DNA of 64,000 nucleotides from the NCBI GenBank assembly GCA_021018995.1, contig CM037587.1, positions 6,202,866 to 6,266,865 of the forward strand, given 5' to 3'. Positions 1 to 64,000 of this stretch are shown one piece after another. This DNA comes from Chloranthus sessilifolius (taxonomy: Eukaryota; Streptophyta; Magnoliopsida; Chloranthales; Chloranthaceae). The translations under genes were made by a program, and so were the position numbers. Position 1 is the first letter of the stretch; each line of letters starts with the position of its first letter. The notes beneath the pieces are model-generated. The model did no database searches and had not been told where the DNA came from. It saw only the letters and a program-made list of their open reading frames with translations.

Positions 1-534
1 GAGAGAAAAAGCCCACCGGGAATATAAGCAGGAACTAATTGCTCAACTAACTGAAAAGAATTATTATCTGATAGTAGAAAAAGGGAAATTGTGCAGGTTG
101 CAAGAAGATAAGGATTCCAGACTTGCGAGGAGCAGACAAAGCATATTGACTCCCTAATGGACAAATGTTGGGTCACGGTAACAAAATTATGAGCTGAATC
201 TGAAAAACTACAGGATGAAATAAGAGAAAAATATGTTGTTATCGGTAAACTCAGTGCTTATCTGAATGAAAAGAAAAAGTTGCAGTGGAGTTGCGAATTA
301 TAAAGGAAAAATATAATACACTAGTAGCAGAGAAAGAGAGTACTGATGCTCTCTTAAAAGAAGCTGAGCCTAAACTACCAGCAGAACCATGCCCAGAAGC
401 AGCTCCAGATGTTTCTACAAATGTGGTGTCTGACTCAGAGTCTGAATCCTCCAGCAGCCACACCGCACTACTTGCCTTACCTGGTCCTCCTTCTTTAACA
501 CTTGTACCATACCCATCATCACCAAGTAAGACAA
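1..534 (+). pseudogene. Coiled-coil ORF remnant, probably accessory ORF of an Athila-like element
   Basis: The translation is rich in Glu, Lys and Leu in heptad-like order. It starts in frame 2 (REKAHREYKQELIAQL...), shifts frame near 150-190, and resumes at about 270-534 with KEKYNTLVAEKESTDALL, then an acidic Ser/Glu stretch and a Pro-rich tail. At least two stops and two frame changes make it non-functional. After removing the solo LTR at 552-2788, the following DNA resembles the 3' non-coding region of the Athila element at 28.9-30.9 kb, so I infer this is the end of that older element's accessory ORF. It could instead be a host coiled-coil gene fragment. The left end lies outside the window. 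Confidence 0.45.
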
Positions 535-818
535 AATGGAAAATTATAACCTGTAATATCCCTGATATTTTTTACGTATTTTCGTTTACCTCGGTAAGCG
601 TGCCCAAAAATAATTATGAGATTTTCGGAGCTTTTTGTTTAGTTTTGGTTATGATGAGCGAGATGACCAAAGGACTTGGTTATGAGATGTGTACAAGTCA
701 GGAAATCAACGACTTACACAATAAGGTTGGTATTTGTGTTTAACGCCGGAAGTTTTACAAGAATAAATGGATAAGTAGTAATTAGAAATATCTAGATTTT
801 TATTAGGTTTTATTTTGT

Positions 819-827
819 ATTATAAAG
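819..827 (+). promoter_or_regulatory. Candidate TATA box of the family A LTR
   Basis: ATTATAAAG lies about 270 bp into the LTR, followed by GA-rich DNA. The same TATAA plus GAGAGAGATT context recurs in the 42040 copy (42303-42310) and the 7138 copy (minus strand, near 9129). Position and conservation suggest the U3/R boundary; there is no transcript evidence. Confidence 0.5.
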
Positions 828-1337
828 AGAGAGAGATTTGAGAGAATTTACACTTCTCTCTTTCGGTTGAAAGTAAATTGCAAACCAATTGCCTTGCTTT
901 TGATCTTTAGATCTTGAGAGAGTGAGAGCTCCTCTTCCCATCTCAACCATTGGTTTATTTGGTGCTTGAATTTGGATCAGTTTGAGCTATTGGAAGAGAA
1001 GGTTAGAGGAGAGGATATCACTGTGTCGATAGGATCTGTGCAGTGGAAGAAGGGTTATAATGGGCTGAATTGAAGCTTTTAAACCTTCGATCATAGAAAC
1101 TTGTTTCGGTGCGTGAATCGGTACAAGGGCATCAACTGTTTAAGCTAAAAGAGGTATGTCTTGAAACCTCCTTATGTAAATTTGTTGGGTTTTGTTAGAA
1201 TTAAAAATATGTATTCAATAGAAAAGATTAAATGGCTGTGTAGAAATCAAGGAAAAAGAATCCGGGCATGTTGAGTTAACGACCCACGAACACGAAGAAT
1301 TCAGTCGATTTGAAAATCATTTCGTCGAATTGGAAAT

Positions 1338-1471
1338 CGTGATGATTTGGAAATCGACGATGAAATGAGAATTTTGGCTCGAGATGTAATTCTGAAATTC
1401 GATGGTCGAATTTAAAATCGACCATCGAATTTCAAATTCGACCAACGAATTTGAATTCGATGGTCGAATTC
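1338..1471 (+). repeat. Phased TTCGA/TCGAA dyad array in LTR A
   Basis: Imperfect palindromes of the form TTCGA-N3-TCGAA start at about 1398, 1417, 1437 and 1456, a spacing of 19-20 bp, with weaker copies upstream (TTTCGTCGAA, AATCGACGAT). The matching array in the opposite-strand copy is at 8440-8660; the 42040 copy has lost it. See findings for the parallel with arrays in other families. Confidence 0.7.
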
Positions 1472-1639
1472 TGTCCTACTTTTGGCTTTTTAAAGTTTGG
1501 TTGGATTTTTATTCTATGAACTTTTGGGTTGATTTTAGGCTCTATATTAACACAGAGAGTGTTAATATATGTAGGTTTTGACGATTGGGAGTCCTTGGAG
1601 AGGACTGCTTGTTCATGCTTTTGAAACTTCTTGGTTAAG

Positions 1640-2350
1640 GTAGGGGAACCCAAATTATTATTTGCATAAATTTATAAGCATAAACTGTTATAGACAATTT
1701 CTTTTAGAAGTATAAAATTTGAAAATTCGGTTGCACACAGTATAATTAAAACTTTGAACATATGATACAATCTGAAAATTTGTAAACCTTGTCATAAATA
1801 AGAATCTTTGGAAATCAGAACCTCAGTTAAATTTTGAATCAGAATTTCGAATTAGAACCTTGAAAAATCAGAATTATGTTATGAATAATAAGCTTTGATA
1901 TGTGTTAGCATTTGCATTTGATTTAGGGTTCATAAGTACGATGCCCTAGATTCTACCAACCGTGTTGACGGTAAAACTTTGGCGCAAGTTTCCCTCATAG
2001 CGTAGGGGCTTGTTGCATTTTCGAAATGGGTTCATGAACGACGATGGTCAGTAGGGTCTTCTCATTGGTCACGTAGTCCGCTCTCATGCTATAGGAAATT
2101 TGGGAGATAAAATTAAGTTATAAATTTAAGACAAGAAGCATGCTAAATCAGAACATTTTGAACACTTTAGATTATATTATTAGTTTTGACTCAGGATTAG
2201 AACTGGAGATTTAATTTGAAAAGCATCATTGAAAAATCATATTTGATCCGATTCCGTCTTTTGAAAACCTTTACTTATAAAGAAATGCAAATAGATCTGT
2301 CTTCCTCTATTGAGCTTGGCTGTTAGCTCACCCTCGACTATACGTCACAG
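1640..2350 (+). other. Intron-like segment inside LTR A
   Basis: A plant-consensus donor (TTAAG|GTAGGGGAACC) and acceptor (branch-like CTCACC, then ACGTCACAG|GT) bound 711 bp. Equivalent donor/acceptor pairs occur at 8276-7570 in the minus copy of this family (707 bp), 12302-11682, 40492-39415, 35343-34366, 5538-4456 and 61137-62671. Conservation across diverged families suggests real splice sites. An alternative donor (AGAG|GTATGT) is at 1154. Splicing is inferred only. Confidence 0.5.
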
Positions 2351-2445
2351 GTGCTGAGATTGACCTTGGGTCAGAGGATCCGGAGGACTCCGATTATATT
2401 CTCGAGGAGGATTTGGACATACCAGCTGAGGAGTTCTTCCCGTGA
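2351..2445 (+). other. Conserved acidic mini-ORF after the LTR acceptor site (copy A)
   Basis: Directly after the acceptor an open frame of 30 codons runs to TGA. It is rich in Asp and Glu and ends in EEFFP. The 7475-7569 and 43269-43363 copies have the same length and ending. There is no ATG in the segment, so it would need an upstream exon. It could also be conserved as an RNA or DNA element rather than as a peptide. Confidence 0.45.
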
Positions 2446-2788
2446 TCTTAGATTCTGTATTTTTGGTATTTTGTGTAGATATTATTTTGGAATGTTGAGC
2501 CTTAGGCTATTATTTTTGTTCTTTTGATATCACTCGAGGAACCATTATTGTGAACCTCTATTTTAGGTGATCGAATTGGCCATCACCGGTGGTTCCTTTT
2601 GGTTCCTCACAGTGATATATCTAATTTTGTTATATGAAGCTTTTATTTTTGGATTAACAATGCTGCCTCTGTCTTTAGATCTTTGTATATGTTGCTGGCT
2701 TCTGTTTGTTATGGCTTATTGAGAAATCAATAAGTTGATGAACCGGCCTTTCCTATACCTTAGGGATTGGAAAAGTTGGGTCGTCACA

Positions 2789-4122
2789 TAACCTCACCAG
2801 GATGTTGGAATTTTTTGCTATCTCCCATGTTTTTGCACAATGAGAACATTGTCCTATTTAAGTTTATTTGAGGGGGGGGAGAGAATTGAAACTTTTGTAT
2901 TCTTGTAGATATTAGTTTAATTTTAATTTTTTTAATAAATATAAACTTGTCTGTTTTAGCTTCTATTTCTCTATTTAGTTTAGTTATTACAACCTTAGTT
3001 TACTCTCAGTTTTAATTTTCTCTATTTAAATTTTCTGTTTTAGCACTTAAATTTTTCCAATTAACCATTATATGTGAATCATGATAGAAATTTTTTATGA
3101 ATCCAAATAATTTACGATCCATCATAGCAAAAGTCCAACAATCAAATAATAGAGTCGTTACGATTCATGTTTAGCCTTTTTTAGCACTGTATTAATTGAA
3201 TGTTTAAAACTATATAATTGATCTGAATTGCAATATTTAGATTATAGTTTCAAAATTATATAACCAGTGAGCTTTTGAAGACTAATCCTTTTCCTTTCTT
3301 TTTTGGAGAGAAACTGCTATCTATTCAAGCTGAAAATTCTTTGAACTTCTTAAGTTGTTTTTAATGAAATCTCATATTGCTGAAAAATTGAATCAAAAAT
3401 TTTGTGATCATGATAATTTGTTTCATTTAGAACTGTCTATTAATTGTATCAAAATAATATGACACCCATACTAGTAAATCGTAAAAATGATTAAAGGCCA
3501 TCTTTTGTTTAGTCAAAGCCAAAAAGCTAAAATCTCATAAATAATTTATCCTTTAAACCCATATTAGAAGCCTAAACTGAATTTTTTTGTGCCAAGACCT
3601 TATAAATCTTTAACCATATGTACTACCCAAAACTCTCAACCTTTAAACCTTACAATTTTCTAAGAGTTTAGAATCTAAAAAGAAGGAAAAAAGAGAGAGT
3701 GAAAGGAGTATAAGTTAAATAGATAAGGGGAATGCTGAAAAAGGGTACAACCGAAAAGAAATAAAAAAGAATAAATATGAGAAAATAGTCAAAAATCGTA
3801 AAATATGATTCTACCAATTTAAGACAAAATGGGAAGAAATAAAAAAGAAGAAAGTCAATTGAAGAAATGAGATTTACATAAGAAAACAGAAAAAGAAAAT
3901 GGGAAGAAGCATCCAACTTTTTGGATACTTACTGAAGCTGAAGTATAGAAGAAGAGAAGAAAATAGAGAAGGAAGAACTAAATTCTCAGAGAAACCTTTG
4001 AATCCTTTATATCTTTCTTTGAAACCTCTTAACCCAAAGCCCCATTACAAGTCGAAAGAAAGACCTTTTTTATTTACGATCTACAAAAGTATGAGTCTAG
4101 TAGAGATATATGCTATAGATAT
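2789..4122 (+). mobile_element. 3' non-coding part of a decayed Athila-like element
   Basis: No credible gene is present. The order of short landmarks matches 28.98-30.26 kb of the intact Athila element: an ACAATGAGAACATTG motif followed by a G-run (2868-2879), then AT-rich DNA with an ACCAGTGAGCTTTTGA block, and a final GCCCCATTACAA...AAAGACCTTTTT block near 4040-4072. It therefore belongs with 1-551 to one older plus-strand element. It is cut off by the LTR beginning at 4123. Confidence 0.6.
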
Positions 4123-4455
4123 TTTGACAACCCGAATATTCCCAACCTAATTTTCTGAGATAATTTTTTTTTTCCAACATTAAACCAAACCAAATGGAAA
4201 AACTCGGACCGCCAGATCATAGTACACAATCTGATATAAAATTTACTTAGTATTAACACACATGAGCGAAAATCAAAACAGAAAAACAAATGGCAGAACT
4301 AGAACCAAAATATCCAATTCTATACAAAATATCTAAAACAAAGGGATGTACCAAGCTCAAAACACAGAAGTCACTGTGCCAATCCAATTGAGCTCTCCCT
4401 CCAGTAGGCAACTTCAGATTCTTCTCAAATCCAAGGTCCCGATGAAGAACTACAC

Positions 4456-5538
4456 CTGTGATGTGTAGTCGGGGGTGAGCTAACATCTAAGCTCAGTAGA
4501 AGAACATCAATAGCAGTTACATCTTACAAATGACAGGGTTCAAAGCAGGAACAAATAAGATATTTAAGACAAAACCAAAGCGATAACAGAGCAGATATTT
4601 GATAACGGAAACCAAAGTACATATTTCTTATTCACTGTACTCAATTCCCAGATTTTTGTGTTCACTTCACTCATTGTGTTCACATCACTCACTCAGTATT
4701 CACTTCACTCACTATGTTCACTTATGTATGCTATGCAATGCATACAGACTGCCACCGTACCGGCCCACTTGTTAATGTCCACTCACAGTTAAATATTCGG
4801 ATATATTCTCAATATTCCCATTGACACTCAAATATGGGATTCAAGGTTCATACTTAATTACTCAATGCTAAGTCTATCTTGTTTCTAAAGCTCAGAGTCT
4901 AATCATCCACTCTTTCTTTTCAGTAAGCACAGTTCAAGTCTATGATTATCCCTCATTCTAAACAAAGGCTCTTAACATCTTCATATTCCCTATTGTCTTA
5001 GTTTTAACTAAAATGGGTCATAGTGCGATAGGTTCCACTAATCATGCTTTTCAAGGGACAGGATCCATAATAACTTGAATATACTTCGTGTGGCATCCCA
5101 TAACACCATAGAAGAGTTGCATCCGTACATGGACACCTACGTTTCAAGTTTCAAGTGTCTGGGAAAGAGACCTCACCATGACTCAAGCTCACAAGTTTTT
5201 AAAATTAAAATGTTGTTAGATTATAAAAATGGAGTTCCATGTTCATTTGAATTCAAAATATGTATGCAGGTTAGACAAGATGGATCATAAACAAAACAGA
5301 ACGAATTCGATTAAGCAGAATGAATCATATCAAAGCATATTGAACAAAATGAATCGGATTCAAAAGCAAAAACAGAACAATCAGATTATATGCAAAAATA
5401 GGAAAGAAATAGAATATATCATAATGGAAATAAAGCATCAGGTCGAACGTCAAATCGAAACCAACAGATCAAGCATACATCAAAGAAAACCACGAACCAA
5501 ATTCATAAAAAATATAATTTTCATTGAATTTCCCCTAC
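4456..5538 (-). other. Intron-like segment inside LTR E
   Basis: Read on the minus strand, a donor CTTAAG|GTAGGGGAAA at 5538 and an acceptor CTCACCCCC...CACATCACAG at 4456 bound 1083 bp, the same arrangement as in the other chromovirus LTRs of this window. The DNA after the acceptor is not acidic in coding sense here. Confidence 0.4.
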
Positions 5539-5953
5539 CTTAAGTTTGGAGCCGTTCAAAGGAATCCAAAAGTCCTCATCTACGGTCTCCAACTCTCAAT
5601 ATATATCACACATACGATGATGTATTAAGGACTAATTCTAATTACTAACCAATTTGACGTATTTGCATGATTTCCCAAAAACGAGGCAAAAATGCACAAG
5701 TTTGTGCTAACTCAGAATTTGACCCAACTTCCCACTTAATTTTTACCCTCAAAATATTTGATTCATGAGTTGGTTAATTCATAAAAGTTGTAGAGCTCGT
5801 TATCCTCTTTCCAACACCGTAAAAATCGTATAAATCTGTGTTTGGAGTAAACGGTTATGGCCAAATTTTCGATGGGTTTAGAACCCTTCGGGCATTTTCT
5901 ATGGTCTATTTTCTCCCAAATTTCACCCAGATCTTTAATGATCTTCAACAATT

Positions 5954-5986
5954 CACACACACACACACACACACATACACATACAT
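5954..5986 (+). repeat. (CA)n microsatellite
   Basis: A run of CA dinucleotides, passing into CATACACATACA, inside LTR E. Short CA runs recur at the equivalent place of the 34005 and 39054 LTRs (near 36284 and 41520). Confidence 0.85.
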
Positions 5987-6717
5987 GTTAGGACATTTAG
6001 AATCATTTAAAAATCAATTCGATCGTACCTTTCACCGATCGAATATGTGGTTTATTAGAAGTTTTGTCAAACGAGGGTTTCGGACGAAACTTTCGGGTTT
6101 CTATGGCTAATCCATAGGATCATAATGAACTCAAGATGACGTCGTTCATCCTTACGCGTCGATCTTAACCTCTTCCAAGCGCGGGAAACAATCGTGAGAT
6201 GGAACTTTCATGAACAAGGGGTTGAATGGCTTGAGATTTGCAAGAACGAAACTCAAGCGATGATTGGCATCATGTGCTTCGCGAAGAGTGCGAAGTTTGT
6301 AGCGCAATCACACGGTTGAAATCTCACAAGGGTTTGACAGCTACAGATTTCCAATGGCACCCGGTTCTCCAAAACTCTCACTCTCTTTCTTTCTCTACAA
6401 ATTTCAAAAGGCGATACTTAGCCTTCAAGCAACCCACGCCTCTCTCTCTTACAATCCAAAAAACCCAAAATATCTAAGATATTTATTTTCTAAGTTCTAT
6501 CCACTTAAGGTTCGGTTACGATACTGAGCGGCACACGGTGAGTCGGTGCATGGCTCATCCACTAAAGACCCAAACTAATCTTTTAACCTTATTTTTCTTC
6601 ACTAACTTTTCTCCTATTATTATTCAATGATTTATTTACCATGGCGACATCTGTCACCGTGCCGGATACGCACACGAGGTCAGTCGAGTTAGGGTTCAAA
6701 TTTTTCTGATCATTACA

Positions 6718-7137
6718 TTTTTCCCATCTTAAAGAATTTTTGTCCTCGAAAATTGACGTGTCATATTCAAAAAGGTATGTGTATAATTAGGGTCATTACA
6801 TTCACCCCTCCTAATAGGAATTTTCGCTCTCAAAAATTGACATGTCATATTAAAAAATGTATGAGCACACTATTCAACATTAACGAAAATAACCAGAGTT
6901 ATTACAATCACCCCTCCTCAAAGGAATTTTCGTCCTCGAAAATTTATCCGATTACTTTACCCGTAGATCGTAGGAATTGGTTAGTACCCACCAGTTGCTT
7001 AAAATGTACAGTTAAAGCAGTATCATGAAGAAATCTAAGCCATTCATTCACAAGGAAGGTAAACTATTCATTTACAACGCTAATCACCACCTCCACAAAA
7101 ATATACAGTCCACAAAATGTACACCAAAGATGGTGAT
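6718..7137 (-). mobile_element. Internal DNA of element E with three polypurine-tract modules
   Basis: On the minus strand, a module GAGGACGAAAATT-(N)-AGGAGGGG-(N)-TGTAAT is present three times: next to the LTR (6718-6755), at 6790-6831 and at 6899-6943. The middle copy also carries the LTR-like start TGTAATGACCC. Beyond them lies DNA similar to 37180-37330 of the second element. The segment ends at the insertion point of the LTR at 7138. Confidence 0.65.
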
Positions 7138-7474
7138 TGTGACGACCCGACTTTTCCAATCCCTAAGTTATAGGAAAGACCGGTTCATCAACTTATTGAT
7201 TTCTCAATAAGCCGTAACAAACAGAAGCCGGCAACATAACAATGATCTAAAGACAGAGGCAAAGCATAAAATAATCCAAAAACAAGCTTTTAACAACAAA
7301 ATATATATCACTATGAGGAACCAAGAAGAACCACCGGTGATGGCCAATCTAACACCTAAAATAGTGGTTCACAATAATGGTTCCTCGAGTGATATCAAAA
7401 GAACAAAACAACGGCCTAGGGCCAAATATTCAAAGAATATTCTAACAAAAGTACCAAAAAGAAGGGATCAAGAA

Positions 7475-7569
7475 TTAAGGGAAAAACTCTTCAACAGGTA
7501 TATCCAATTCCTCCTCAGAAATGTAGTCGGAGTCCTCCAAATCCTCTGACCCAAGGTCAGTCTCAGCAC
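7475..7569 (-). other. Conserved acidic mini-ORF after the LTR acceptor site (copy B)
   Basis: On the minus strand the acceptor GTCATAG is followed by 30 codons of acidic sequence ending EEFFP and TAA. Length and ending equal those of the copies at 2351-2445 and 43269-43363, although the LTRs have diverged. The intron-like segment upstream is 8276-7570 (707 bp). Confidence 0.45.
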
Positions 7570-8439
7570 CTATGACGTATAGTCGAGGGTGAGCTAACAA
7601 CAAAGCCCAATAGAGGAAACAGATCTATTTGCATTTCATTATAAGTAAGGTTTTCAAAAGACAGAAATCGGATCAAATATGGTTTTCAAATGATGCTTTG
7701 CAAACTAAATCTCCAGTTCTAATCCTGAGTCAAAACTGATAATCTTAAATCTGATATGTTCGAAAATCTTCTGAATTAGCATGCTTCTTGTCTTAAATTT
7801 ATAACTTAATTTTATCTCCCAAATTTCTTATAGCATGAGAGCGGACTACGTGACCGATGGAAAACCCTACTGACCATTGTCATTCATGAACCCATTTTCT
7901 GAAGTGCAACAAGCCCCTACACTATGAGGAAAACTTGCGCCAAAGTAATACCTCAACACGGTTGGTAGAATTTAGGGCATCGTTCGTATGTACCTCAAAT
8001 CGAATGCAAATGCTAACATATATCAAAGCTTATTATTCATAACTGATTACTGATATTTTTTGAAGTTCTGATTAAAAAATTTACTGAGTTTCTAAGGTTC
8101 AAATTACGAAGTTCTCAGTCATAACAAAGTTTCCAATTTTCGGATTTGTGTCATATATTCAGAGTTTTATTCATGCTGTGTGCAACATAATTCCAAAATT
8201 TATGCTTCTTAAATGAAACAGTCAAAAACAGTTTATACTTATAATTCAATGCAAACGAAATATAGGGTTTCCCTACCTCAACAAGGAAGATTCAAAACAA
8301 GCATAAGCAGTCCTCACAAAGGACCCCCAATATTCAAAACCTACAAAGATTAACACTCTCAGTATTAATATAAGACCAAAAGTCAAACCCAAAAGTTTGC
8401 CGAGAAAATATCCGACAAAAATTTAAGGATCTGAAACAG

Positions 8440-8660
8440 GGCAGAATTCGACCCTCAAATTCAAATTCGTGGGTCGAATTTGAAATTCGATGGTCGAATT
8501 CAAAAAATCTCATCAGGCATGAAATTCAGAAAATCGACCCTCAATTTTCAATTCGATGGTCGATTTCCAAATTCGACCCTTGAATTGGAAATCGACCTCG
8601 AATTCTGAAAACTACATCAGGCCTAAAAAACACAGATTTCGACTATCGAATTTGCTCAGG
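8440..8660 (-). repeat. Phased TTCGA/TCGAA dyad array in LTR B
   Basis: Six or more imperfect dyads with cores such as TTCGATGGTCGAA and TCGACCCTCAA are packed at about 20-bp steps, as in the 1338-1471 array of the sister LTR. Confidence 0.6.
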
Positions 8661-9404
8661 TCTGTGGCTGTCAAATTTTTTCATGTTCGGATTCTTTCTT
8701 TCTTTCAACCACAGCCATCTGATCCTATTTAAATACACCACATGCTACTCTAAATAAAACATAAATTTAAATGTCACAAGGAGGTTTAAAGGCCTACCTC
8801 TTGTAGTTTAAATCGTTGCTTCTGTTGCACCAAAACACGCACCGGAACCAATCTCCAAAGTTCAACGGTTTAAATCTTCAAATCAGTCCATCATAAAGGG
8901 GTGGCCACTGCCTCAGCAATTACAAGATCACATAGAACTTCTCACTCTCCACATCTCTCTTCTCTTTAAATGGTTCTAACCAATCAAACTTCCAATACAA
9001 TTCTAATCAACGGTCGAGATGGGGAGAGGAACTCTCAAGCTCTCAAGATCTTAGATTAAATGATGCAAGGCTTAAAGGCTTAAAATTTCCAACGAGAGAG
9101 AGAAGTTACACTTCTCCTTTAATCTCTCTTATAACCTAAAACTCAAACAACAAATATCTAGATTTTATATTTTTGTAACTTATCCACTTCATTTGCAAAA
9201 ATATCCCATGTTGAACACATACACCAATCCCTATCGTGTAAGTCATCGATTACATGACTTGCACACATCTTCCGACAAATTCCTTTGGCCATTAGTCTTA
9301 TTATAGCCTTAGCTTACAAAAAAAAATCCAAAATCTCTCAATTATTTTCGGACACGCTTACCGAGGTAAATGAAAAATAGGCCAAAAATATCAGGGATAT
9401 TACA

Positions 9405-9440
9405 TTCTCCCCTCCTTAGAAATTTTCGTCCTCGAAAATG
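9405..9440 (-). other. Polypurine tract of the chromovirus element
   Basis: On the minus strand: CGAGGACGAAAATTTCTAAG, then GAGGGGAGAA immediately before the LTR start TGTAATATCC. This is the usual plus-strand primer layout of plant Tekay-type elements and fixes the direction of the LTR. Confidence 0.8.
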
Positions 9441-10024
9441 TAATGCAACACACATCATACAACGAAACGAGAAGGAAAACATGGGCCACCGTGTGCCGAT
9501 CCCGTAGAGCACGCAAGTCAAGGGATGGGATCCGTAGTAACGTGGATGTACTGCATGTGGCACCAGAAGGGCCATAGTGGATTGCATTCGTACATGGATG
9601 CCTACACCCCAAGTGTCACGTGCCAGGAGACCGATGCACAGTAACACAGGAAAACAACAAAGAAAACACGACCCCATTAGAGCACCAGAAGAGGAAAGAC
9701 AAAACCACATAGATAGGAAAATAAGATAGCATGTACGCAGGAGAGTACATGTCCACAGAACAAAATCCAATACGGACAAAACAAAATCCAATACCCACAC
9801 AGATAGTAAAATCCATAGAGAAAACAAAAGCCACAACATATGGAATACATCCCATCATGGTATATATGCAAGACTAACAAAACAAAGTATCCGATCCAAA
9901 TCCCAAAACAAGAAATATAAAGATAGCAAAACTAGGACCACCAGGTCCTAAATAATCCATACAGTAAAAATAAATACATGCCCCATAATATCCAAAAATA
10001 AATCACACCCCTCCCAAAGTAACA
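9441..10024 (-). other. Untranslated stretch between accessory ORF and polypurine tract
   Basis: I see no credible gene. An open frame of 165 codons here is hydrophobic and low in complexity and runs into the polypurine tract, so I do not accept it. A block near 9525-9640 is similar, in part inverted, to blocks at 5055-5180 and 61790-61920 inside other LTRs. Confidence 0.5.
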
Positions 10025-11187
10025 CTAAAAGTCCCCCGTAGTAGATGGACCAGCCTGATCCTGATCGTCGTCCCTACCATCAGCGTCGTCACCCGAACCA
10101 TCCTGTCCGGCCTCAGTAAGCATGCTAGAACCGGCGCCCGATGTCAAAGGGCGATGAACGGAGGCACGGATGTCGACCATATACGTAGCGTAGTCAGTGG
10201 GGAACACGTGCTGCATCAAGTAGGTAAGAGCCCCGCCATGAATGTCCAATGCCTGACGCATAGAGCTGGTATGCTGGGTGAGCTCCTGAATCTAGTTGCT
10301 CATCGCAGTCATCTGGCGCGTGAACTCGAAGAGCATAAGGATGTCGCTCTGTGGGGGCTGAGTGGATGCAGGAGCAGCCGTGTCAGGGGCAACAAATGTA
10401 GGGTCCTCATCCTCATCGCCGGCGGCTGCATCAGGAACGACTGCTTCCTTGGGAGTCTTCACAAGTCTACTGTAGGTCTGACCCCAATTGAAGAGGTTAT
10501 ACATTTGAAGACCGTCAGTAGATTTTGGTTCGGTAGGGGGGATATCATACGCGGGGCCCGCTTGGTAATTCTCGATCATCACAGAAATCAAACGAGCATA
10601 GGGAATGCCCTTTTTCGGTTTCTTTACCTGCTTTCCCATTTTCTCGCAGGCTTTAATAACTCCTTTTAAAAGTATTTCAGGAGCACTAAACCAACGCTCC
10701 TTGTAAGCGGCAAATAAAATTTGTTGGAGGGGACCGACACGTTCGGACTTGTGACCAAATGGGTAGAGGGTAGTCTTAAAAATTTTGTCCAACAATCACA
10801 TAGAATCGGGCATGTGCATGCGGACAATAGACCTACCCGACCCATGACGACCCTGCATCATTTGGCTAATCACGTCATGAAAGGGGACTGGTTTGGGGAA
10901 AGGAGGACCCAATCCCATTGATTTAGAGTGGTTCAGCGGACAACGCAGTGCCACGGCCATGTCGTCAAGGTCAAATGTGTAATCCCGTCCGTCAATTGAT
11001 GTATAAATCTTTTTACCATCCTCGCGGCGCATATGTTGGCAAAACAGGCGCACTAAACGAGGGTAAAAGTGGTCGCTAAATGCAGTGCAGAGTGAAGTCA
11101 TCCGGGCTTTTTCTAGGTATTCTCTTGCCCACTGAGTGGTTGTTTGCTAATCAAACAACTCAGGGTGAAAAATGCACTCAGTGGCGA
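10025..11187 (-). pseudogene. Accessory ORF, C-terminal part (plant transposon-protein type)
   Basis: One frame is kept from 11187 to 10025, broken by stops near 11145, 10796 and 10290. It encodes about 385 residues. Motifs include VRLFCQHMR, a GRDYTFDLDDMAVALRCP block, a long helical middle (FAAYKERWFSAPEILL) and an acidic, Pro/Ala-rich tail ending DQAGPSTTGDF. The pattern (block ending in LRCP, then a large helical domain) recalls the putative plant transposon protein domain found in extra ORFs of plant Gypsy elements; I could not run a profile search. The N-terminal 69 codons lie at 13878-13672, across the inserted solo LTR. Such ORFs have no established function. Confidence 0.55.
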
Positions 11188-11585
11188 TGTAACAGCCCGG
11201 ATTTCCGTCTCCAGAAATCCGTGCCGTTAGGATCATACTCTGGAAGATCCCGGATCGATCGCACGTGTCCGCGCATATAGCGGAAGCTAGGTGGACACAT
11301 CCGAGCAGCGGTAGTCTGAGTCAAACAATTTCTACACTAAATACACATCAACAATATTTAAATGTAAAGAAAAACATACACATTCCCAAAAAGGAACCAG
11401 GAAGAACCATCGGTGATGGACGTACATCACCCAAACAATGGTTCCCGATAGTGGTTCCGAAATGGAATGTGGACTAACATAAAATAAGTAAATGTAGAAC
11501 TACATATGTTTATACAAAGGTGGCCACCAGGCACACAGTAATCCAAAAGATCAAAAGTACAAAATGTCGGGCATCAATACCCAGG

Positions 11586-11681
11586 CTACGGATAAAACTC
11601 GTCCACCGACGTCTCCTCTTCCTCGCTCGGCCTTGGGATCCGATAGTCCGTCACTCTTTGCAGTAATCGCAGCCTCAGAAC
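11586..11681 (-). other. Acidic mini-ORF after the LTR acceptor site (family F)
   Basis: After the acceptor TTTTTAG on the minus strand, an open frame of 31 codons ends SEEEETSVDEFYP and stop. The end resembles EEFFP of family A, but the phase relative to the acceptor differs and the nucleotide length is 96 rather than 95. The intron-like segment is 12302-11682 (621 bp; donor GATCCGAG|GTAGGAG). Confidence 0.35.
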
Positions 11682-12466
11682 CTAAAAAGATTTCAGAAAG
11701 CAGGGTGAGCTACATCATAGCTCAATAGAAGAAAAACCATCTAAATGAATTGAATATGCAAATCATGCTATCTCATATCAGAAAACAAATCCAGATCATG
11801 TACTCAAAGCAAATCAGTTAAAAGCTGGAAACCTTATGCAAGATGTCAGATGTTATGCAGATATATTATCAGAATACTTAAAGTGTGTCTATTTAACTTA
11901 AGAAACTCCCGTGACTGTATAGCACGGAGTAAACAGGAATGTCCGATAGGAAACCCCAACCAAATCGTCGTTCACATGAACAATTTTGAAAGTGCAACAA
12001 TGCCTCATCTATGGAGCGCTATTGTGAGATTTGAAAGCAAATGCACAAGTGTGCTCGGACTCATACCGCCGGGCCGGTGGGGATCATCTGGATTAAATCA
12101 TCAAATCACATACTTATATACCTCACAGATCAGATAGCAGGAATTCAGAAAACAGATTTTTCAGATATACAGATCGGAAACAGAAATCAAAACGACAAGG
12201 ATCGTGCTATGCATACATGCTTGGTAAAACAGAAATCAGGGCATGAACATGAAATGAACATAAAATCATACTCAAAAGCAGTTTAAGTTGGTTTTCTCCT
12301 ACCTCGGATCGGTTTATCTTCTAAGCAAATCCAAAGCTTTTTCGACGTCGGTTTATCCTATACCATATGCACAGTATATTAAGTGTTAGGAACGTCAGAG
12401 AACTACCCGGCACAATATCCGGGGTGTCTACTTCATGAAGTCAAGACAGGCAAAAACAGGGGTGAG

Positions 12467-12915
12467 TGATCGATCACCACCCACTGTAGATCGATCACCA
12501 CCTTGGTGATCGATCACCAACCTGCTTATCTCTCTCTCAACACAGTCAAGGTTGATCGATCACCACCTTGGTGATCGATCACCAACCCTCCTGTAGATCG
12601 ATCACCACCTTGGTGATCGATCACCAATGCAATTTCAAAAACTTCCCCCTCCGTCCATCACTTCACTTATATAGATTGATCGATCACCACCTTGGTGATC
12701 GACCACCAACCCCATTGTAGATCGATCACCACCTTGGTGACCGATCTCCAGCCGCCATGTAGATCGAACACCACCTTGGTGATCGATCACCCACTCGGGC
12801 AAGAACTTCCCACTTCGGGTCTCGCTTCCCATGAGGCTTATCTGATTGATCGATCACGGTCCTTGGTGATCGATCACCAACTCTGATCGATCACCACCCT
12901 TTGGTGATCGATCAC
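12467..12915 (-). repeat. TGATCGATCA dyad-pair array, 19-bp pitch
   Basis: Pairs of TGATCGATCA-like palindromes start at 12488/12507, 12553/12572, 12595/12614, 12677/12696, 12719/12738, 12761/12780, 12847/12867 and 12884/12905; another copy is at 12467. Six of the eight pairs are spaced exactly 19 bp, with the near-constant spacer CCACCTTGG. Each pair is also part of a larger inverted repeat (GATCGATCACC and GGTGATCGATC). Confidence 0.9.
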
Positions 12916-13671
12916 CAATGATGTAAAGGAGTTCACCTCCCATCCATTTTTGATCTCCCTCCACTAATGGTTGTTCAATCACCATTAATACCTCATAAAT
13001 ACACACTTTAAGCTATTCATTTAACCCTATTTAACACACACAACTCACCTTGTTCGTGGGTTTCTTGGGGTTCCGGCAATGGCCCGAAAAGAGGGTTCCA
13101 AACCTAGATCTCGGAGCTCTTCCTCGATCCGGATCCGGCGAGAAGCTCTTCAGCTCTGGTTCGACAGATCAAGGCCTCACACACCAATCTCAAACTCCAG
13201 GTAACTCAATCACCTTGGTCTAGCTACTCTAGCTTAGAAATCCCTCATCTTCTCTCTTGCTAACCCCTTTTTCTTCTCTCTCAAAGGATCTCTTTCACGC
13301 CTTCTTAGCACAAATCTCCAACCTATGGAGCAATTAGGGCAAGGGGATGAAGGAGAAGAAAAGTGGAAGTCTCTCCTCTCTTGTCTCCCTTCCTTCCTCT
13401 ATAAGCTACCTCCTCAAAACAGAATTCCTGTTTTGCCCTTGGTGCCTGTTCCGGTGTGAAGCATGAACACAGTTGCTTCTGCGCAATGTGTTCCACCTAC
13501 CCTCTACACATCTAGGATCTAGATGAAATTTCACACGTGATCTCATCTCACCACAGTGCCACATCATTTAAACTAATATAACCCTAAAGTTTTTGAATCA
13601 ACCTTGGTTTCTGTGCCGGGCACGCGAATCAAAGCAGTCAGGCTCGTGTTCTAATTTTCAGGGTCGTTACA

Positions 13672-13878
13672 GGCGAAGCCCTTAATTCCCCAAAATTCGG
13701 TGGGTTGTTCGTTGATGGGAGGGGACACAGGTGGAGTTGGCTGATGGAGTGGTGGAGCCGACTGAGTAGGCTGTTCGGCCTATGGGGCTGCCTGAGCCTG
13801 GCGGCTTGAGGAACCAGCTTTGGAAATAGGCCTCTTTGAGGTAGGGTTTCGAATAGGGGTGGCTTTCTTATGCCCCAT
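13672..13878 (-). pseudogene. Accessory ORF, N-terminal part
   Basis: The minus-strand ATG at 13878 opens MGHKKATPIRNP and continues through a basic, then Pro/Gln-rich segment (PPLHQPTPPVSPP) to the insertion of solo LTR F; a TAG stop lies near 13780. After excision of the LTR and one copy of its target duplication the frame runs on into 11187-10025. The start is supported by the open frame and by an AT-rich leader upstream. Confidence 0.5.
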
Positions 13879-14574
13879 GTAAAAAATGAAACACTCAACA
13901 GAAAGCCAGAAAACCAGATAGAACAAAATGATTCAAAAAGAGGAACTGTAATTCATAAAATAAAGGGTTTATACCTGGAGCAAGGCCCCAATCCGGTTCC
14001 AAAGGGTGAAATCGAAGTCCCTTTGCAATGTACAGTGGATTCCCCCTCGGATTTCGGCCAAAAATATGAAGAATAGCCCCAAAATCGGCAAAACCCCCGA
14101 AAACCCTAAGCCCAAACCCCCTGATATGCAAACACGAAAATGCCAAAAAGAAAATAGAACCCCCCACTTAATCGAGAAATTCGACCCTCGATTTCAAATT
14201 CGTGGGTTGAATTTAAAAATGGAGGTCTATTGCTTGGGTCCAAATGGACTTCGTTAGAGCCCAAGTCACTCAGGTTACTATATTTGACTAGGACAATAGT
14301 ATCACAGTCGAATTTGAGCGTGTAAAATTTTTAAAGAAAAGGCTTTAAATTCGCCCCAATTAATTCACACGCCTATTTGTGAGTAACCATCCGGGGTTAG
14401 GTTGAAGTCCCAAAATTTTACGGTTGTTTCTAGTAGATAGGGACTGTGAAACAGCCACAAAATTTAACAAAAATAAAATGGATCGCCAAAATCACCCGCA
14501 AAAATTGATAGTCTTCTATATAGCAAGTACGTAAATACAAAGTATGATACAGTGAACACAAAATTTCTCAAAAT
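13879..14574 (-). other. Leader between pol and accessory ORF, gene-like 5' UTR
   Basis: On the minus strand, 14170-13990 is a GC-moderate stretch with TTAGGGTTTTCGGGGGTTTT, then TTGCTCCAG|GTATAAACC and a pyrimidine-rich run ending TTTTTTAC just before the ATG at 13878. This looks like a leader exon and a short leader intron, though a convincing AG acceptor is not visible. 14574-14250 holds no gene; it is the only place where two different elements could be joined. Confidence 0.35.
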
Positions 14575-14812
14575 TAATCGAACAGGCTCGGAAACTGGTC
14601 TCGGAGCTCAGCCTCTCGCTCCCAGGTGGATTCCTCTGGTGTATGATTCTGCCATCGGACGAGAACCAAAGGAATCCTCTTAGTGCGTAGGATCTGCTCG
14701 TTACGGTCCAAGATCTGAACCGGGTCCTCAATCACCGTCAAACCATCCCGAAGCTCGATGGGTTGGTAATCAAGTACGTGAGTCGGGTCACGGATGTATC
14801 AACGCAGCATCG
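14575..14812 (-). pseudogene. Chromodomain, end of pol
   Basis: The minus-strand translation runs LDYQPIELRDGL, VIEDPVQILDRNEQILRTKR, IPLVLVRWQNHTPEESTWER, EAELRDQFPSLFD, stop. VRW, then EESTWE, then an acidic helix is the chromodomain pattern found at the C-terminus of integrase in chromoviruses, thought to direct insertion into heterochromatin. This places the pol block in the chromovirus branch, Tekay/Del type. A frameshift separates it from the integrase upstream. Confidence 0.85.
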
Positions 14813-15095
14813 ACACATGGAAGATGTTGTGCATGCTTGACAATTGCGACATCAGCGCCAACGTACGGAGGACTCAGTTTCCCTCGTTTCCCGAATCGTA
14901 TAACGCCCTTCGTACGCGAAATTCGAACGAAAACATTCTCGCCAACCTAAGTAAAAATCAAGTGTTAGAGCGAATTTTCACATGGAATATGTACCAAGTG
15001 ATGAATACACATTAGTGCAATTAAACTACCTTAAAATCCACGTGTCTCCGTTTGAGATCGGCATAGCTCTTCTGTCGACTCTGTGCTACTCGTAG

Positions 15096-15926
15096 TCACT
15101 CACGAATCAACTGAACCGTCTCGGTCGTGCGCTCGACTATCTCAGGGCCAATAATGAGCTTCTCACCCACTTCTTCCCAGTTCAACGGCGATCTGCACCG
15201 TCGTCCATTTAAAGCCTCGAACGGAGCCATACCGATGCTAGCCTGAAATCTATTGTTGTAGGCGAACTCGATCAGAGGTAAGTGTTGGTCCCATGACCCG
15301 TGAAAATCCAACATGCAAGCTCTCAGCATGTCCTCAATGATCTGGTTCACTCGTTCAGTCTGGCCATCCGTCTGTGGGTGAAACGCCGAACTAAAGTCAA
15401 AACGAGAACCCATTCCCTCCTGAAATCGCTGCCAAAAGTGTGAAGTAAACAACGGGTCTCTGTCTGACACAATACTAGCCGGTATCCCATGCAGTCTAAC
15501 AATCTCCTTCAGGTATAACTCTGTAAGTCTACTGGCTGTATACATGGTATTGTATGGCAGGAAATGAGCAGACTTGGTTAGCCGATCGACAATGACCCAA
15601 ATGGCATTATTCTTCCTCAGTGTTTTCGGCAACCCGAGAATGAAATCCATGGAAATAGCTTCCCATTTCCACTCAGGCACAGGTAAAGGCTGCAATAGGC
15701 CTGCAGGATTCTGATGATCAACCTTAACCTGTTGACAAACCAAGCACCGCGATACATACTCAGCAACGTCGCGTTTCAAACCTCGCCACCAGAAACTCTT
15801 CATCAAGTCCTGATACATCTTGGTGCTACCAGGATGTATGGCATACATGGATTTGTGAGCCTCTTCCAGAATAGTGTCCCGAAGCTCAGTACTCGTCGGT
15901 ACGCATACACGGTCGTGAAACAACAA
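15096..15926 (-). pseudogene. Chromovirus integrase
   Basis: An open stretch of 276 codons contains the HHCC zinc finger (HKSMYAIHPGSTKM ... CLVCQQVK) and the catalytic D,D-35-E core: D in SMDFILGLP, D in SIVSDRDPLFTS, E in HPQTDGQTERVNQ. The C-terminal part covers the GPY/F-proximal region (LIEFAYNN, APFEALNGRRCRSPLNW). It would insert the cDNA into host chromatin. It connects upstream to RNase H through damaged sequence (15927-16160) and downstream to the chromodomain through a frameshift. Decayed, but all catalytic residues remain. Confidence 0.9.
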
Positions 15927-16160
15927 GGTCTCATCTGCTGGTATGGAGAAATCCTTCTTACTGCCATTCTCAACATCTCATCTGATCACCATCAGCTCAT
16001 CATCTGTCATCTGAAGCTTCCTGATATTCTTGAAGAGCGTAGGGCGCAATACTAGTGTGGCCATCAATGCTCCCGAGCCTTTGACATCGAACCGTGAGCT
16101 GCCCAAAGCCATATCCTCCAAAAGCTTCCATCTCTGAATCCGGCTAACAAGATGTGACAA

Positions 16161-16565
16161 CTATGCTGAAGACCTCCTACTAAGAGCATCAGCAACGACG
16201 TTCGCCTTTCCTGGATGGTACTGAATCGAGAAATCATAGTCCTTCAAGAACTCCATCCATCGTCGTTGCCTCATATTCAAGTCCTTTTGAGTGAATAGGT
16301 ACTTGAGACTCTTGTGATCGGTGAATATATCGAATATCTCACCGTAGAGGTAATGTCTCCAGATCTTCAAGGCGAATATAACTGCTGCTAACTCTAAGTC
16401 ATGCGTCGGATAGTTTCTTTCATGGTCCTTCAGCTGCCTAGAACCATACACAATAACTTGCTCGTGTTGATTAAGCACACAGCCTAATCCGCCATAAGAA
16501 GCATCACTGTACACTGCGAAACCTCCACTGTCGGAAGGTATAGCAAGTATCGGTGCCGTAGTCAA
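16161..16565 (-). pseudogene. Chromovirus RNase H
   Basis: The 134-codon frame has the Ty3/Gypsy RNase H pattern: [13 protein letters not shown] (first Asp), [20 protein letters not shown] (Glu), [14 protein letters not shown] (Asp) and the closing VVADALSRR. It degrades the RNA strand during reverse transcription. The connection region to RT (16566-16712) is broken by a stop at 16608 and a frame change. Confidence 0.88.
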
Positions 16566-16712
16566 ATGATGCTTCAGCTCCTGGAAGCTCTGCTTGCACT
16601 GATTTGTCTAGTCAAACTTCACATTCTTTCTCGTGATCTGTGTAAGTGAACCCGATATCTTCGAGAAACCCTCGACAAATCTCTGATAGTACCCTGCCAA
16701 ACCAAGGAAACT

Positions 16713-17616
16713 TCAAACCTCTGTAACTGTCGTAGGCTGTTCCCATGTCACCACAAAATCTATCTTTGTAGGTTCCACTGAGATACCCGCTTCAGAGACT
16801 ACGTGGCCCAAGAAACTAGCCTGCTCAAGCCAAAACTCACACTTACTGAGTTTGGCATACAACTGATGGTCCCTGAGTGTTTGAAGAGCCATCTTCAGAT
16901 GCTGCACATGCTCCTCTCTGGTTTTCGAATAGATGAGGATGTCATCTATGAAAACTACCACAGATTTATCAAGATGTGGTTTGAACACTCTGTTCATCAG
17001 ATCCATGAAAGATGCAGGCGCATTCGTCAATCCAAACGGCATCACTAAAAAACTCATAGTGGCCATAACGCGTCTGAAATGCAATCTTGGATATATCTTC
17101 CGTCTTGATCTTGAGCTGGAGATAGCCTGACCTCAGATCAATCTTTGAAAAGAACTTTGCACCTTGCAACTGATTAAATAAGTCATCTATCTGGGGAAGA
17201 GAATAACGATTCTTAATCGTCATCTTGTTGAGCTGCCTATAATCAATACACGGACGCATCGATCCATCCTTCTTTTTCCCAAAAAGAACCGGTGCACCCC
17301 AAGGAGAAACACTTGGTCGAATGAAGCCTTTGTCTAACAGTTCCTAAAGTTGTTCCTTGAGTTGTTTAAACTCAGTAGGCGCCATCCGATATAGAGCTTT
17401 GGATAACGGTTCTGTACCCGACACTAGCTCAATCGCAAACTCAATCTCTCGATCAGGTGATAATCCAGGTAAGTCCTCTAGAAAGACATCAGGATACTCG
17501 CAGACCACCTTGATAAGAGCCAAGTCATTCTTCTTCTCTGTAGAATCTTGCAAGTAGGCCAGATACCCACTGCAACCATTCTTCATCATGCGCTCGGCCT
17601 TAATGGCTGAAACCAA
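16713..17616 (-). pseudogene. Chromovirus reverse transcriptase
   Basis: The minus strand encodes [64 protein letters not shown] and, after a frame change near 17060, [20 protein letters not shown] and [12 protein letters not shown], the catalytic FIDD box. A TAG near 17344 and one frameshift break it. It belongs to the pol block with the chromodomain. The family copies genomic RNA into cDNA in virus-like particles. Confidence 0.9.
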
Positions 17617-17639
17617 CGGCGCAACCTTGGATTTAACTC

Positions 17640-18005
17640 CACAGAATCATAAGGATTTTCGCTTTGGCAGTCGAAAGGTCACGATCTTTCGTAGACAGTC
17701 CACGCTCGCATGATAAGCTGCCAACCAATCCATTCCGAGAATGACGTCGAACCCTTCCATGCTCAACGTAATCATGTCGGTCACTGTTCATGCTCATCAA
17801 TCATCACGATGACTGACTGACATGCTGTATCAGTGCATACTGAACTTCCCGTAGGGATCTTTACGTCTAAAATGAAAGCAAGGGGTTCGGGAGTGATACC
17901 CAACTTCTCTGAGAAGGAAGGAGTAATAAATGAGTGCGTAGACCCAGGGTCTATAAGTACTCCTGCTTTAATTTTATTCGGGTCGCCTCGATGACTCATC
18001 ATAAG
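17640..18005 (-). pseudogene. Chromovirus aspartic protease
   Basis: The sequence MMSHRGDPNKIKAGVLIDPG, STHSFITPSFSEKLGI is the retropepsin region of Tekay-type elements; the active-site triplet reads D-P-G-S instead of D-S/T-G. A frameshift lies near 17780. The reading frame upstream is cut exactly by the Athila insertion at 18006-18010 and continues at 32395 or above. Confidence 0.75.
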
Positions 18006-18259
18006 GGTACTGATCGATGCCAAAATGTGACTATATTTCGCACCTTAATCCCTACATTTAGCTGTTCGATGAAAGCATCTGATGGTTGTTGTAAGGTTTT
18101 GATATTTACAGGTGTTTCCGACCGTTGGATCGTTAAAGAGCATAAAAGAAGGTAATTAAAGGCTACACAAGAGCTATGGACAAAGAGGTCAAATGAAGCA
18201 TCGAAATCCGTGAAGAAAATCAGCATCTAGCAAGAGAGAGAAGACTTTACCCTGAGATG

Positions 18260-18423
18260 TCAATCGATTGAGGTATACGTGTCAATCGATTAACTCATGG
18301 AGAGAAGATTGTACCCTTAAATGTCAATCGATTGAGGACTAAGTGTCAATTGATTGACACGTGAAGACAACTTTGTCCCGAATTAAAAGTCAATCGATTA
18401 AGATTTAATTCTCAATCGATTGA
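18260..18423 (+). repeat. Three TCAATCGATTGA pairs in U3 of the 5' LTR
   Basis: Starts 18260/18282, 18324/18346 and 18390/18412: each pair exactly 22 bp apart. Some arms are decayed at the central CpG (18346 reads TCAATTGATTGA). The last pair ends 29 bp before the TATA box, where enhancer elements of LTR promoters usually lie. Confidence 0.95.
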
Positions 18424-18452
18424 GGTTATTAGGGTTAGGGTTGCTCGGCTGC

Positions 18453-18460
18453 TATAAAAG
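18453..18460 (+). promoter_or_regulatory. TATA box of the Athila 5' LTR
   Basis: TATAAAAG in a GC-richer context (GCTCGGCTGCTATAAAAGGG), conserved in the 3' LTR at 31422-31429. Transcription would start about 30 bp downstream. Confidence 0.8.
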
Positions 18461-19447
18461 GGAAGCTACGAGTTTGTTTAAAGGGGGGAATTATTTAAGA
18501 ATTAATAGAATTTTTGCATCTTGAGAGATATACTTTTTGGGAATTTGAAGGGTTCTTCTTTTCTCCTTCTTTTAGGGTTCTATCTCGGTAGATTGTAAAT
18601 AGGTTTTGCATTGTTTTTCCTTTACGTTCATGAAAGCATAGATTGTATTTAGGAAAAATAATTGTAAACAAAGATTTTTTGGAAGAAATGAAAAGAGGAA
18701 TGGCTTTGAATGAACAAGGAGATCATACACCAAAGATGAGCGGCTAAATCAGTTGATCGGGGAAGATGTGATCCCTAGATAAGTAGCAATTTTTTATGAT
18801 TAATACCGCAGTTAATTTATGTCATCATGAAATTGTTTTGCTAAAAGTTTGTGTTATTAAAAATATATTGAATGCTTGTTATGACCGTTGATTGCACGTA
18901 TCAACGGCCGTAATCGCTAGATCTGGACCTGCAGACTGATCTAGGCTGCAGAGCGATTATATTTTTACTGTCGTGATCTAAACATCATGAGATATGCTAT
19001 GCTTCTTACATGACTCATACCGCAATGATAGGCTGAGTCATTGTTTTTAGATAGGGTATGCCGGATTGATGATCATGTTTTCTTACTAATCATTTTTCTA
19101 TACGAATGATAGTGTGAATGATGCTTTAATGAAACTGTGGGTTTTAATGATAGAAAAGGGGTACAAATCTGGGATAGCATATTCCTTGATCATATTTAAA
19201 TATTGTTCTTAGATTCATCCTAAATTAGTTGTTTAGATTAATTTATTTTTCTTGCATTTAGGAAAAGTGTGATAAATTTTTGGTAAAATTGAATCTGTCC
19301 TTTGGTACTTCCTTGGGGACGTTTTTAAATCTCTGAAAGAATTAATTAAAATTCACATTTCCCTGTGGGTTCGACACCCTTGTTCTTGCCATACTACAAT
19401 AGATCTTGTGCACTTGCAAGGGTACACTTTAAAACCGATCAAGTTTT

Positions 19448-19463
19448 TGGCGTCGTTGCCGGG
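19448..19463 (+). other. Primer-binding site, tRNA-Asp type
   Basis: TGGCGTCGTTGCCGGG lies 6 bp after the LTR end and is complementary to the 3' end of plant tRNA-Asp apart from one C-to-T change. This primer is typical of Athila elements. Confidence 0.85.
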
Positions 19464-19519
19464 AAAATCGGAAGAATTTTGATTAATTCGGAAAAGGATT
19501 TGTTGAAACTGCTTGACAG

Positions 19520-20032
19520 TCAATCGATTGAGACCTTGGCTTCAATCGATTGACTGTGTTTTGTGTTTTGTGTTTTTCTAACTTGCCTTGTCAATCGATT
19601 GACGCGAAAGAGTCAATCGATTGACTATGTTTTGTGTTTTGTATTTTTCTAAGTTGCCTTGTCAATCGATTGACACGAAAGAGTCAATCGATTGACTGTG
19701 GTGAGTAAAAAATTTCTTTTCTTCTGATATTGGCTACTGTTTATCATAGACTCAATCGATTGAACATTCTCTGTCAATCGATTGAGACTGGGATATCATT
19801 TTCTGTGAAAATTCTGGGTCTCTATCAATCAATTGACATCACAGTATCAATCGATTGACTAGGCCTCTGTTGCTGGCCATTTCCGCTGACAGTTCTGTGC
19901 TGACTTACTTTGACTCTTTGAACCTCAATCGATTGAAAACAATTCTTCAATCGATTGACTGATAAAGTCATTTGTTTGAAAATTTATGTTTGCTTGTGTC
20001 AATCGATTGAAATACTTGTTTCAATCGATTGA
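19520..20032 (+). repeat. Seven TCAATCGATTGA pairs in the gag leader
   Basis: Starts 19520/19542, 19591/19613, 19662/19684, 19752/19774, 19825/19847, 19925/19947 and 19999/20021: all 22 bp apart. Spacers differ in sequence (for example AGACCTTGGC and AACATTCTCT). Pairs two and three are copies within a 71-bp tandem duplication (about 19550-19691). Confidence 0.95.
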
Positions 20033-20090
20033 AGTTGAATTTTTTTGGGTTTGTTGTGGATTCATCAAACCTTGTTGTGAGTGTTGGTGC

Positions 20091-21475
20091 ATGAGCTTTA
20101 CTCGATCTCATCACCCGCATCTGCAACTGTTTAATCTTGAGATCGAAAGATCTTGTAGAGAGAATCGTAGAATCCAGAGGAACCAGTATCATCATACTGA
20201 GACCATGGCAGACCAAAGGTAAGAGAGAAATGTGAATAACAATAATGGGAACGTCAATAATGAAAATAATAGGAACAATAATTTTGATGAGGGCCCTAGA
20301 ACATTGGAATATTATAATGATCCTAGTTTTTACGAGGATCAGGAATGTGTCATGCATGCTCCCATTCCAGGGAACCACTATGAATTCAAATCAGCAATGA
20401 TTTAAATGCTACCAATTTTCCATGGATTAGCAAATGAAAATCCGCACGTTCATCTAAATGAATTCACTGGGGTATGCAAAATGTTCAGAGTCCACAATGT
20501 CACTGATGAGATAGCTAAACTCCGACTTTTTCCTTTCTCTTTAAGAGATAAGGCAAAAATTTGGTTCTATTTCTTAGAACCACAATCTATCCAGAGTTGG
20601 GCAGAGCTACATCGTCAGTTCCTTAAAAAATATTTTCCCATGACTAAAGCCATTGAGTTGCGTCAGAAGATTCAATTCTTTTCCCAACAACCTACAGAAA
20701 CATTCCATGAATGTTGGGAACATTTTAAAGAACTGATCAGAAGTTTCCCAAATCATCAAGTTCCAAGATGGCAACAAGTCAAGTTTTTACAATGGCCTGA
20801 TTCCAGAAGAGGGGCGTATGGTTGATGCATCCTGTGGTGGATCATGTGCCACAAAAGAAGCTGACGAATTGTGGGCATTGTTTGAGAAGTTATATCAAAC
20901 TTTTGCACCTAAATCTCATGTGTTGACAAGAGATGGATTGTATGATGTCAACAATAATACCTCTGATCTATCAACAAAGGTTGACATGTTGTCTAAACAA
21001 ATGAATATGTTGTTAGCTGCGACTAAGCAAGCTAAAGCTCCTGTCACCCCCACTGTGTGTTCAATTTGTGACCACCCAGGTCACATGGCTAATGAGTGCC
21101 CTACTACCTTGTCATTCTTTCCTGATGAACCTACTCCTCAAGAGCATGTCAATGTGACTCAATCTTATCAGCAGCAAGGTAAAAACATGTACTCCAATAC
21201 CTACAATCTGGAATGGAAAAATCACCCCAACTTAGGATGGGGTGGATCGAACCAAACCGTCGTAAACCAAAGACAGAGCCAACACAATGGGTGAATTTCC
21301 AGCAGAATTCTAATTTCCATAAGAATTCCAATCTCCACCATAATGCACTGTATTATCATCCAAATTCTGAGTACAAAAAAAATCAGAATTTTAATCAAAA
21401 TCTCAATCAATCACATCCTAGTACTTCGAAAGATTCTAATTTAGAAGAAAAGGTGATGTGAAGCATGCAATCTTT
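20091..21475 (+). pseudogene. Athila gag
   Basis: The first suitable ATG is at 20091 (MSFTRSHHPHLQL). Stops at 20221, near 20403 and near 20823 and a frameshift near 20790 break the gene. The core at 20406-20825 (FHGLANENPHVHLNEFTGVC, LRDKAKIWFYFLE, AELHRQFLKKYFP) is the plant gag capsid domain. A CCHC knuckle CSICDHPGHMANEC lies near 21058-21099. The Asn/Gln-rich tail (NFQQNSNFHKNSNLHHN) reaches the stop near 21460. The capsid protein would package the element's RNA. Confidence 0.85.
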
Positions 21476-21614
21476 TCAGCAGATGATAATGGACCAAGTC
21501 AGTCAATTGCCCAATCAACTGAGTCAACGAGAGGAAAGTAGGCTTCCCAGCAAACCCATCAACAATCCTCGAGGCTAAACACCACCTGATGAAGGACCAT
21601 CGAATAGTCAACAG

Positions 21615-22478
21615 TTGAAGGCTGTTACGGTCCTGAGAAGCGGCAGAGAGGTGGATAATCAAGTGGAAATGCCTGTGGAATCTGATCAGGAAAAAGAGAA
21701 AGAAAGAGACAAAGAGCCAGAGAAAGAATCAGAGAAAAGAAAAGAATCAGAGAAAGAGAAAGAGCAAGGAAGAGATAAAGGAAACGAAAAAGTAATAGAG
21801 GAAGAGTCTCCTCCAACCGTCCAACAAGGACATGAAAAAGAATCGGAATTGGAATCTACACCTTATGTCCCAAAGGCACCATTCCCTAAATGCCTAACTC
21901 CTCCATCTATAATGGGAAAGGGACCAGCAAAAATGGAAGAAATCTTTGAAACAGTCAAGCAAGTAAAGATAAATCTTCCATTACTTGAAACAATCAAACA
22001 AGTTCCTGAGTATGCCAAGTTTTTCAAAGATTTGTGCACTTGTAAGAGAAAAGCACGTAATCATGTTTCAAAGAAAGTGTTCTTGACAAATCAAGTTAGT
22101 TCGATATTGCAATTGGAAACCCCACAGAAATTGAAAGACCCTGGAGTCCCAACTGTTCCATGTGTCATTGGTGGGCAACCAATTGAAAAGGCGTTATTAG
22201 ATTTGGGAGCAAGTGTTAATCTAATCTCATACTCAGTATACGAGAAACTCGGATTGGGTGAATTGAAACCCACGACGGTCACACTCCAACTGGCTGATAG
22301 GTCAGAAAGAAGACCTAGGGGTATTATCGAGGATGTTTTCGTTGGAATAGACAAGTTTATCTTTCCAGTGGACTTCGTTGTTTTAGACATGGAACCACCT
22401 GTTAAATCAATTAATCAAGTCCCCATCATCCTTAGACGTCTGTTTCTCGCCACTGCGAATGCTTGCATTAATTGTTGA
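21615..22478 (+). pseudogene. Athila protease region of gag-pol
   Basis: The open frame begins AVTVLRSGREV, has a long Lys/Glu-rich linker (residues 20-75, mostly KEKE repeats), then FKDLCTCKRK, and the retropepsin site LLDLGASVNLISYSVYEKLG with D-L-G-A-S. It ends in a frame change after VPIILRR (usually ILGRPFLATA). Linker and protease are arranged as in other Athila elements. The protease would cut gag and pol. Confidence 0.85.
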
Positions 22479-22992
22479 ACAGGAGTCATGGACGTTTCTT
22501 TTGGAAACATGAAGGTTAGATTGAACATATTCCATGCGATGAACCATTTCTCTAACGAGGAAGAGGTCGAATGTTTTTACATCGATTAGATGGACGAAGT
22601 GGTGGATGAGGCATTACCATCAATGCTCACCAAAGAAGAATTTGAAACTGCTTTATTGGCCATCTATGAAGAAAAAGGATCTGAAAGGAAGCAGTCAGAA
22701 GAGACGAAGTCGAGTTTATCATGTCCAGATGATGACTTATGTGAAACTGTGACTAAGGTAGAATCATTACCTATTGAGGTAAAGGATGTGCTGACTCCAT
22801 CAATTGAGCAACAACCAACTATGGAATTGAAATAGTTACCTGAGTCGCTCAAGTATGCTTTTAAGGGGCCACGAGAAACATTTTCGGTAATAATTTCCTC
22901 TACATTGTCGGTAGAATAAGAGCATGATTTATTGAAAGTGTTGAAAGAGCACAAGCAGGCCATCGGATGGACCCTAGCTGATCTAAAAAGGA
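22479..22992 (+). pseudogene. Athila pol, protease to RT connection
   Basis: Stops at 22477, 22587 and 22835 and others break the frame, but pieces are recognisable: MDVSFGNMKVRLNIFHAMNH after the protease and LPESLKYAF then HKQAIGWTLADLKRIDPSVC before RT. The last motif (IGW.L.D.KGI.PS.C) is constant in Athila-type RT and shows the reading order is intact. Confidence 0.75.
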
Positions 22993-24345
22993 TTGACCCA
23001 TCAGTATGTATGCACAAAAATACATCTGGAAGATGACAGTACACCATCGAGAGAACCACAAAGGCGACTTAATCCGAACATGCAAGAAGTCGTGTTAAAG
23101 GAAATCATTAAATTGCTCGATGCTGGAATCATCTATCCGATCTCTGATAGTGAATGGGTAAGTCCAGTCCAAATCATTCCGAAAAAGTCTAGAATCATGG
23201 TAAAAGAAACTGCTGAAGGAGAATTGGTCCCTACCCGCGAAACTACTGGGTGGCGTGTCTGCATTGATTATAGAAAATTGAATACAGCTACCAGAAAGGA
23301 TCATTTTCCCCTTCCGTTCATTGATCAAATTCTTGAGAAGTTAGCAGGGCAAGAGTTTTATTGCGTTCTTGATCGTTATTGGGGATACAATCAAGTGCCC
23401 ATTTTTCTACCTGATCAAGAGAAAATGACATTCACGTGCCCTTACGGTACGTTTGCATATCGAAGGATGCCGTTCGGCTTATGTAATGCACCTGCTACTT
23501 TCCAATGATGTATGTTGGCCATATTTTCGGATATGATTGACAGATTCATCGAGGTGTTCATGGACGATTTCTCTGTTTTTGGGAAGACGTTTGGTTCTTG
23601 TTTGAATCACCTTTCACAAGTGTTGCAACGTTGTGTAGATTCCAAACTTGTTCTCAGCTGGGAAAAGAGCCATTTTATGGTTCAACAAGGAATTGTGTTG
23701 GGATATATTGTTTCAAAGAAAGGAATTGAAGTTGATAGGGCCAAAGTTGATTTAATTGCCAATCTGCCACCACCTAAGAGTGTCCGACAAATTCGATCAT
23801 TTTTGGGTCATACCGGATTTTATAGAAGATTCATTAAAGATTTTAGCAAGGTGGCTAAACCATTGTGTACCTTGCTTGGCAAAGATGTTCCTTTTGACTT
23901 TGATGAGGATTGCATGAAAGCATTTCTGAAATTGCGCGAGCTCTTATCAAATGCACCGATAATCCAACCACCGGATTATTCTTTACCATTCGAACTCATG
24001 TGTGATGCATCTGATTATGCTATTGGAGCTATCTTAGGGCAAAGGGTGAATAAATTACCTCACGTAATTTACTATGCTAGCAAGACATTGATTGATGCAC
24101 AACTTAACTACACCACTGAGAAAGAATTATTAGTTGTGGTGTATGCTCTGGATAAATTTTGATCTTATCTGCTTGGATAAAAAATAGTGGTCTGTTCAGA
24201 CCACTCTGCATTAAAATATTTGTTGGCAAAGAAGGATGCCAAACAAAGATTGATCCGCTGGATCATGCTCCTTCAAGAATTCAATTTCGGAATCAAAGAT
24301 AAAAAGGGAGTAGAAAATGTTGTGGCTGATCACTTGTCTCGCATT
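22993..24345 (+). pseudogene. Athila reverse transcriptase and RNase H
   Basis: RT: WRVCIDYRKLNTATRKDHFP, FALLY-equivalent CVLDRYWGYNQVPI, YGTFAYRRMPFGLCNAPATF, stop (TGA at 23507, from CGA), then IEVFMDDFSVFG with the catalytic MDD. RNase H: MCDASDYAIGAILGQ, NYTTEKELLVVVYALDKF, two stops at 24160 and 24178, then [11 protein letters not shown] and VADHLSRI. All diagnostic blocks are in order; three stops and no internal palindromes. Confidence 0.92.
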
Positions 24346-25728
24346 TTGCCTGAAGAATTATTTGCACCTGAACCTATCCGGGACACTTTTCTGGATGAGC
24401 AATTAATGGCAATTGATGCGACTGCTACGAAAGCTCCTTGGTTTGCCAATATCGTGAACTATCTGGTCACTGACAGAATCCCTACTGAATGGGATAAGAA
24501 TGATAAACATCTCTTTTTCTCCCAAATAAAATACTATTTTTGGGATGAACCACAATTGTTAAAAATCTGTTCAGATCAAATTATCAGGAGATGTGTACCG
24601 GAAGAAGAGCAACTAAGTGTCATCAATTTCTGCCATGCTGGAGCCTGTGGAGGCCATTTTGGAGGACAGAAGACCGCACAAAAAATCCTTCAAAGCGGAT
24701 TCTACTGGCCCTCCATCTTTCGTGATGCTGCTCAATTTTACAAAGAATGCCAACAATGCCAACAGCTGGGAAATATTTCACGACGAAATATGATGCCCCT
24801 TAATCCGATTTTAATTGTTGAGATTTTTTATGTTTGGGGGATTGACTTCATGGGTCCTTTTCTCCCATCTTTCGGGTATTCATACATTCTTGTGGCTGTT
24901 GATTATGTCTCTAAATGGATAGAAGTTGTGGCAACCCGATCGAATGATCACAAGGTCGTTATCAAATTCCTGAGAGAAAATGTGTTTAACCGATTTGGGA
25001 TCCCGAGAGCAATCATTAGTGATGGCGGTTCATATTTCTGCAACAGCCATTTTGCCACTCTAATGAAGAAATATGGCGTTACCCACAAGGTTGCAACGTC
25101 ATACCATCCGCAGACTAGTGGTCAAGTGGAAGTGTCGAACGGGGAGATCAAACGAATTTTAGAAAAGACGGTACGACCGGATAGAAGAGATTGGTCGAAC
25201 CGGCTATCTGATGCTCTTTGGGCATATCATACTGCATTTAAGGCACCGATCGAAATGTCTCCGTTTAGACTTGTCTACAGGAAAGCATGCCATCTTCCTG
25301 TTGAATTGGAACATAAGGCATTTTGGGCCATCAAAAGATTGAATTTCAATATGCAAGCAGCAGGATCAAATCGACGGCTACAGTTGAGTGAATTGGAAGA
25401 ACTACGCTACGATGCGTATGAAAATTCGAAAATGTACAAGGAAAGGTACAAAAAGTTGCACGATGAGTCCATTTCTCGAAAGGAGTTTCACATTGGATAA
25501 AAAGTTTGGTTGTTCAACTCACGACTTAAGCTCCACCCGGGAAAACTGAAATCTAGATGGGAAGGCCCGTTTCAGGTTGTTTCCATTAGTGTGCATGGTG
25601 CGATTGAGATCCGCAGTCTCAAGGACAATCGAGTTTTCAAAGTCAATGGGCAACATCTTAAACCGATGTTTGAGCCAATCACCCAGTGTAAGATTGTGGC
25701 GATGCACCTCAGTGACCCAGGTATTTGA
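24346..25728 (+). pseudogene. Athila integrase
   Basis: Zinc finger [15 protein letters not shown] ... CQQCQQLGN; catalytic Asp in WGIDFMGPF, Asp in [11 protein letters not shown], Glu in [12 protein letters not shown]. The C-terminal part has the region [17 protein letters not shown] near 25540, interrupted by one TAA at 25498 (probably CAA). It would join cDNA to target DNA with a 5-bp stagger, in agreement with the observed 5-bp duplication. Confidence 0.92.
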
Positions 25729-26448
25729 TCAATGAAGTGGTCGAGCTGTCGACAATTAAACTCAGCGCTTCCTGGGAGGCAACCCAGTGTGTTTTATTTA
25801 TTTATTTTTTTCTGTGTTGTTTTGGTTAGGATTGTGTCTTATTCTCAATCGATTGACTGTCAAATAGTCAATCGATTGACTCAGACCCCTCAATCGATTG
25901 ACATTTCCCTGTCAATCGATTGATAAGTCAAGCATTAACATCATCTCACTCTTTTTGTGTCAATCGATTGATAATCTTGTGTCAATCGATTGACAACACC
26001 TAGAAGTTATAGCAGTTTTTGGAACTTGGAGCGCCACCCGACACATCTTGTCGTGGCAGCTAGCTTTCTAGGCACGTTTGTGTCAATCGATTGAGACCAA
26101 CCCCTCAATCGATTGACTTGATTGGGTATTTACTGCACCCGTTTCCAAGGCACCTAACCGGTGCAACTTTTTGAAAAAGTGTGTCCTTAATCAATTGACA
26201 GAACATTGTCAATCGATTGACATTGAAAGAGGAGAGGTGGATTGTGCCACGTATCATTCGCATGCCTGACGACTTTCCAAATTCACGCGACGTGGGCAAA
26301 CCAACCATTCTCAATCAATTGAGGATTCATCCTCAATCGATTAACATCTATATTATATAAGTGGGGTCACAACCTGTGGCTCCCTCATTCCGCCTCCTCT
26401 CAAATCCAATCCGCATCAAGCTTCTATATTCTCCTCGTACGCGATCGA
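25729..26448 (+). repeat. Post-pol region with six palindrome pairs
   Basis: No gene. Starts 25845/25868 (23 bp, the only exception), 25890/25912, 25960/25982, 26083/26105, 26187/26209 and 26311/26333 (22 bp each); 25868 to 25890 is also 22 bp. Arms at 26187 and 26311 are decayed at the central CpG (AATCAATTGA). A TATATTATATAA stretch at 26348-26359 lies about 90 bp before the next ORF and could be its own promoter. Confidence 0.9.
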
Positions 26449-27621
26449 ATGGCGGCGCCTGGCCCACCAATCTTTCGTCCACCGCGTCCCGCCAAAGATC
26501 CGATGCGCATCCCTAATGAGCACTATATCGATCGCCAGTTCCAAACAGAAAATTTCTTCAACCTCGCCAAATACCGTCACATCGCGAAATGTGCCCGCTC
26601 AATCGAATTCATCGAGTCTTTGCGATTGGAAATGTTGCTTGCCTCGCCGCCCATAGATGTCTCTCTGCGAATCATTCGCCTGCTTTATCAGAAAATGGTA
26701 TGGGTACCGGAAACAGTCTCACCAACGGGAATGCCCTTCATCACCATCGAGATCGACAATTGGCAATATAATCTGCATGCTGCCGATCTCGCGCATGCCT
26801 TCAAATTTTATGTGGTTCGTCCTTTGAACCTCCACATTAATCCGGCTATTGATCTTAGTCAGGAAGACATGATCAATAATATGTGTGGAGGACATCGCGG
26901 GACTGGTCAATCCACTAAACGGGCCGTCTTACCTATGGACATCTTGTTTTGGGATATTGTCATGGCGACCAACCTTCTACCGCATGGCACAAAAAGTGAG
27001 CAGACGAAGAATAGGGTAGCGGCACTTTATGCGGCGCACACAAACACTTGGTTTGATGCACCCGGTCTGATGCTCGAGGAGATGTATCGGTGTCACCAGG
27101 ACATCGCCACCACCACCATACCGGCGAAGCATGCAGCGATTCTCCTCCATTTCCCGCACTATGTGATGCATCTTTTGGATCACCTTGGCTGCCCTATTTA
27201 CGATGATGAGGAGTTGGGCGACATGCAATTTTATTAGTATGGCATCAATGTATGGGATAAGAGCATCAAAGCGATTCTTCGTGCGCAGCCACCTCCGATT
27301 GATGTCGACGATGTACCTCCTCCTCCCCGTCCAAACCCCGGACAACGCCAACGTGGCGGTATTAGACGACCTCGTCCCGAAGAGGTCCCAGAATTTGATG
27401 CCGAGGCAGCTGTTGCTCGCCTCGAGGCGCGGATGGATGGGTTGAATGCAAGGCTTGGTGGTGTTGATCGAAGATCTAGGTTTCAGACCTCTCTTCTCAT
27501 GCGGATGGCCCGGGAATCGTTCCCAAGGCGTGCCGACGAATTCATCGTAGGAGCGCGAGCGGCGATGAACGAGGAGAGGGACCCTAAATTTGATGATGAT
27601 GATGATGATGATGATGTGTAA
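26449..27621 (+). pseudogene. Athila accessory ORF 1
   Basis: One frame of 390 codons with a single TAG at 27235. It begins MAAPGPPIFRPPRPAKDPM and continues with a mainly helical middle (YQKMVWVPETVSP, LHAADLAHAFKF, LPMDILFWDIVMATNLLPHG). The C-terminal region is Pro/Arg-rich (PPPPRPNPGQRQRGG), then a coiled-coil segment (AAVARLEARMDGLNARL) and a poly-Asp end encoded by a GAT repeat. Placement after integrase matches the extra ORF of Athila elements. I see no envelope-like signal peptide or membrane segment, so I assign no function. GC content is clearly higher than around it. Confidence 0.75.
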
Positions 27622-28401
27622 TGTTTAGTGTGTGGTTATATGTGTTGTTTAGTGTTTTTGTCTGTTAGTGTGTGTGTTTGTTATTTTTGGCTGATCTTAT
27701 ATTTTTTTTTAAGTTTTTAGGATAGATTAATTTCAGTTTGACCAATGGGTGTAATCAATCGTTAAAAAAAAAATCAATGGCATCGGAGTGTTTTAATGTG
27801 TTAATTTTGCTGTGTTTGCATCTCAGGTGTGCATATGTTCATTAGTCAATCGATTGAGATGAAGCTCTCAATCGATTGAACACCTTACTTTTGAAATTCA
27901 GGAACTGCAACTCTTCTAAAGTCAATCGATTGAGATGAAGCTCTCAACCGATTGATTCCTGCATCCACAAACAGTAAAGTTTTGTAATGGGAAAGTTTTG
28001 ACCGTATACCAGACGACATACTTGGTATTCAGGGTCAATCGATTGACAATAAAATGTCAATCGATTGACTTCTGCGTGGTCAAACTGTCACCCTCAGTCA
28101 GAAACAGAAAGTTGCTAAAAGATACGGTGTGCTGAGGGTGGATTTTTGAGCCGTGCACCATCGGCCTATGTTGACATCTTGTGTCAATCGATTGACACTA
28201 AACTGTCAATCGATTGACTGATGCTTAATTCCGAAAAGTTACACCACACCGTCCAAAAATCAAGTCTTTTAGAGTTCGTCTGGTAGGAGGTTTCGTAGAG
28301 GGTCTTTCGAGTCCATATTTTAGGAAACTTCTCTCTATTTAAATCACTCGAAGGGTAGTCCTATAGTCAAACTTTTAGTTTTTCTTCCTCACGTTTTAGC
28401 C
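27622..28401 (+). repeat. Spacer between accessory ORFs with four palindrome pairs
   Basis: No gene. Starts 27846/27868, 27922/27944, 28035/28057 and 28184/28206, all 22 bp apart. One arm (27944) reads TCAACCGATTGA. The region just before the next ORF (28330-28401) has a leader-like pyrimidine-rich stretch. Confidence 0.9.
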
Positions 28402-28743
28402 ATGTCTTCCATGCGGTATCGTACCTGATCCGCCATGAAAAAACTGACGGAGCCCACAACCAAACGTGCACGTTATCACGCTCCGCCGCCACCACTCGAC
28501 TTGTCGAATCATGACGTCATCAACCTTGATGATGAATCCCCTCTAGAAGGCAACTCAATTTTCACGCGCTCCGCTGAGGCCGTCCACGACCCAATTCCGC
28601 CTCTCGTACCACCACCTCCTACCCCACCATTTTCACCACCCCGTGCACCAGTTCCGCCGCCTGGCGAGGTTGGCATCACTGAGGAGATGTGGAACTATGC
28701 GTTTCTGAAGCCAACGGAAGGAAGTTCTATCATGGCTGACTAA
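28402..28743 (+). pseudogene. Athila accessory ORF 2, small Pro-rich protein
   Basis: I prefer the ATG at 28402 (MSSMRYRT); an in-frame TGA at 28426, probably from CGA, separates it from a second ATG at 28435. The product of about 113 residues has a short basic start (KKLTEPTTKRARYH), an acidic NLDDES patch and a Pro-rich middle (PLVPPPPTPPFSPPRAPVPP). GC content is high as in accessory ORF 1. I know no family for it. Its own leader and the codon-like conservation argue that it was a gene. Confidence 0.55.
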
Positions 28744-30979
28744 AAGGATTAGGATTTTCAGTTTTAGGGTCTCGTTTTAGGTGTCTTTAGGTTAGGTTTG
28801 TTTTTTTTTTTTATGTTTTAGTTTAGGTTTGATTTCAATTAATTTTAGGATCGGATTTTAATTTTGCAATAATTGTAATAGGTTTCCTTATATTTAATAA
28901 TATTTAATTTCGTTAGTTAAATATTTGTGTTTTTATTTTTTATTTTCATCATCCCTTTCACTTGATCTAGTTCTTTTGGTCCTCGAGTGCATCATAACAG
29001 GTTTGGGGGGGTCTTACCTCCTATTTCAACACCAATGAGGACATTGGAGAGTTCAGGTTTGGGGGGGGGTAATTTCGGTGATTTTCATAAAGCTTCGGTT
29101 TAATACCGTTTAAAAAAAAAAGAAAAAAAAAAAAAGAAAAAGAAAACCGTTTTCAGACCTTGAAATCATATCAGTCAATCGATTGAGATTATTGTCTCAA
29201 TCGATTGACTGCTAACCATCAATTAGTCAATTGGAAATTGTAACAGTCAATCGATTGAGACATTGGTCTCAATCGATCGACTGATGACAGGAAGGCTAAT
29301 GAAATTCGAATTTTTATTCATATTCTCAAATTTGTGGATGACCTAAAATTCTTTAAAATTTGTTATCATACCATGATTATTTTTATGAATGCTTATAAAG
29401 TTCAAGATTAAAATAGTGATATTCATGATCTATGCCTGAAAAATTTGTGCACCATCACTTTCCTTCAATTCCAAGTTTGAGAATTAAGTGTATGACTTGA
29501 AATTTTCAGATCTCAAGGAAGGCTTAAACCCAGTGAGTTTTGAACTTTGTCTTCATTCTTGATGAGTGTTGAAATAAATTCAGAGTATCTTTGAATTCCT
29601 GCTTCAATTGTTAAAATCTCATTTATTTTACTTTGATTTGTTGATTGTACGTGTGTTATACCATTACACTAGAAATCAATGTGTATTAACTCAAGGCAAA
29701 TAGGCATATTTTATCATAATGAAAGGAAATGATCTAAGGCCATTATTGGCTCGTTTGTGCCCAAAGTATCCCACCATATAGTGATCTATCTTGTTGCACC
29801 CCCTTTGAGCCTCAACTTAAAATTTTTGCCTTATTTATTCTTTGAAAGCTATATTAACCATACCCCACACCAGTTTTAAAAGCCTTACCCCTTTATCTCT
29901 GAGAAATTAGGGACGAGATCAAGGAAGGAAACAAAAGGTTATGGCGGTAATATCTGTAAGGAATAAATGGCAGAAAATTGAATGAGGAGAGAAAAAAAAA
30001 AAAAAGATTCAATTAGTGCAAAAAAGTAGAAAAATATATGGAAGTGATGTTAAGAAAAAAAAAAAAAAAAAAAGAGAAGAAAGAGAAAAGTGTTTATGAA
30101 AAGAGAAAGGTTCTAGAAACTCCGGAAAAGGAAGTTGAAAAATAAGAAAATCAGTATGTGTCTTATTCCGATTTCTCAGAGAAATTTGAATCTAATTTTC
30201 CCTTACTTTCTTAACCTCTACCCGAGCCCCATTACAACCTTAGAAAAGACCTTTTTAATCCAATCATGAGTAGTAAATGCCTTGTGGAGAGTGATTGCAC
30301 AATGCCTATGGTGCTTGGTATATGCATGTTTGAAATACAAATATCTTTCTTAAAATGGGATTTCTTTCTAAAATTCTTTGATGCACCGTCTTTCTTATAA
30401 CTTGTGAGACTTTTCTAAATTGCATTGTAACTCTATCTCACATGGGAGAAAATAAATAAATAAATAAAATCATTCATCAGGAGTGATTTCATTCTGAGTA
30501 TATACCCATGGTAAGGATTGAGTCTAGGCGTGTGATCTAAAGGTTCCTAGTTTAAGCTTCTTCTCAGACAAAAGAATTTGAGTAGTGATAATTGCATAAC
30601 ATTCTAAGGCATAAAACATGAGCATTGAAAAATAATGGATTGGATCGAATGAGCACTAATGAAATGGACATGATCAGATGCATTTTAAAAGATTTTCCAG
30701 GGACATTTGACTGCTTAAGGGCATGACTAAAAAAAAAAAAAAAAAAATTCTGAAATTCATAAGTTTTGAAGTTTGTAGGTATCTTCACTGGAAACCTTCA
30801 GGAGACACAACTCCTCCACTAGGGATCACCTAGGGGTTTAAAGGCTTGTTGCATGCACTAAATGCAATCGTGTTCCCTACGAAAGTGGCATTTAAAATTT
30901 TTAGGATGTTAGTTGTATTTGCTTTACATATTTTTCATTCTCTTTGCTCAAGGACTAGCAAAGTGTAGGTTTGGGGGTG
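28744..30979 (+). other. Athila 3' untranslated region with repeated G-runs and A-tracts
   Basis: No gene. Notable parts: TTTGGGGGGG at 29002-29011 and 29058-29069 flanking an ACCAATGAGGACATTGG motif; A-rich tracts at 29112-29144, 29992-30004, 30056-30074 and 30730-30747; and a final TTTGGGGG tract (30970-30977) next to the 3' LTR, which is the working polypurine tract. The same landmarks occur in the decayed element at 2789-4122. Confidence 0.75.
29175..29280 (+). repeat. Two TCAATCGATTGA pairs in the 3' region
   Basis: Starts 29175/29197 and 29247/29269, both 22 bp apart; the last arm reads TCAATCGATCGA. Confidence 0.93.
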
Positions 30980-32389
30980 TGATCGGTGCCGAAATGTGAC
31001 TATATTTCGCACCTTAATCCCTACATTTAGCTGTTCGATGAAATCATCTGATGGTTGTTGTAAGGTTTTGATGTTTACAGGTGTTTCCGACCGTTGGATC
31101 ATTAAAAAGCATAAAAGAAGGTAATTAAAGGCTACACAAGAGCTATGGACAAAGAGGTCAAATGAAGCATTGAAATCCGTGAAGAAAATCAACATCTAGC
31201 AAGAGAGAGAAGACTTTACCCTGAGATATCAATCGATTGAGGTATAAGTGTCAATCAATTGACTCATGGAGAGAAGACTGTACCCTTAAATGTCAATCGA
31301 TTGAGGACTAAGTGTCAATCGATTGACACATGAAGACAACTTTGTCCCGAATTAAAAGTCAATCGATTGAGATTTAATTCTCAATCGATTGAAGTTATTA
31401 GGGTTAGGGTTGCTCGGCTGCTATAAAAGGGAAGCTACGAGTTTGTTTAAAGGGGGGAATTTTTTAAGAATTAATAGAATTTTTGCATCTTGAGAGATAT
31501 ACTTTTTGGGAATTTGAAGGGTTCTTCTTTTCTCCTTCTTTTAGGGTTCTATCTGGGAAGATTGTACCGAGGATTTGTATTATTTTTCCTTTACGTTCAT
31601 GAAAGCATAGATTATATTTAGGAAAAAGAATTGTAAACAAAGATTTTTTGGAAGAAATGAAAAGAGGAATGACTTTGAATGAACAAGGAGATCATACACC
31701 AAAGATGAGCGGCCAAATCAGTTGATCGGGGAAGATGCGATCCCCAGATAAGTAGCAATTTTTTATGATTAATACCACAGTTAATTTATGTCATCATGGA
31801 ATCGTTTTGCTAGAAGTTTGTGTTATTAAAAATATATTGAATGCTTGTTATGAGTATCACGTAGAATTCTAGATCCGGACTTGATGATCTAGGCTGCAGA
31901 GCGATTATATTTTTACTGTCGTGATCTAAATATTATGAGATACGCTATGCTTCTTACATGACTCATACTGCAATGATAGGCTGAGTCATTGTTTTTAGAT
32001 AGGGTATGCCGGATTGATGATCATGTTTTCTTACGAATCATTTTTCTAGACGAATGATAGTGTGAATGATGCTTTAATGAAACTGTGGGTTTTAATGATA
32101 GAAAAGGGCTACAAATCTGGGATAGCATATTCCTTGATCATATTTAAATATTATTCTTAGATTCATCCTAAATTAGTTGTTTAGATTAATTTATTTTTCT
32201 TTCATTTAAGAAAAGTGTGATAAATTTTTGGTAAAATTGAATCTGTCCTTTGGTACTTCCTTGGGGACGTTTTTAAATCTCTGAAAGAATTAATTAAAAT
32301 TTACATTTCCCTGTGGGTTCGACACCCTTGTTCTTGCCATACTACAATAGATCTTGTGCACTTGCAAGGGTATACTTTAAAACCGATCA
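30980..32389 (+). repeat. Athila 3' LTR
   Basis: 1410 bp, starting TGATCGGTGCCGAAATG and ending AAACCGATCA, followed by GGTAC. It retains the three palindrome pairs (31229/31251, 31293/31315, 31359/31381; all 22 bp) and the TATA box at 31422-31429, 29 bp after the last pair. Confidence 0.96.
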
Positions 32390-32394
32390 GGTAC

Positions 32395-32520
32395 CTTTAG
32401 TTAAATAGTTTGTTAATTATATGCAATGATTCTAATGTGGTTTAACATAATTAACTTGAATGAATTTAAATATTAAATAATAGAATCAATGCAGAATTGA
32501 CATCTCAACTTTAATGATAC
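32395..32520 (-). other. Intron-like insertion between chromovirus gag and protease
   Basis: On the minus strand, gag ends ...SNDVIQ at 32521, followed by GTATCATTAAAG and an AT-rich 126-nt stretch ending ACTAAAG, and the protease frame resumes GTLMMSHRGD at 32394 (joined across the Athila insertion). Removing GT...AG restores DVIQ-GTLMMSHRGD in frame, the normal gag-protease transition of this family. It may be a real intron or a small insertion. The Athila element landed at its 3' boundary. Confidence 0.5.
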
Positions 32521-33628
32521 CTTGGATTACGTCATTCGACGTTTGGGCATCCTGTGCAGTCACCGCATAAGCTCAACCTTGAACTGTAGGTCGCGTCGAC
32601 TTCTACGTAGAGACTGACGTAGTCCGTCCTTTCTCAACAGCAGGATAATCCTTGATCATATGACCAATCGGTCCACACCTGAAGAATCCTCTAGTGTTCT
32701 GTCGGCAATCCTCTGTCTTATGTGGTTTCCCACATCTTGCACACACAGTAGTGCTCCCTGCTCTGAAAGTTCGCCCTGGTGACGAACTCTGCGGTCTATG
32801 ATAGGAAGACGACACTGGTCCTGAAGCAACAACCGGTCTAGAATACGATGGCTGACTAGGATAGGGAGGAGGTTTAGAGAACTTCGGCTTTTTGTTCACT
32901 GCTCTGAAGCACTCTGCTGTCCCTGGCCAAACCGATTTTTATTGCCTTGCTCTCGCCTCAAGTACTGTTTTTAAATGTCTTCCTCTCCAATGAGAGTCTT
33001 TGACATGATGCCCGCATACGTCTCCATTTCTCACATCGACACCCTCTCCTGAATGTTCGGCCTCAACCCTCTCTGAAATTTCTGAGCCCTCATCAGCTCA
33101 GTGGCCACGTGTAAGGGTGCAAATCGGGAAAGTCTATCAAATTCTGCGCCATACTCGCGCACCGACATCTCATTCTGCTTCAACTCAATAAATTGGACTT
33201 CCCACTAGTTACGTACAATCTTCGGAAAGTACTAATTGTTGAACGTCTCCACGAACGCTGCCCAAGTCCATGGAGTATTGGGGTAGTCCTACTCTCTCAT
33301 CCTGGAAACAAACTTCCACCACGGGCTGGCCTCGCCCAAAAGTTTGAAGGATGCCCAGCATACTTTCTCAACATCTGGACACTGTAACACCTCAAAAATT
33401 TTCTCGATCTCATCAAGCCATGCCTCGGCCTCCATCGGATCTGTCTGCCCTGAGAATGTAGGAGGTCTCATCCTCCTAAACTCGGCAAATCCTCCTGGCT
33501 GATGTCTGGCTGCTAGCATCTCGGTCTATCGGTCTATGGCTGCAGTCTGTTGAGCCATGTTGTTGGCCAAGGCTGCCAACACGTGGTCTACATTTCCCCC
33601 TTTAGGTGTAGCAGCTCCCATGTGTGAA
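32521..33628 (-). pseudogene. Chromovirus gag
   Basis: The minus-strand ATG at about 33621 (MGAATPKGGNVDHVLAALAN) leads into FAEFRRMRPPTFSGQTDPME, AEAWLDEIEKIFEVLQC and ELMRAQKFQRGLRPNIQERV, the capsid-like retrotransposon gag domain. A CX2CX3HX4C knuckle (CARCGKPHKTEDC) and a degenerate second one (FRCGPIGHMIKD) follow, then AYAVTAQDAQTSNDVIQ, the usual lead to protease. Several stops, including a TGA that replaces CGA. The 5' end of the element is lost just upstream. Confidence 0.8.
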
Positions 33629-34004
33629 TAACACTAATGTCACAAGAAGGCTATGTCAATAAATGATTCATGTGGTGTTTTGATTTCCATAAATCAATGC
33701 GCCTTAGGCATGTCAAACTTTTATATGACAGCCATCCGTGGTTACTGCAACTACCTCAAGATACTGTCAAAGATCCATTGCCATTTGCAATGAATATTGT
33801 GGCTCTGGGTACGCTTATTCAAGCAATTTTGTTGTTAGTGAGAGCCTAGATTTACTTGATTTTCTGATCATTATGGTTCGGTAAGTTATTACTTGGTCAA
33901 ATAGAATCAGATAGGTTGTTTTTATATGGTTTTGTTTTTATCGATGTACTTATCTTTACTGTTTCATGTTGAAAAATAATCAATGTCAGGTTCTACAGTT
34001 CATA
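33629..34004 (+). other. Flanking DNA, possibly an exon fragment
   Basis: This joins, across the element at 34005-43952, the DNA that carries the gene fragments at 44 kb. One frame is open for about 50 codons (RLRHVKLLYDSHPWLLQLPQ ... TLIQAILLLVRA) and another ends in the strong donor ATGGTTCG|GTAAGT at 33881. I do not recognise either product. The end of the truncated chromovirus lies somewhere near 33625-33650. Confidence 0.3.
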
Positions 34005-37000
34005 TGTGACAGCCCGAATTTTCCCAACCTAAATTTTTTCACGATATATAAATATTTTTTTTTCTTTTAGACCAAAATCAAATGGGAAAACCCGGACCGC
34101 CTGATCGTAGATCACAATCTAATACAGAATATTTGGTACAAACATAATGTATAATTAAAACCTCCAGCTCTAATATCCAATATATATAAAGTAACAGACA
34201 CCAGTGATGGCCAACAATCACCAACAGTAATGTACAACAGTACAAAAGTACCAAGCCTTAACTAACCAAATCCACAAATCCAAATTCTACGATCCCAAAA
34301 TAAAAGACAAAAAGTGAAAGCTTTTATTCTTTAGTATGTAATCTGGGTCTTCCTCAAACCTATACCTGTGACGTATAGTTGAGGGTGAGCTAACATCTAA
34401 GCTCAGTAGAAGAACATCAATAGCAATTACATCTTACTAATGACAAAGCTCAAAGCAGAAGCAGATCAGATACTTAAAAGACGAAATTCAAGGATTTAAC
34501 AGATCAGATAATTGAGATAGATCAAAAGCGATAACAGGGCAAATGACAGAAACATAATCTATAACATGGAAGATATTCGTTACAGAAATAAAAGCTCACA
34601 TTTCTTGTTTACTTCACTCACTATGTTCACATCACTCACTGTGTTCACTTAAGTATGCTACGAAATGCATACGGATCGCCTCCATACAGGCCCACTATGT
34701 ATGCTATGCAATGCGTATAGATCACCCCGTACAGGCCCATTATGTATGCTATGCACTGTACACTGTGTATGGATAACCGCCGTACTAGTCCACTTGTCAA
34801 TGTCTACTCACAGTCAAAGTTCGAATATGTTCTCACTATTCACATTCACTCTCAGATACAGGGTTCAAGGTTCATACTTAGCAATTCAACACTAAGTCTA
34901 TCTAGTTTCCAAGGTTCAGAGTTCAATCATCCATATTCTAAATTTTCCAGTTACAGTCAGATAACATCACCCAAACATCCAGAGATTCAACTTCCTATAA
35001 TTTCTATTCAATTTTTCGAAACAGAGTCCCATATTCATTCTAATTCAAAGTTCATAGGCAAGTTCAACTAATCATATCTCTTACAAAAACAGAACAAATC
35101 AAATCATAAGCAAAACATAAAGAATTAGATTAAAACAAAATTGAACGGAACGAATCAGATCACAAGCGGAAGCACGGAATAATCAGATCATATACGAAAA
35201 CAGAATAAAAACAAAACATATCAGAATATATGTGGAAACGGGACGAAAATAGAACATATCAGAATGAAAACAAAGAATCAGGTCGAATATCAAAGAAACT
35301 ATGAATCAATTTATAAAATGTAATTTTCGTTGAGTTTCCCTACCTTAATCTCGGAGCCGTTCCAAAGAAATCCAAAAGTTCCTATCCACGGCCTCCAACT
35401 CTTGGTCTACATCACACATATGATGTTGTATTAAAAACTTATTCTAATTACTAATAACGTTGACATATTTAAGTATTTTCTCAAAATCGAGGCAGAAATG
35501 GCTAAGTTCGTGTTGACTCGAAACTTGACTCAACTTCCTGCTTAATTTTGACCCTCAAAACATTTGATTCATAAGCTAGCTAAATCATAAAAGTTGTAGA
35601 TCTCATTGTTCTCTTTCCAACGCATCAAGAATTCCATTAATCAAAGTTCAGAGGAAAGAGTTATAGCTAAAATACCAAAGCTGTATCGGTACTTCAGTCA
35701 AAACGTGTTAACTTAGAACTTGGCCTAACTTACAGCTCAATTTTAATCCTTAAAATAATTTATTCATCAGTTGGTCAATTTATAAGAGTTGTAGATTTAG
35801 TTTTTCTCTTTCCGACGTCTCAAAAATTGCGTCAATCCGAGTTCGTAGTAAAATGTTATATCCAAAATACTGAAGCAGTGTTGACACTTCAGTCTAATTG
35901 ATCGATCGTATTTTTCTCATTGATCGATCAAACCATTACATTGATCGATCAATTTCCACATTGACCGATCAAACCAACATTGATTGATCAATTTCCTCAT
36001 TGATCAATCAAACTATCACATTGATCAATCAATTTCCACATTGATCGATCAAACCAACATTGATTGATCAATTTTCTCATTGATCGATCAATCCTATCGG
36101 GCATGAACTTCCAAAAAATACACTTTCTGTTTCTATAAAAGCATATATAATTTGATCGATCAATCTTCCAGATTGATCGATCAATTACCTAATTTGATCG
36201 ATCAAAGATGACAGTTTCTGTCATCAATGCCGATCATCAATCTTGACCTATTTTCATCCAAATCTTTGATGATCTTCATCAAACCACACACACATACACA
36301 CTAAACTAAAACCAGGATTTATTCTATAATCTAAACCATTAAAATTAAAGAAAAACTAACCTTTCTTCAATCGATTTCGCGACCTTAAGAATCGTTTTCC
36401 AAAAAGGGGTTTTCGAAATGAAACTTTGGATTCTTACAACGATTGATCACTATGACTTTAATATGACGTTTTGTACGATCACGGATCGATTTCAACCTCT
36501 TCGAATCGCGAAAGATGATGGTGAGATGATCGGTTCGCACTCGATTCAAATTCAAAGGTTTCCAATGGTTGGGACTTGGTAGAAAATGAAACCATTGTGG
36601 TGATTGGTGTCAAGCATTTTGCGAAGAGTGCGGAGTTCAAGGCACAATCACGATCTTCTTTCAAGCTTTCTCTTTCTTTCATTCTCTCTCTCTCTCTCTC
36701 TTCAAAATCCAAAAGGCTAAGCTTAGCATTCAAGCAACCCACGCCTCTCTCTCTTATACCTTAAAACCCAACCAAAATATCTAGATATTTTTACACCAAA
36801 TTCTATCCACTTACCTTAGACTTGGCTTCGGTGTTGAGCGGCACACGGTGCGTCGGTACGTGACTTTCACAGTAAAGGCCCAAATACACATTTAAACCTT
36901 AATCCATTTGCACAAAATTATCTTAATATTATTTAATGATTTGTTATTATATAAAAATCATGGGGACATCGATTTTAGTGTCGGACACATACACAGGGTC

Positions 37001-37036
37001 AGTTGAGTTCCTGCTTGAATTTTTTGGGTCATTACA
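34005..37036 (-). repeat. Family D 3' LTR
   Basis: 3032 bp, with the palindrome array at 35898-36207, the intron-like segment 35343-34366 (donor TTAAG|GTAGGG; acceptor CACAG|GT) and a (CA)n/(CT)n pair near 36284 and 36689. After the acceptor an acidic remnant EEDPDYIL is visible in another phase. Confidence 0.93.
35898..36207 (-). repeat. TTGATCGATCAA array, 19-22 bp pitch
   Basis: Palindromes start at 35898, 35920, 35941, 35961, 35980, 36000, 36021, 36041, 36060, 36080 and, after a gap, 36152, 36173 and 36194. Several arms are decayed at the central CpG to TTGATTGATCAA or TTGATCAATCAA. Spacers alternate around AATTTCCACA and AACCATCACA. Confidence 0.9.
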
Positions 37037-37172
37037 TTCTTTCCACCTAAAAAGAAATTTCATCCTCAAAAATCGACGTGCCATATTAAAAAAGGTATGA
37101 ATATAATTTAACATGCTCAAAAATAGGGTCATTACATTCACCCCTCCTAATAGGAATTTTTGCCCTCGAAAA
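37037..37172 (-). other. Duplicated polypurine-tract modules of element D
   Basis: The tract next to the LTR (GAGGATGAAATTTCTTTTTA, then GGTGGAAAGAA) is followed upstream by a second, better-preserved module at 37126-37172 with GAGGGGTGAATGTAATGACCC, including the first bases of an LTR. The same is seen three times at 6718-6943. Confidence 0.75.
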
Positions 37173-37735
37173 TTGATCCTGATACCGATGGAGTGTATAA
37201 TAGGAAACCAATAGGACAAGAAATCAAAACCATTTAATTATAAAAAAGTTAAACCATTCATTTACAAGAAGGCATCACCACCACAAAAGTTTACAGCTAA
37301 AAAGAAAAACTGACTCCAAAGATGCAAACCATGGAATTCATACAAAAGACCGAAGACATTGAGTACCTACAAGGTGCAAACCCAACTCTTGAGTTTGTGA
37401 CCAACTCACCTACGACTGTGTTTTGCTCCTTATGGGGACAATCTCTTATCCGATGTCCAACCTGTCCAGATTTAAGGCATGCGCCCTTAGCCCACCAACA
37501 GTCGTCAGACTTATGGCCTTTTCAACACCGTAAGCAGGACTCAACCGATGTTGATGAATTATTGTGGGAAGATTGTTGTACCCTTGAGACGGTAGCAATA
37601 GTAGGGTGTGAAAGGCGGAAATGTCTCGAAGACATAGGCATGGATGGTCTCGAGTAAGCAGTCTAAGCAAGCTAGATAGATGCAGGCGTCAGTAGTCTCG
37701 GTCCCGTGCCGGTCGGCTCAGATGTATAAGATTGC
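37173..37735 (-). other. Internal DNA of element D without a clear gene
   Basis: Part of it (37180-37330) resembles the internal DNA at 6950-7137. No pol or accessory ORF motif is seen on either strand; this is where the coding region was deleted. Confidence 0.5.
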
Positions 37736-38430
37736 GTTCAACTGGCGTCACTCCGATTCTATTGGTCTCTCCTCAAGAACTGTTTCTGAATTTCTTCCTC
37801 TGCAATGAGAGCCTTTGATATCACGCCCCTAAAGGTTTCCATCTCCCACATCGCCACTCTCTCTTGTATATCAGGTCGTAAGCCAAGCTGAAATTTCCTA
37901 GCCCTGTATTCTCTCACAGTCATCATATTCTACTCAAGTTTTATTAATTGTACCTCCCACTAATGTCGTATGATCCTGAGAAAGTATTTATTATTAAATG
38001 TCTCTACAAATTCTGCCCCAGCCCATGGCGTATTGGGAAATTCCAGCACTCTAACTCTGGATACTGACTTCCATCATGGGTCAGCTTCTCCGTCTAGTTT
38101 GAAGGCTGCCCACCGTACCTTCTCAACTTCGGTGCATTGGAGCACCTCGAAGATCTTTTCCATCTAATTCAACCACTTCTTGGCCTCAAGTGGATCAACT
38201 TGTCCCAAAAAGCTTGGAGGATGCATCTTTCTAAACTCCATAAACCCTGAAGATTGGTTCCTGGTTGCGAGTAACTCAGCTTGTTGAGCCATGGAGGATG
38301 TCTGTTGAACCATTGAAGTTGTCTGTTGAGCCACATTGCTAGCCAAGGCTTCCAACTCCTTCAGGAACATCCATCATGAAGACCGTCCTCGGTCTACCTC
38401 TACCTCCTCTAATAGTGGAGACATACTGAT
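37736..38430 (-). pseudogene. Family D gag remnant
   Basis: The minus strand reads MSPLLEEVEVDRGRSSW, a Gln/Ser-rich helical start (VQQTSSMAQQAELLATRNQ), FMEFRKMHPPSFLGQVDPLE, AKKWLN, stop, and further parts such as NTPWAGAEFVETFNN and FQLGLRPDIQERVAMWEMET. It corresponds to the gag at 33.6-32.6 kb but ends before any zinc knuckle, where the deletion begins. Several stops. Confidence 0.75.
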
Positions 38431-38688
38431 CTGTCACGATGAAACAAAATTTCATTAAAAGTGATCATGAAGATCCAAAGCCTTAATCTTAATCGAAGAT
38501 AATCTAAGCTTCTCTATGCTTCCTACGTTCTACCAAAACTTAAAGTCATATCCTCAGGACTCCCATAAAACCTAAAGCTGAAGCTCTAACATTAACTGCG
38601 ACACATGGTGTCACAGATGACATGCCATATGGTGTTCTTCAGGATCTAATACCATATCCCTGACTTCCCAGAAGACCTAATCTGTCAT

Positions 38689-38932
38689 TAGTAAGATGTA
38701 ACTGCTATTGATGTTCTTCTACTGAGCTTAGATGTTAGCTCATCCCCGACTATACGTCTTAGGTATAGGCTTGAGGAAGACCCAGATTACATACTGAAGA
38801 ATAAAAGTTTTCACTTTTGGTCTTTTATTTTGGGATCGTAGAATTCGGATTTGTGGATTTGGTAAGTTAAGGCTTAGTACTTTTGTACTGTTGTACATTA
38901 CTGTTGGTGATGGTTAGCCATCACTAGTGTGA
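38689..38932 (+). repeat. Inverted LTR fragment beside the primer-binding site
   Basis: About 244 bp is the reverse complement of 39240-39490 of the adjacent 5' LTR, covering the splice-acceptor landmark (TAGCTCATCCCCGACTATAC) and the CCATCACT/AGTGATGG hairpin. It lies in the leader between primer-binding site and gag, about 120 bp inside the LTR border. Confidence 0.85.
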
Positions 38933-39040
38933 AAGGCATGCACCGACGCACCATGTGCACTGACTTCACAGTTGAATATCCTACGCCCTGACAGAATTTA
39001 CTGCCATAGCTTCGGGTCCCAACAAGACCTAATACCTAAG

Positions 39041-39052
39041 CTCTGATACCAA
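39041..39052 (-). other. Primer-binding site of element D, tRNA-Met type
   Basis: On the minus strand TTGGTATCAGAG directly follows the LTR end GGGCTGTCACA, the usual initiator-tRNA-Met site of plant retrotransposons. It shows that the LTR at 39054 onward is the 5' LTR. Confidence 0.85.
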
Positions 39053-41045
39053 CTGTGACAGCCCGAATTTTCCCAACCTAAATTTTTTCGAGATATATAA
39101 ATATATTGTTTTTCTTTTAGACCAAAATCAAATGGGAAAACCTGAACTGCCAGATCGTAGATCACAATCTTATACAGAATATTTAGTACAAATATAATGT
39201 ATAATTAAAATCTCCAGTTCTGATATCCAATATGCATAAAGTAACAGACACCAGTGATGGCCAACCATCACTAACAGTAATGTACAACAGTACAAAAGTA
39301 CCAAGCCTTAACTTATCAAATCCATAAATCCAAATTCTACGATCCCAAAACAAAAGACCAAAAGCAAAAGCTTTTATTCTTCAGTTTGTAATCTGGTCTT
39401 CCTCAAACCTATACCTGTGACGTATAGTTGGGGGTGAGCTAACATCTAAGCTCAGTAGAAGATCATCAATAGCAGTTACATCTTACTAATGACAGAGTTC
39501 AAAGCGAAAGCAGATCAGATACTTAAAAGAAGAAATTCAAGAATTTAACATATCAGATAATTGAGATAGATCAAAAGCGATAACAGGGCAGATGACAGAA
39601 ACATAATCTATAACATGGAAGATATTCGTTACAGAAATAAAAGCTCACACATCTTGTTCACTTCACTCACTGTGTTAACTTCACTCACTGTGTTCACGTC
39701 ACTCTCTATGTTCACATCACTTACTATGTTCACTTCACTCACTGTGTTCACTTATGTATGCTATGAAATACGTATGGATTGCCCCCGCACAGGCTCACTA
39801 TGTATGCTATGTAAGGCGTACGGATCGCCCCCGTACAGGCCCACTATGTACGCTATGTAAGGCGTACGGATCGCCCCCGTACAGGCGCACTATGTATGCT
39901 ATGCACTATACACTGTATACGGATAACTGCCGTACCGGTCCACTTGTCAATATCTACTCACAGTCAAAGTTCGGATATGTTCTCACTAGTCACATTCACT
40001 CTCAGATACAGGGTTCAAGGTTCATACTTAGCAATTCAACACTAAGTCTCTGGTTTCCAAGGTTCAGAGTCCAATCATCCATATTCTAAATTTCCCAATT
40101 ATAGTCAGATAACATTACCCAAAAATCCAGAGATTCTACTTCCAATAGTTTCTATTCAATTTGTCGAAACAGAGTCCTATATTCATTCTAATTCAAAGTT
40201 CATAGGCAAGTTCAACTAATCATATCTCTTAAATAAATAGAACAAATTGAATCATAAGCAAAACAGAATGAATCATATTAAAACAAAATTGAACGAAGCG
40301 AATCAGATCACAAGCGAAAACATGAAATAATCAGATCATATGCAAAAATAGAACAAAAACAAAACATATCAGAATATATGCTGAAACAGGACGGAAATAG
40401 AACATATCAGAAGGGAAACAAAGAATCGGGTCGAATATCAAAGAAACTACGAATCAATTTATAGAATATAATTTTTGTTGAGTTTCCCCTACCTTAATCT
40501 CGGAGCCGTTCCAAAAAAATCTAAAAGTTCCTATCCACAGCCTCCAACTCTTAGTCTACATCACACATATGATGATGTATTAAAAATTGATCCGAATTAC
40601 TAATAACGTTGACGTATTTAAGTGTTTTCTCAAAACCGAGGCAGAAATGGATAAGTTCATGCTGACTCAAAACTTGACTCAACTTTCTACTTAATTTTGA
40701 CCCTCAAAACATTTGATTCATAAGCTAGATTAATCAAAAAAGTTGTAGCTCTCGTTTTCCTCTTTTCAACGCATCAAGAATTACATCAATCGGAGTTCGG
40801 AGGAAAGAGTTATGGCTAAAATACTGAAGCTGTATCGGTACTTCAGTCAAAACGTGTTAACTTAGAACTTGGCCTAACTTACAGTTCAATTTTGATCCTT
40901 AAAATAATTTATTCATTAGTTGATTAATTTATAAGAGTTGTATATTTAGTTGTTTTCTTTCCAACGCCTCAAAAATTGCATCAATCCGAGTTCGGAGTAA
41001 AATATTATAGCCAAAATACTTAAGCAGTGTTGACACTTCTGTCCA

Positions 41046-41430
41046 ATTGATCGATTAAATTTTTCTCATTGATCGATCAAACCATCACATTGATCGATCA
41101 ATTTCCACATTAATTGATCAGACCAACATTGATTGATCAATTTTTCTCATTGATCAATCAAACCATCACATTGATTGATCAATTTCCACATTGATCGATC
41201 AAATCAACATTGATTGATCAATTTCCTTATTGATCGATCAAACCATCATATTGATCGATCAATCTTCAAATTTGATCGATCAAATCTCAAATTTGATCAA
41301 TCAATACTATCGAGCATGAACTTCTAAAAAATACACTTTCTATTTCTATAAAAGCATATATAATTTAATCAATCAATCTTCCAGATTGATCGATCAATTC
41401 CAAATTTAATTGATCAATTACCTAATTTGA
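41046..41430 (-). repeat. TTGATCGATCAA array of the 5' LTR
   Basis: Sister of the 35898-36207 array, with more copies (about 17) and more CpG-decayed arms (TTGATTGATCAA, TTGATCAATCAA). Pitch again about 20 bp. The extra units near 41250-41310 show that the array changes its copy number. Confidence 0.88.
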
Positions 41431-41911
41431 TTGATCAAAGATGACAGTTTCTGTCATCAATGTCGATCATCAATCTTAACCTATTTGCATCCAAATCTTT
41501 ATTGATCTTCATCGAATCACACACACATACACACTAAACTAAAACTAGGGTTTATTCTACAATCTAAACCATTAAAATCAAAGAAAAACTAACCTTTCTT
41601 CGATTGATTTCGCGACCTTAAGAAACATTTTTCAAAAAGGGATTTTTGAAATGAAACTTCGGATTCTTACGGCGATTGATCACTATGACTTTAATATGAC
41701 GTTTTGTACGATCAAGGTTCGATTTCAACCTCTTCGAATCGTGAAAGATGATGGCGAGATGATCGGTTCACACTCGATTCAAATTCAAAGGTTTCCAATG
41801 GTTGGGATTTGGTAGGAAATGAAACCCTTGTGGTGATTGGTGCAAAGCATTTTGCGAAGAGTGCGGAGTTCAAGGCACAATCACGATCTTCTTTCAAGCT
41901 TTCTCTTTCTT

Positions 41912-41913
<2 letters not shown>

Positions 41914-41947
<34 letters not shown>
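41914..41947 (+). repeat. (CT)n microsatellite
   Basis: A pure TC run in LTR D; the equivalent site of the 3' LTR (36689-36703) is shorter. Confidence 0.9.
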
Positions 41948-41950
<3 letters not shown>

Positions 41951-42039
41951 TCAAAATCCAAAAGGCTAAGCTTAGCATTCAAGCAACCCACACCTCTCTC
42001 TTATACCCTACAACCCAACCAAAATATCTAGATATTTTT

Positions 42040-43703
42040 TATAATATCCCTGATATTTTTGGCCTATTTTTCGTTTACCTCGATAAGCGTGTCCGAAAAT
42101 AATTGAAGGATTTTGGATTTTTGATAAGCTAAGGCTATGATAAGACTTGTGGCAAAAGGATTTTGTCGAAAGATGAGTGAAAGTCATGTGAGCAATGACT
42201 TACACAATAAGGTTGGTGTTTGTGTTTAGCACTGGATATGTTTTCAACTTAAATGGATAAGTTGTAATTATAAATATCTAGATTTTTATTAGGAATTGTT
42301 TGTATTATAAGAGAGAGATTGCAAGAGAAGTTACACTTCTCTCTCTCTCTCGTTTGAATTAGAATTTACAACCATTTGCCTTGCCTTTGATCTTTAGATC
42401 TTGTGAGCTTGAGAGTTCCTCTCCCCATCTCGACCATTGATTAGCCTAGTGTTTAAATTATGATCAATTTGAGCTAGTGGAAGAGAAGGATATGGGAGTG
42501 GATATTAACAAAAAGAGGGATATGTCCTGTGCACTAAGGAGAGGTTTGAGTGGCTACCTCATTAGAAGGAAGAACTGATTTGAAGATCTAAATCGTTGAG
42601 CTTTGGAGATGATTTTTCAAGGAGAGGTTTCATTTAAGAAGCATAATTTTGGAATTCTGTTGCACACAGCATGAATAAAACTCTGAATATATGACATAAA
42701 TCTGAAATTGGAAACTTAGTTATGATTAAGAACTTTGTAATTCGAACCTTAGAACCTCAGTTAATCTTTGAATCAGAACTTTGAAAAATCAGTATTATGT
42801 TATGAATAATAAGCCTTGATATATGTTAGCATTTGTATTCGATTTGGGGTTCATACGGACGATGTCCTAGATTCTACCGACCGTGTTGACGGTATTTACT
42901 ATGGCGCTAATTTCCCTCATAGCGTAGGGGCTTGTTGCACTTCAGAAATGGGTTCATGAACGACGATGGTCAGTAGGGTTTCCCATCGGTCACGTAGTCC
43001 GCTCTCATGCTATAAGAAATTTGGGAGATAAAATTAAGTTATAAATTTAAGAAGCATGCTAAATCAGAAGATTTTTGAACACATCAGATTTATGATTATC
43101 AGTTTTGACTCAGGATTAGAACTGGAGATTTAGTTTACAAAGCATCATTTGAAAACCATATTTGATCCGATTTATGTCTTTTAAAAATCTCACTTATGAT
43201 AAAATGCAAATAGATCTGTTTCCTCTATTGGGCTTGGTTGTTAGCTCACCCTCGACTATACGTCACAGGTGCTGAGACTAACCTTGGGTCAGAGGATCTT
43301 GAAGACTCCGATTACATTCCCGAGGAGGAATTAGATATACCAACTGAGGAGTTTTTCCCTTGATCCTAGATCCCTTATTTTTGGTACTTTTGTCAGAATA
43401 TTATTTTTGAATATTGGGCCCTAGGCCATTATTTTGGTTCTTTTGATATCACTCGAGGAACCATTATTGTGAGCCACTATTTTAGGTGTTGGATTAGCCA
43501 TTACTAGTGGTTCTTCTTGGTTCCTCATAGTGACATATTTTATTGTTAAAAGCTTTTGTTTTTGGATTCATATATGTTTTGCCTCTGTCTTTAGATCTTT
43601 GTTATGTTGCCAGCTTCTGTTTGTTACGGCTTATTGAGAAATCAATAAGTTAATGAACTGGCCTTTCCTATACCTTAGGAATTGGAAAAGTCGGGTCGTC
43701 ACA
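42040..43703 (+). mobile_element. Solo LTR of family A nested in LTR D
   Basis: It starts TATAATATCCCTGAT (first G changed to A) and ends GGGTCGTCACA. Target duplication TTTTT lies at 42035-42039 and 43704-43708; the uninterrupted site GATATTTTTACACC is present in the other LTR at 36784. Length 1664 bp; about 600 bp including the dyad array have been lost compared with 552-2788. Confidence 0.94.
43269..43363 (+). other. Conserved acidic mini-ORF after the LTR acceptor site (copy C)
   Basis: The acceptor CGTCACAG is followed by 30 codons of Asp/Glu-rich sequence ending EEFFP and TGA. Same length as in copies A and B. Differences between the copies are mostly conservative (Asp/Asn, Glu/Asp), although this LTR is internally deleted elsewhere. 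Confidence 0.45.
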
Positions 43704-44021
43704 TTTTTACACCAAATTCTATCCACTTACCTTAGACTTGGCTTCGGTGTTGAGCGGCACACGGTGCGTCGGTGTACGACTTTCACACTAAAGGCCCAAA
43801 CACACATTTAAACTTTAATCTGTCTGCTCAAAGTTATCTTAATATCATTTAATAATTTATTATTATATAAATGCCATGGAGACATCGATTTTCGTGTCGG
43901 ACACATACACTGGGTCAGTTGAGTTCCTGCTCGAATTTTTTGGGTCATTACATCATAAGAGTATTTTTTTTATTATAGCCATCCAAGTTGTTTGTGGTTA
44001 ACATTCAAAGGATATGAACAG

Positions 44022-44333
44022 GTCATATTTCCGGAAGATCGTCTTATGCCTCGGTTGTATACTCCTTCCCTAGCTAAGAGATATGAAGAACTATATCAAG
44101 AGAGTGGTGTCGAATTCTTGAAGGTAATTCCATTTTTATGAATAGCCTGACTTTTGTATATTGATCATTTATTTGCTTAAAATTGCAGATGTTTGTAGAA
44201 AGATATTGATCATGCCTTTTAATTTCTCATTTGTGTGAATTAGGGTGTAATTGTTAACCCAATTGAAGTTGGTCCTGACGGACGGGTAGCTGTTGTCAAA
44301 CTTAGAGATGGATCTACTATAGAAGCAGACACG
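44022..44333 (+). pseudogene. Monodehydroascorbate reductase fragment, two exons
   Basis: Exon 44022-44123 encodes VIFPEDRLMPRLYTPSLAKR, YEELYQESGVEFLK; exon 44244-44333 encodes GVIVNPIEVGPDGRVAVVKL, RDGSTIEADT. A 120-bp intron with GT...AG ends separates them and a GT follows the second exon. The FPED, MPRL, TPSLA and DGSTIEADTV pattern is typical of plant organellar monodehydroascorbate reductase, a FAD enzyme that regenerates ascorbate with NAD(P)H. Neither the FAD-binding start nor the C-terminal part is present. Kept introns argue against a retrocopy. Confidence 0.8.
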
Positions 44334-44497
44334 GTACTTTTATTTCTTGATGGTTGTGCTTCAGAGTAAATGAAAATTAGTTTTTCTAAGAGCATAGCAG
44401 AAGCAAGGTTTCAGAATTTAGTGCTTGCTCAACTCGGCCGTGACCAATACCATATAGACTTGGTATGACTTGGCAGAGACTTGTACAGAAGTTAAAT

Positions 44498-45766
44498 GAC
44501 ATCAATTGAAGAACAAGGGCCACAACTCATTACAGATAATAAATCCATAGCCAGCTCCCCTTTCTGACACCTCCTTAGAAGACTCAAAAAAGGATGCCGA
44601 GGACACATCAGATAAAGAAAACAAGGAGAAATTTGGTCTTGTAACAGATGAAGATCGAGAGACTAGCAGAGATGCTTTGCAGAAGCTTACAAATATGATG
44701 GAGGAGAGGTCAAAGAACATACCCTATTTTGTGTCATTATCATCTATCATTCTGCATGTAGGATTGGTTGGAATGATAGGAAAGATCCGAATTATTATCC
44801 AACTGTCCCAATATTGTAGCATTTCACTAGTATTTTTCTTATTATTGTAACTCTTAAAACTTTTTTTGGTTCATATTGTTACAGATGCTGCAAAAGATAA
44901 ACATGAGGATGAGACATTGAGTGAAAACAGGCCAACTGTAGAGCATGATAGGACTGAAACAAGCCCTTCTGACAGGGGGCGGAAGTATGATAGGAGGAGC
45001 AAAGAGAGGGACAGAGAGTGGGACTTGAAATGGGAGAAGGAGCAGGAACTGGAGAGATATGAGAGGGAACGGGAGAGGGAGAGAAAATGGTATCGATCAA
45101 GCTTATGAAAGTGATTTTGGTCATGACAATCATGCAGGTAAGTTTCTTATGCTTCACTTTTTCTTGATTTATAGTTTTAAACATATATCTAAGCTAGATA
45201 TGTGTGAATATGATACTGTTAATTCCGTAGGCACTAGTATGATTTAATATAGATACAAGTGCTCTCTTACACTCCTCCCCCCTACTCTCATCTCTTTTGC
45301 TAAACGGGATGGGTTTTATTATATACGGGGTGCAGTTCTCTCAAATGGTATTGGTGATGACGTGACCATGGGATCCGATTCCATGTCAGATACAAAACAT
45401 AATAGCAATGCTCTGACTAGAAAGCTGGGATTTGGTCTCATGGGATTAGGAAAGCGAACTACTGTCCCTTCTGTTTTCAATGAAGAAGACGGCAAAGATG
45501 CGGATAAGGAGAAAAAGAGCGACCTCTAGCTCCCATTGATTACTCCACTGAGGAAATACAGGTTGTGCAACTGCAAGCTAATGTTTCAGGGTCACAGCCA
45601 AATTTGGTGGCAGCTGCCGAATTTGCTAAGCGCACCACCCATGTTAATCCCAAAGAAGAGAAGCATGAATTTGAGAAAGAAAGAAACAGGCGATCTACTG
45701 ACAAGTCAAGTCAGAGGGAGCCGAGGAGAGTTATCGTGCACGAGATGAAAGCTGAGAGAAGGTTCA
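44498..45766 (+). pseudogene. RBM25-like splicing factor fragment, three exon parts
   Basis: Part 1 (about 44575-44712): KFGLVTDEDRETSRDALQKL, TNMMEERSKN. Part 2 (44884-45105): DAAKDKHEDETLSENRPT and the Arg/Glu repeat RRSKERDREWDLKWEKEQEL, ERYERERERE. Part 3 (45336-45766): LTRKLGFGLMGLGKRTTVPS, VFNEEDG, a frameshift, then IDYSTEEIQVVQ, AAAEFAKR and NPKEEKHEFEKERNRR. This order fits the middle of plant RBM25 (a U1-associated splicing regulator with RRM, RE-rich and PWI domains). RRM and PWI domains are missing. Intron-like DNA between the parts indicates a genomic fragment. Confidence 0.7.
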
Positions 45767-46289
45767 TGAATTTTTTACTCTAGACTTTTAAATATCTCTG
45801 TAAATCAGTGCACTTTTGTATGGAATCCAACATAAAATTTTCTGGAATTATACATGGCACTAATTTGTATATGTTATTTTTTTGGGAATTAATTAATAGT
45901 TTATGGCAGTAGAAATATATTTTATACTTTATCCAACATGGTATATAATGCTAAAAACTTTGACCTCACCAGCCATATCTATTGGGAAATAAGCTTTCGG
46001 GGAATTGTACGAAATTTTTCTCTAAAGGTAGCATTTGCTGCTCTGAAGTTAATCGGCTTTGGGGACATGTTGGCGACAGGTGCATTTGGACAATCACTAC
46101 GCCAGTGCACTCCAGCTCTCTGCCCATTTCTTGCGGAAGTAGGTTTAATTGCTTTCTTGGGGAGCTCATTTTTCACTTCAAGCAACCCCCCTCAATACAA
46201 ATGGGTGCTGCAGGTCTAACAGTACCCCCGTGGTGCTTGAGAATTGCTGATTTTCTAGCCAAATGAAACTAATTTGATTTGACAAAACA
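45767..46289 (+). other. Unassigned DNA between RBM25 fragment and CACTA end
   Basis: 45767-45970 is AT-rich and shows nothing. 46000-46230 is open on the minus strand for about 68 codons (NELPKKAIKPTSARNGQRAG) and looks more coding-like than its surroundings, but I do not recognise it. A CACTAC at 46095 is discussed under rejected items. Confidence 0.35.
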
Positions 46290-46698
46290 AAACAAAAAAA
46301 CCTTCGCCCACGACTGCAGCCGTTGGCATAGTTCCTTTTATTTTAAAAATTATTTTTTTTAAAACACCTATGCCGACGATTGTAGTCGTTGGAGTAGGAC
46401 CTTTTATTTAAAAAAATATTTTTTAAAACACCTACGCTGACGGTTGCAGCCGTCGGCGTAGGTCTTCTTATTTAAAAAAAATATTTTAAAAAAAAACTTA
46501 CGCTGACGGCTGAAGCCGTCGGCGTAGAGTCCTTGAGTTATGGCGACGGCTACTACTCGTTGGCGTATGTATTCGCCAACGGAAATATCACCGACGGCTT
46601 CAAGCCGTCGGCATAGAATTTCCAGCTGTCGGCAATTCTATTTGCCGACGCCTAGTATAGTCTAGAAACCGTCAGCGTAGGTACCTTTATCTGTAGTG
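46290..46698 (-). mobile_element. Terminal and subterminal region of a CACTA-type transposon
   Basis: The right end reads ACCTTTATCTGTAGTG, so on the minus strand CACTACAGATAAAGG. Inside it lie at least five reiterated hairpin motifs of the type CGACGGCTGCAGCCGTCGGC with TAGG flanks (near 46305-46325, 46372-46390, 46437-46458, 46502-46524, 46586-46610). Such GCCGACGGC subterminal repeats beside a CACTA end are typical of plant CACTA elements. The partner end was not identified with confidence. It borders the P450 fragment directly. Confidence 0.65.
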
Positions 46699-46893
46699 AA
46701 TGTGGATGAATCTGATATCAACAACTTAGTAAAGCTCCAAGCCATTGTCAAGGAAACATTGCGCAAACTCCTCTCGGACTACCGCATATTGCTAGAGAAG
46801 ACTGCCATATAGGTGGCTTCTTCGTCCCAACCGGCACACAAGTCATGGTCAACCTATGGAAGTTACAACGGAACTCACATGTGTGGAATGAAC
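46699..46893 (+). pseudogene. CYP82-type cytochrome P450 fragment, 5' of the copia insertion
   Basis: VDESDINNLVKLQAIVKETL followed, after a frame change near 46770, by DCHIGGFFVPTGTQVMVNLW and KLQRNSHVWNE. KETLR is the K-helix (ExxR) and the second block the beta-sheet region before the PERF motif; wording and spacing fit the CYP82 family of dicots. The rest is at 53981-54270, exactly across the copia element and its TGAAC duplication. The upstream half of the gene is missing; the CACTA end abuts it. Confidence 0.85.
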
Positions 46894-47363
46894 TGTTAGA
46901 AGTTTCTATTTCGGTGGCCGTCACTATGGTCAATTCGTTGACCGGTGAATGGTGTAAGATTAATCTTGAAATGTAATAGCTGCTAATTCGGTGAATTTGA
47001 AGAGAATAAGCAACTAATAGTTAAGTCTTTTAGTTATAGTATGATTGTGATTTCTAATCATAATATAATTAGTAATTTAAGTCCTTAATGTGAAAGGACT
47101 CTTTGGTTATAAATAAAAGGGGTGCTTGGTCCCAACAATTGCTCGACACACTTCAACCCTCCTTATTAGCAAAAGCATCCCCATTGTGCTCGAAGGTATT
47201 GAGAGCGAGAAGATCGTTGAAAATCAGCAACCCATCATTCATGGCTCACACTCAAGGTGCGCACATATAGTTTAATTCGTGAATGGTCGATTTATTGTTT
47301 TGATTGATCATGCGCCCAGATCCTAGGGCATATATTTGGATGATAGGATCGACAGATTCATTA
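46894..47363 (+). repeat. Copia 5' LTR
   Basis: Starts TGTTAGAAGTTTC; the end is decayed from CATCA to CATTA. TATA box TATAAATA at 47108-47115. Confidence 0.95.
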
Positions 47364-47365
47364 AT

Positions 47366-47378
47366 TGGTATCAGAGCC
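47366..47378 (+). other. Copia primer-binding site, tRNA-Met type
   Basis: TGGTATCAGAGCC, two bases after the LTR end, complementary to initiator tRNA-Met. Confidence 0.92.
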
Positions 47379-49023
47379 AAGTTATTGGTGTTTGATAGGT
47401 CAAAGCATTAATATATGATTTTATTTCAATTAATTTTTTTATTAAATTAAGGGACAATTTGAATAAACGATTGTTCATGAATTGGCGTCAGAGCATGTTT
47501 TGATGGCTGTCAAAATCGCCACCGATCACTAGTTGGCGACCTACTCCGGCTACCGGTAGGTGGTTGACTGGTGGTAGGTGGTTGACTGGTATTAGAAGAG
47601 ACCACGTCCCTGTTAGCCATGGGAAAAGGAAGGAGACCCAGTGGGTCTTATTCTTTAAATGACAGCCATGTTTTCCCTTTTATTGTGGTTGCTATTACAA
47701 TCCCCAAAGATCTATTGCAAGTCAAGGTGAATGAAAACTAAAGGATAATAATTTTCCTTTGATATGTGTCTGCGGGGTGGTGGAAGGACTTATGGTGGTT
47801 GCCAATAAAAGAGCTCCAAGGTCTTTGGTTAGTAGTTCCTTTGGAGAAGACAACTACAATAGTCGTAGGTCGGTGGTTCTTTTTTCTTTTTTTTTTTAAG
47901 TAGTAGGTGTCTTAATTGTTTTTATTGCATGTGTAATGGTAGCATAAGACTCGACCTAGTCTGTGACCCGGCCCGGTTGATTATCGGACTCGGGTCATGA
48001 CCCAATCCAGCCCGTGGGCCGGTCCAGTTCATTCCCGACCCAAGATTTATGACTCGATTTAGCCCGTTAGACGCGATTCATTTGCCTTAAGGCCCAATTG
48101 TGACCTATATCATTTCTTATTCTTTTTGGGTCATTTTTGGGCTATTTATAGGTCCAATTTTCGGACAATATATACAGATTTTGATTTTCTCGGGCATTTC
48201 GGATCTAATTTTAAGGTCTATTTTTGAAAATAAGCTCTCCGTTGTGACATTTGACATAACTTGATGTCATTTTTGATAATTTTAATTGGATAATTATTAT
48301 ATTTTTTGAATGCTTTTAATTAGGGTTGGGTGTTGGAGGTTGTACTCTAAAACTAAGGCTGATACTTATATAATGTTACATATGATTATTATTAATTTTT
48401 GGCACACTTACTCATAACACGAGTTAGTTTTGACCACTTGCATCTCTTAAGTGGCTTAATTTTTTTTAATGAATCACTTTTGTGACCATCTAAAATATTA
48501 TCAAACACAAATAGAAAATATGGCTTGAAAGGATTCTTCTGTCGAACGGTGATGAACTTTCCTAGTGCCATGATTTTCATAGTGAGGTTTATTTTTGTCA
48601 AAGATGGTGTTATAAATTCAGTGAAAGTATATAGTAAACGTTCACATAATAACTTGAGGGATTACTTCTGTCCAACGGTGATGAATCACTTAATATTGAA
48701 TAATGGTTATATTTTACTATTCATTATTTTGTGTGTGGGTACTGCTAGCGTGTTGTGACTCGACCCAACGGAGAGTCATAACGATGCAATTAGTACCACA
48801 ATCATTAATGTAAATTGAGGAAGCAGCTAGTGTGTTATGACTCGACCCAACGGAGAGTCATAATGATACATTATTTCTCAATAAAATCACATTGGTTTTA
48901 ATTTTATTATATTCCTTAACATAATTTAACTCTTGCGTAAAACACTATAAATATAATCTTGTGGAATTGATTATTGTTATAGTTGTATGTGGATATAATA
49001 AAGCTCTTAATTATTGTGCAACA
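47379..49023 (+). other. Copia leader, non-coding, with two direct repeats
   Basis: No gene. A 40-bp unit with GACTCGACCCAACGGAGAGT occurs at 48744 and 48826 (82 bp apart), and a TCCAACGGTGATGAA-containing unit at about 48538 and 48668. A GGGTC/GACCC-rich low-complexity stretch is at 47950-48060. Confidence 0.6.
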
Positions 49024-49850
49024 TTGAACCTGTCTTCTATTACTAATATGATTGGTGGAATTGAACTTTTGAGTAGCTCGAATTATGACAAATGAAAGGA
49101 ACAAGTTGTAATTATTCTAGGTTGCATGGATCTTGACTATGTTATACGAACTAATAAACCAAAGGTGCTCACTGTTGAGGATCTAGTAGTAAACAATACG
49201 GATTTTAAAAATTAGATAGATCAAATTATATGAGCCTCATGATCATAAAGAGTTTCATTACTGATGCGATCCGGGGAGGTATTTCTAACTTGTACAATGC
49301 AAAGGAATACATGCAAGCTATTTAGGAATAATTTCAGGAGACTTCTAAAGCATGTGCCAGTAGTCTTATTGTTAAAATGGGAACTATGAAATATGATGAT
49401 CATAGTAGCGTACGGGAGCACATTATGAGAATAAGTGGCATGACAACTCAATTGAATGAAATTGATATGGGTTTTTCTGAGGATTATTTTGTTTACTTCA
49501 TTATGACTTCTCTTCCTGCACAATTTGACCCGTTTAAGATTAATTATAGCATGCAAAAAGATAAATAGAAGATGAACAAGTTAATCTCTCACTGTGTCCA
49601 AGAAGAAGAAAGACTTCGGGCTGTAAAACCTGAAAGTGCTCATTACGTCGCTCTTGGACTATCGAAAGAAAATTTTAAGAGAAAGAAGGGATCATATAAA
49701 GGAAAGAACATGAAAGCTTCTACACCGGAAACCAAAAAAGGAGAAGCTAGCGAATCTACTTCTTGTATGTTTTGAATCATACAAGTATCTATTCTTATAA
49801 GAATAGACACATCAAGAAGAATTGTCAGAAATACAGAGATTGGCTAGTTA
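49024..49850 (+). pseudogene. Copia gag
   Basis: IGGIELLSSSNYDK at the start, then AYKMGTMKYDD-like middle (MGTMKYDDHSSVREHIMRIS, LPAQFDPFKINYS), a Lys-rich stretch and a decayed CCHC knuckle (GHIKKNC-like HIKKNCQKY, near 49806-49830). Stops at 49100, 49213, 49568 and 49775 among others. This is the UBN2-like copia gag, which forms the particle. Confidence 0.8.
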
Positions 49851-49904
49851 AGAAAGGTAATGACCAAGTCTTTGTATGTTTTGAATCATTTTATATTGAT
49901 GCTC

Positions 49905-51235
49905 CAAACAACACTTGGTGGATAGATTCTGGTGCAACTATTCATATAAGTAATTCAATATAGGAATTTCGATCCAGCAGGAAGCTAAGTAAAGGTAAAC
50001 GAACCATCAAACTCGAAAATAGAGTAGAAGCAGACGTGGAGGCCATTGGGACTCTCCGTCTTATTTTAGATAGTGGTTTCATTTTGAATTTAGTTTATAC
50101 TATTTATGTTTCAAGTATCACTAGAAAACTTATATCAATTTCTAAAGTGGATTCATTAGGTTTTGAATTTAAATTTGGACATAATATTTTTACGCTATTA
50201 TTTGATTCCAATATTGTGGGTAGTGGCTCACTAGTAGGCAATCTTTATTAGTTAAACTTGAATTCATTTTATGCCCAACCTTTAGTTTCTATGGTTGTGG
50301 ATGATAGAGTTAGTAAGAAACGAATACGAGCAATTGATAATTCCTCTATTTTATGGCATAAACGTTTAGGCTATATATCTAAAGATAGAATAGAGAGGTT
50401 AATTAAAGATGATATAATCTCTGATTTCAATACTTGTGTTAATTGCTTTAAAGAAAAACTCACAAAGACTAATAAGAAAGGAGCTATCAGGAGCATGAAT
50501 TTGCTAGAAATAGTCTACACTGATATTTATGAATCGTTTTCAACTCCTGTTATTGGTGACCAAAAGTATTTTATTACCTTCACTAATGACTATTCTCGTT
50601 TCGGTTACATATTTCTCATTCATGAGAAATTTAAGGCCCTAGATATATTTAAAATCTATAAAATCGAAGTTGAGTTACAACTCAATTCGAAGATTAAACT
50701 TGTGAGATCTTATAGAGGCAGAGAGTACTATGGTAGATACTCTAAAACAGGTCGCAATCCAAGACCATTCGCCCTGTATCTACAAGAGCATGGCATTATT
50801 GCTCAATACACCATTCCAGAAACACCTGAACAGAATGGTGTAGCTGAGCAATGAAATCGTACTCTTATGGATATAGTGAGAAGCATGTTATGCAACTCTA
50901 AGTTGCCTATATTCTTGTGGGGAAAAGCCTTGAAAAGAGCGGTGCATATTCTGAATCGGGTTCTTAGTAAGACTGTTCCCAAAACTCCTTATGAGCTATG
51001 GGTAGGAAGAAAACTGACTTTAGGATATTTATACATTTGGGACTGTTTAGCTGAAGCAAAGGTGTATAATCCACAATTAGGAAAATTGGACCTTAAAACT
51101 ATAAGTTATTATTTTATTGGTTATCCTGATAGGTCAAAAGGCTATAGATTTTACTGTCCCACTCATAGTACTCGGATTGTTGAGACTAGATATGAGAAAT
51201 TCTTTAAGGATTGTGAGAACAGCGAAAGTGTTTAG
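49905..51235 (+). pseudogene. Copia protease and integrase
   Basis: Protease: NTWWIDSGATIHISNS with D-S-G. Integrase: zinc finger WHKRLGYISKDRIERL ... CVNCFKEKLTK; first Asp in VYTDIYESF; the usual SDRG motif reads SYRG (second catalytic Asp replaced by Tyr); Glu in TPEQNGVAEQ, followed by a TGA at 50852. The C-terminal part ([38 protein letters not shown]) is well kept. Stops at 49963 and 50251 separate the blocks. Confidence 0.9.
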
Positions 51236-52388
51236 CCCAAGAAAATCACTTTTGAGGACAATCGGGTTATAATTCATATTCCTTTTATCCAAGAAAAAGT
51301 AGCAGCAATAATAGTTATTCAAGTAAGTGTCGATGTACTTGTGGCCATACCTATTGCAACACCCCACATTGAGGATGCTCTTGCTCCTATGGTGACTGCC
51401 AATAATCAACCATTGCGTAGATCAAAGAGAGCAAAAAAAGTCAGTCATTTCTTGTGGCTATATCGTCTACCTCAATGAGAGTGAGTATGATTTTAGAAAG
51501 GAAACAGATCTTGTTTCCTTTAATCAAACTATGAAGAGTGACAAATCCACTAAATGACTCGAAGCTATGAAAGATGAGTTGGAATCAATGAAACATAACT
51601 CGATATGAATCTTTGTGAGTTACCTGCAAGAGTTAAGCCTATAAGCTGTAAATAGGTATATAAAATCAAGCAAGACTCCAAAAGTAATGTAGAAAGATAC
51701 AAGGCCAAGTTAGTCGCTAAAGGGTTCACTCAAAAGGAGAGAATAGACTATAAAGAGACATTTTCTTCTGTCTCTAAAAAGGAATCATTCTGAATAGTCA
51801 TGGCATTAGTAGCTCATTTTGACTTAGAATTATATTAAATAGATGTTAAAATTGCTTTTCTGAATGTTGACTTGCATGAAGATGTCTTTATGACACAATC
51901 TGAAATTTTTCAGGTTGAGGGGGAGAGCCATTTAGTCTGTAAACTCAAAAGGTTTATATATGGTTTAAAGCAGGCATCTCGATAATGGTACTTAAAATTT
52001 TACGAAGTTATTTCAAATTTTGATTTTAAAGAAAATATTGTGGATCAATACATATATCTTAAAATCAGTGGGAGTAAGTTTATCATTCTTGTTTTGTATA
52101 TTGATGAGATATTGCTTGTAAGTAGTAGTTTGAGAATATTACATGAGACAAAGAACTTTTTATCAAAGAGTTTTGATATAAAAGATCTTGGTAAAGCTTC
52201 CTATGTGATAGGACTTGAGATTCATCGAGATAGGGCTCGTGACATATTGGGATTGCCTCAAAGAGCTTATATTGACAAAGTTCTCAAAATGTTTAACATG
52301 TATAATTGCTCCGTTATTGTTGCTCCTGTGCTTAAGGGTGATAAATTTAAACTACTTCAAAGTCTTAGAATCGATTTGGAGAGATAGC
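51236..52388 (+). pseudogene. Copia reverse transcriptase
   Basis: EAMKDELESMKHN, VYKIKQDSKSNVERYKAKLV, AKGFTQKERIDYKETFSSVS, IDVKIAFLNVDLHEDVFMTQ, LKRFIYGLKQASR and LVLYIDEILLVSSS, where YVDD has become YIDE. At least six stops. It retains the order of a copia RT. Confidence 0.9.
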
Positions 52389-52390
52389 AG

Positions 52391-52972
52391 ATGGAGACAA
52401 TTTCTTATGCATCGGCAATTGGGAGTCTTACATATGCACAAGTCTGTACTCATCCAGACATAGCGTATATAGTTGACATACTTGGTATGTATCAATGTAC
52501 TCCTGATTTGGACCATTGGAAAGCAACCAAAAAAGTTTTTCACTATTTACAAGAGACAAAAGGGCACATGCTGACATACAAAAGGTCGAATAACCTTGAA
52601 GTTATTGGTTATTCAGACTCCGACTATACTGGGTGTCAAGACACCCGTAGGTCCACATCGGATTATATATTTATGCTTGTAGGTGGACCTGTATCTTGGA
52701 AGAGCGTTAATCAAACGCTGACTACTTCGTCTACTATGGAAGCAGAGTTCGTTGCATGTTTTGAGGTAACATGTGAAGCGATATGGTTAAGGAATTTTAT
52801 CTCAGGGCTTCGAATTGTTGATAGTATTTTAAGGCCACTGAAAATTTTATGTGACAATTGTGCTGCGATAGTTATCTCTAATAACAACAAAACTAGTGAA
52901 GGTTTTAAATATATTGACATTAAATATTTTGTTGTGAGGGTGAAAGTTCAGAATCAAATTATATTTTTTTAA
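52391..52972 (+). pseudogene. Copia RNase H
   Basis: YASAIGSLTYAQVCTHPDIA, LEVIGYSDSDYTGCQDTRRS, PVSWKSVNQTLTTSSTMEAE, FVACFEVTCEAIWLRNFISG and CDNCAAIVISNNNKTS are the standard copia C-terminal blocks. The TDAEY-like tail is followed by frame changes before 53085. Confidence 0.9.
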
Positions 52973-53510
52973 AAGATCAGTACGACACTCATGTTGACTG
53001 ACCCTCTCATTAAAGGCTTACCTCCCAAGCTCTTTTCGGAGCACGTTGCGCGCATGAGATTAACAGATAATTTTGATAGCCTTTGAAAGTGGATGTATGA
53101 GAGTGAATACATTTGTTTAATTGATTCGAAAGTAAAGATTATTTATTTGCTTTTTCATTTTTATGCAAATAAAATTTTTTGAACATATGGTGCCAATAGA
53201 TGGCAATAAAGTAGGACCAATAATAGATTGAGTTTACATGTAATCATCATTCAGTTTGTAAACTTACAATTTATGTGAAATCTTACTGGTTGGAATTCAT
53301 GTCGGTGATAAATTCTAATACGGTAACTAATGAACGGTCATGTATTGATGACATGATGCATTGACTACATTGATTATGTGTTAAAATTTTCACTGGACCG
53401 AACTGATTGTAAAGATTTTGATTGAGATTAATTAGAACTTGTCATTCAAAGAAAATTAGCTAATATTTGATAATCGTAGTTTATTGACATAGTGTGGCCA
53501 AGTGCGAGAT
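52973..53510 (+). other. Copia 3' untranslated region and polypurine tract
   Basis: The last coding traces (PLIKGLPPKLFSEHVARMRL) end near 53085. The rest is AT-rich without genes; GCCAAGTGCGAGAT (53498-53510 area) is the purine tract before the 3' LTR. Confidence 0.7.
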
Positions 53511-53980
53511 TGTTAGAAGTTTCTATTTTGATGGCTGTCACTATGGTCAATCCGTTGACCGGTGAATAGTGTAAGATCAATCTTGTAATATAATAGTTGC
53601 TAATTTGGTGAATTTGAAGAGAATAAGCAACTAATAGTTAAGTCTTTTAGTTATTGTATGATTGTAATTTCTAATCACAATACAATTAGTAATTTATGTC
53701 CTTAATGAAAAATGACTCTTTGGCTATAAATAAAAGGGGTGCTTGGTCCCAACGATTACTCGATACACTTCAATCCTCCTTACTAGCAAAAGCTTCCCCA
53801 TTGTGTTCGGAGGTATTGAGAGCGAGAAGATCGTTGAAGATCGGCAACCCATAATTCATGGCTCACACTCAAGATGCGCACATATATTTTAATTTGTGGA
53901 TGGTCGATTTATTGTTTTGATTGATCATGCGCGTAGATCCTAAGGCATATATTTGGATGGTCGGATCGACAGATTCATCA
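53511..53980 (+). repeat. Copia 3' LTR
   Basis: 470 bp, TGTTAGAAGTTTC to GATTCATCA, followed by TGAAC. TATA box at 53725-53732. Confidence 0.96.
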
Positions 53981-54270
53981 TGAACCGGAGGAGTTTCGGC
54001 CAGAGAGATTCCTCACTCGTCACGTGGACGTGGATTTTAGAGGTCAACATTTCGAGTACATCCCTTTTGGATCCGGATGAAGACAAAGCCCCGAGATCTC
54101 TTTCGCACTCCAAGCCCTACACCTAAACTTGTCTGCTTCATGGCTTTGAGCTAACAACACCCTCAAGCGACCATGTTGATATAACTAGGGGTGTGAGCTT
54201 TGTTATGGGTAAAGCATCTCCCATGGAAGTTGTTTTCATCTTGTGTCTTCCGAAGGAACTTCATCCATAA
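53981..54270 (+). pseudogene. CYP82-type cytochrome P450 fragment, 3' of the copia insertion
   Basis: [35 protein letters not shown] (from CGA), RQSPEISFALQALH, a frame change, then LHGFELTTPSSDHVDITRGV, SFVMGKASPMEVVFILCLPK, ELHP and TAA at 54268-54270. PERF and FGSG are the P450 hallmarks; the heme-binding Cys position reads Ser (RRQSPE instead of RRSCPG), so the fold could not bind heme even without the stop. The C-terminal length is normal for CYP82. Confidence 0.88.
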
Positions 54271-54421
54271 CTGAATATAACAAGTTGGATAATTATTTTA
54301 ATAAAACTTATAATGTTGAACAAGCTCGAGGTTTTCAAATGTGTGTCCCTTTGTAGGAATGTAAAGAAAAAATTAGAAAAACGAGACTACTTGAAGAAAG
54401 TTTCAGCATCTTAACTACTTC

Positions 54422-54622
54422 AGTGTTTGGGATTGCTCTTTGGAGGCAAAGAGCAGCTCTCTATTCTGGTGCAGAGCACTTTAATGTGGGAGTGTGTTTG
54501 GTTGGAAGTATTCTCAACTCTTTTTAAAGTGAAAGAGCAGAATTTGAATCTTTTTAAAAGAGCATTTTAAAACTGCTCTTTTAAGTCCTATTCTTTGTCT
54601 TTAAAGAGCAATCCTAAACACA
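54422..54622 (+). mobile_element. MITE-like element with terminal inverted repeats
   Basis: Left end GTGTTTGGGATTGCTCTTT and right end (reverse complement) GTGTTTAGGATTGCTCTTT match in 18 of 19 bases, with inverted similarity continuing inwards (GGCAAAGAGCAG and GACAAAGAATAG). About 200 bp, no coding capacity. A clear target duplication is not visible, so the superfamily stays open (hAT- or Harbinger-like). Confidence 0.7.
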
Positions 54623-54649
54623 TCCATGAAGGTTTAGATTGGATATATG

Positions 54650-55262
54650 CATCTTTCAAATTAATTATGATACAAAAGATTGGAGCTGAATTTGGAAGCT
54701 GAAATTGCTATCTACCATTTGTTTCTTTGGACGGTGCACTCGGATAAAATTCCTATAATTGAAAATCTAATAGCTAGGGGTCTAACAAATTCTAGGTGGT
54801 TGTTTACTTTGCAATTTTGATACCGAAACTTTTGAGCATTTCTTTGTTCACTGTGATAAAAGTGAAAAATTTATAAGCATAAAATTAAATGCTTTTCAAA
54901 TAGTTCAATCTAATCAATGACTGGCATCACGAGCGCTTCTCTGGAGTTCCTTTCAATGTAGAAGAAGTTGCAAAGCAAAGTATTATTACTCTTAGAAAAT
55001 GGGTCGTTGCTAGCATAATGCGGACATATGCATTTTGGATCTTCACAGATTTCAAGTCGAAGAACTATTAAAAAATACATGATGTCATTTAGGTGGGTTG
55101 CCTTTATCTGTTTTTGGGGACTGTAGGGGCTTGTCCTTAGGGAGTGCAGGGGCTCCCTAAGAGGTTTTTTCTTTTAGGACATTTTGATTTCCTCCTAAGT
55201 GCAGGTTACTCTTCATTTTCGTAGAGATGTACTTCGGAGTTTTTTTTTTTTTTTAATCTTTT
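54650..55262 (+). pseudogene. LINE remnant with RT-associated zinc-binding region
   Basis: Across frame changes the translation gives FLWTVHSDKIPIIENLIARG, LTNSRWLFTL, then FEHFFVHCDKSEKF. W.V..DKIP....L..RG...S, then E...H.F..C, is the pattern of the zf-RVT region following RT in plant LINEs. 54900-55070 may be more of the same ORF (WHHERFSGVPFNVEEV). The 55130-55262 part ends in T-rich DNA. Confidence 0.5.
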
Positions 55263-56058
55263 GCTCATTGCAAAAAAACTTATTTATATACTATTTTTTG
55301 TTTATTTATAAAAATAATCATTCAAAAAAATATAAAGTCTGAAAAAAATCGAAACATTGACACATTTTCCCCAAGTCTCCAAAACGATATTGGGTCAATG
55401 TGTGAAGGAAAGGGTGATTTAAAATTAACAAAAGGTCCCCAAAAGGTCTTCGGTCAATATGTTGGAAATATTTATAATTGAAATTATAAAAAACGTCCTT
55501 CTAAAAAATGTCATATAATACAAATGACATCATGTATTCAATGGCTAATTAAGTACGGTGATTCGATATTTTCAACTGTAAAGTTCTCTCGCTCGTTGAC
55601 TGAATGGTTTATTGGGGACTCAAAAAATAGTGATAATCTTTTTCTTTTTAACTTTCTGAAATTGTATGATCATGGCATTAAATATCGGCCGATACTAGTA
55701 TATATCGGCTCCGATACTTGTCAGGTATTGGCGCCCGTGTTGCAGTGCATACTCTATCTCCTTCTTTAGGCTTTCATGGTATGCGATCCGTTTGTTTTCT
55801 CTTCGTGTGGGTGACATAAAAAGTACGATTGGATGAGGCGGTAAAAGAACCGGTTACATCCGTTTAGCTAGGCGAGAGGTTGCTTGCATACAGCTGGCAT
55901 GAGCAGTTTGAGGCTCTGCCATCATTACTTGGGCAATTTCTCGTGAGATAATGATAAAAGTGTGCCAGATATTGATCGGGCGAGGCGGGAGAGTATTAGA
56001 AAGTTTATTGTGAGTAACTCTATTAGGGCCCATGCATTCTCTGAAAAAGCTCATGTCT
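55263..56058 (+). other. AT-rich DNA without a recognised gene
   Basis: Two diverged copies of a CCCCAA(A/G)TCT...GGTCAATGTGT motif at 55370-55470 and a TATCGGCCGATACT palindrome near 55684-55735 with a looser inverted counterpart near 56605-56680. 55780-56040 is less AT-rich but has no long frame. Confidence 0.4.
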
Positions 56059-56412
56059 CAGATCCTTTAGAATCGTTGATTATTTTGGATCATATGATGG
56101 AGTTTGTGTATCACCCAAATATTATACACAATAGATCTTAAGATTATGGAATACCTATTAGACGGTCAATTTTTTATTTCATATGTCTCAAATCCCTAAA
56201 GAATGACTATAAAATCACGTTTAAGTGTGATGTGTGTCATATGATTGAAGAGCATTGTTTGGGGATATGTGACTCATTGAATAAAAAATATATCGTCTGA
56301 TAGGTGGGAAAGGACCTAAAGATCGATTGTGTAGAAGATAGGGCTGAAAAACAAATTCCATCAGCTTATCTGAAGTAATCAACGACTTTGAAGGGTCTAA
56401 AATGCGGGTGCT
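56059..56412. mobile_element. Foldback element 1
   Basis: The left arm (TCGTTGATTATTTTGGATCA ... ACACAATAGATCTTAAG) pairs with the right arm read in reverse (TCGTTGATTACTTCAGATAA ... ACACAATCGATCTTTAG) over about 165 bp with a short centre. No coding capacity. Same family as 57525-57900 and 58015-58406. Confidence 0.75.
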
Positions 56413-57189
56413 CACAAAAAATGCATGGGCGTGAACAAAGTTACCTTTTTATTTTGTAAAAAAGGTAAAGTAGAAAGTGATAAAAGCATTTTGTCAGCGA
56501 GCCTACGAGACTAGCTGCAACCTGATAGAGTTCCTACTTCATTCACGTCTCATCTTTTATACCTACGTTTTTCTATTTTTATTTTACTAAAACTGTAGTA
56601 GTATAGTATATATCATTATCCGATATGTATTAGTCCTTTCCGTACCGATATCCAATACCGATTTTATTACCTGAAGTATGATATGTTGAGAACTTTTTTA
56701 AAATAATTCTTCTTCTCTAAATAGCCGACTAGTCGTTGATTTTTCAACATGCGACACTTTTTATCATCAAGTGTGCCACGTGATGCGATGTATCCTATAT
56801 TTTTATGAGAAGATTTTGAGTGTCAAAATATATCAAATGTGATTAAAATCCTTCAAATGTCTTGAAAATTCATGTCTAAAATTACTTTTGGAGATTTACA
56901 TAATAACTGTTTATTTTGCAAGCACTTGACCTTATATCAGCTCTTCCATCATATAATTCAAAGCAGTCGATCAAATGCCTTTAAAATTAATTTTGGGGAT
57001 TTACCACTTGTGCATTTTAGAGGTATTTAACTGTATGCGAGCTCTTCACAGGATTTCATGGCTAAGCTTGATAGCTTGTGATGCCAAAAATTGGAATTAT
57101 AGGTGCGCAACCCAAAAAGTGAGCAGGTCAATTTCATCCCAGTCAAAATATATATATATTTTAAATGTGCTTTAACTAAATTGGCTCCC
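56413..57189 (+). other. AT-rich DNA without a recognised gene
   Basis: Nothing recognisable; weak direct repeat of a TTTTGGGGATTTAC-like motif near 56888 and 56990. Confidence 0.4.

Positions 57190-57261
<72 letters not shown>
57190..57261. repeat. (TA)n microsatellite
   Basis: About 36 TA units without interruption. Reading frames through it are artefacts. Confidence 0.95.
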
Positions 57262-57268
<7 letters not shown>

Positions 57269-57524
57269 TTAGAGGTGCAAATGTATCGGGTTGACCGGGA
57301 CCAGATCAGGGACCCCACCCAAACCCAAATTATTGGAGCCGGTTGAAGTTCAGGTTCGAGTCTGGTATTTGTTGTTGGAGACCCGACCTGATCCGACATG
57401 GACCCAAGTTACGCCAGAATCGGGTCTGGCCTGTTAGAGTTTGGACCTCGACTCAGACCTGACTAGGAGTTAAACCCAAATATAGCATAAATATATTTCT
57501 TTTCTATTAACATTGAATCACAGA

Positions 57525-57900
57525 TTCTTTTCTTGAGAAGAGCGCACCCTCCTCCACCATGTAAACCATTGACTGGCTTGAGTGTGACAAGAGATCCTTT
57601 TTCGTCCAAATCTTTCGCATAATAGATCTTGAGATCTTGGCACACCTATTAGACGGTCAAATGTTGATTCCAAGTGGCACACATCTTTGAAACTGATTGT
57701 CCGATAAATATGCCTGTGATCATGTTCACTTTTCGGGATGTGTTGCACATGTAATAAAAAAGTTACCATCTGATAAGTGTCATGATCACAAGATATATTA
57801 TGTGAAAGATTGGGACAAAAAACGATGTTCATCGTCATATTCAAGGCAATCAACGGATTTTATGGTGGAAGAGTGTGCTTTTCTCAAGAAAAATGGGTGC
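57525..57900. mobile_element. Foldback element 2
   Basis: Left arm TTTTCTTGAGAAGAGCGCAC ... CCAAATCTTTCGCATAATAG and the reversed right arm TTTTCTTGAGAAAAGCACAC ... CCCAATCTTTCACATAATAT are inverted copies of about 170 bp. Small open frames inside it are shadows of the arms. Confidence 0.78.
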
Positions 57901-58014
57901 AAATAATGCTACCCAAAGAATTATTGCTAATTTATAGCTAAGATTTCTATTAGAAAGTTTCATATATCATTTCCTGATTATCCTAAAATTGTTGCAAAAT
58001 TAATAAGAGTACCT

Positions 58015-58406
58015 TTAAATCCAGCCACTAAATCTTTGAGTTCACCCACGTTGAAACACATTGATTGCATTGAATTAGGCGATGGAGATTGTGTATCATC
58101 CCAATCTTTCACACGATGGATCTTGAGATCATGAGTATATCATCATACAGTCATTTTTTTTATTTCATGTGGTACACACTCAAAAAAGTGACCTTAAAAT
58201 CAATTTTAAACTTGCACGTGATGTTAAGGTCACTTTTCTGAGATGTGTGCCACGTGAAATAGAATACTGACTGTCGGATGGTACGCTCATGATCTCAAGA
58301 TTAATCGTGTCAAAGATTGGGAGGATAAACAATCTCCATCATCTCATTCAACATGGTCAATATGTTTCAGTGTGGATGAACTCAAAAATTTAATGGGTGG
58401 ATTTAT
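58015..58406. mobile_element. Foldback element 3
   Basis: The arms of about 190 bp begin AAATCCAGCCACTAAATCTT (left) and AAATCCACCCATTAAATTTT (right, reversed), and continue through GATGGAGATTGT, CCCAATCTTT and GATCTTGAGATCATGAG. It is the best-preserved copy of the family. A CACTAC end begins at once after it. Confidence 0.82.
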
Positions 58407-58640
58407 CACTACAAAAAATAAGACTATTCGACAGTTTTTTAGAGCAAAAAATTGCCGCTATTAACAAAAAAACTATTAAAACTATTAGCAACACTACAAA
58501 AAATATGACTTTTGGAGACGGTTATTAGAGACGACTTTTCGAAACCGTCTATAATAATCATTTATTAAAGACGGTCATTCAAAAGCCGTCTCAGATGCTT
58601 TTATTAGAGACCGCTAAATCCGTCTCCCTAAATAAAATAA
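58407..58640 (+). mobile_element. Two CACTA-type ends with subterminal repeats
   Basis: CACTACAAAAAATAAGACTA starts at 58407 and CACTACAAAAAATATGACTT at 58492. The second is followed by repeated GAGACGG / CCGTCTC motifs (58515-58625), the subterminal repeats expected of a CACTA element. Related GAGACGAC...TCTCCGTC motifs at 63263-63292 may be its other side, but no right-hand TAGTG end was seen. Confidence 0.55.
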
Positions 58641-59548
58641 TATATTGTTATGATACAGATTTTAGGAGGCGATCCAATGGCATTAGATGTGGTGGAGCGC
58701 CAAATCCCATGTGAGTGCTCCACAATCTAACCCAACCCCCACACACACTCAATAGTATAGAAACTTTATAATTTTAGTTGGACCCGATTTCTAGCTAGCA
58801 TTATAGTATTTTTTTTTTTAGGAAACAAAAACTAGCTTTTGTTTATGCCCACGATCCTCTAGATCTAATTAGTTTTGGAAGGAAAGCCGGGCCTTTAGAC
58901 TCTTGCCTTCTCGGCAAACCTTGTCAACTAAACCTCTAACCTTCTCTCTATAAGTCCTAATACCCATAGCCTTCTTCCTTCTTCATCTATCTCCTCTCAA
59001 TTTTCCTCTAAGAACATCTCGGCACCACCTTTATCGCGTTAGTTTTCTTTTCTTCTCGCATTCGACCTAGCACCCTGCCGACCCACCACCGAAATCACAT
59101 CGTCGAATTGACGCGTGGGCTGCCGCCGCATCTCCCGCATCGCCGAAACGACGCACCGAGTGTTGTGTCGCCAAATCGATCGAAATCAACCCGTGCACGC
59201 TCCGACAGGTGGGTGCCCCTCGATCGATCTTAACATAGTCAATTTGTTTTTGAAAATAAAGGGAAAATATATATATATATATATATATTTTTTTTTTTTA
59301 TCTTTTCTTGCTCCATTAATGGCTGGTTAACTATGAAGAAGATGATAAAAAAAAAAAAAAGTAAATAAATGAATAAACTAATAATGTATAAGTATTCTAA
59401 AAATAATAATCTATACTATTTATATAGATATGCATGCACAAGTAGAGGTGTATAGATGTACACCAGATCGGGTCCCCTCTATCTTCTTCTTTTCTCATCA
59501 CTCCAACATGTCTCCGTAACAGAGGCCTTTTAAAATAAGAATAGAAAT

Positions 59549-59550
<2 letters not shown>
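58641..59550 (+). other. Gene-leader-like DNA, no ORF
   Basis: 58860-59220 is pyrimidine-rich, then GC-rich, with a possible TATA (CTCTATAAGTCC near 58945) and a CCGCCGCATCTCCCGCATCG stretch; it could be a captured promoter and leader, followed by (TA)n at 59266-59288. The 71-codon frame at 59115 runs into that repeat and is not credible. Confidence 0.3.

Positions 59551-59551
<1 letters not shown>

Positions 59552-59631
<80 letters not shown>
59552..59631. repeat. (TA)n microsatellite
   Basis: About 40 uninterrupted TA units. Confidence 0.95.
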
Positions 59632-59635
<4 letters not shown>

Positions 59636-60569
59636 GTAGTAAAATTTTGTTGGCTTATATTGATGCAGAAATAAGTAGACTACTAGGTATGTCTTTCCTT
59701 AGTTATTTAGATTGTGCTTTTAGTACTAAGAAGGTGAGTTTTGCAGATTTTCATGAGTTGGGTTTCAATTTTGTAGAGGCGTAAGAGATATTTAAACTTT
59801 TAATGCAGCCACAGAAATTTCGCCTAAACACTTATATTGAATGTGTACTTTATAACCTGGTACGTCAAAAGGAAAAACCTTGTTGATGTCTGTTTATCGT
59901 TAATGTCTGCTGGCTGCAACTCAAGCCAAAATGACACCTTCAGACTAAAGGCATACATTTGAAGAGCATAGCCACACCCCAACAAACTTATTTATGCCTC
60001 ATTCCATTCAGCCTCATGAGTACACTTTGACGCAAACAGATTCAGCAACAGCAATGATGCAAATCTAGAAAACACGCAGCACCAGATTAGTTCCTTCATA
60101 TGCTTTCACGGGCAAAGATTTTATTAACGTGAAAATGGAAAAACCTTGCTATGTGTGATAATTTGTTTATTTAAAAATCTTCAAAAAAATAAAATAAAAC
60201 CCAATGAAAATCTTTAGAAAGAGAAAAGGAGACGGACCAAACCTCCAATAGAGAGAAACTCAATCCCTCTGACCCTCTGAATCCTCTCCTGCAACCTTTG
60301 AGAATTTGAATTTAAGAGAGAAAAGGGCCAACAGAAGTTGTAGAGAGAGAAAAATGATTGATCAGAGAGAGAAAAATAAATGATCAGAGAGAAAATTTCA
60401 GTAGCATATTCTTCTAAATTTTAGATCCCTGCCATAGAAGGAGAGGCCCAACCTGAGAAAGCTAAACAAGAGAATCACAGTAAGAATAGACCCAACTAAA
60501 TAAGAAAAATTTAGAGAAGGAAATATGGGAGAAACTCACAAGAGCCCCTCCGTTATGGGTTTAAAACTA
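59632..60569 (+). other. Non-coding DNA without recognised features
   Basis: AT-rich at first, then purine-rich with GAGAGAGAAAA runs near 60240-60400. No ORF or repeat with clear ends. Confidence 0.4.
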
Positions 60570-63156
60570 TATGATTTCTCCGGGCCGGAATAAAATGAAT
60601 TTCGAGGATCGGCCTGACCAAACGCCGGCGATACCGGTGATAGCTTGCGCGTGCCAACCTGTGTAGTTGGGCACTTTGGAGAACTTTACCTAATATGGTT
60701 AACTTGGTGCAACCATTACTTGGCACCCCTAGATTTAAATAAAATAGATTCTAGTTGGACCTCATGGGTCCAACCCAAGAAATAGAGTCAAGATGAACCA
60801 TCTACACAAATCGAAATTCTCGAGACATCCAACGGTTCAGAACTCGAGAAATCGAAATGTAAAATCAAGAAATAGAGCCTCCTTTTGGACACTATCGATC
60901 ATGTAAGGATTGACCGTTAGATCTAAGGCCTTAGAAGCGGAAATAACTTGGGCCCAAAGACCTAACACCTTAAAATTATTCTTCTTAGGTATTTGATGGT
61001 TTAAGTCCGTTCAATCTGATCGCCACATGGTAGGTACACTAAGGGTGCACATGACTCCTAGATTTTGTGAAAGGTTGACTGAAGGATCTAGGGTGCTAGA
61101 GGTCGAATCAGGATCGGGACAAAGAACCAACCTTAGGTAAAATTTTATTGTTTAACCATCAAATGGTTCAGATTAGATGATAGATGACTCTAAGTTCATG
61201 CCTTCTTATTTTAGCCTTAGGTGCCACATGGAATAATACATGGGTTACCTCTGACCCTTAATTTTTTAGAATCAAGGCGCAATTGGCCCATAAGACCAAC
61301 TTTGAAAAAAATCTCGATAATGACACAATATAATATAGCAGATCAGGAAAGTGTCACTAAAATTTCTGGGACGCACTTTGAAGCTCACAAATTGGAAGAT
61401 TTAGTGAGGGATATTAACCCTTGTATAACTAGGCTAAGTGGATCATTTGACCGCCACATTGACCCACTCTTGGGTCAAATTAGTAAAGGATGTCGATACA
61501 GAAACTGCACAAATATTAGGAAACTTTAAAAACAGAAGGCCCGATCAATAATCTGATAGCCCATAAAAGTTTCTTCAAAATTAAGTATGAAATATGTGTT
61601 CTTTTCAAATTCTAATTATTACATTGTGGTCACATGTATGTAAGGTGTACGAACTAGTTCATTTAGTCAGGTACGTCTTCCCATCATACGGCATGCATCA
61701 CATAGAAAATGACGATAGGGCATACGCATGATCAAAAAGGAATAAGTTATGTCACACGACTTTTAAGCCTTCGTCATGGTGGGGTTCCCGTCACAGTCAC
61801 GTGAAACTTAGAATGTAGGCATCTCTGTACGGATGTAACACCTCTATGGGAGTATGGGCTGCCACACGAAGTACATCCAGGTTACTACGGAACCCGTCCC
61901 TTGGAAAGCGTGATTTTGTGAATCTTATCACACCATGACTCACTTCAAATTAAGTTTTAAGCAAACGATAAGAACTTATATATAAGATTAGGTAAGATAC
62001 GAATACGGATAAGTTACGCTGTGAAGGCCAGCAAAATACAAATTGAGTTTCTACACGTGCCATGTCTTGCGTGCCACCGTAAGATCCAACGTCTGCAACC
62101 AAGACGGGTCTTAAGGACAATATCCTACGACAGTGTCCCGAATGTAAGGGGACACTGATTTAAAAGCATGCAATCTCATCGGGCTGGATGATGGTATACG
62201 TTATGATATGGAGGTTAGGTGGTTATCTACACGTGGACCTCGCGTGATAGACTTGAGCAGCGGCCCTGGCACAGGTTGTATACGTAAATTAAGTAAGATG
62301 CGAAGTACGTTGTGTATGCGTATAGAGCAATATTAAGTTTTAAGACATGCCATATAGGATAAGTCGACAAAGCAGACACAAAAAGATATCAGTACTTGAT
62401 GCATCATTTTCATTCCATTTTATGTCAGGTCTTTTTATTTTATGTTATGTATTTTCTTTTTATGCTATATTTTTCAGTTTCAATATAATAGATATGAGAT
62501 CATAGATATTTTTGTAATCATTTATAACTGTTTAATTTATTTCAAAATGTACCACAACTCAAACGATTGCACACACGATCACCTGGGTATTTTATGGTGG
62601 ATCGATTGTGCAACCTGCTGAGTTTACGTGACTGAGTAAACTCACCTCCTCCCCAAAACTAATAGTTGCAGGTGAGAACTCTGATTTTTCCATTACTGAG
62701 GATGGGGATGCTACTGTTCTTGATGCGGCTCATGAGAGTGAGGATGTCGGCTACCATCTGAATGAGAGAATAGATCCGACGGACTACTTTGACCATTGAG
62801 AGATTCGTTAGTTATAGTTTTTATTAATTTCAGGGGAGACTTGTTATTAGTTACTTTTATTTTTCAGTACTACGTTTGGGTTTGCGTTGGGACTGTTTTA
62901 TCCTACGTAAAACCTCTGTTTGTTTCCGACTATAGATGCATGATTAGGATTTATCACTTAATTAATGTCATCTACGTTTTCTGCTGTTGATTTCTTGAGC
63001 CATTTATTTTTAAATGATATTATTAAATGCCTTGATCCATATGCTAAATCGAGATAAGAATTATGTGTATGTTCGCTTATCGCCTTAACAAGCGTGCGGT
63101 ATCATAACACAGAATTCTAGGCCCTCAAGATTGGATAAGGATTCTGAGTCGTGACA
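60570..63156 (+). mobile_element. Chromovirus-type LTR (family G), left border uncertain
   Basis: The right end GAGTCGTGACA matches the GTCGTCACA-type end of family A. It shares landmarks with the other LTRs: an opening GGCCTGACC...GCGCGTGCC block near 60630, a block at 61790-61920 that is the reverse complement of 5055-5180, a donor TTAG|GTAAAA (61137) and an acceptor CTCACCTCC...GTTGCAG (62671). I could not find a left end with a matching target duplication (TAGAT follows the right end). Confidence 0.55.
62672..62799 (+). other. Acidic mini-ORF after the LTR acceptor site (family G)
   Basis: After GTTGCAG the frame in the same phase as family A stays open for 41 codons with many Asp/Glu (ENSDFSITEDGD, HESEDVGYH) and ends DPTDYFDH, TGA. 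Longer than, and not clearly alignable to, the family A peptide, but at the same place and equally acidic. Confidence 0.35.
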
Positions 63157-64000
63157 TAGATAGACACGGCCATGATCGTCTCCATAAGTTCACTTCATGT
63201 ATAGGTAAGTAAAAACTTTGGACACCACATTAAAAACAGTCCCTAAAAGTTCCATTAACACTGATAGAGACGACTTGGAGCCATCTCCGTCATTATTTTA
63301 GCGAATGGTACTTCTAGTTTGACATGACGAAGCCACTTACCCAATGCATATATAATAGCTTTCGCACTACTGTTCCATCACGGCGCCCAATTTTATATTT
63401 TTTTCTCTCGTTCCCCCGAACTCGGAGAGCGATTTTTTTTTTCTCTTGTTTTCCCTCCCTAGCCAACAACCCTAGCCTAGGTTGAGATTAGATCACGGAC
63501 AATAATTACAGATCGACGAACTGATTCCTAATCTCAGATTGGTGAGCTCGGAGCTCAGATCTTCAGATTTCTCAATCACGGATCGTGAACTGGTTCCCAA
63601 TCTCCAGATTTCTCAGTTGGAGTTATGATTTAGGCATTTTCGGAGTCAAAACTGCGTATTAAAAAGGTAGATCTATGATTTTTTTTTAATTCAAAGCATT
63701 ATTGAAGCTTTGTTTAAAGATCTTTGTTAGTTTCATGTGTATTTTTGGGTATTTTCTGCGTTTTTTGTAGTGAGAAGTTTGGGATTTAAGTGCATTTGTA
63801 GTTGAAGACTCTAGGGTTTGAGATTCTGTTGGTTTATGTGTTTTTAATTTTTTTTGAGGTGTTACTAAAGAAGCTTATTTTACTATATATATGTTAATTT
63901 CTTAACATACTATCTGTTCATGGCCTTGCCGCCTTATTGGATTTTTCAAAAATTTCCATGCCCAACACACACTTGGAAACAATGCCCTGTATCTAGGTAA
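63157..64000 (+). other. Flanking DNA with CACTA-like motifs and a leader-like stretch
   Basis: 63263-63292 has GAGACGAC and TCTCCGTC motifs like those at 58515-58625. From 63390 on the DNA resembles a plant gene leader: pyrimidine-rich CTCTCGTTCCCCCGAACTCG, CCCTAGCC, then several possible donors (AAAAAGGTAGAT at 63662). No coding exon is reached before the window ends. It may be the start of a host gene on the plus strand. Confidence 0.3.

Follow-up and report, generated by a model that had tools for sequence, protein, structure and literature searches.

Organization of the host element

The window, i.e., the whole 64,000-bp stretch of Chloranthus sessilifolius DNA that was analysed, contains a 14.4-kb LTR retrotransposon, the features of which are collected in Table 1. 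Both ends of this element are flanked by the TSD GGTAC, read from the sequence at 18006–18010 and 32390–32394, and its LTRs differ by 64 substitutions in 1411 aligned bases. The primer site TGGCGTCGTTGCCGGG is presumably of the tRNA-Asp type. The same tRNA is named as primer for Diaspora and Calypso in the excerpted text of PMC1142308. Pfam matches place RVT_1 first, RNaseH second and integrase last, which is the Ty3/gypsy domain order, and several breaks interrupt the reading frames of this copy. An Athila integrase carries no chromodomain, and no chromodomain match was found in the integrase tail (25501–25725); a neighbouring minus-strand element does contain one (14574–14798, E 1.1e-6). Judged by resemblance, the element would belong to the Athila lineage, as the first-pass annotation had labelled it, and both this label and the primer site fit.

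The Transposase_32 match of the accessory, env-like ORF1 (E 2.6e-4, 21 bits) lies below the curated cut-off of 45 bits, and one stop codon separates ORF1 from an in-frame piece at 27238–27621, termed ORF1b. No DNA-binding domain was recognised in ORF1, ORF1b and ORF2 by Pfam, nor in ORF1 by comparison with solved structures (best E only 1.7). None of 358 candidate proteins was related to ORF1 at E 0.001, and the ORF1 structure model, built from two rows, was uninformative (pLDDT 38.6). In viral contigs no relatives were found, either by integrase or by two palindrome-pair patterns.

Table 1. Features of the window with their positions
Feature	Position	Strand	Basis or remark
5' LTR, Athila-type element	18011..19441	+	read from sequence
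U3 array, three 12-10-12 modules	18260..18423		site positions
LTR TATA box (TATAAAA), 29 bp past last palindrome	18453..18459	+	sequence
Primer binding site TGGCGTCGTTGCCGGG	19448..19463	+	identified by eye
Leader array, seven modules, PBS-gag interval	19520..20032		site positions
gag, protease, RT, RNaseH, integrase pieces	20406..25500	+	Pfam; palindrome-free
Array upstream of ORF1, 12 sites incl. 26187 (two mismatches)	25845..26344		site positions
Probable internal TATA box (TATATAA), 9 bp past last palindrome, 95 bp before ORF1 ATG	26354..26360	+	sequence; equal gap in L010, L012
Accessory (env-like) ORF1	26449..27234	+	weak Transposase_32 match
Array between accessory ORFs, four modules	27846..28217		site positions
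Small accessory ORF2, proline-rich	28435..28743	+	without Pfam match
3' region array, two modules	29175..29280		site positions
3' LTR	30980..32389	+	with three modules at 31229–31392, TATA at 31422
GGTGATCGATCACC array of second family (17 sites, at most three mismatches each), within-group steps 17–23	12465..12918		sequence
Third family, ATTGATCGATCAAT array, sites with at most four mismatches, steps 19–22, in long LTR	35897..36206		element on minus strand
Third family, matching array in other LTR copy	41046..41439		sequence

Paired palindromes with a fixed step

The palindrome TCAATCGATTGA is present in 40 exact copies in the window, every one within 18260–31392, and shuffled sequence gave a mean of 0.02 exact copies (largest 1). 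When one mismatch is allowed, the number rises to 49 (40 exact and nine one-mismatch copies), located in a single Athila-type element. It was initially reported that these copies form 25 pairs, 24 with a start-to-start step of 22 bp and one with 23 bp, and remeasurement gave identical values, the 23-bp pair being 25845/25868. The sole unpaired copy, at 26209, has a two-mismatch partner 22 bp upstream (26187). Random placement of sites in the same six blocks (5000 trials) produced on average 1.2 steps of 22 bp, and six at most. Coordinate comparison places 0 of the 49 palindromes inside the gag, pol and accessory frames, in line with the first-pass annotation.

What is conserved in the 34-bp module is distance, as had been proposed, since the spacers differ: their mean pairwise identity is 35% (21 of 24 modules, the three 3'-LTR modules being excluded) vs 25% expected from composition, and the sites themselves are 97% identical. 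Six of 210 spacer pairs show three or fewer differences over ten positions, some of them derived from local tandem duplication. Mismatches affect 9 of 588 site bases (11 of 600 with 26187 included), which is below the approximately 13 expected at half the LTR divergence (2.3%), thus implying that the sites were near-identical at insertion. Two other kinds of order were also considered. Helical phasing between modules was ruled out, as no phasing was detected among the between-pair distances (Rayleigh p 0.35–1.0), and a loxP-like recombination site was dismissed on inspection because every 12-mer is palindromic by itself.

Conservation in the genome and in related elements

The first-pass annotation had considered that the steps might be evenly spread in other copies, or that the pairs might be absent from relatives and reflect one local amplification. 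Instead, at least 18,872 exact 12-N10-12 modules were counted across the 2.17-Gb genome (0 for the reversed-pattern control), compared with 921 for spacers of 0–9 bp pooled, so that 22 bp dominates in a count covering spacers of 0–10 bp, and the palindrome pairs are not a local amplification. Since loci L007–L022 (16 of 23 fetched 10-kb loci) were selected for holding an exact pair, steps that involve a mismatched site were counted apart: 30 of 65 such steps of up to 60 bp are exactly 22 bp, the next commonest being 42 bp (five) and 19, 21 and 53 bp (four each). Loci L003–L006 overlap L007–L010 and were excluded from step, cluster and TATA counts, L023–L026 were taken at round coordinates, and L027–L029 head a list of 60 drawn at random.

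Alignment of related copies gives a footprint of the sites. Among seven LTRs (21 pairs), chosen among TATA-bearing clusters and including the closely related window, L011 and L018 copies, palindrome columns, defined by the window sequence, are 83% identical (1097/1324) and other columns 47% (2041/4357); in one far LTR pair the values are 97% vs 33%. Upstream of ORF1, in the window element and three relatives, identity is 82% in sites (670/822), 41% in spacers (160/387) and 51% in the rest (814/1585).

These footprints contradict the notion that the arrays are a functionless, minisatellite-like by-product of replication slippage. Some arrays are indeed plain tandem repeats, e.g., part of the 20-bp array of L027, and 64- and 71-bp tandem copies are present in the window element. 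However, a head-to-tail unit would include the spacer, and the local tandem copies apart, spacers are nearly random next to sites of high identity; moreover, sites are kept in LTRs that differ at about two thirds of the remaining aligned positions. A functionless by-product of this kind is therefore hardly credible.

Spacing between palindromes and TATA boxes

The gap between the last palindrome and the TATA box, given previously as 29 bp for the LTR, was found to be the same in both window LTRs, and it is 9 bp at the window ORF1 array. The plus strand of the element has three TATAWAW words in total, each no more than 29 bp after a palindrome. In L007–L023, 34 clusters with two or more sites were examined; the first TATAWAW lies at 28–31 bp in nine (29 bp in five, 31 bp in three, 28 bp in one) and at 9 bp in two, and a random position had such a word at 28–31 bp in 0.4% of trials. 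Of these clusters, 14 have a TATA word at 5–60 bp, against a mean of 3.1 and a highest value of 9 in 500 null draws, and 20 have none in this interval; no cluster of L007, L008, L009, L014, L015 and L017 has one within 100 bp. Four clusters have their first TATA word at other gaps, namely 2 bp, 4 and 16 bp (on either side of a single cluster), 33 bp and 72 bp. Of the 14 clusters with a TATA word or a near one, 13 were compared individually (L016 excluded), and the counts above cover all 34. Three of the four compared elements (window, L010 and L012) have a 9-bp gap in front of the env-like ORF, and in L019 both the last module and the TATA before ORF1 are missing.

This register also bears on the RNA alternatives, of which dimerisation had been raised earlier. 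According to these, the 12-bp stems with 10-nt loops would act in genomic RNA during dimerisation, in its packaging or translation, or would give rise to small RNAs. Folding of the leader is much stronger than that of shuffled sequence (z = -9.67), and in maize Sirevirus LTRs small RNAs map to palindrome clusters (PMC10760457 and PMC5311732, excerpts). However, this z-score is not diagnostic, since palindromic words fold strongly by construction. A hairpin requires neither a fixed 22-bp step nor a fixed distance to the TATA box, which is nevertheless seen in many clusters, and the 5' U3 arrays are expected upstream of the transcription start, as judged from the TATA box. An RNA-level role is thus not favoured as the main function and appears very unlikely, while an RNA side-effect is possible.

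Palindromes of other elements

The pairs had been described as a feature of an Athila element. They are present there, and yet this scope proved too narrow, because other elements carry different palindromes at steps near 20–22 bp. In the window, TATATAAGTG (minus strand, near 12673) adjoins a palindrome of the second family. The third-family element, which we take to be Tekay-type, has its primer-site word on the minus strand (39040), and TATATATG adjoins its palindrome on that strand at 36149/41362; for the same reason of strand, TATAAAAG at 36135/41350 was dropped as a word serving this family. Its third LTR copy (4125–7108) is array-free. A fourth word, AATTCGATGGTCGAATT (1395–1470 and 8442–8607), has irregular steps and is not counted as support. 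The centre ATCGAT is common to the three window families and to tobacco Tnd-1, and not to all palindromes of other loci.

A change of word at a nearly constant step might also be expected if an accessory protein bound the non-coding palindromes of its own element, with an own word for each family, and acted as a self-regulating or anti-silencing factor that keeps the element unmethylated, as VANC does. VANC targets are likewise short non-coding motifs, which occur as tandem repeats and vary from one related TE to another (PMC5735166, excerpt). The restriction of window sites to non-coding stretches and the local tandem duplication as a visible mode of growth agree with this, and the central CpG could give methylation-sensitive binding. 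In excerpts on sunflower Athila elements, a nuclear signal is predicted for an accessory protein that partially resembles Transposase_32 (PMC11728184), and LTR methylation differs among clades (PMC12844716). On the other side, the window accessory ORFs are without a recognised DNA-binding domain, ATCGAT is common to different lineages, VANC motifs have one orientation rather than dyad symmetry, and such a factor has no need for a TATA register. Locus L021 has the same word and no ORF1 match, which counts little, since its integrase match is also absent and it may be a deleted copy. Taken together, we consider this explanation unlikely.

Proposed role of the modules

The reading that we prefer is that the palindromes are probably recognised in promoters by a dimeric DNA-binding protein, two dimers of which bind together. 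The sequence itself shows the motif, its step, a TATA register and sites that are conserved where spacers are not; from these we infer protein binding, the pair-of-dimers state, and activation rather than repression, which agrees with the DNA-level dimer-of-dimers site suggested previously. In such a model each 12-mer would accept one symmetric dimer, and two dimers placed 22 bp apart, approximately two helical turns, would lie on one DNA face and contact each other, so that the 34-bp module would be the functional unit. In the LTR, the last module, 28–31 bp before the TATA box, would drive transcription of genomic RNA. A second set, 9 bp before the probable internal TATA box, is likely to drive the env-like ORF separately, and the leader, inter-accessory-ORF and 3' arrays may be additional enhancer copies. 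The 9-bp TATA gap fits a repressor equally well. Further points against this reading are the clusters with no TATA word nearby or with one at other gaps, the module and TATA missing in L019, the array-free LTR copy of the third family and the lack of helical phasing between pairs. As ATCGAT is shared by the three window families and Tnd-1, we lean towards a binder from a host DNA-binding protein family.

A broader reading, which is tentative and on balance doubtful, is that a single promoter grammar is common to numerous families of LTR retrotransposons in this plant, i.e., family-specific palindrome pairs two helical turns apart and registered to the TATA box, read by a diversified DNA-binding protein family, element-encoded or host, with the word changing and the geometry constant. 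If true, transcription would rely on a TE-specific system that co-evolves rapidly, and env-like genes would be expressed from their own promoter, not by splicing. The element suggests a constant geometry combined with a changing sequence, as would be expected where a protein and its DNA site evolve fast together. For two open questions on plant retrotransposons, how LTRs are switched on and how env-like genes are expressed, it offers an explicit and testable answer in the form of a 34-bp module at a defined position in front of two TATA boxes.

Comparison with known systems

The exact 12-N10-12 pattern was found at two places of a prokaryote collection, in matching surroundings. In Geothrix rubra (L002) the module lies between two divergent TetR genes, and here and in an Acidobacteria bin (L001) the presumed TetR-type tandem operators have the identical geometry and the same 12-mers. 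They are bacterial and their operator function is deduced; no relation by descent is suggested, only a geometry that suits pairs of dimers, and in this sense they support the preferred reading. In the Drosophila gypsy element, the Su(Hw) insulator similarly clusters sites for a host protein in the leader. Unlike the window modules, it has no palindromic pairs, acts as an insulator and belongs to an animal.

In VANDAL DNA transposons, the VANC targets are 9-base motifs in one orientation, whose binder is known and encoded by the element itself (Hosaka et al., 2017, PMC5735166; PMC10398659; excerpts). As in the window, these motifs are short, mainly non-coding and family-specific, and grow by tandem duplication. 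VANC target words differ between related elements; here different elements differ, and the close relatives compared share the palindrome word with the window element. The VANC targets differ from the window sites in carrier and orientation, and the excerpts of both papers mention no relation to a TATA box.

The closest counterpart is the repeated motif (RM) of Ty1/copia Sireviruses, i.e., element-specific palindromes that occur many times in front of both the LTR TATA box and the env-like gene (Bousios et al., 2010, PMC2829016, excerpt). Among the listed papers holding the exact 12-mer or 10-mer, this one alone is relevant, the others being unrelated judging by title. Judged by title or abstract start, no paper found in the open-licence literature describes comparable arrays for Athila or Tekay elements, nor did the excerpts of PMC2820488, PMC11300327, PMC1142308 and PMC12844716 contain any for gypsy elements. 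The kind of feature is already known from Sireviruses. Within the searched literature, what appears to be new is the strict step, the register to the TATA box and the occurrence in Ty3/gypsy carriers, by which a feature described as Sirevirus-specific is extended to Ty3/gypsy elements. Like RM, which have dyad symmetry and at least eight copies per element, the window palindromes are symmetric and numerous (49 copies), and their clusters lie upstream of the LTR TATA and the env-like gene. For the Sirevirus env-like gene, an internal promoter had not been conclusively identified (PMC2829016, excerpt). Moreover, the tobacco Tnd-1 motif ACAATCGATTGT shares its 10-bp core CAATCGATTG with the window palindrome. 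In the excerpted text, the other 12 of 13 RM bear a CGG-CCG signature, whereas the core here, like that of the exceptional Tnd-1, is ATCGAT, and neither strict 22-bp pairs nor a TATA register are reported for RM. Sites in the leader, between the accessory ORFs and in the 3' region are a further difference. Since their carrier has the Ty3/gypsy domain order, the window palindromes are not a member of the Sirevirus RM, but they would work like them.

Palindrome Pairs in the Window Element

The palindrome TCAATCGATTGA is present in the window in 40 exact copies (49 when one mismatch is allowed), all of them within 18260-31392. The 25 short steps between neighbouring sites measure 22 bp in 24 cases and 23 bp in one, which is the count of the first-pass annotation, and 5000 trials of random placement in the same blocks gave at most six steps of 22 bp. 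The sole unpaired copy has a two-mismatch partner exactly 22 bp away. It had also been claimed that distance is kept while spacers differ, and this was borne out among 21 modules (34-bp units of two palindromes and a 10-bp spacer, 3'-LTR modules excluded), where spacers are 35% and 12-mers 97% identical.

The carrier is an LTR element flanked by a 5-bp target duplication. It holds gag, protease, RT/RNaseH and an integrase in which no chromodomain match was found, followed by accessory ORFs ahead of the 3' LTR, and it is filed as Athila-type by features rather than by a tree. Its reading frames are broken and its LTRs diverge by 4.5%. Half of this divergence (2.3%) predicts about 13 site mismatches; the observed number is 9 of 588 bases in a site list limited to one mismatch, hence also the figure of 11 of 600 counting the site at 26187. 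Since the mismatches do not exceed the prediction, the sites were near-identical when this copy inserted. Seven of the nine are C-to-T or G-to-A, a bias that would be expected of methylated DNA. G...C flanks occur at 31 of 42 outer versus 16 of 42 inner positions (Fisher p 0.002, although modules depend in part on one another), which hints at recognition of the module as a single unit. The pattern of site versus spacer is best read as selection, not amplification.

Conservation and Genome-Wide Occurrence

Three relatives carry an ORF1 (the env-like accessory ORF 3' of integrase), or pieces of it, in which 68-85% of residues match the window copy. All three keep modules downstream of integrase and ahead of ORF1; across every pairwise comparison of the four elements, identity is 82% at sites, 41% in spacers and 51% in the rest. 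Seven LTRs were also aligned, from the window and the genome loci L011 and L018 (these three being close relatives), L012 (intermediate), L019 and L022 (both far from the window) and L021. Identity there is 83% in columns that are sites in the window and 47% in the others, the former figure being lowered because some modules are absent from L018 and partly from L011, L019 and L021; between L012 and L022 the values are 97 and 33%. Absence of the pairs from relatives, considered in the first-pass annotation, is thus not what was found in the three relatives and the LTRs compared.

In the 2.17-Gb genome the 12-N10-12 module occurs at least 18,872 times and its reversed control 0 times, and spacers of 0-9 bp pooled at least 921 times (lower bounds, for spacer lengths of 0-10 bp). 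An even spread of distances in other copies had been considered as well. Within 23 loci of 10 kb, 65 steps no longer than 60 bp involve a mismatched site and hence could have had no part in picking the loci; 30 of them measure 22 bp, followed by 42 bp (5) and 19, 21 and 53 bp (4 each).

Position Relative to TATA

The plus strand of the 14.4-kb window element holds only three TATAWAW words, one per LTR and one before ORF1, each downstream of a palindrome at gaps of 29, 29 and 9 bp; the gap of 29 bp had been annotated earlier and was found in both LTRs, and its difference from 9 bp is again about two turns. The survey was extended to every cluster of two or more sites in L007-L023 (34 clusters; 10-kb loci, L007-L022 picked for an exact pair), taking the first TATAWAW up to 100 bp downstream, outward on either side. 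The gap is 29 bp five times, 31 bp three times, 28 bp once and 9 bp twice, with single gaps of 2, 33 and 72 bp and one cluster that has 4 bp on one side and 16 bp on the other; the other clusters have no TATAWAW within 100 bp. The arrays at 28-31 bp (L011, L012, L013, L018, L019, L020, two in L021, L022) are taken for LTR arrays, and those at 9 bp precede ORF1 in L010 and L012; before ORF1 of L019 both the last module and the TATA are missing. In L023 one TATA word stands at 2 bp and another was counted at 31. Of 20,000 random positions tried, 83 had their first TATA word at 28-31 bp, and a TATA word lies within 5-60 bp of 14 of the 34 clusters versus 3.1 expected (maximum 9 in 500 draws). Clusters lacking a TATA, e.g., those of the leader, would need another role, for example as enhancer copies.

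Other Palindromes with a Similar Step

Outside the Athila element, 24 pairs of 10-bp palindromes lie 15-25 bp apart in the window versus a mean of 0.7 and a maximum of 3 in 30 shuffles. The arrays are listed in the table together with neighbouring features.

Palindrome arrays and neighbouring features (window coordinates unless a locus is named)
Feature	Position	Setting	Remarks
GGTGATCGATCACC array	12465-12918	other element	steps 17-23 bp within groups; sites with up to 4 mismatches counted
ATTGATCGATCAAT arrays, two copies	35897-36206 and 41046-41439	long LTRs of a minus-strand element with short internal part	steps 19-22 bp; up to 4 mismatches
CGCTCGAGCG-like palindromes	L029:890-3380	random locus	22 bp in 12 of 21 short steps
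ATCGGCCGAT-like palindromes	L027:590-6430		over 30 exact 20-bp steps; part is a plain 20-bp tandem repeat
Same 12-N10-12 sequence	L001:3649-3682 and L002:5233-5266	prokaryote loci	likely operator
Interrupted palindromes AATTCGATGGTCGAATT	1395-1470 and 8442-8607	repeats related to 42042-43703	array region does not align with 42042-43703
Chromodomain gypsy element	14574-18044 and 32603-32938	minus strand; split by the Athila insertion	Chromo E 1.1e-6, integrase match; right-hand piece assigned by eye
Apparent exons of an ordinary plant gene	43930-44330		taken by us to resemble monodehydroascorbate reductase

The GGTGATCGATCACC array, one palindrome of which is adjoined by TATATAAGTG on the minus strand, lies upstream, on that strand, of an ORF 27% identical to ORF1, with over 1 kb of intervening sequence. 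The LTRs with ATTGATCGATCAAT are presumably Tekay-type, judging from their ends and primer site; a third, diverged copy of this LTR (4125-7108) has no array, and no neighbouring palindromes were found in the copia element at 46894-53978. Seven loci, L023-L029, were chosen regardless of motif. Same-word pairs at 19-23 bp occur in four of them (14 pairs in total, plus 10 spaced differently within 11-60 bp), and shuffles (40 per locus) yielded neither. A fifth, L028, has a degenerate array, and L024 and L025 have no such palindrome array. A further word in this set, CGATTAATCG, has steps of 19-22 bp. The pol of L029 is similar to that of the chromodomain element in the window, and TATATAA stands 9 bp after one of the CGCTCGAGCG-like palindromes of this locus.

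A Putative Promoter Module and Its Known Counterparts

A protein acting on double-stranded DNA is indicated by the constant step, the set distance to TATA and the lack of constraint on the spacers; in the simplest form, two dimers would sit side by side on the module. Activation by the LTR sets is suggested by their place upstream of TATA, and for the internal set at 9 bp repression could also be considered. Two exact 12-N10-12 places with matching surroundings were found in a prokaryote collection, in Geothrix rubra and an Acidobacteria bin, and the Geothrix site (L002) is located between two divergent TetR genes. By analogy, and with no kinship implied, this shows that the geometry would suit pairs of dimers. 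As judged from sequence, the palindrome pair is real, conserved and genome-wide, and it would be a promoter module of a known kind, read by a putative binder; the TATA gaps of the full set of 34 clusters support this reading.

In Sireviruses, palindromic motifs that differ from element to element are described ahead of the LTR TATA box and ahead of the env-like gene; the authors regarded the feature as Sirevirus-specific against other Ty1/copia elements, listed tobacco Tnd-1 with ACAATCGATTGT, and suggested regulation and an internal env promoter, which was not conclusively identified (PMC2829016). According to a review, transcription of env-like genes starts in the 5' LTR, with splicing in some elements (PMC7264820). 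In VANDAL transposons, VANC proteins are reported to bind short motifs of the non-coding regions, which differ between families (PMC5735166, PMC10398659), and a sunflower Athila accessory protein, partly similar to the Transposase_32 domain that ORF1 weakly matches, is predicted to be nuclear (PMC11728184). The kind of module is therefore known; what seems to be new, within the literature searched, is its presence in gypsy elements, the strictness of the pairing and the register with TATA.
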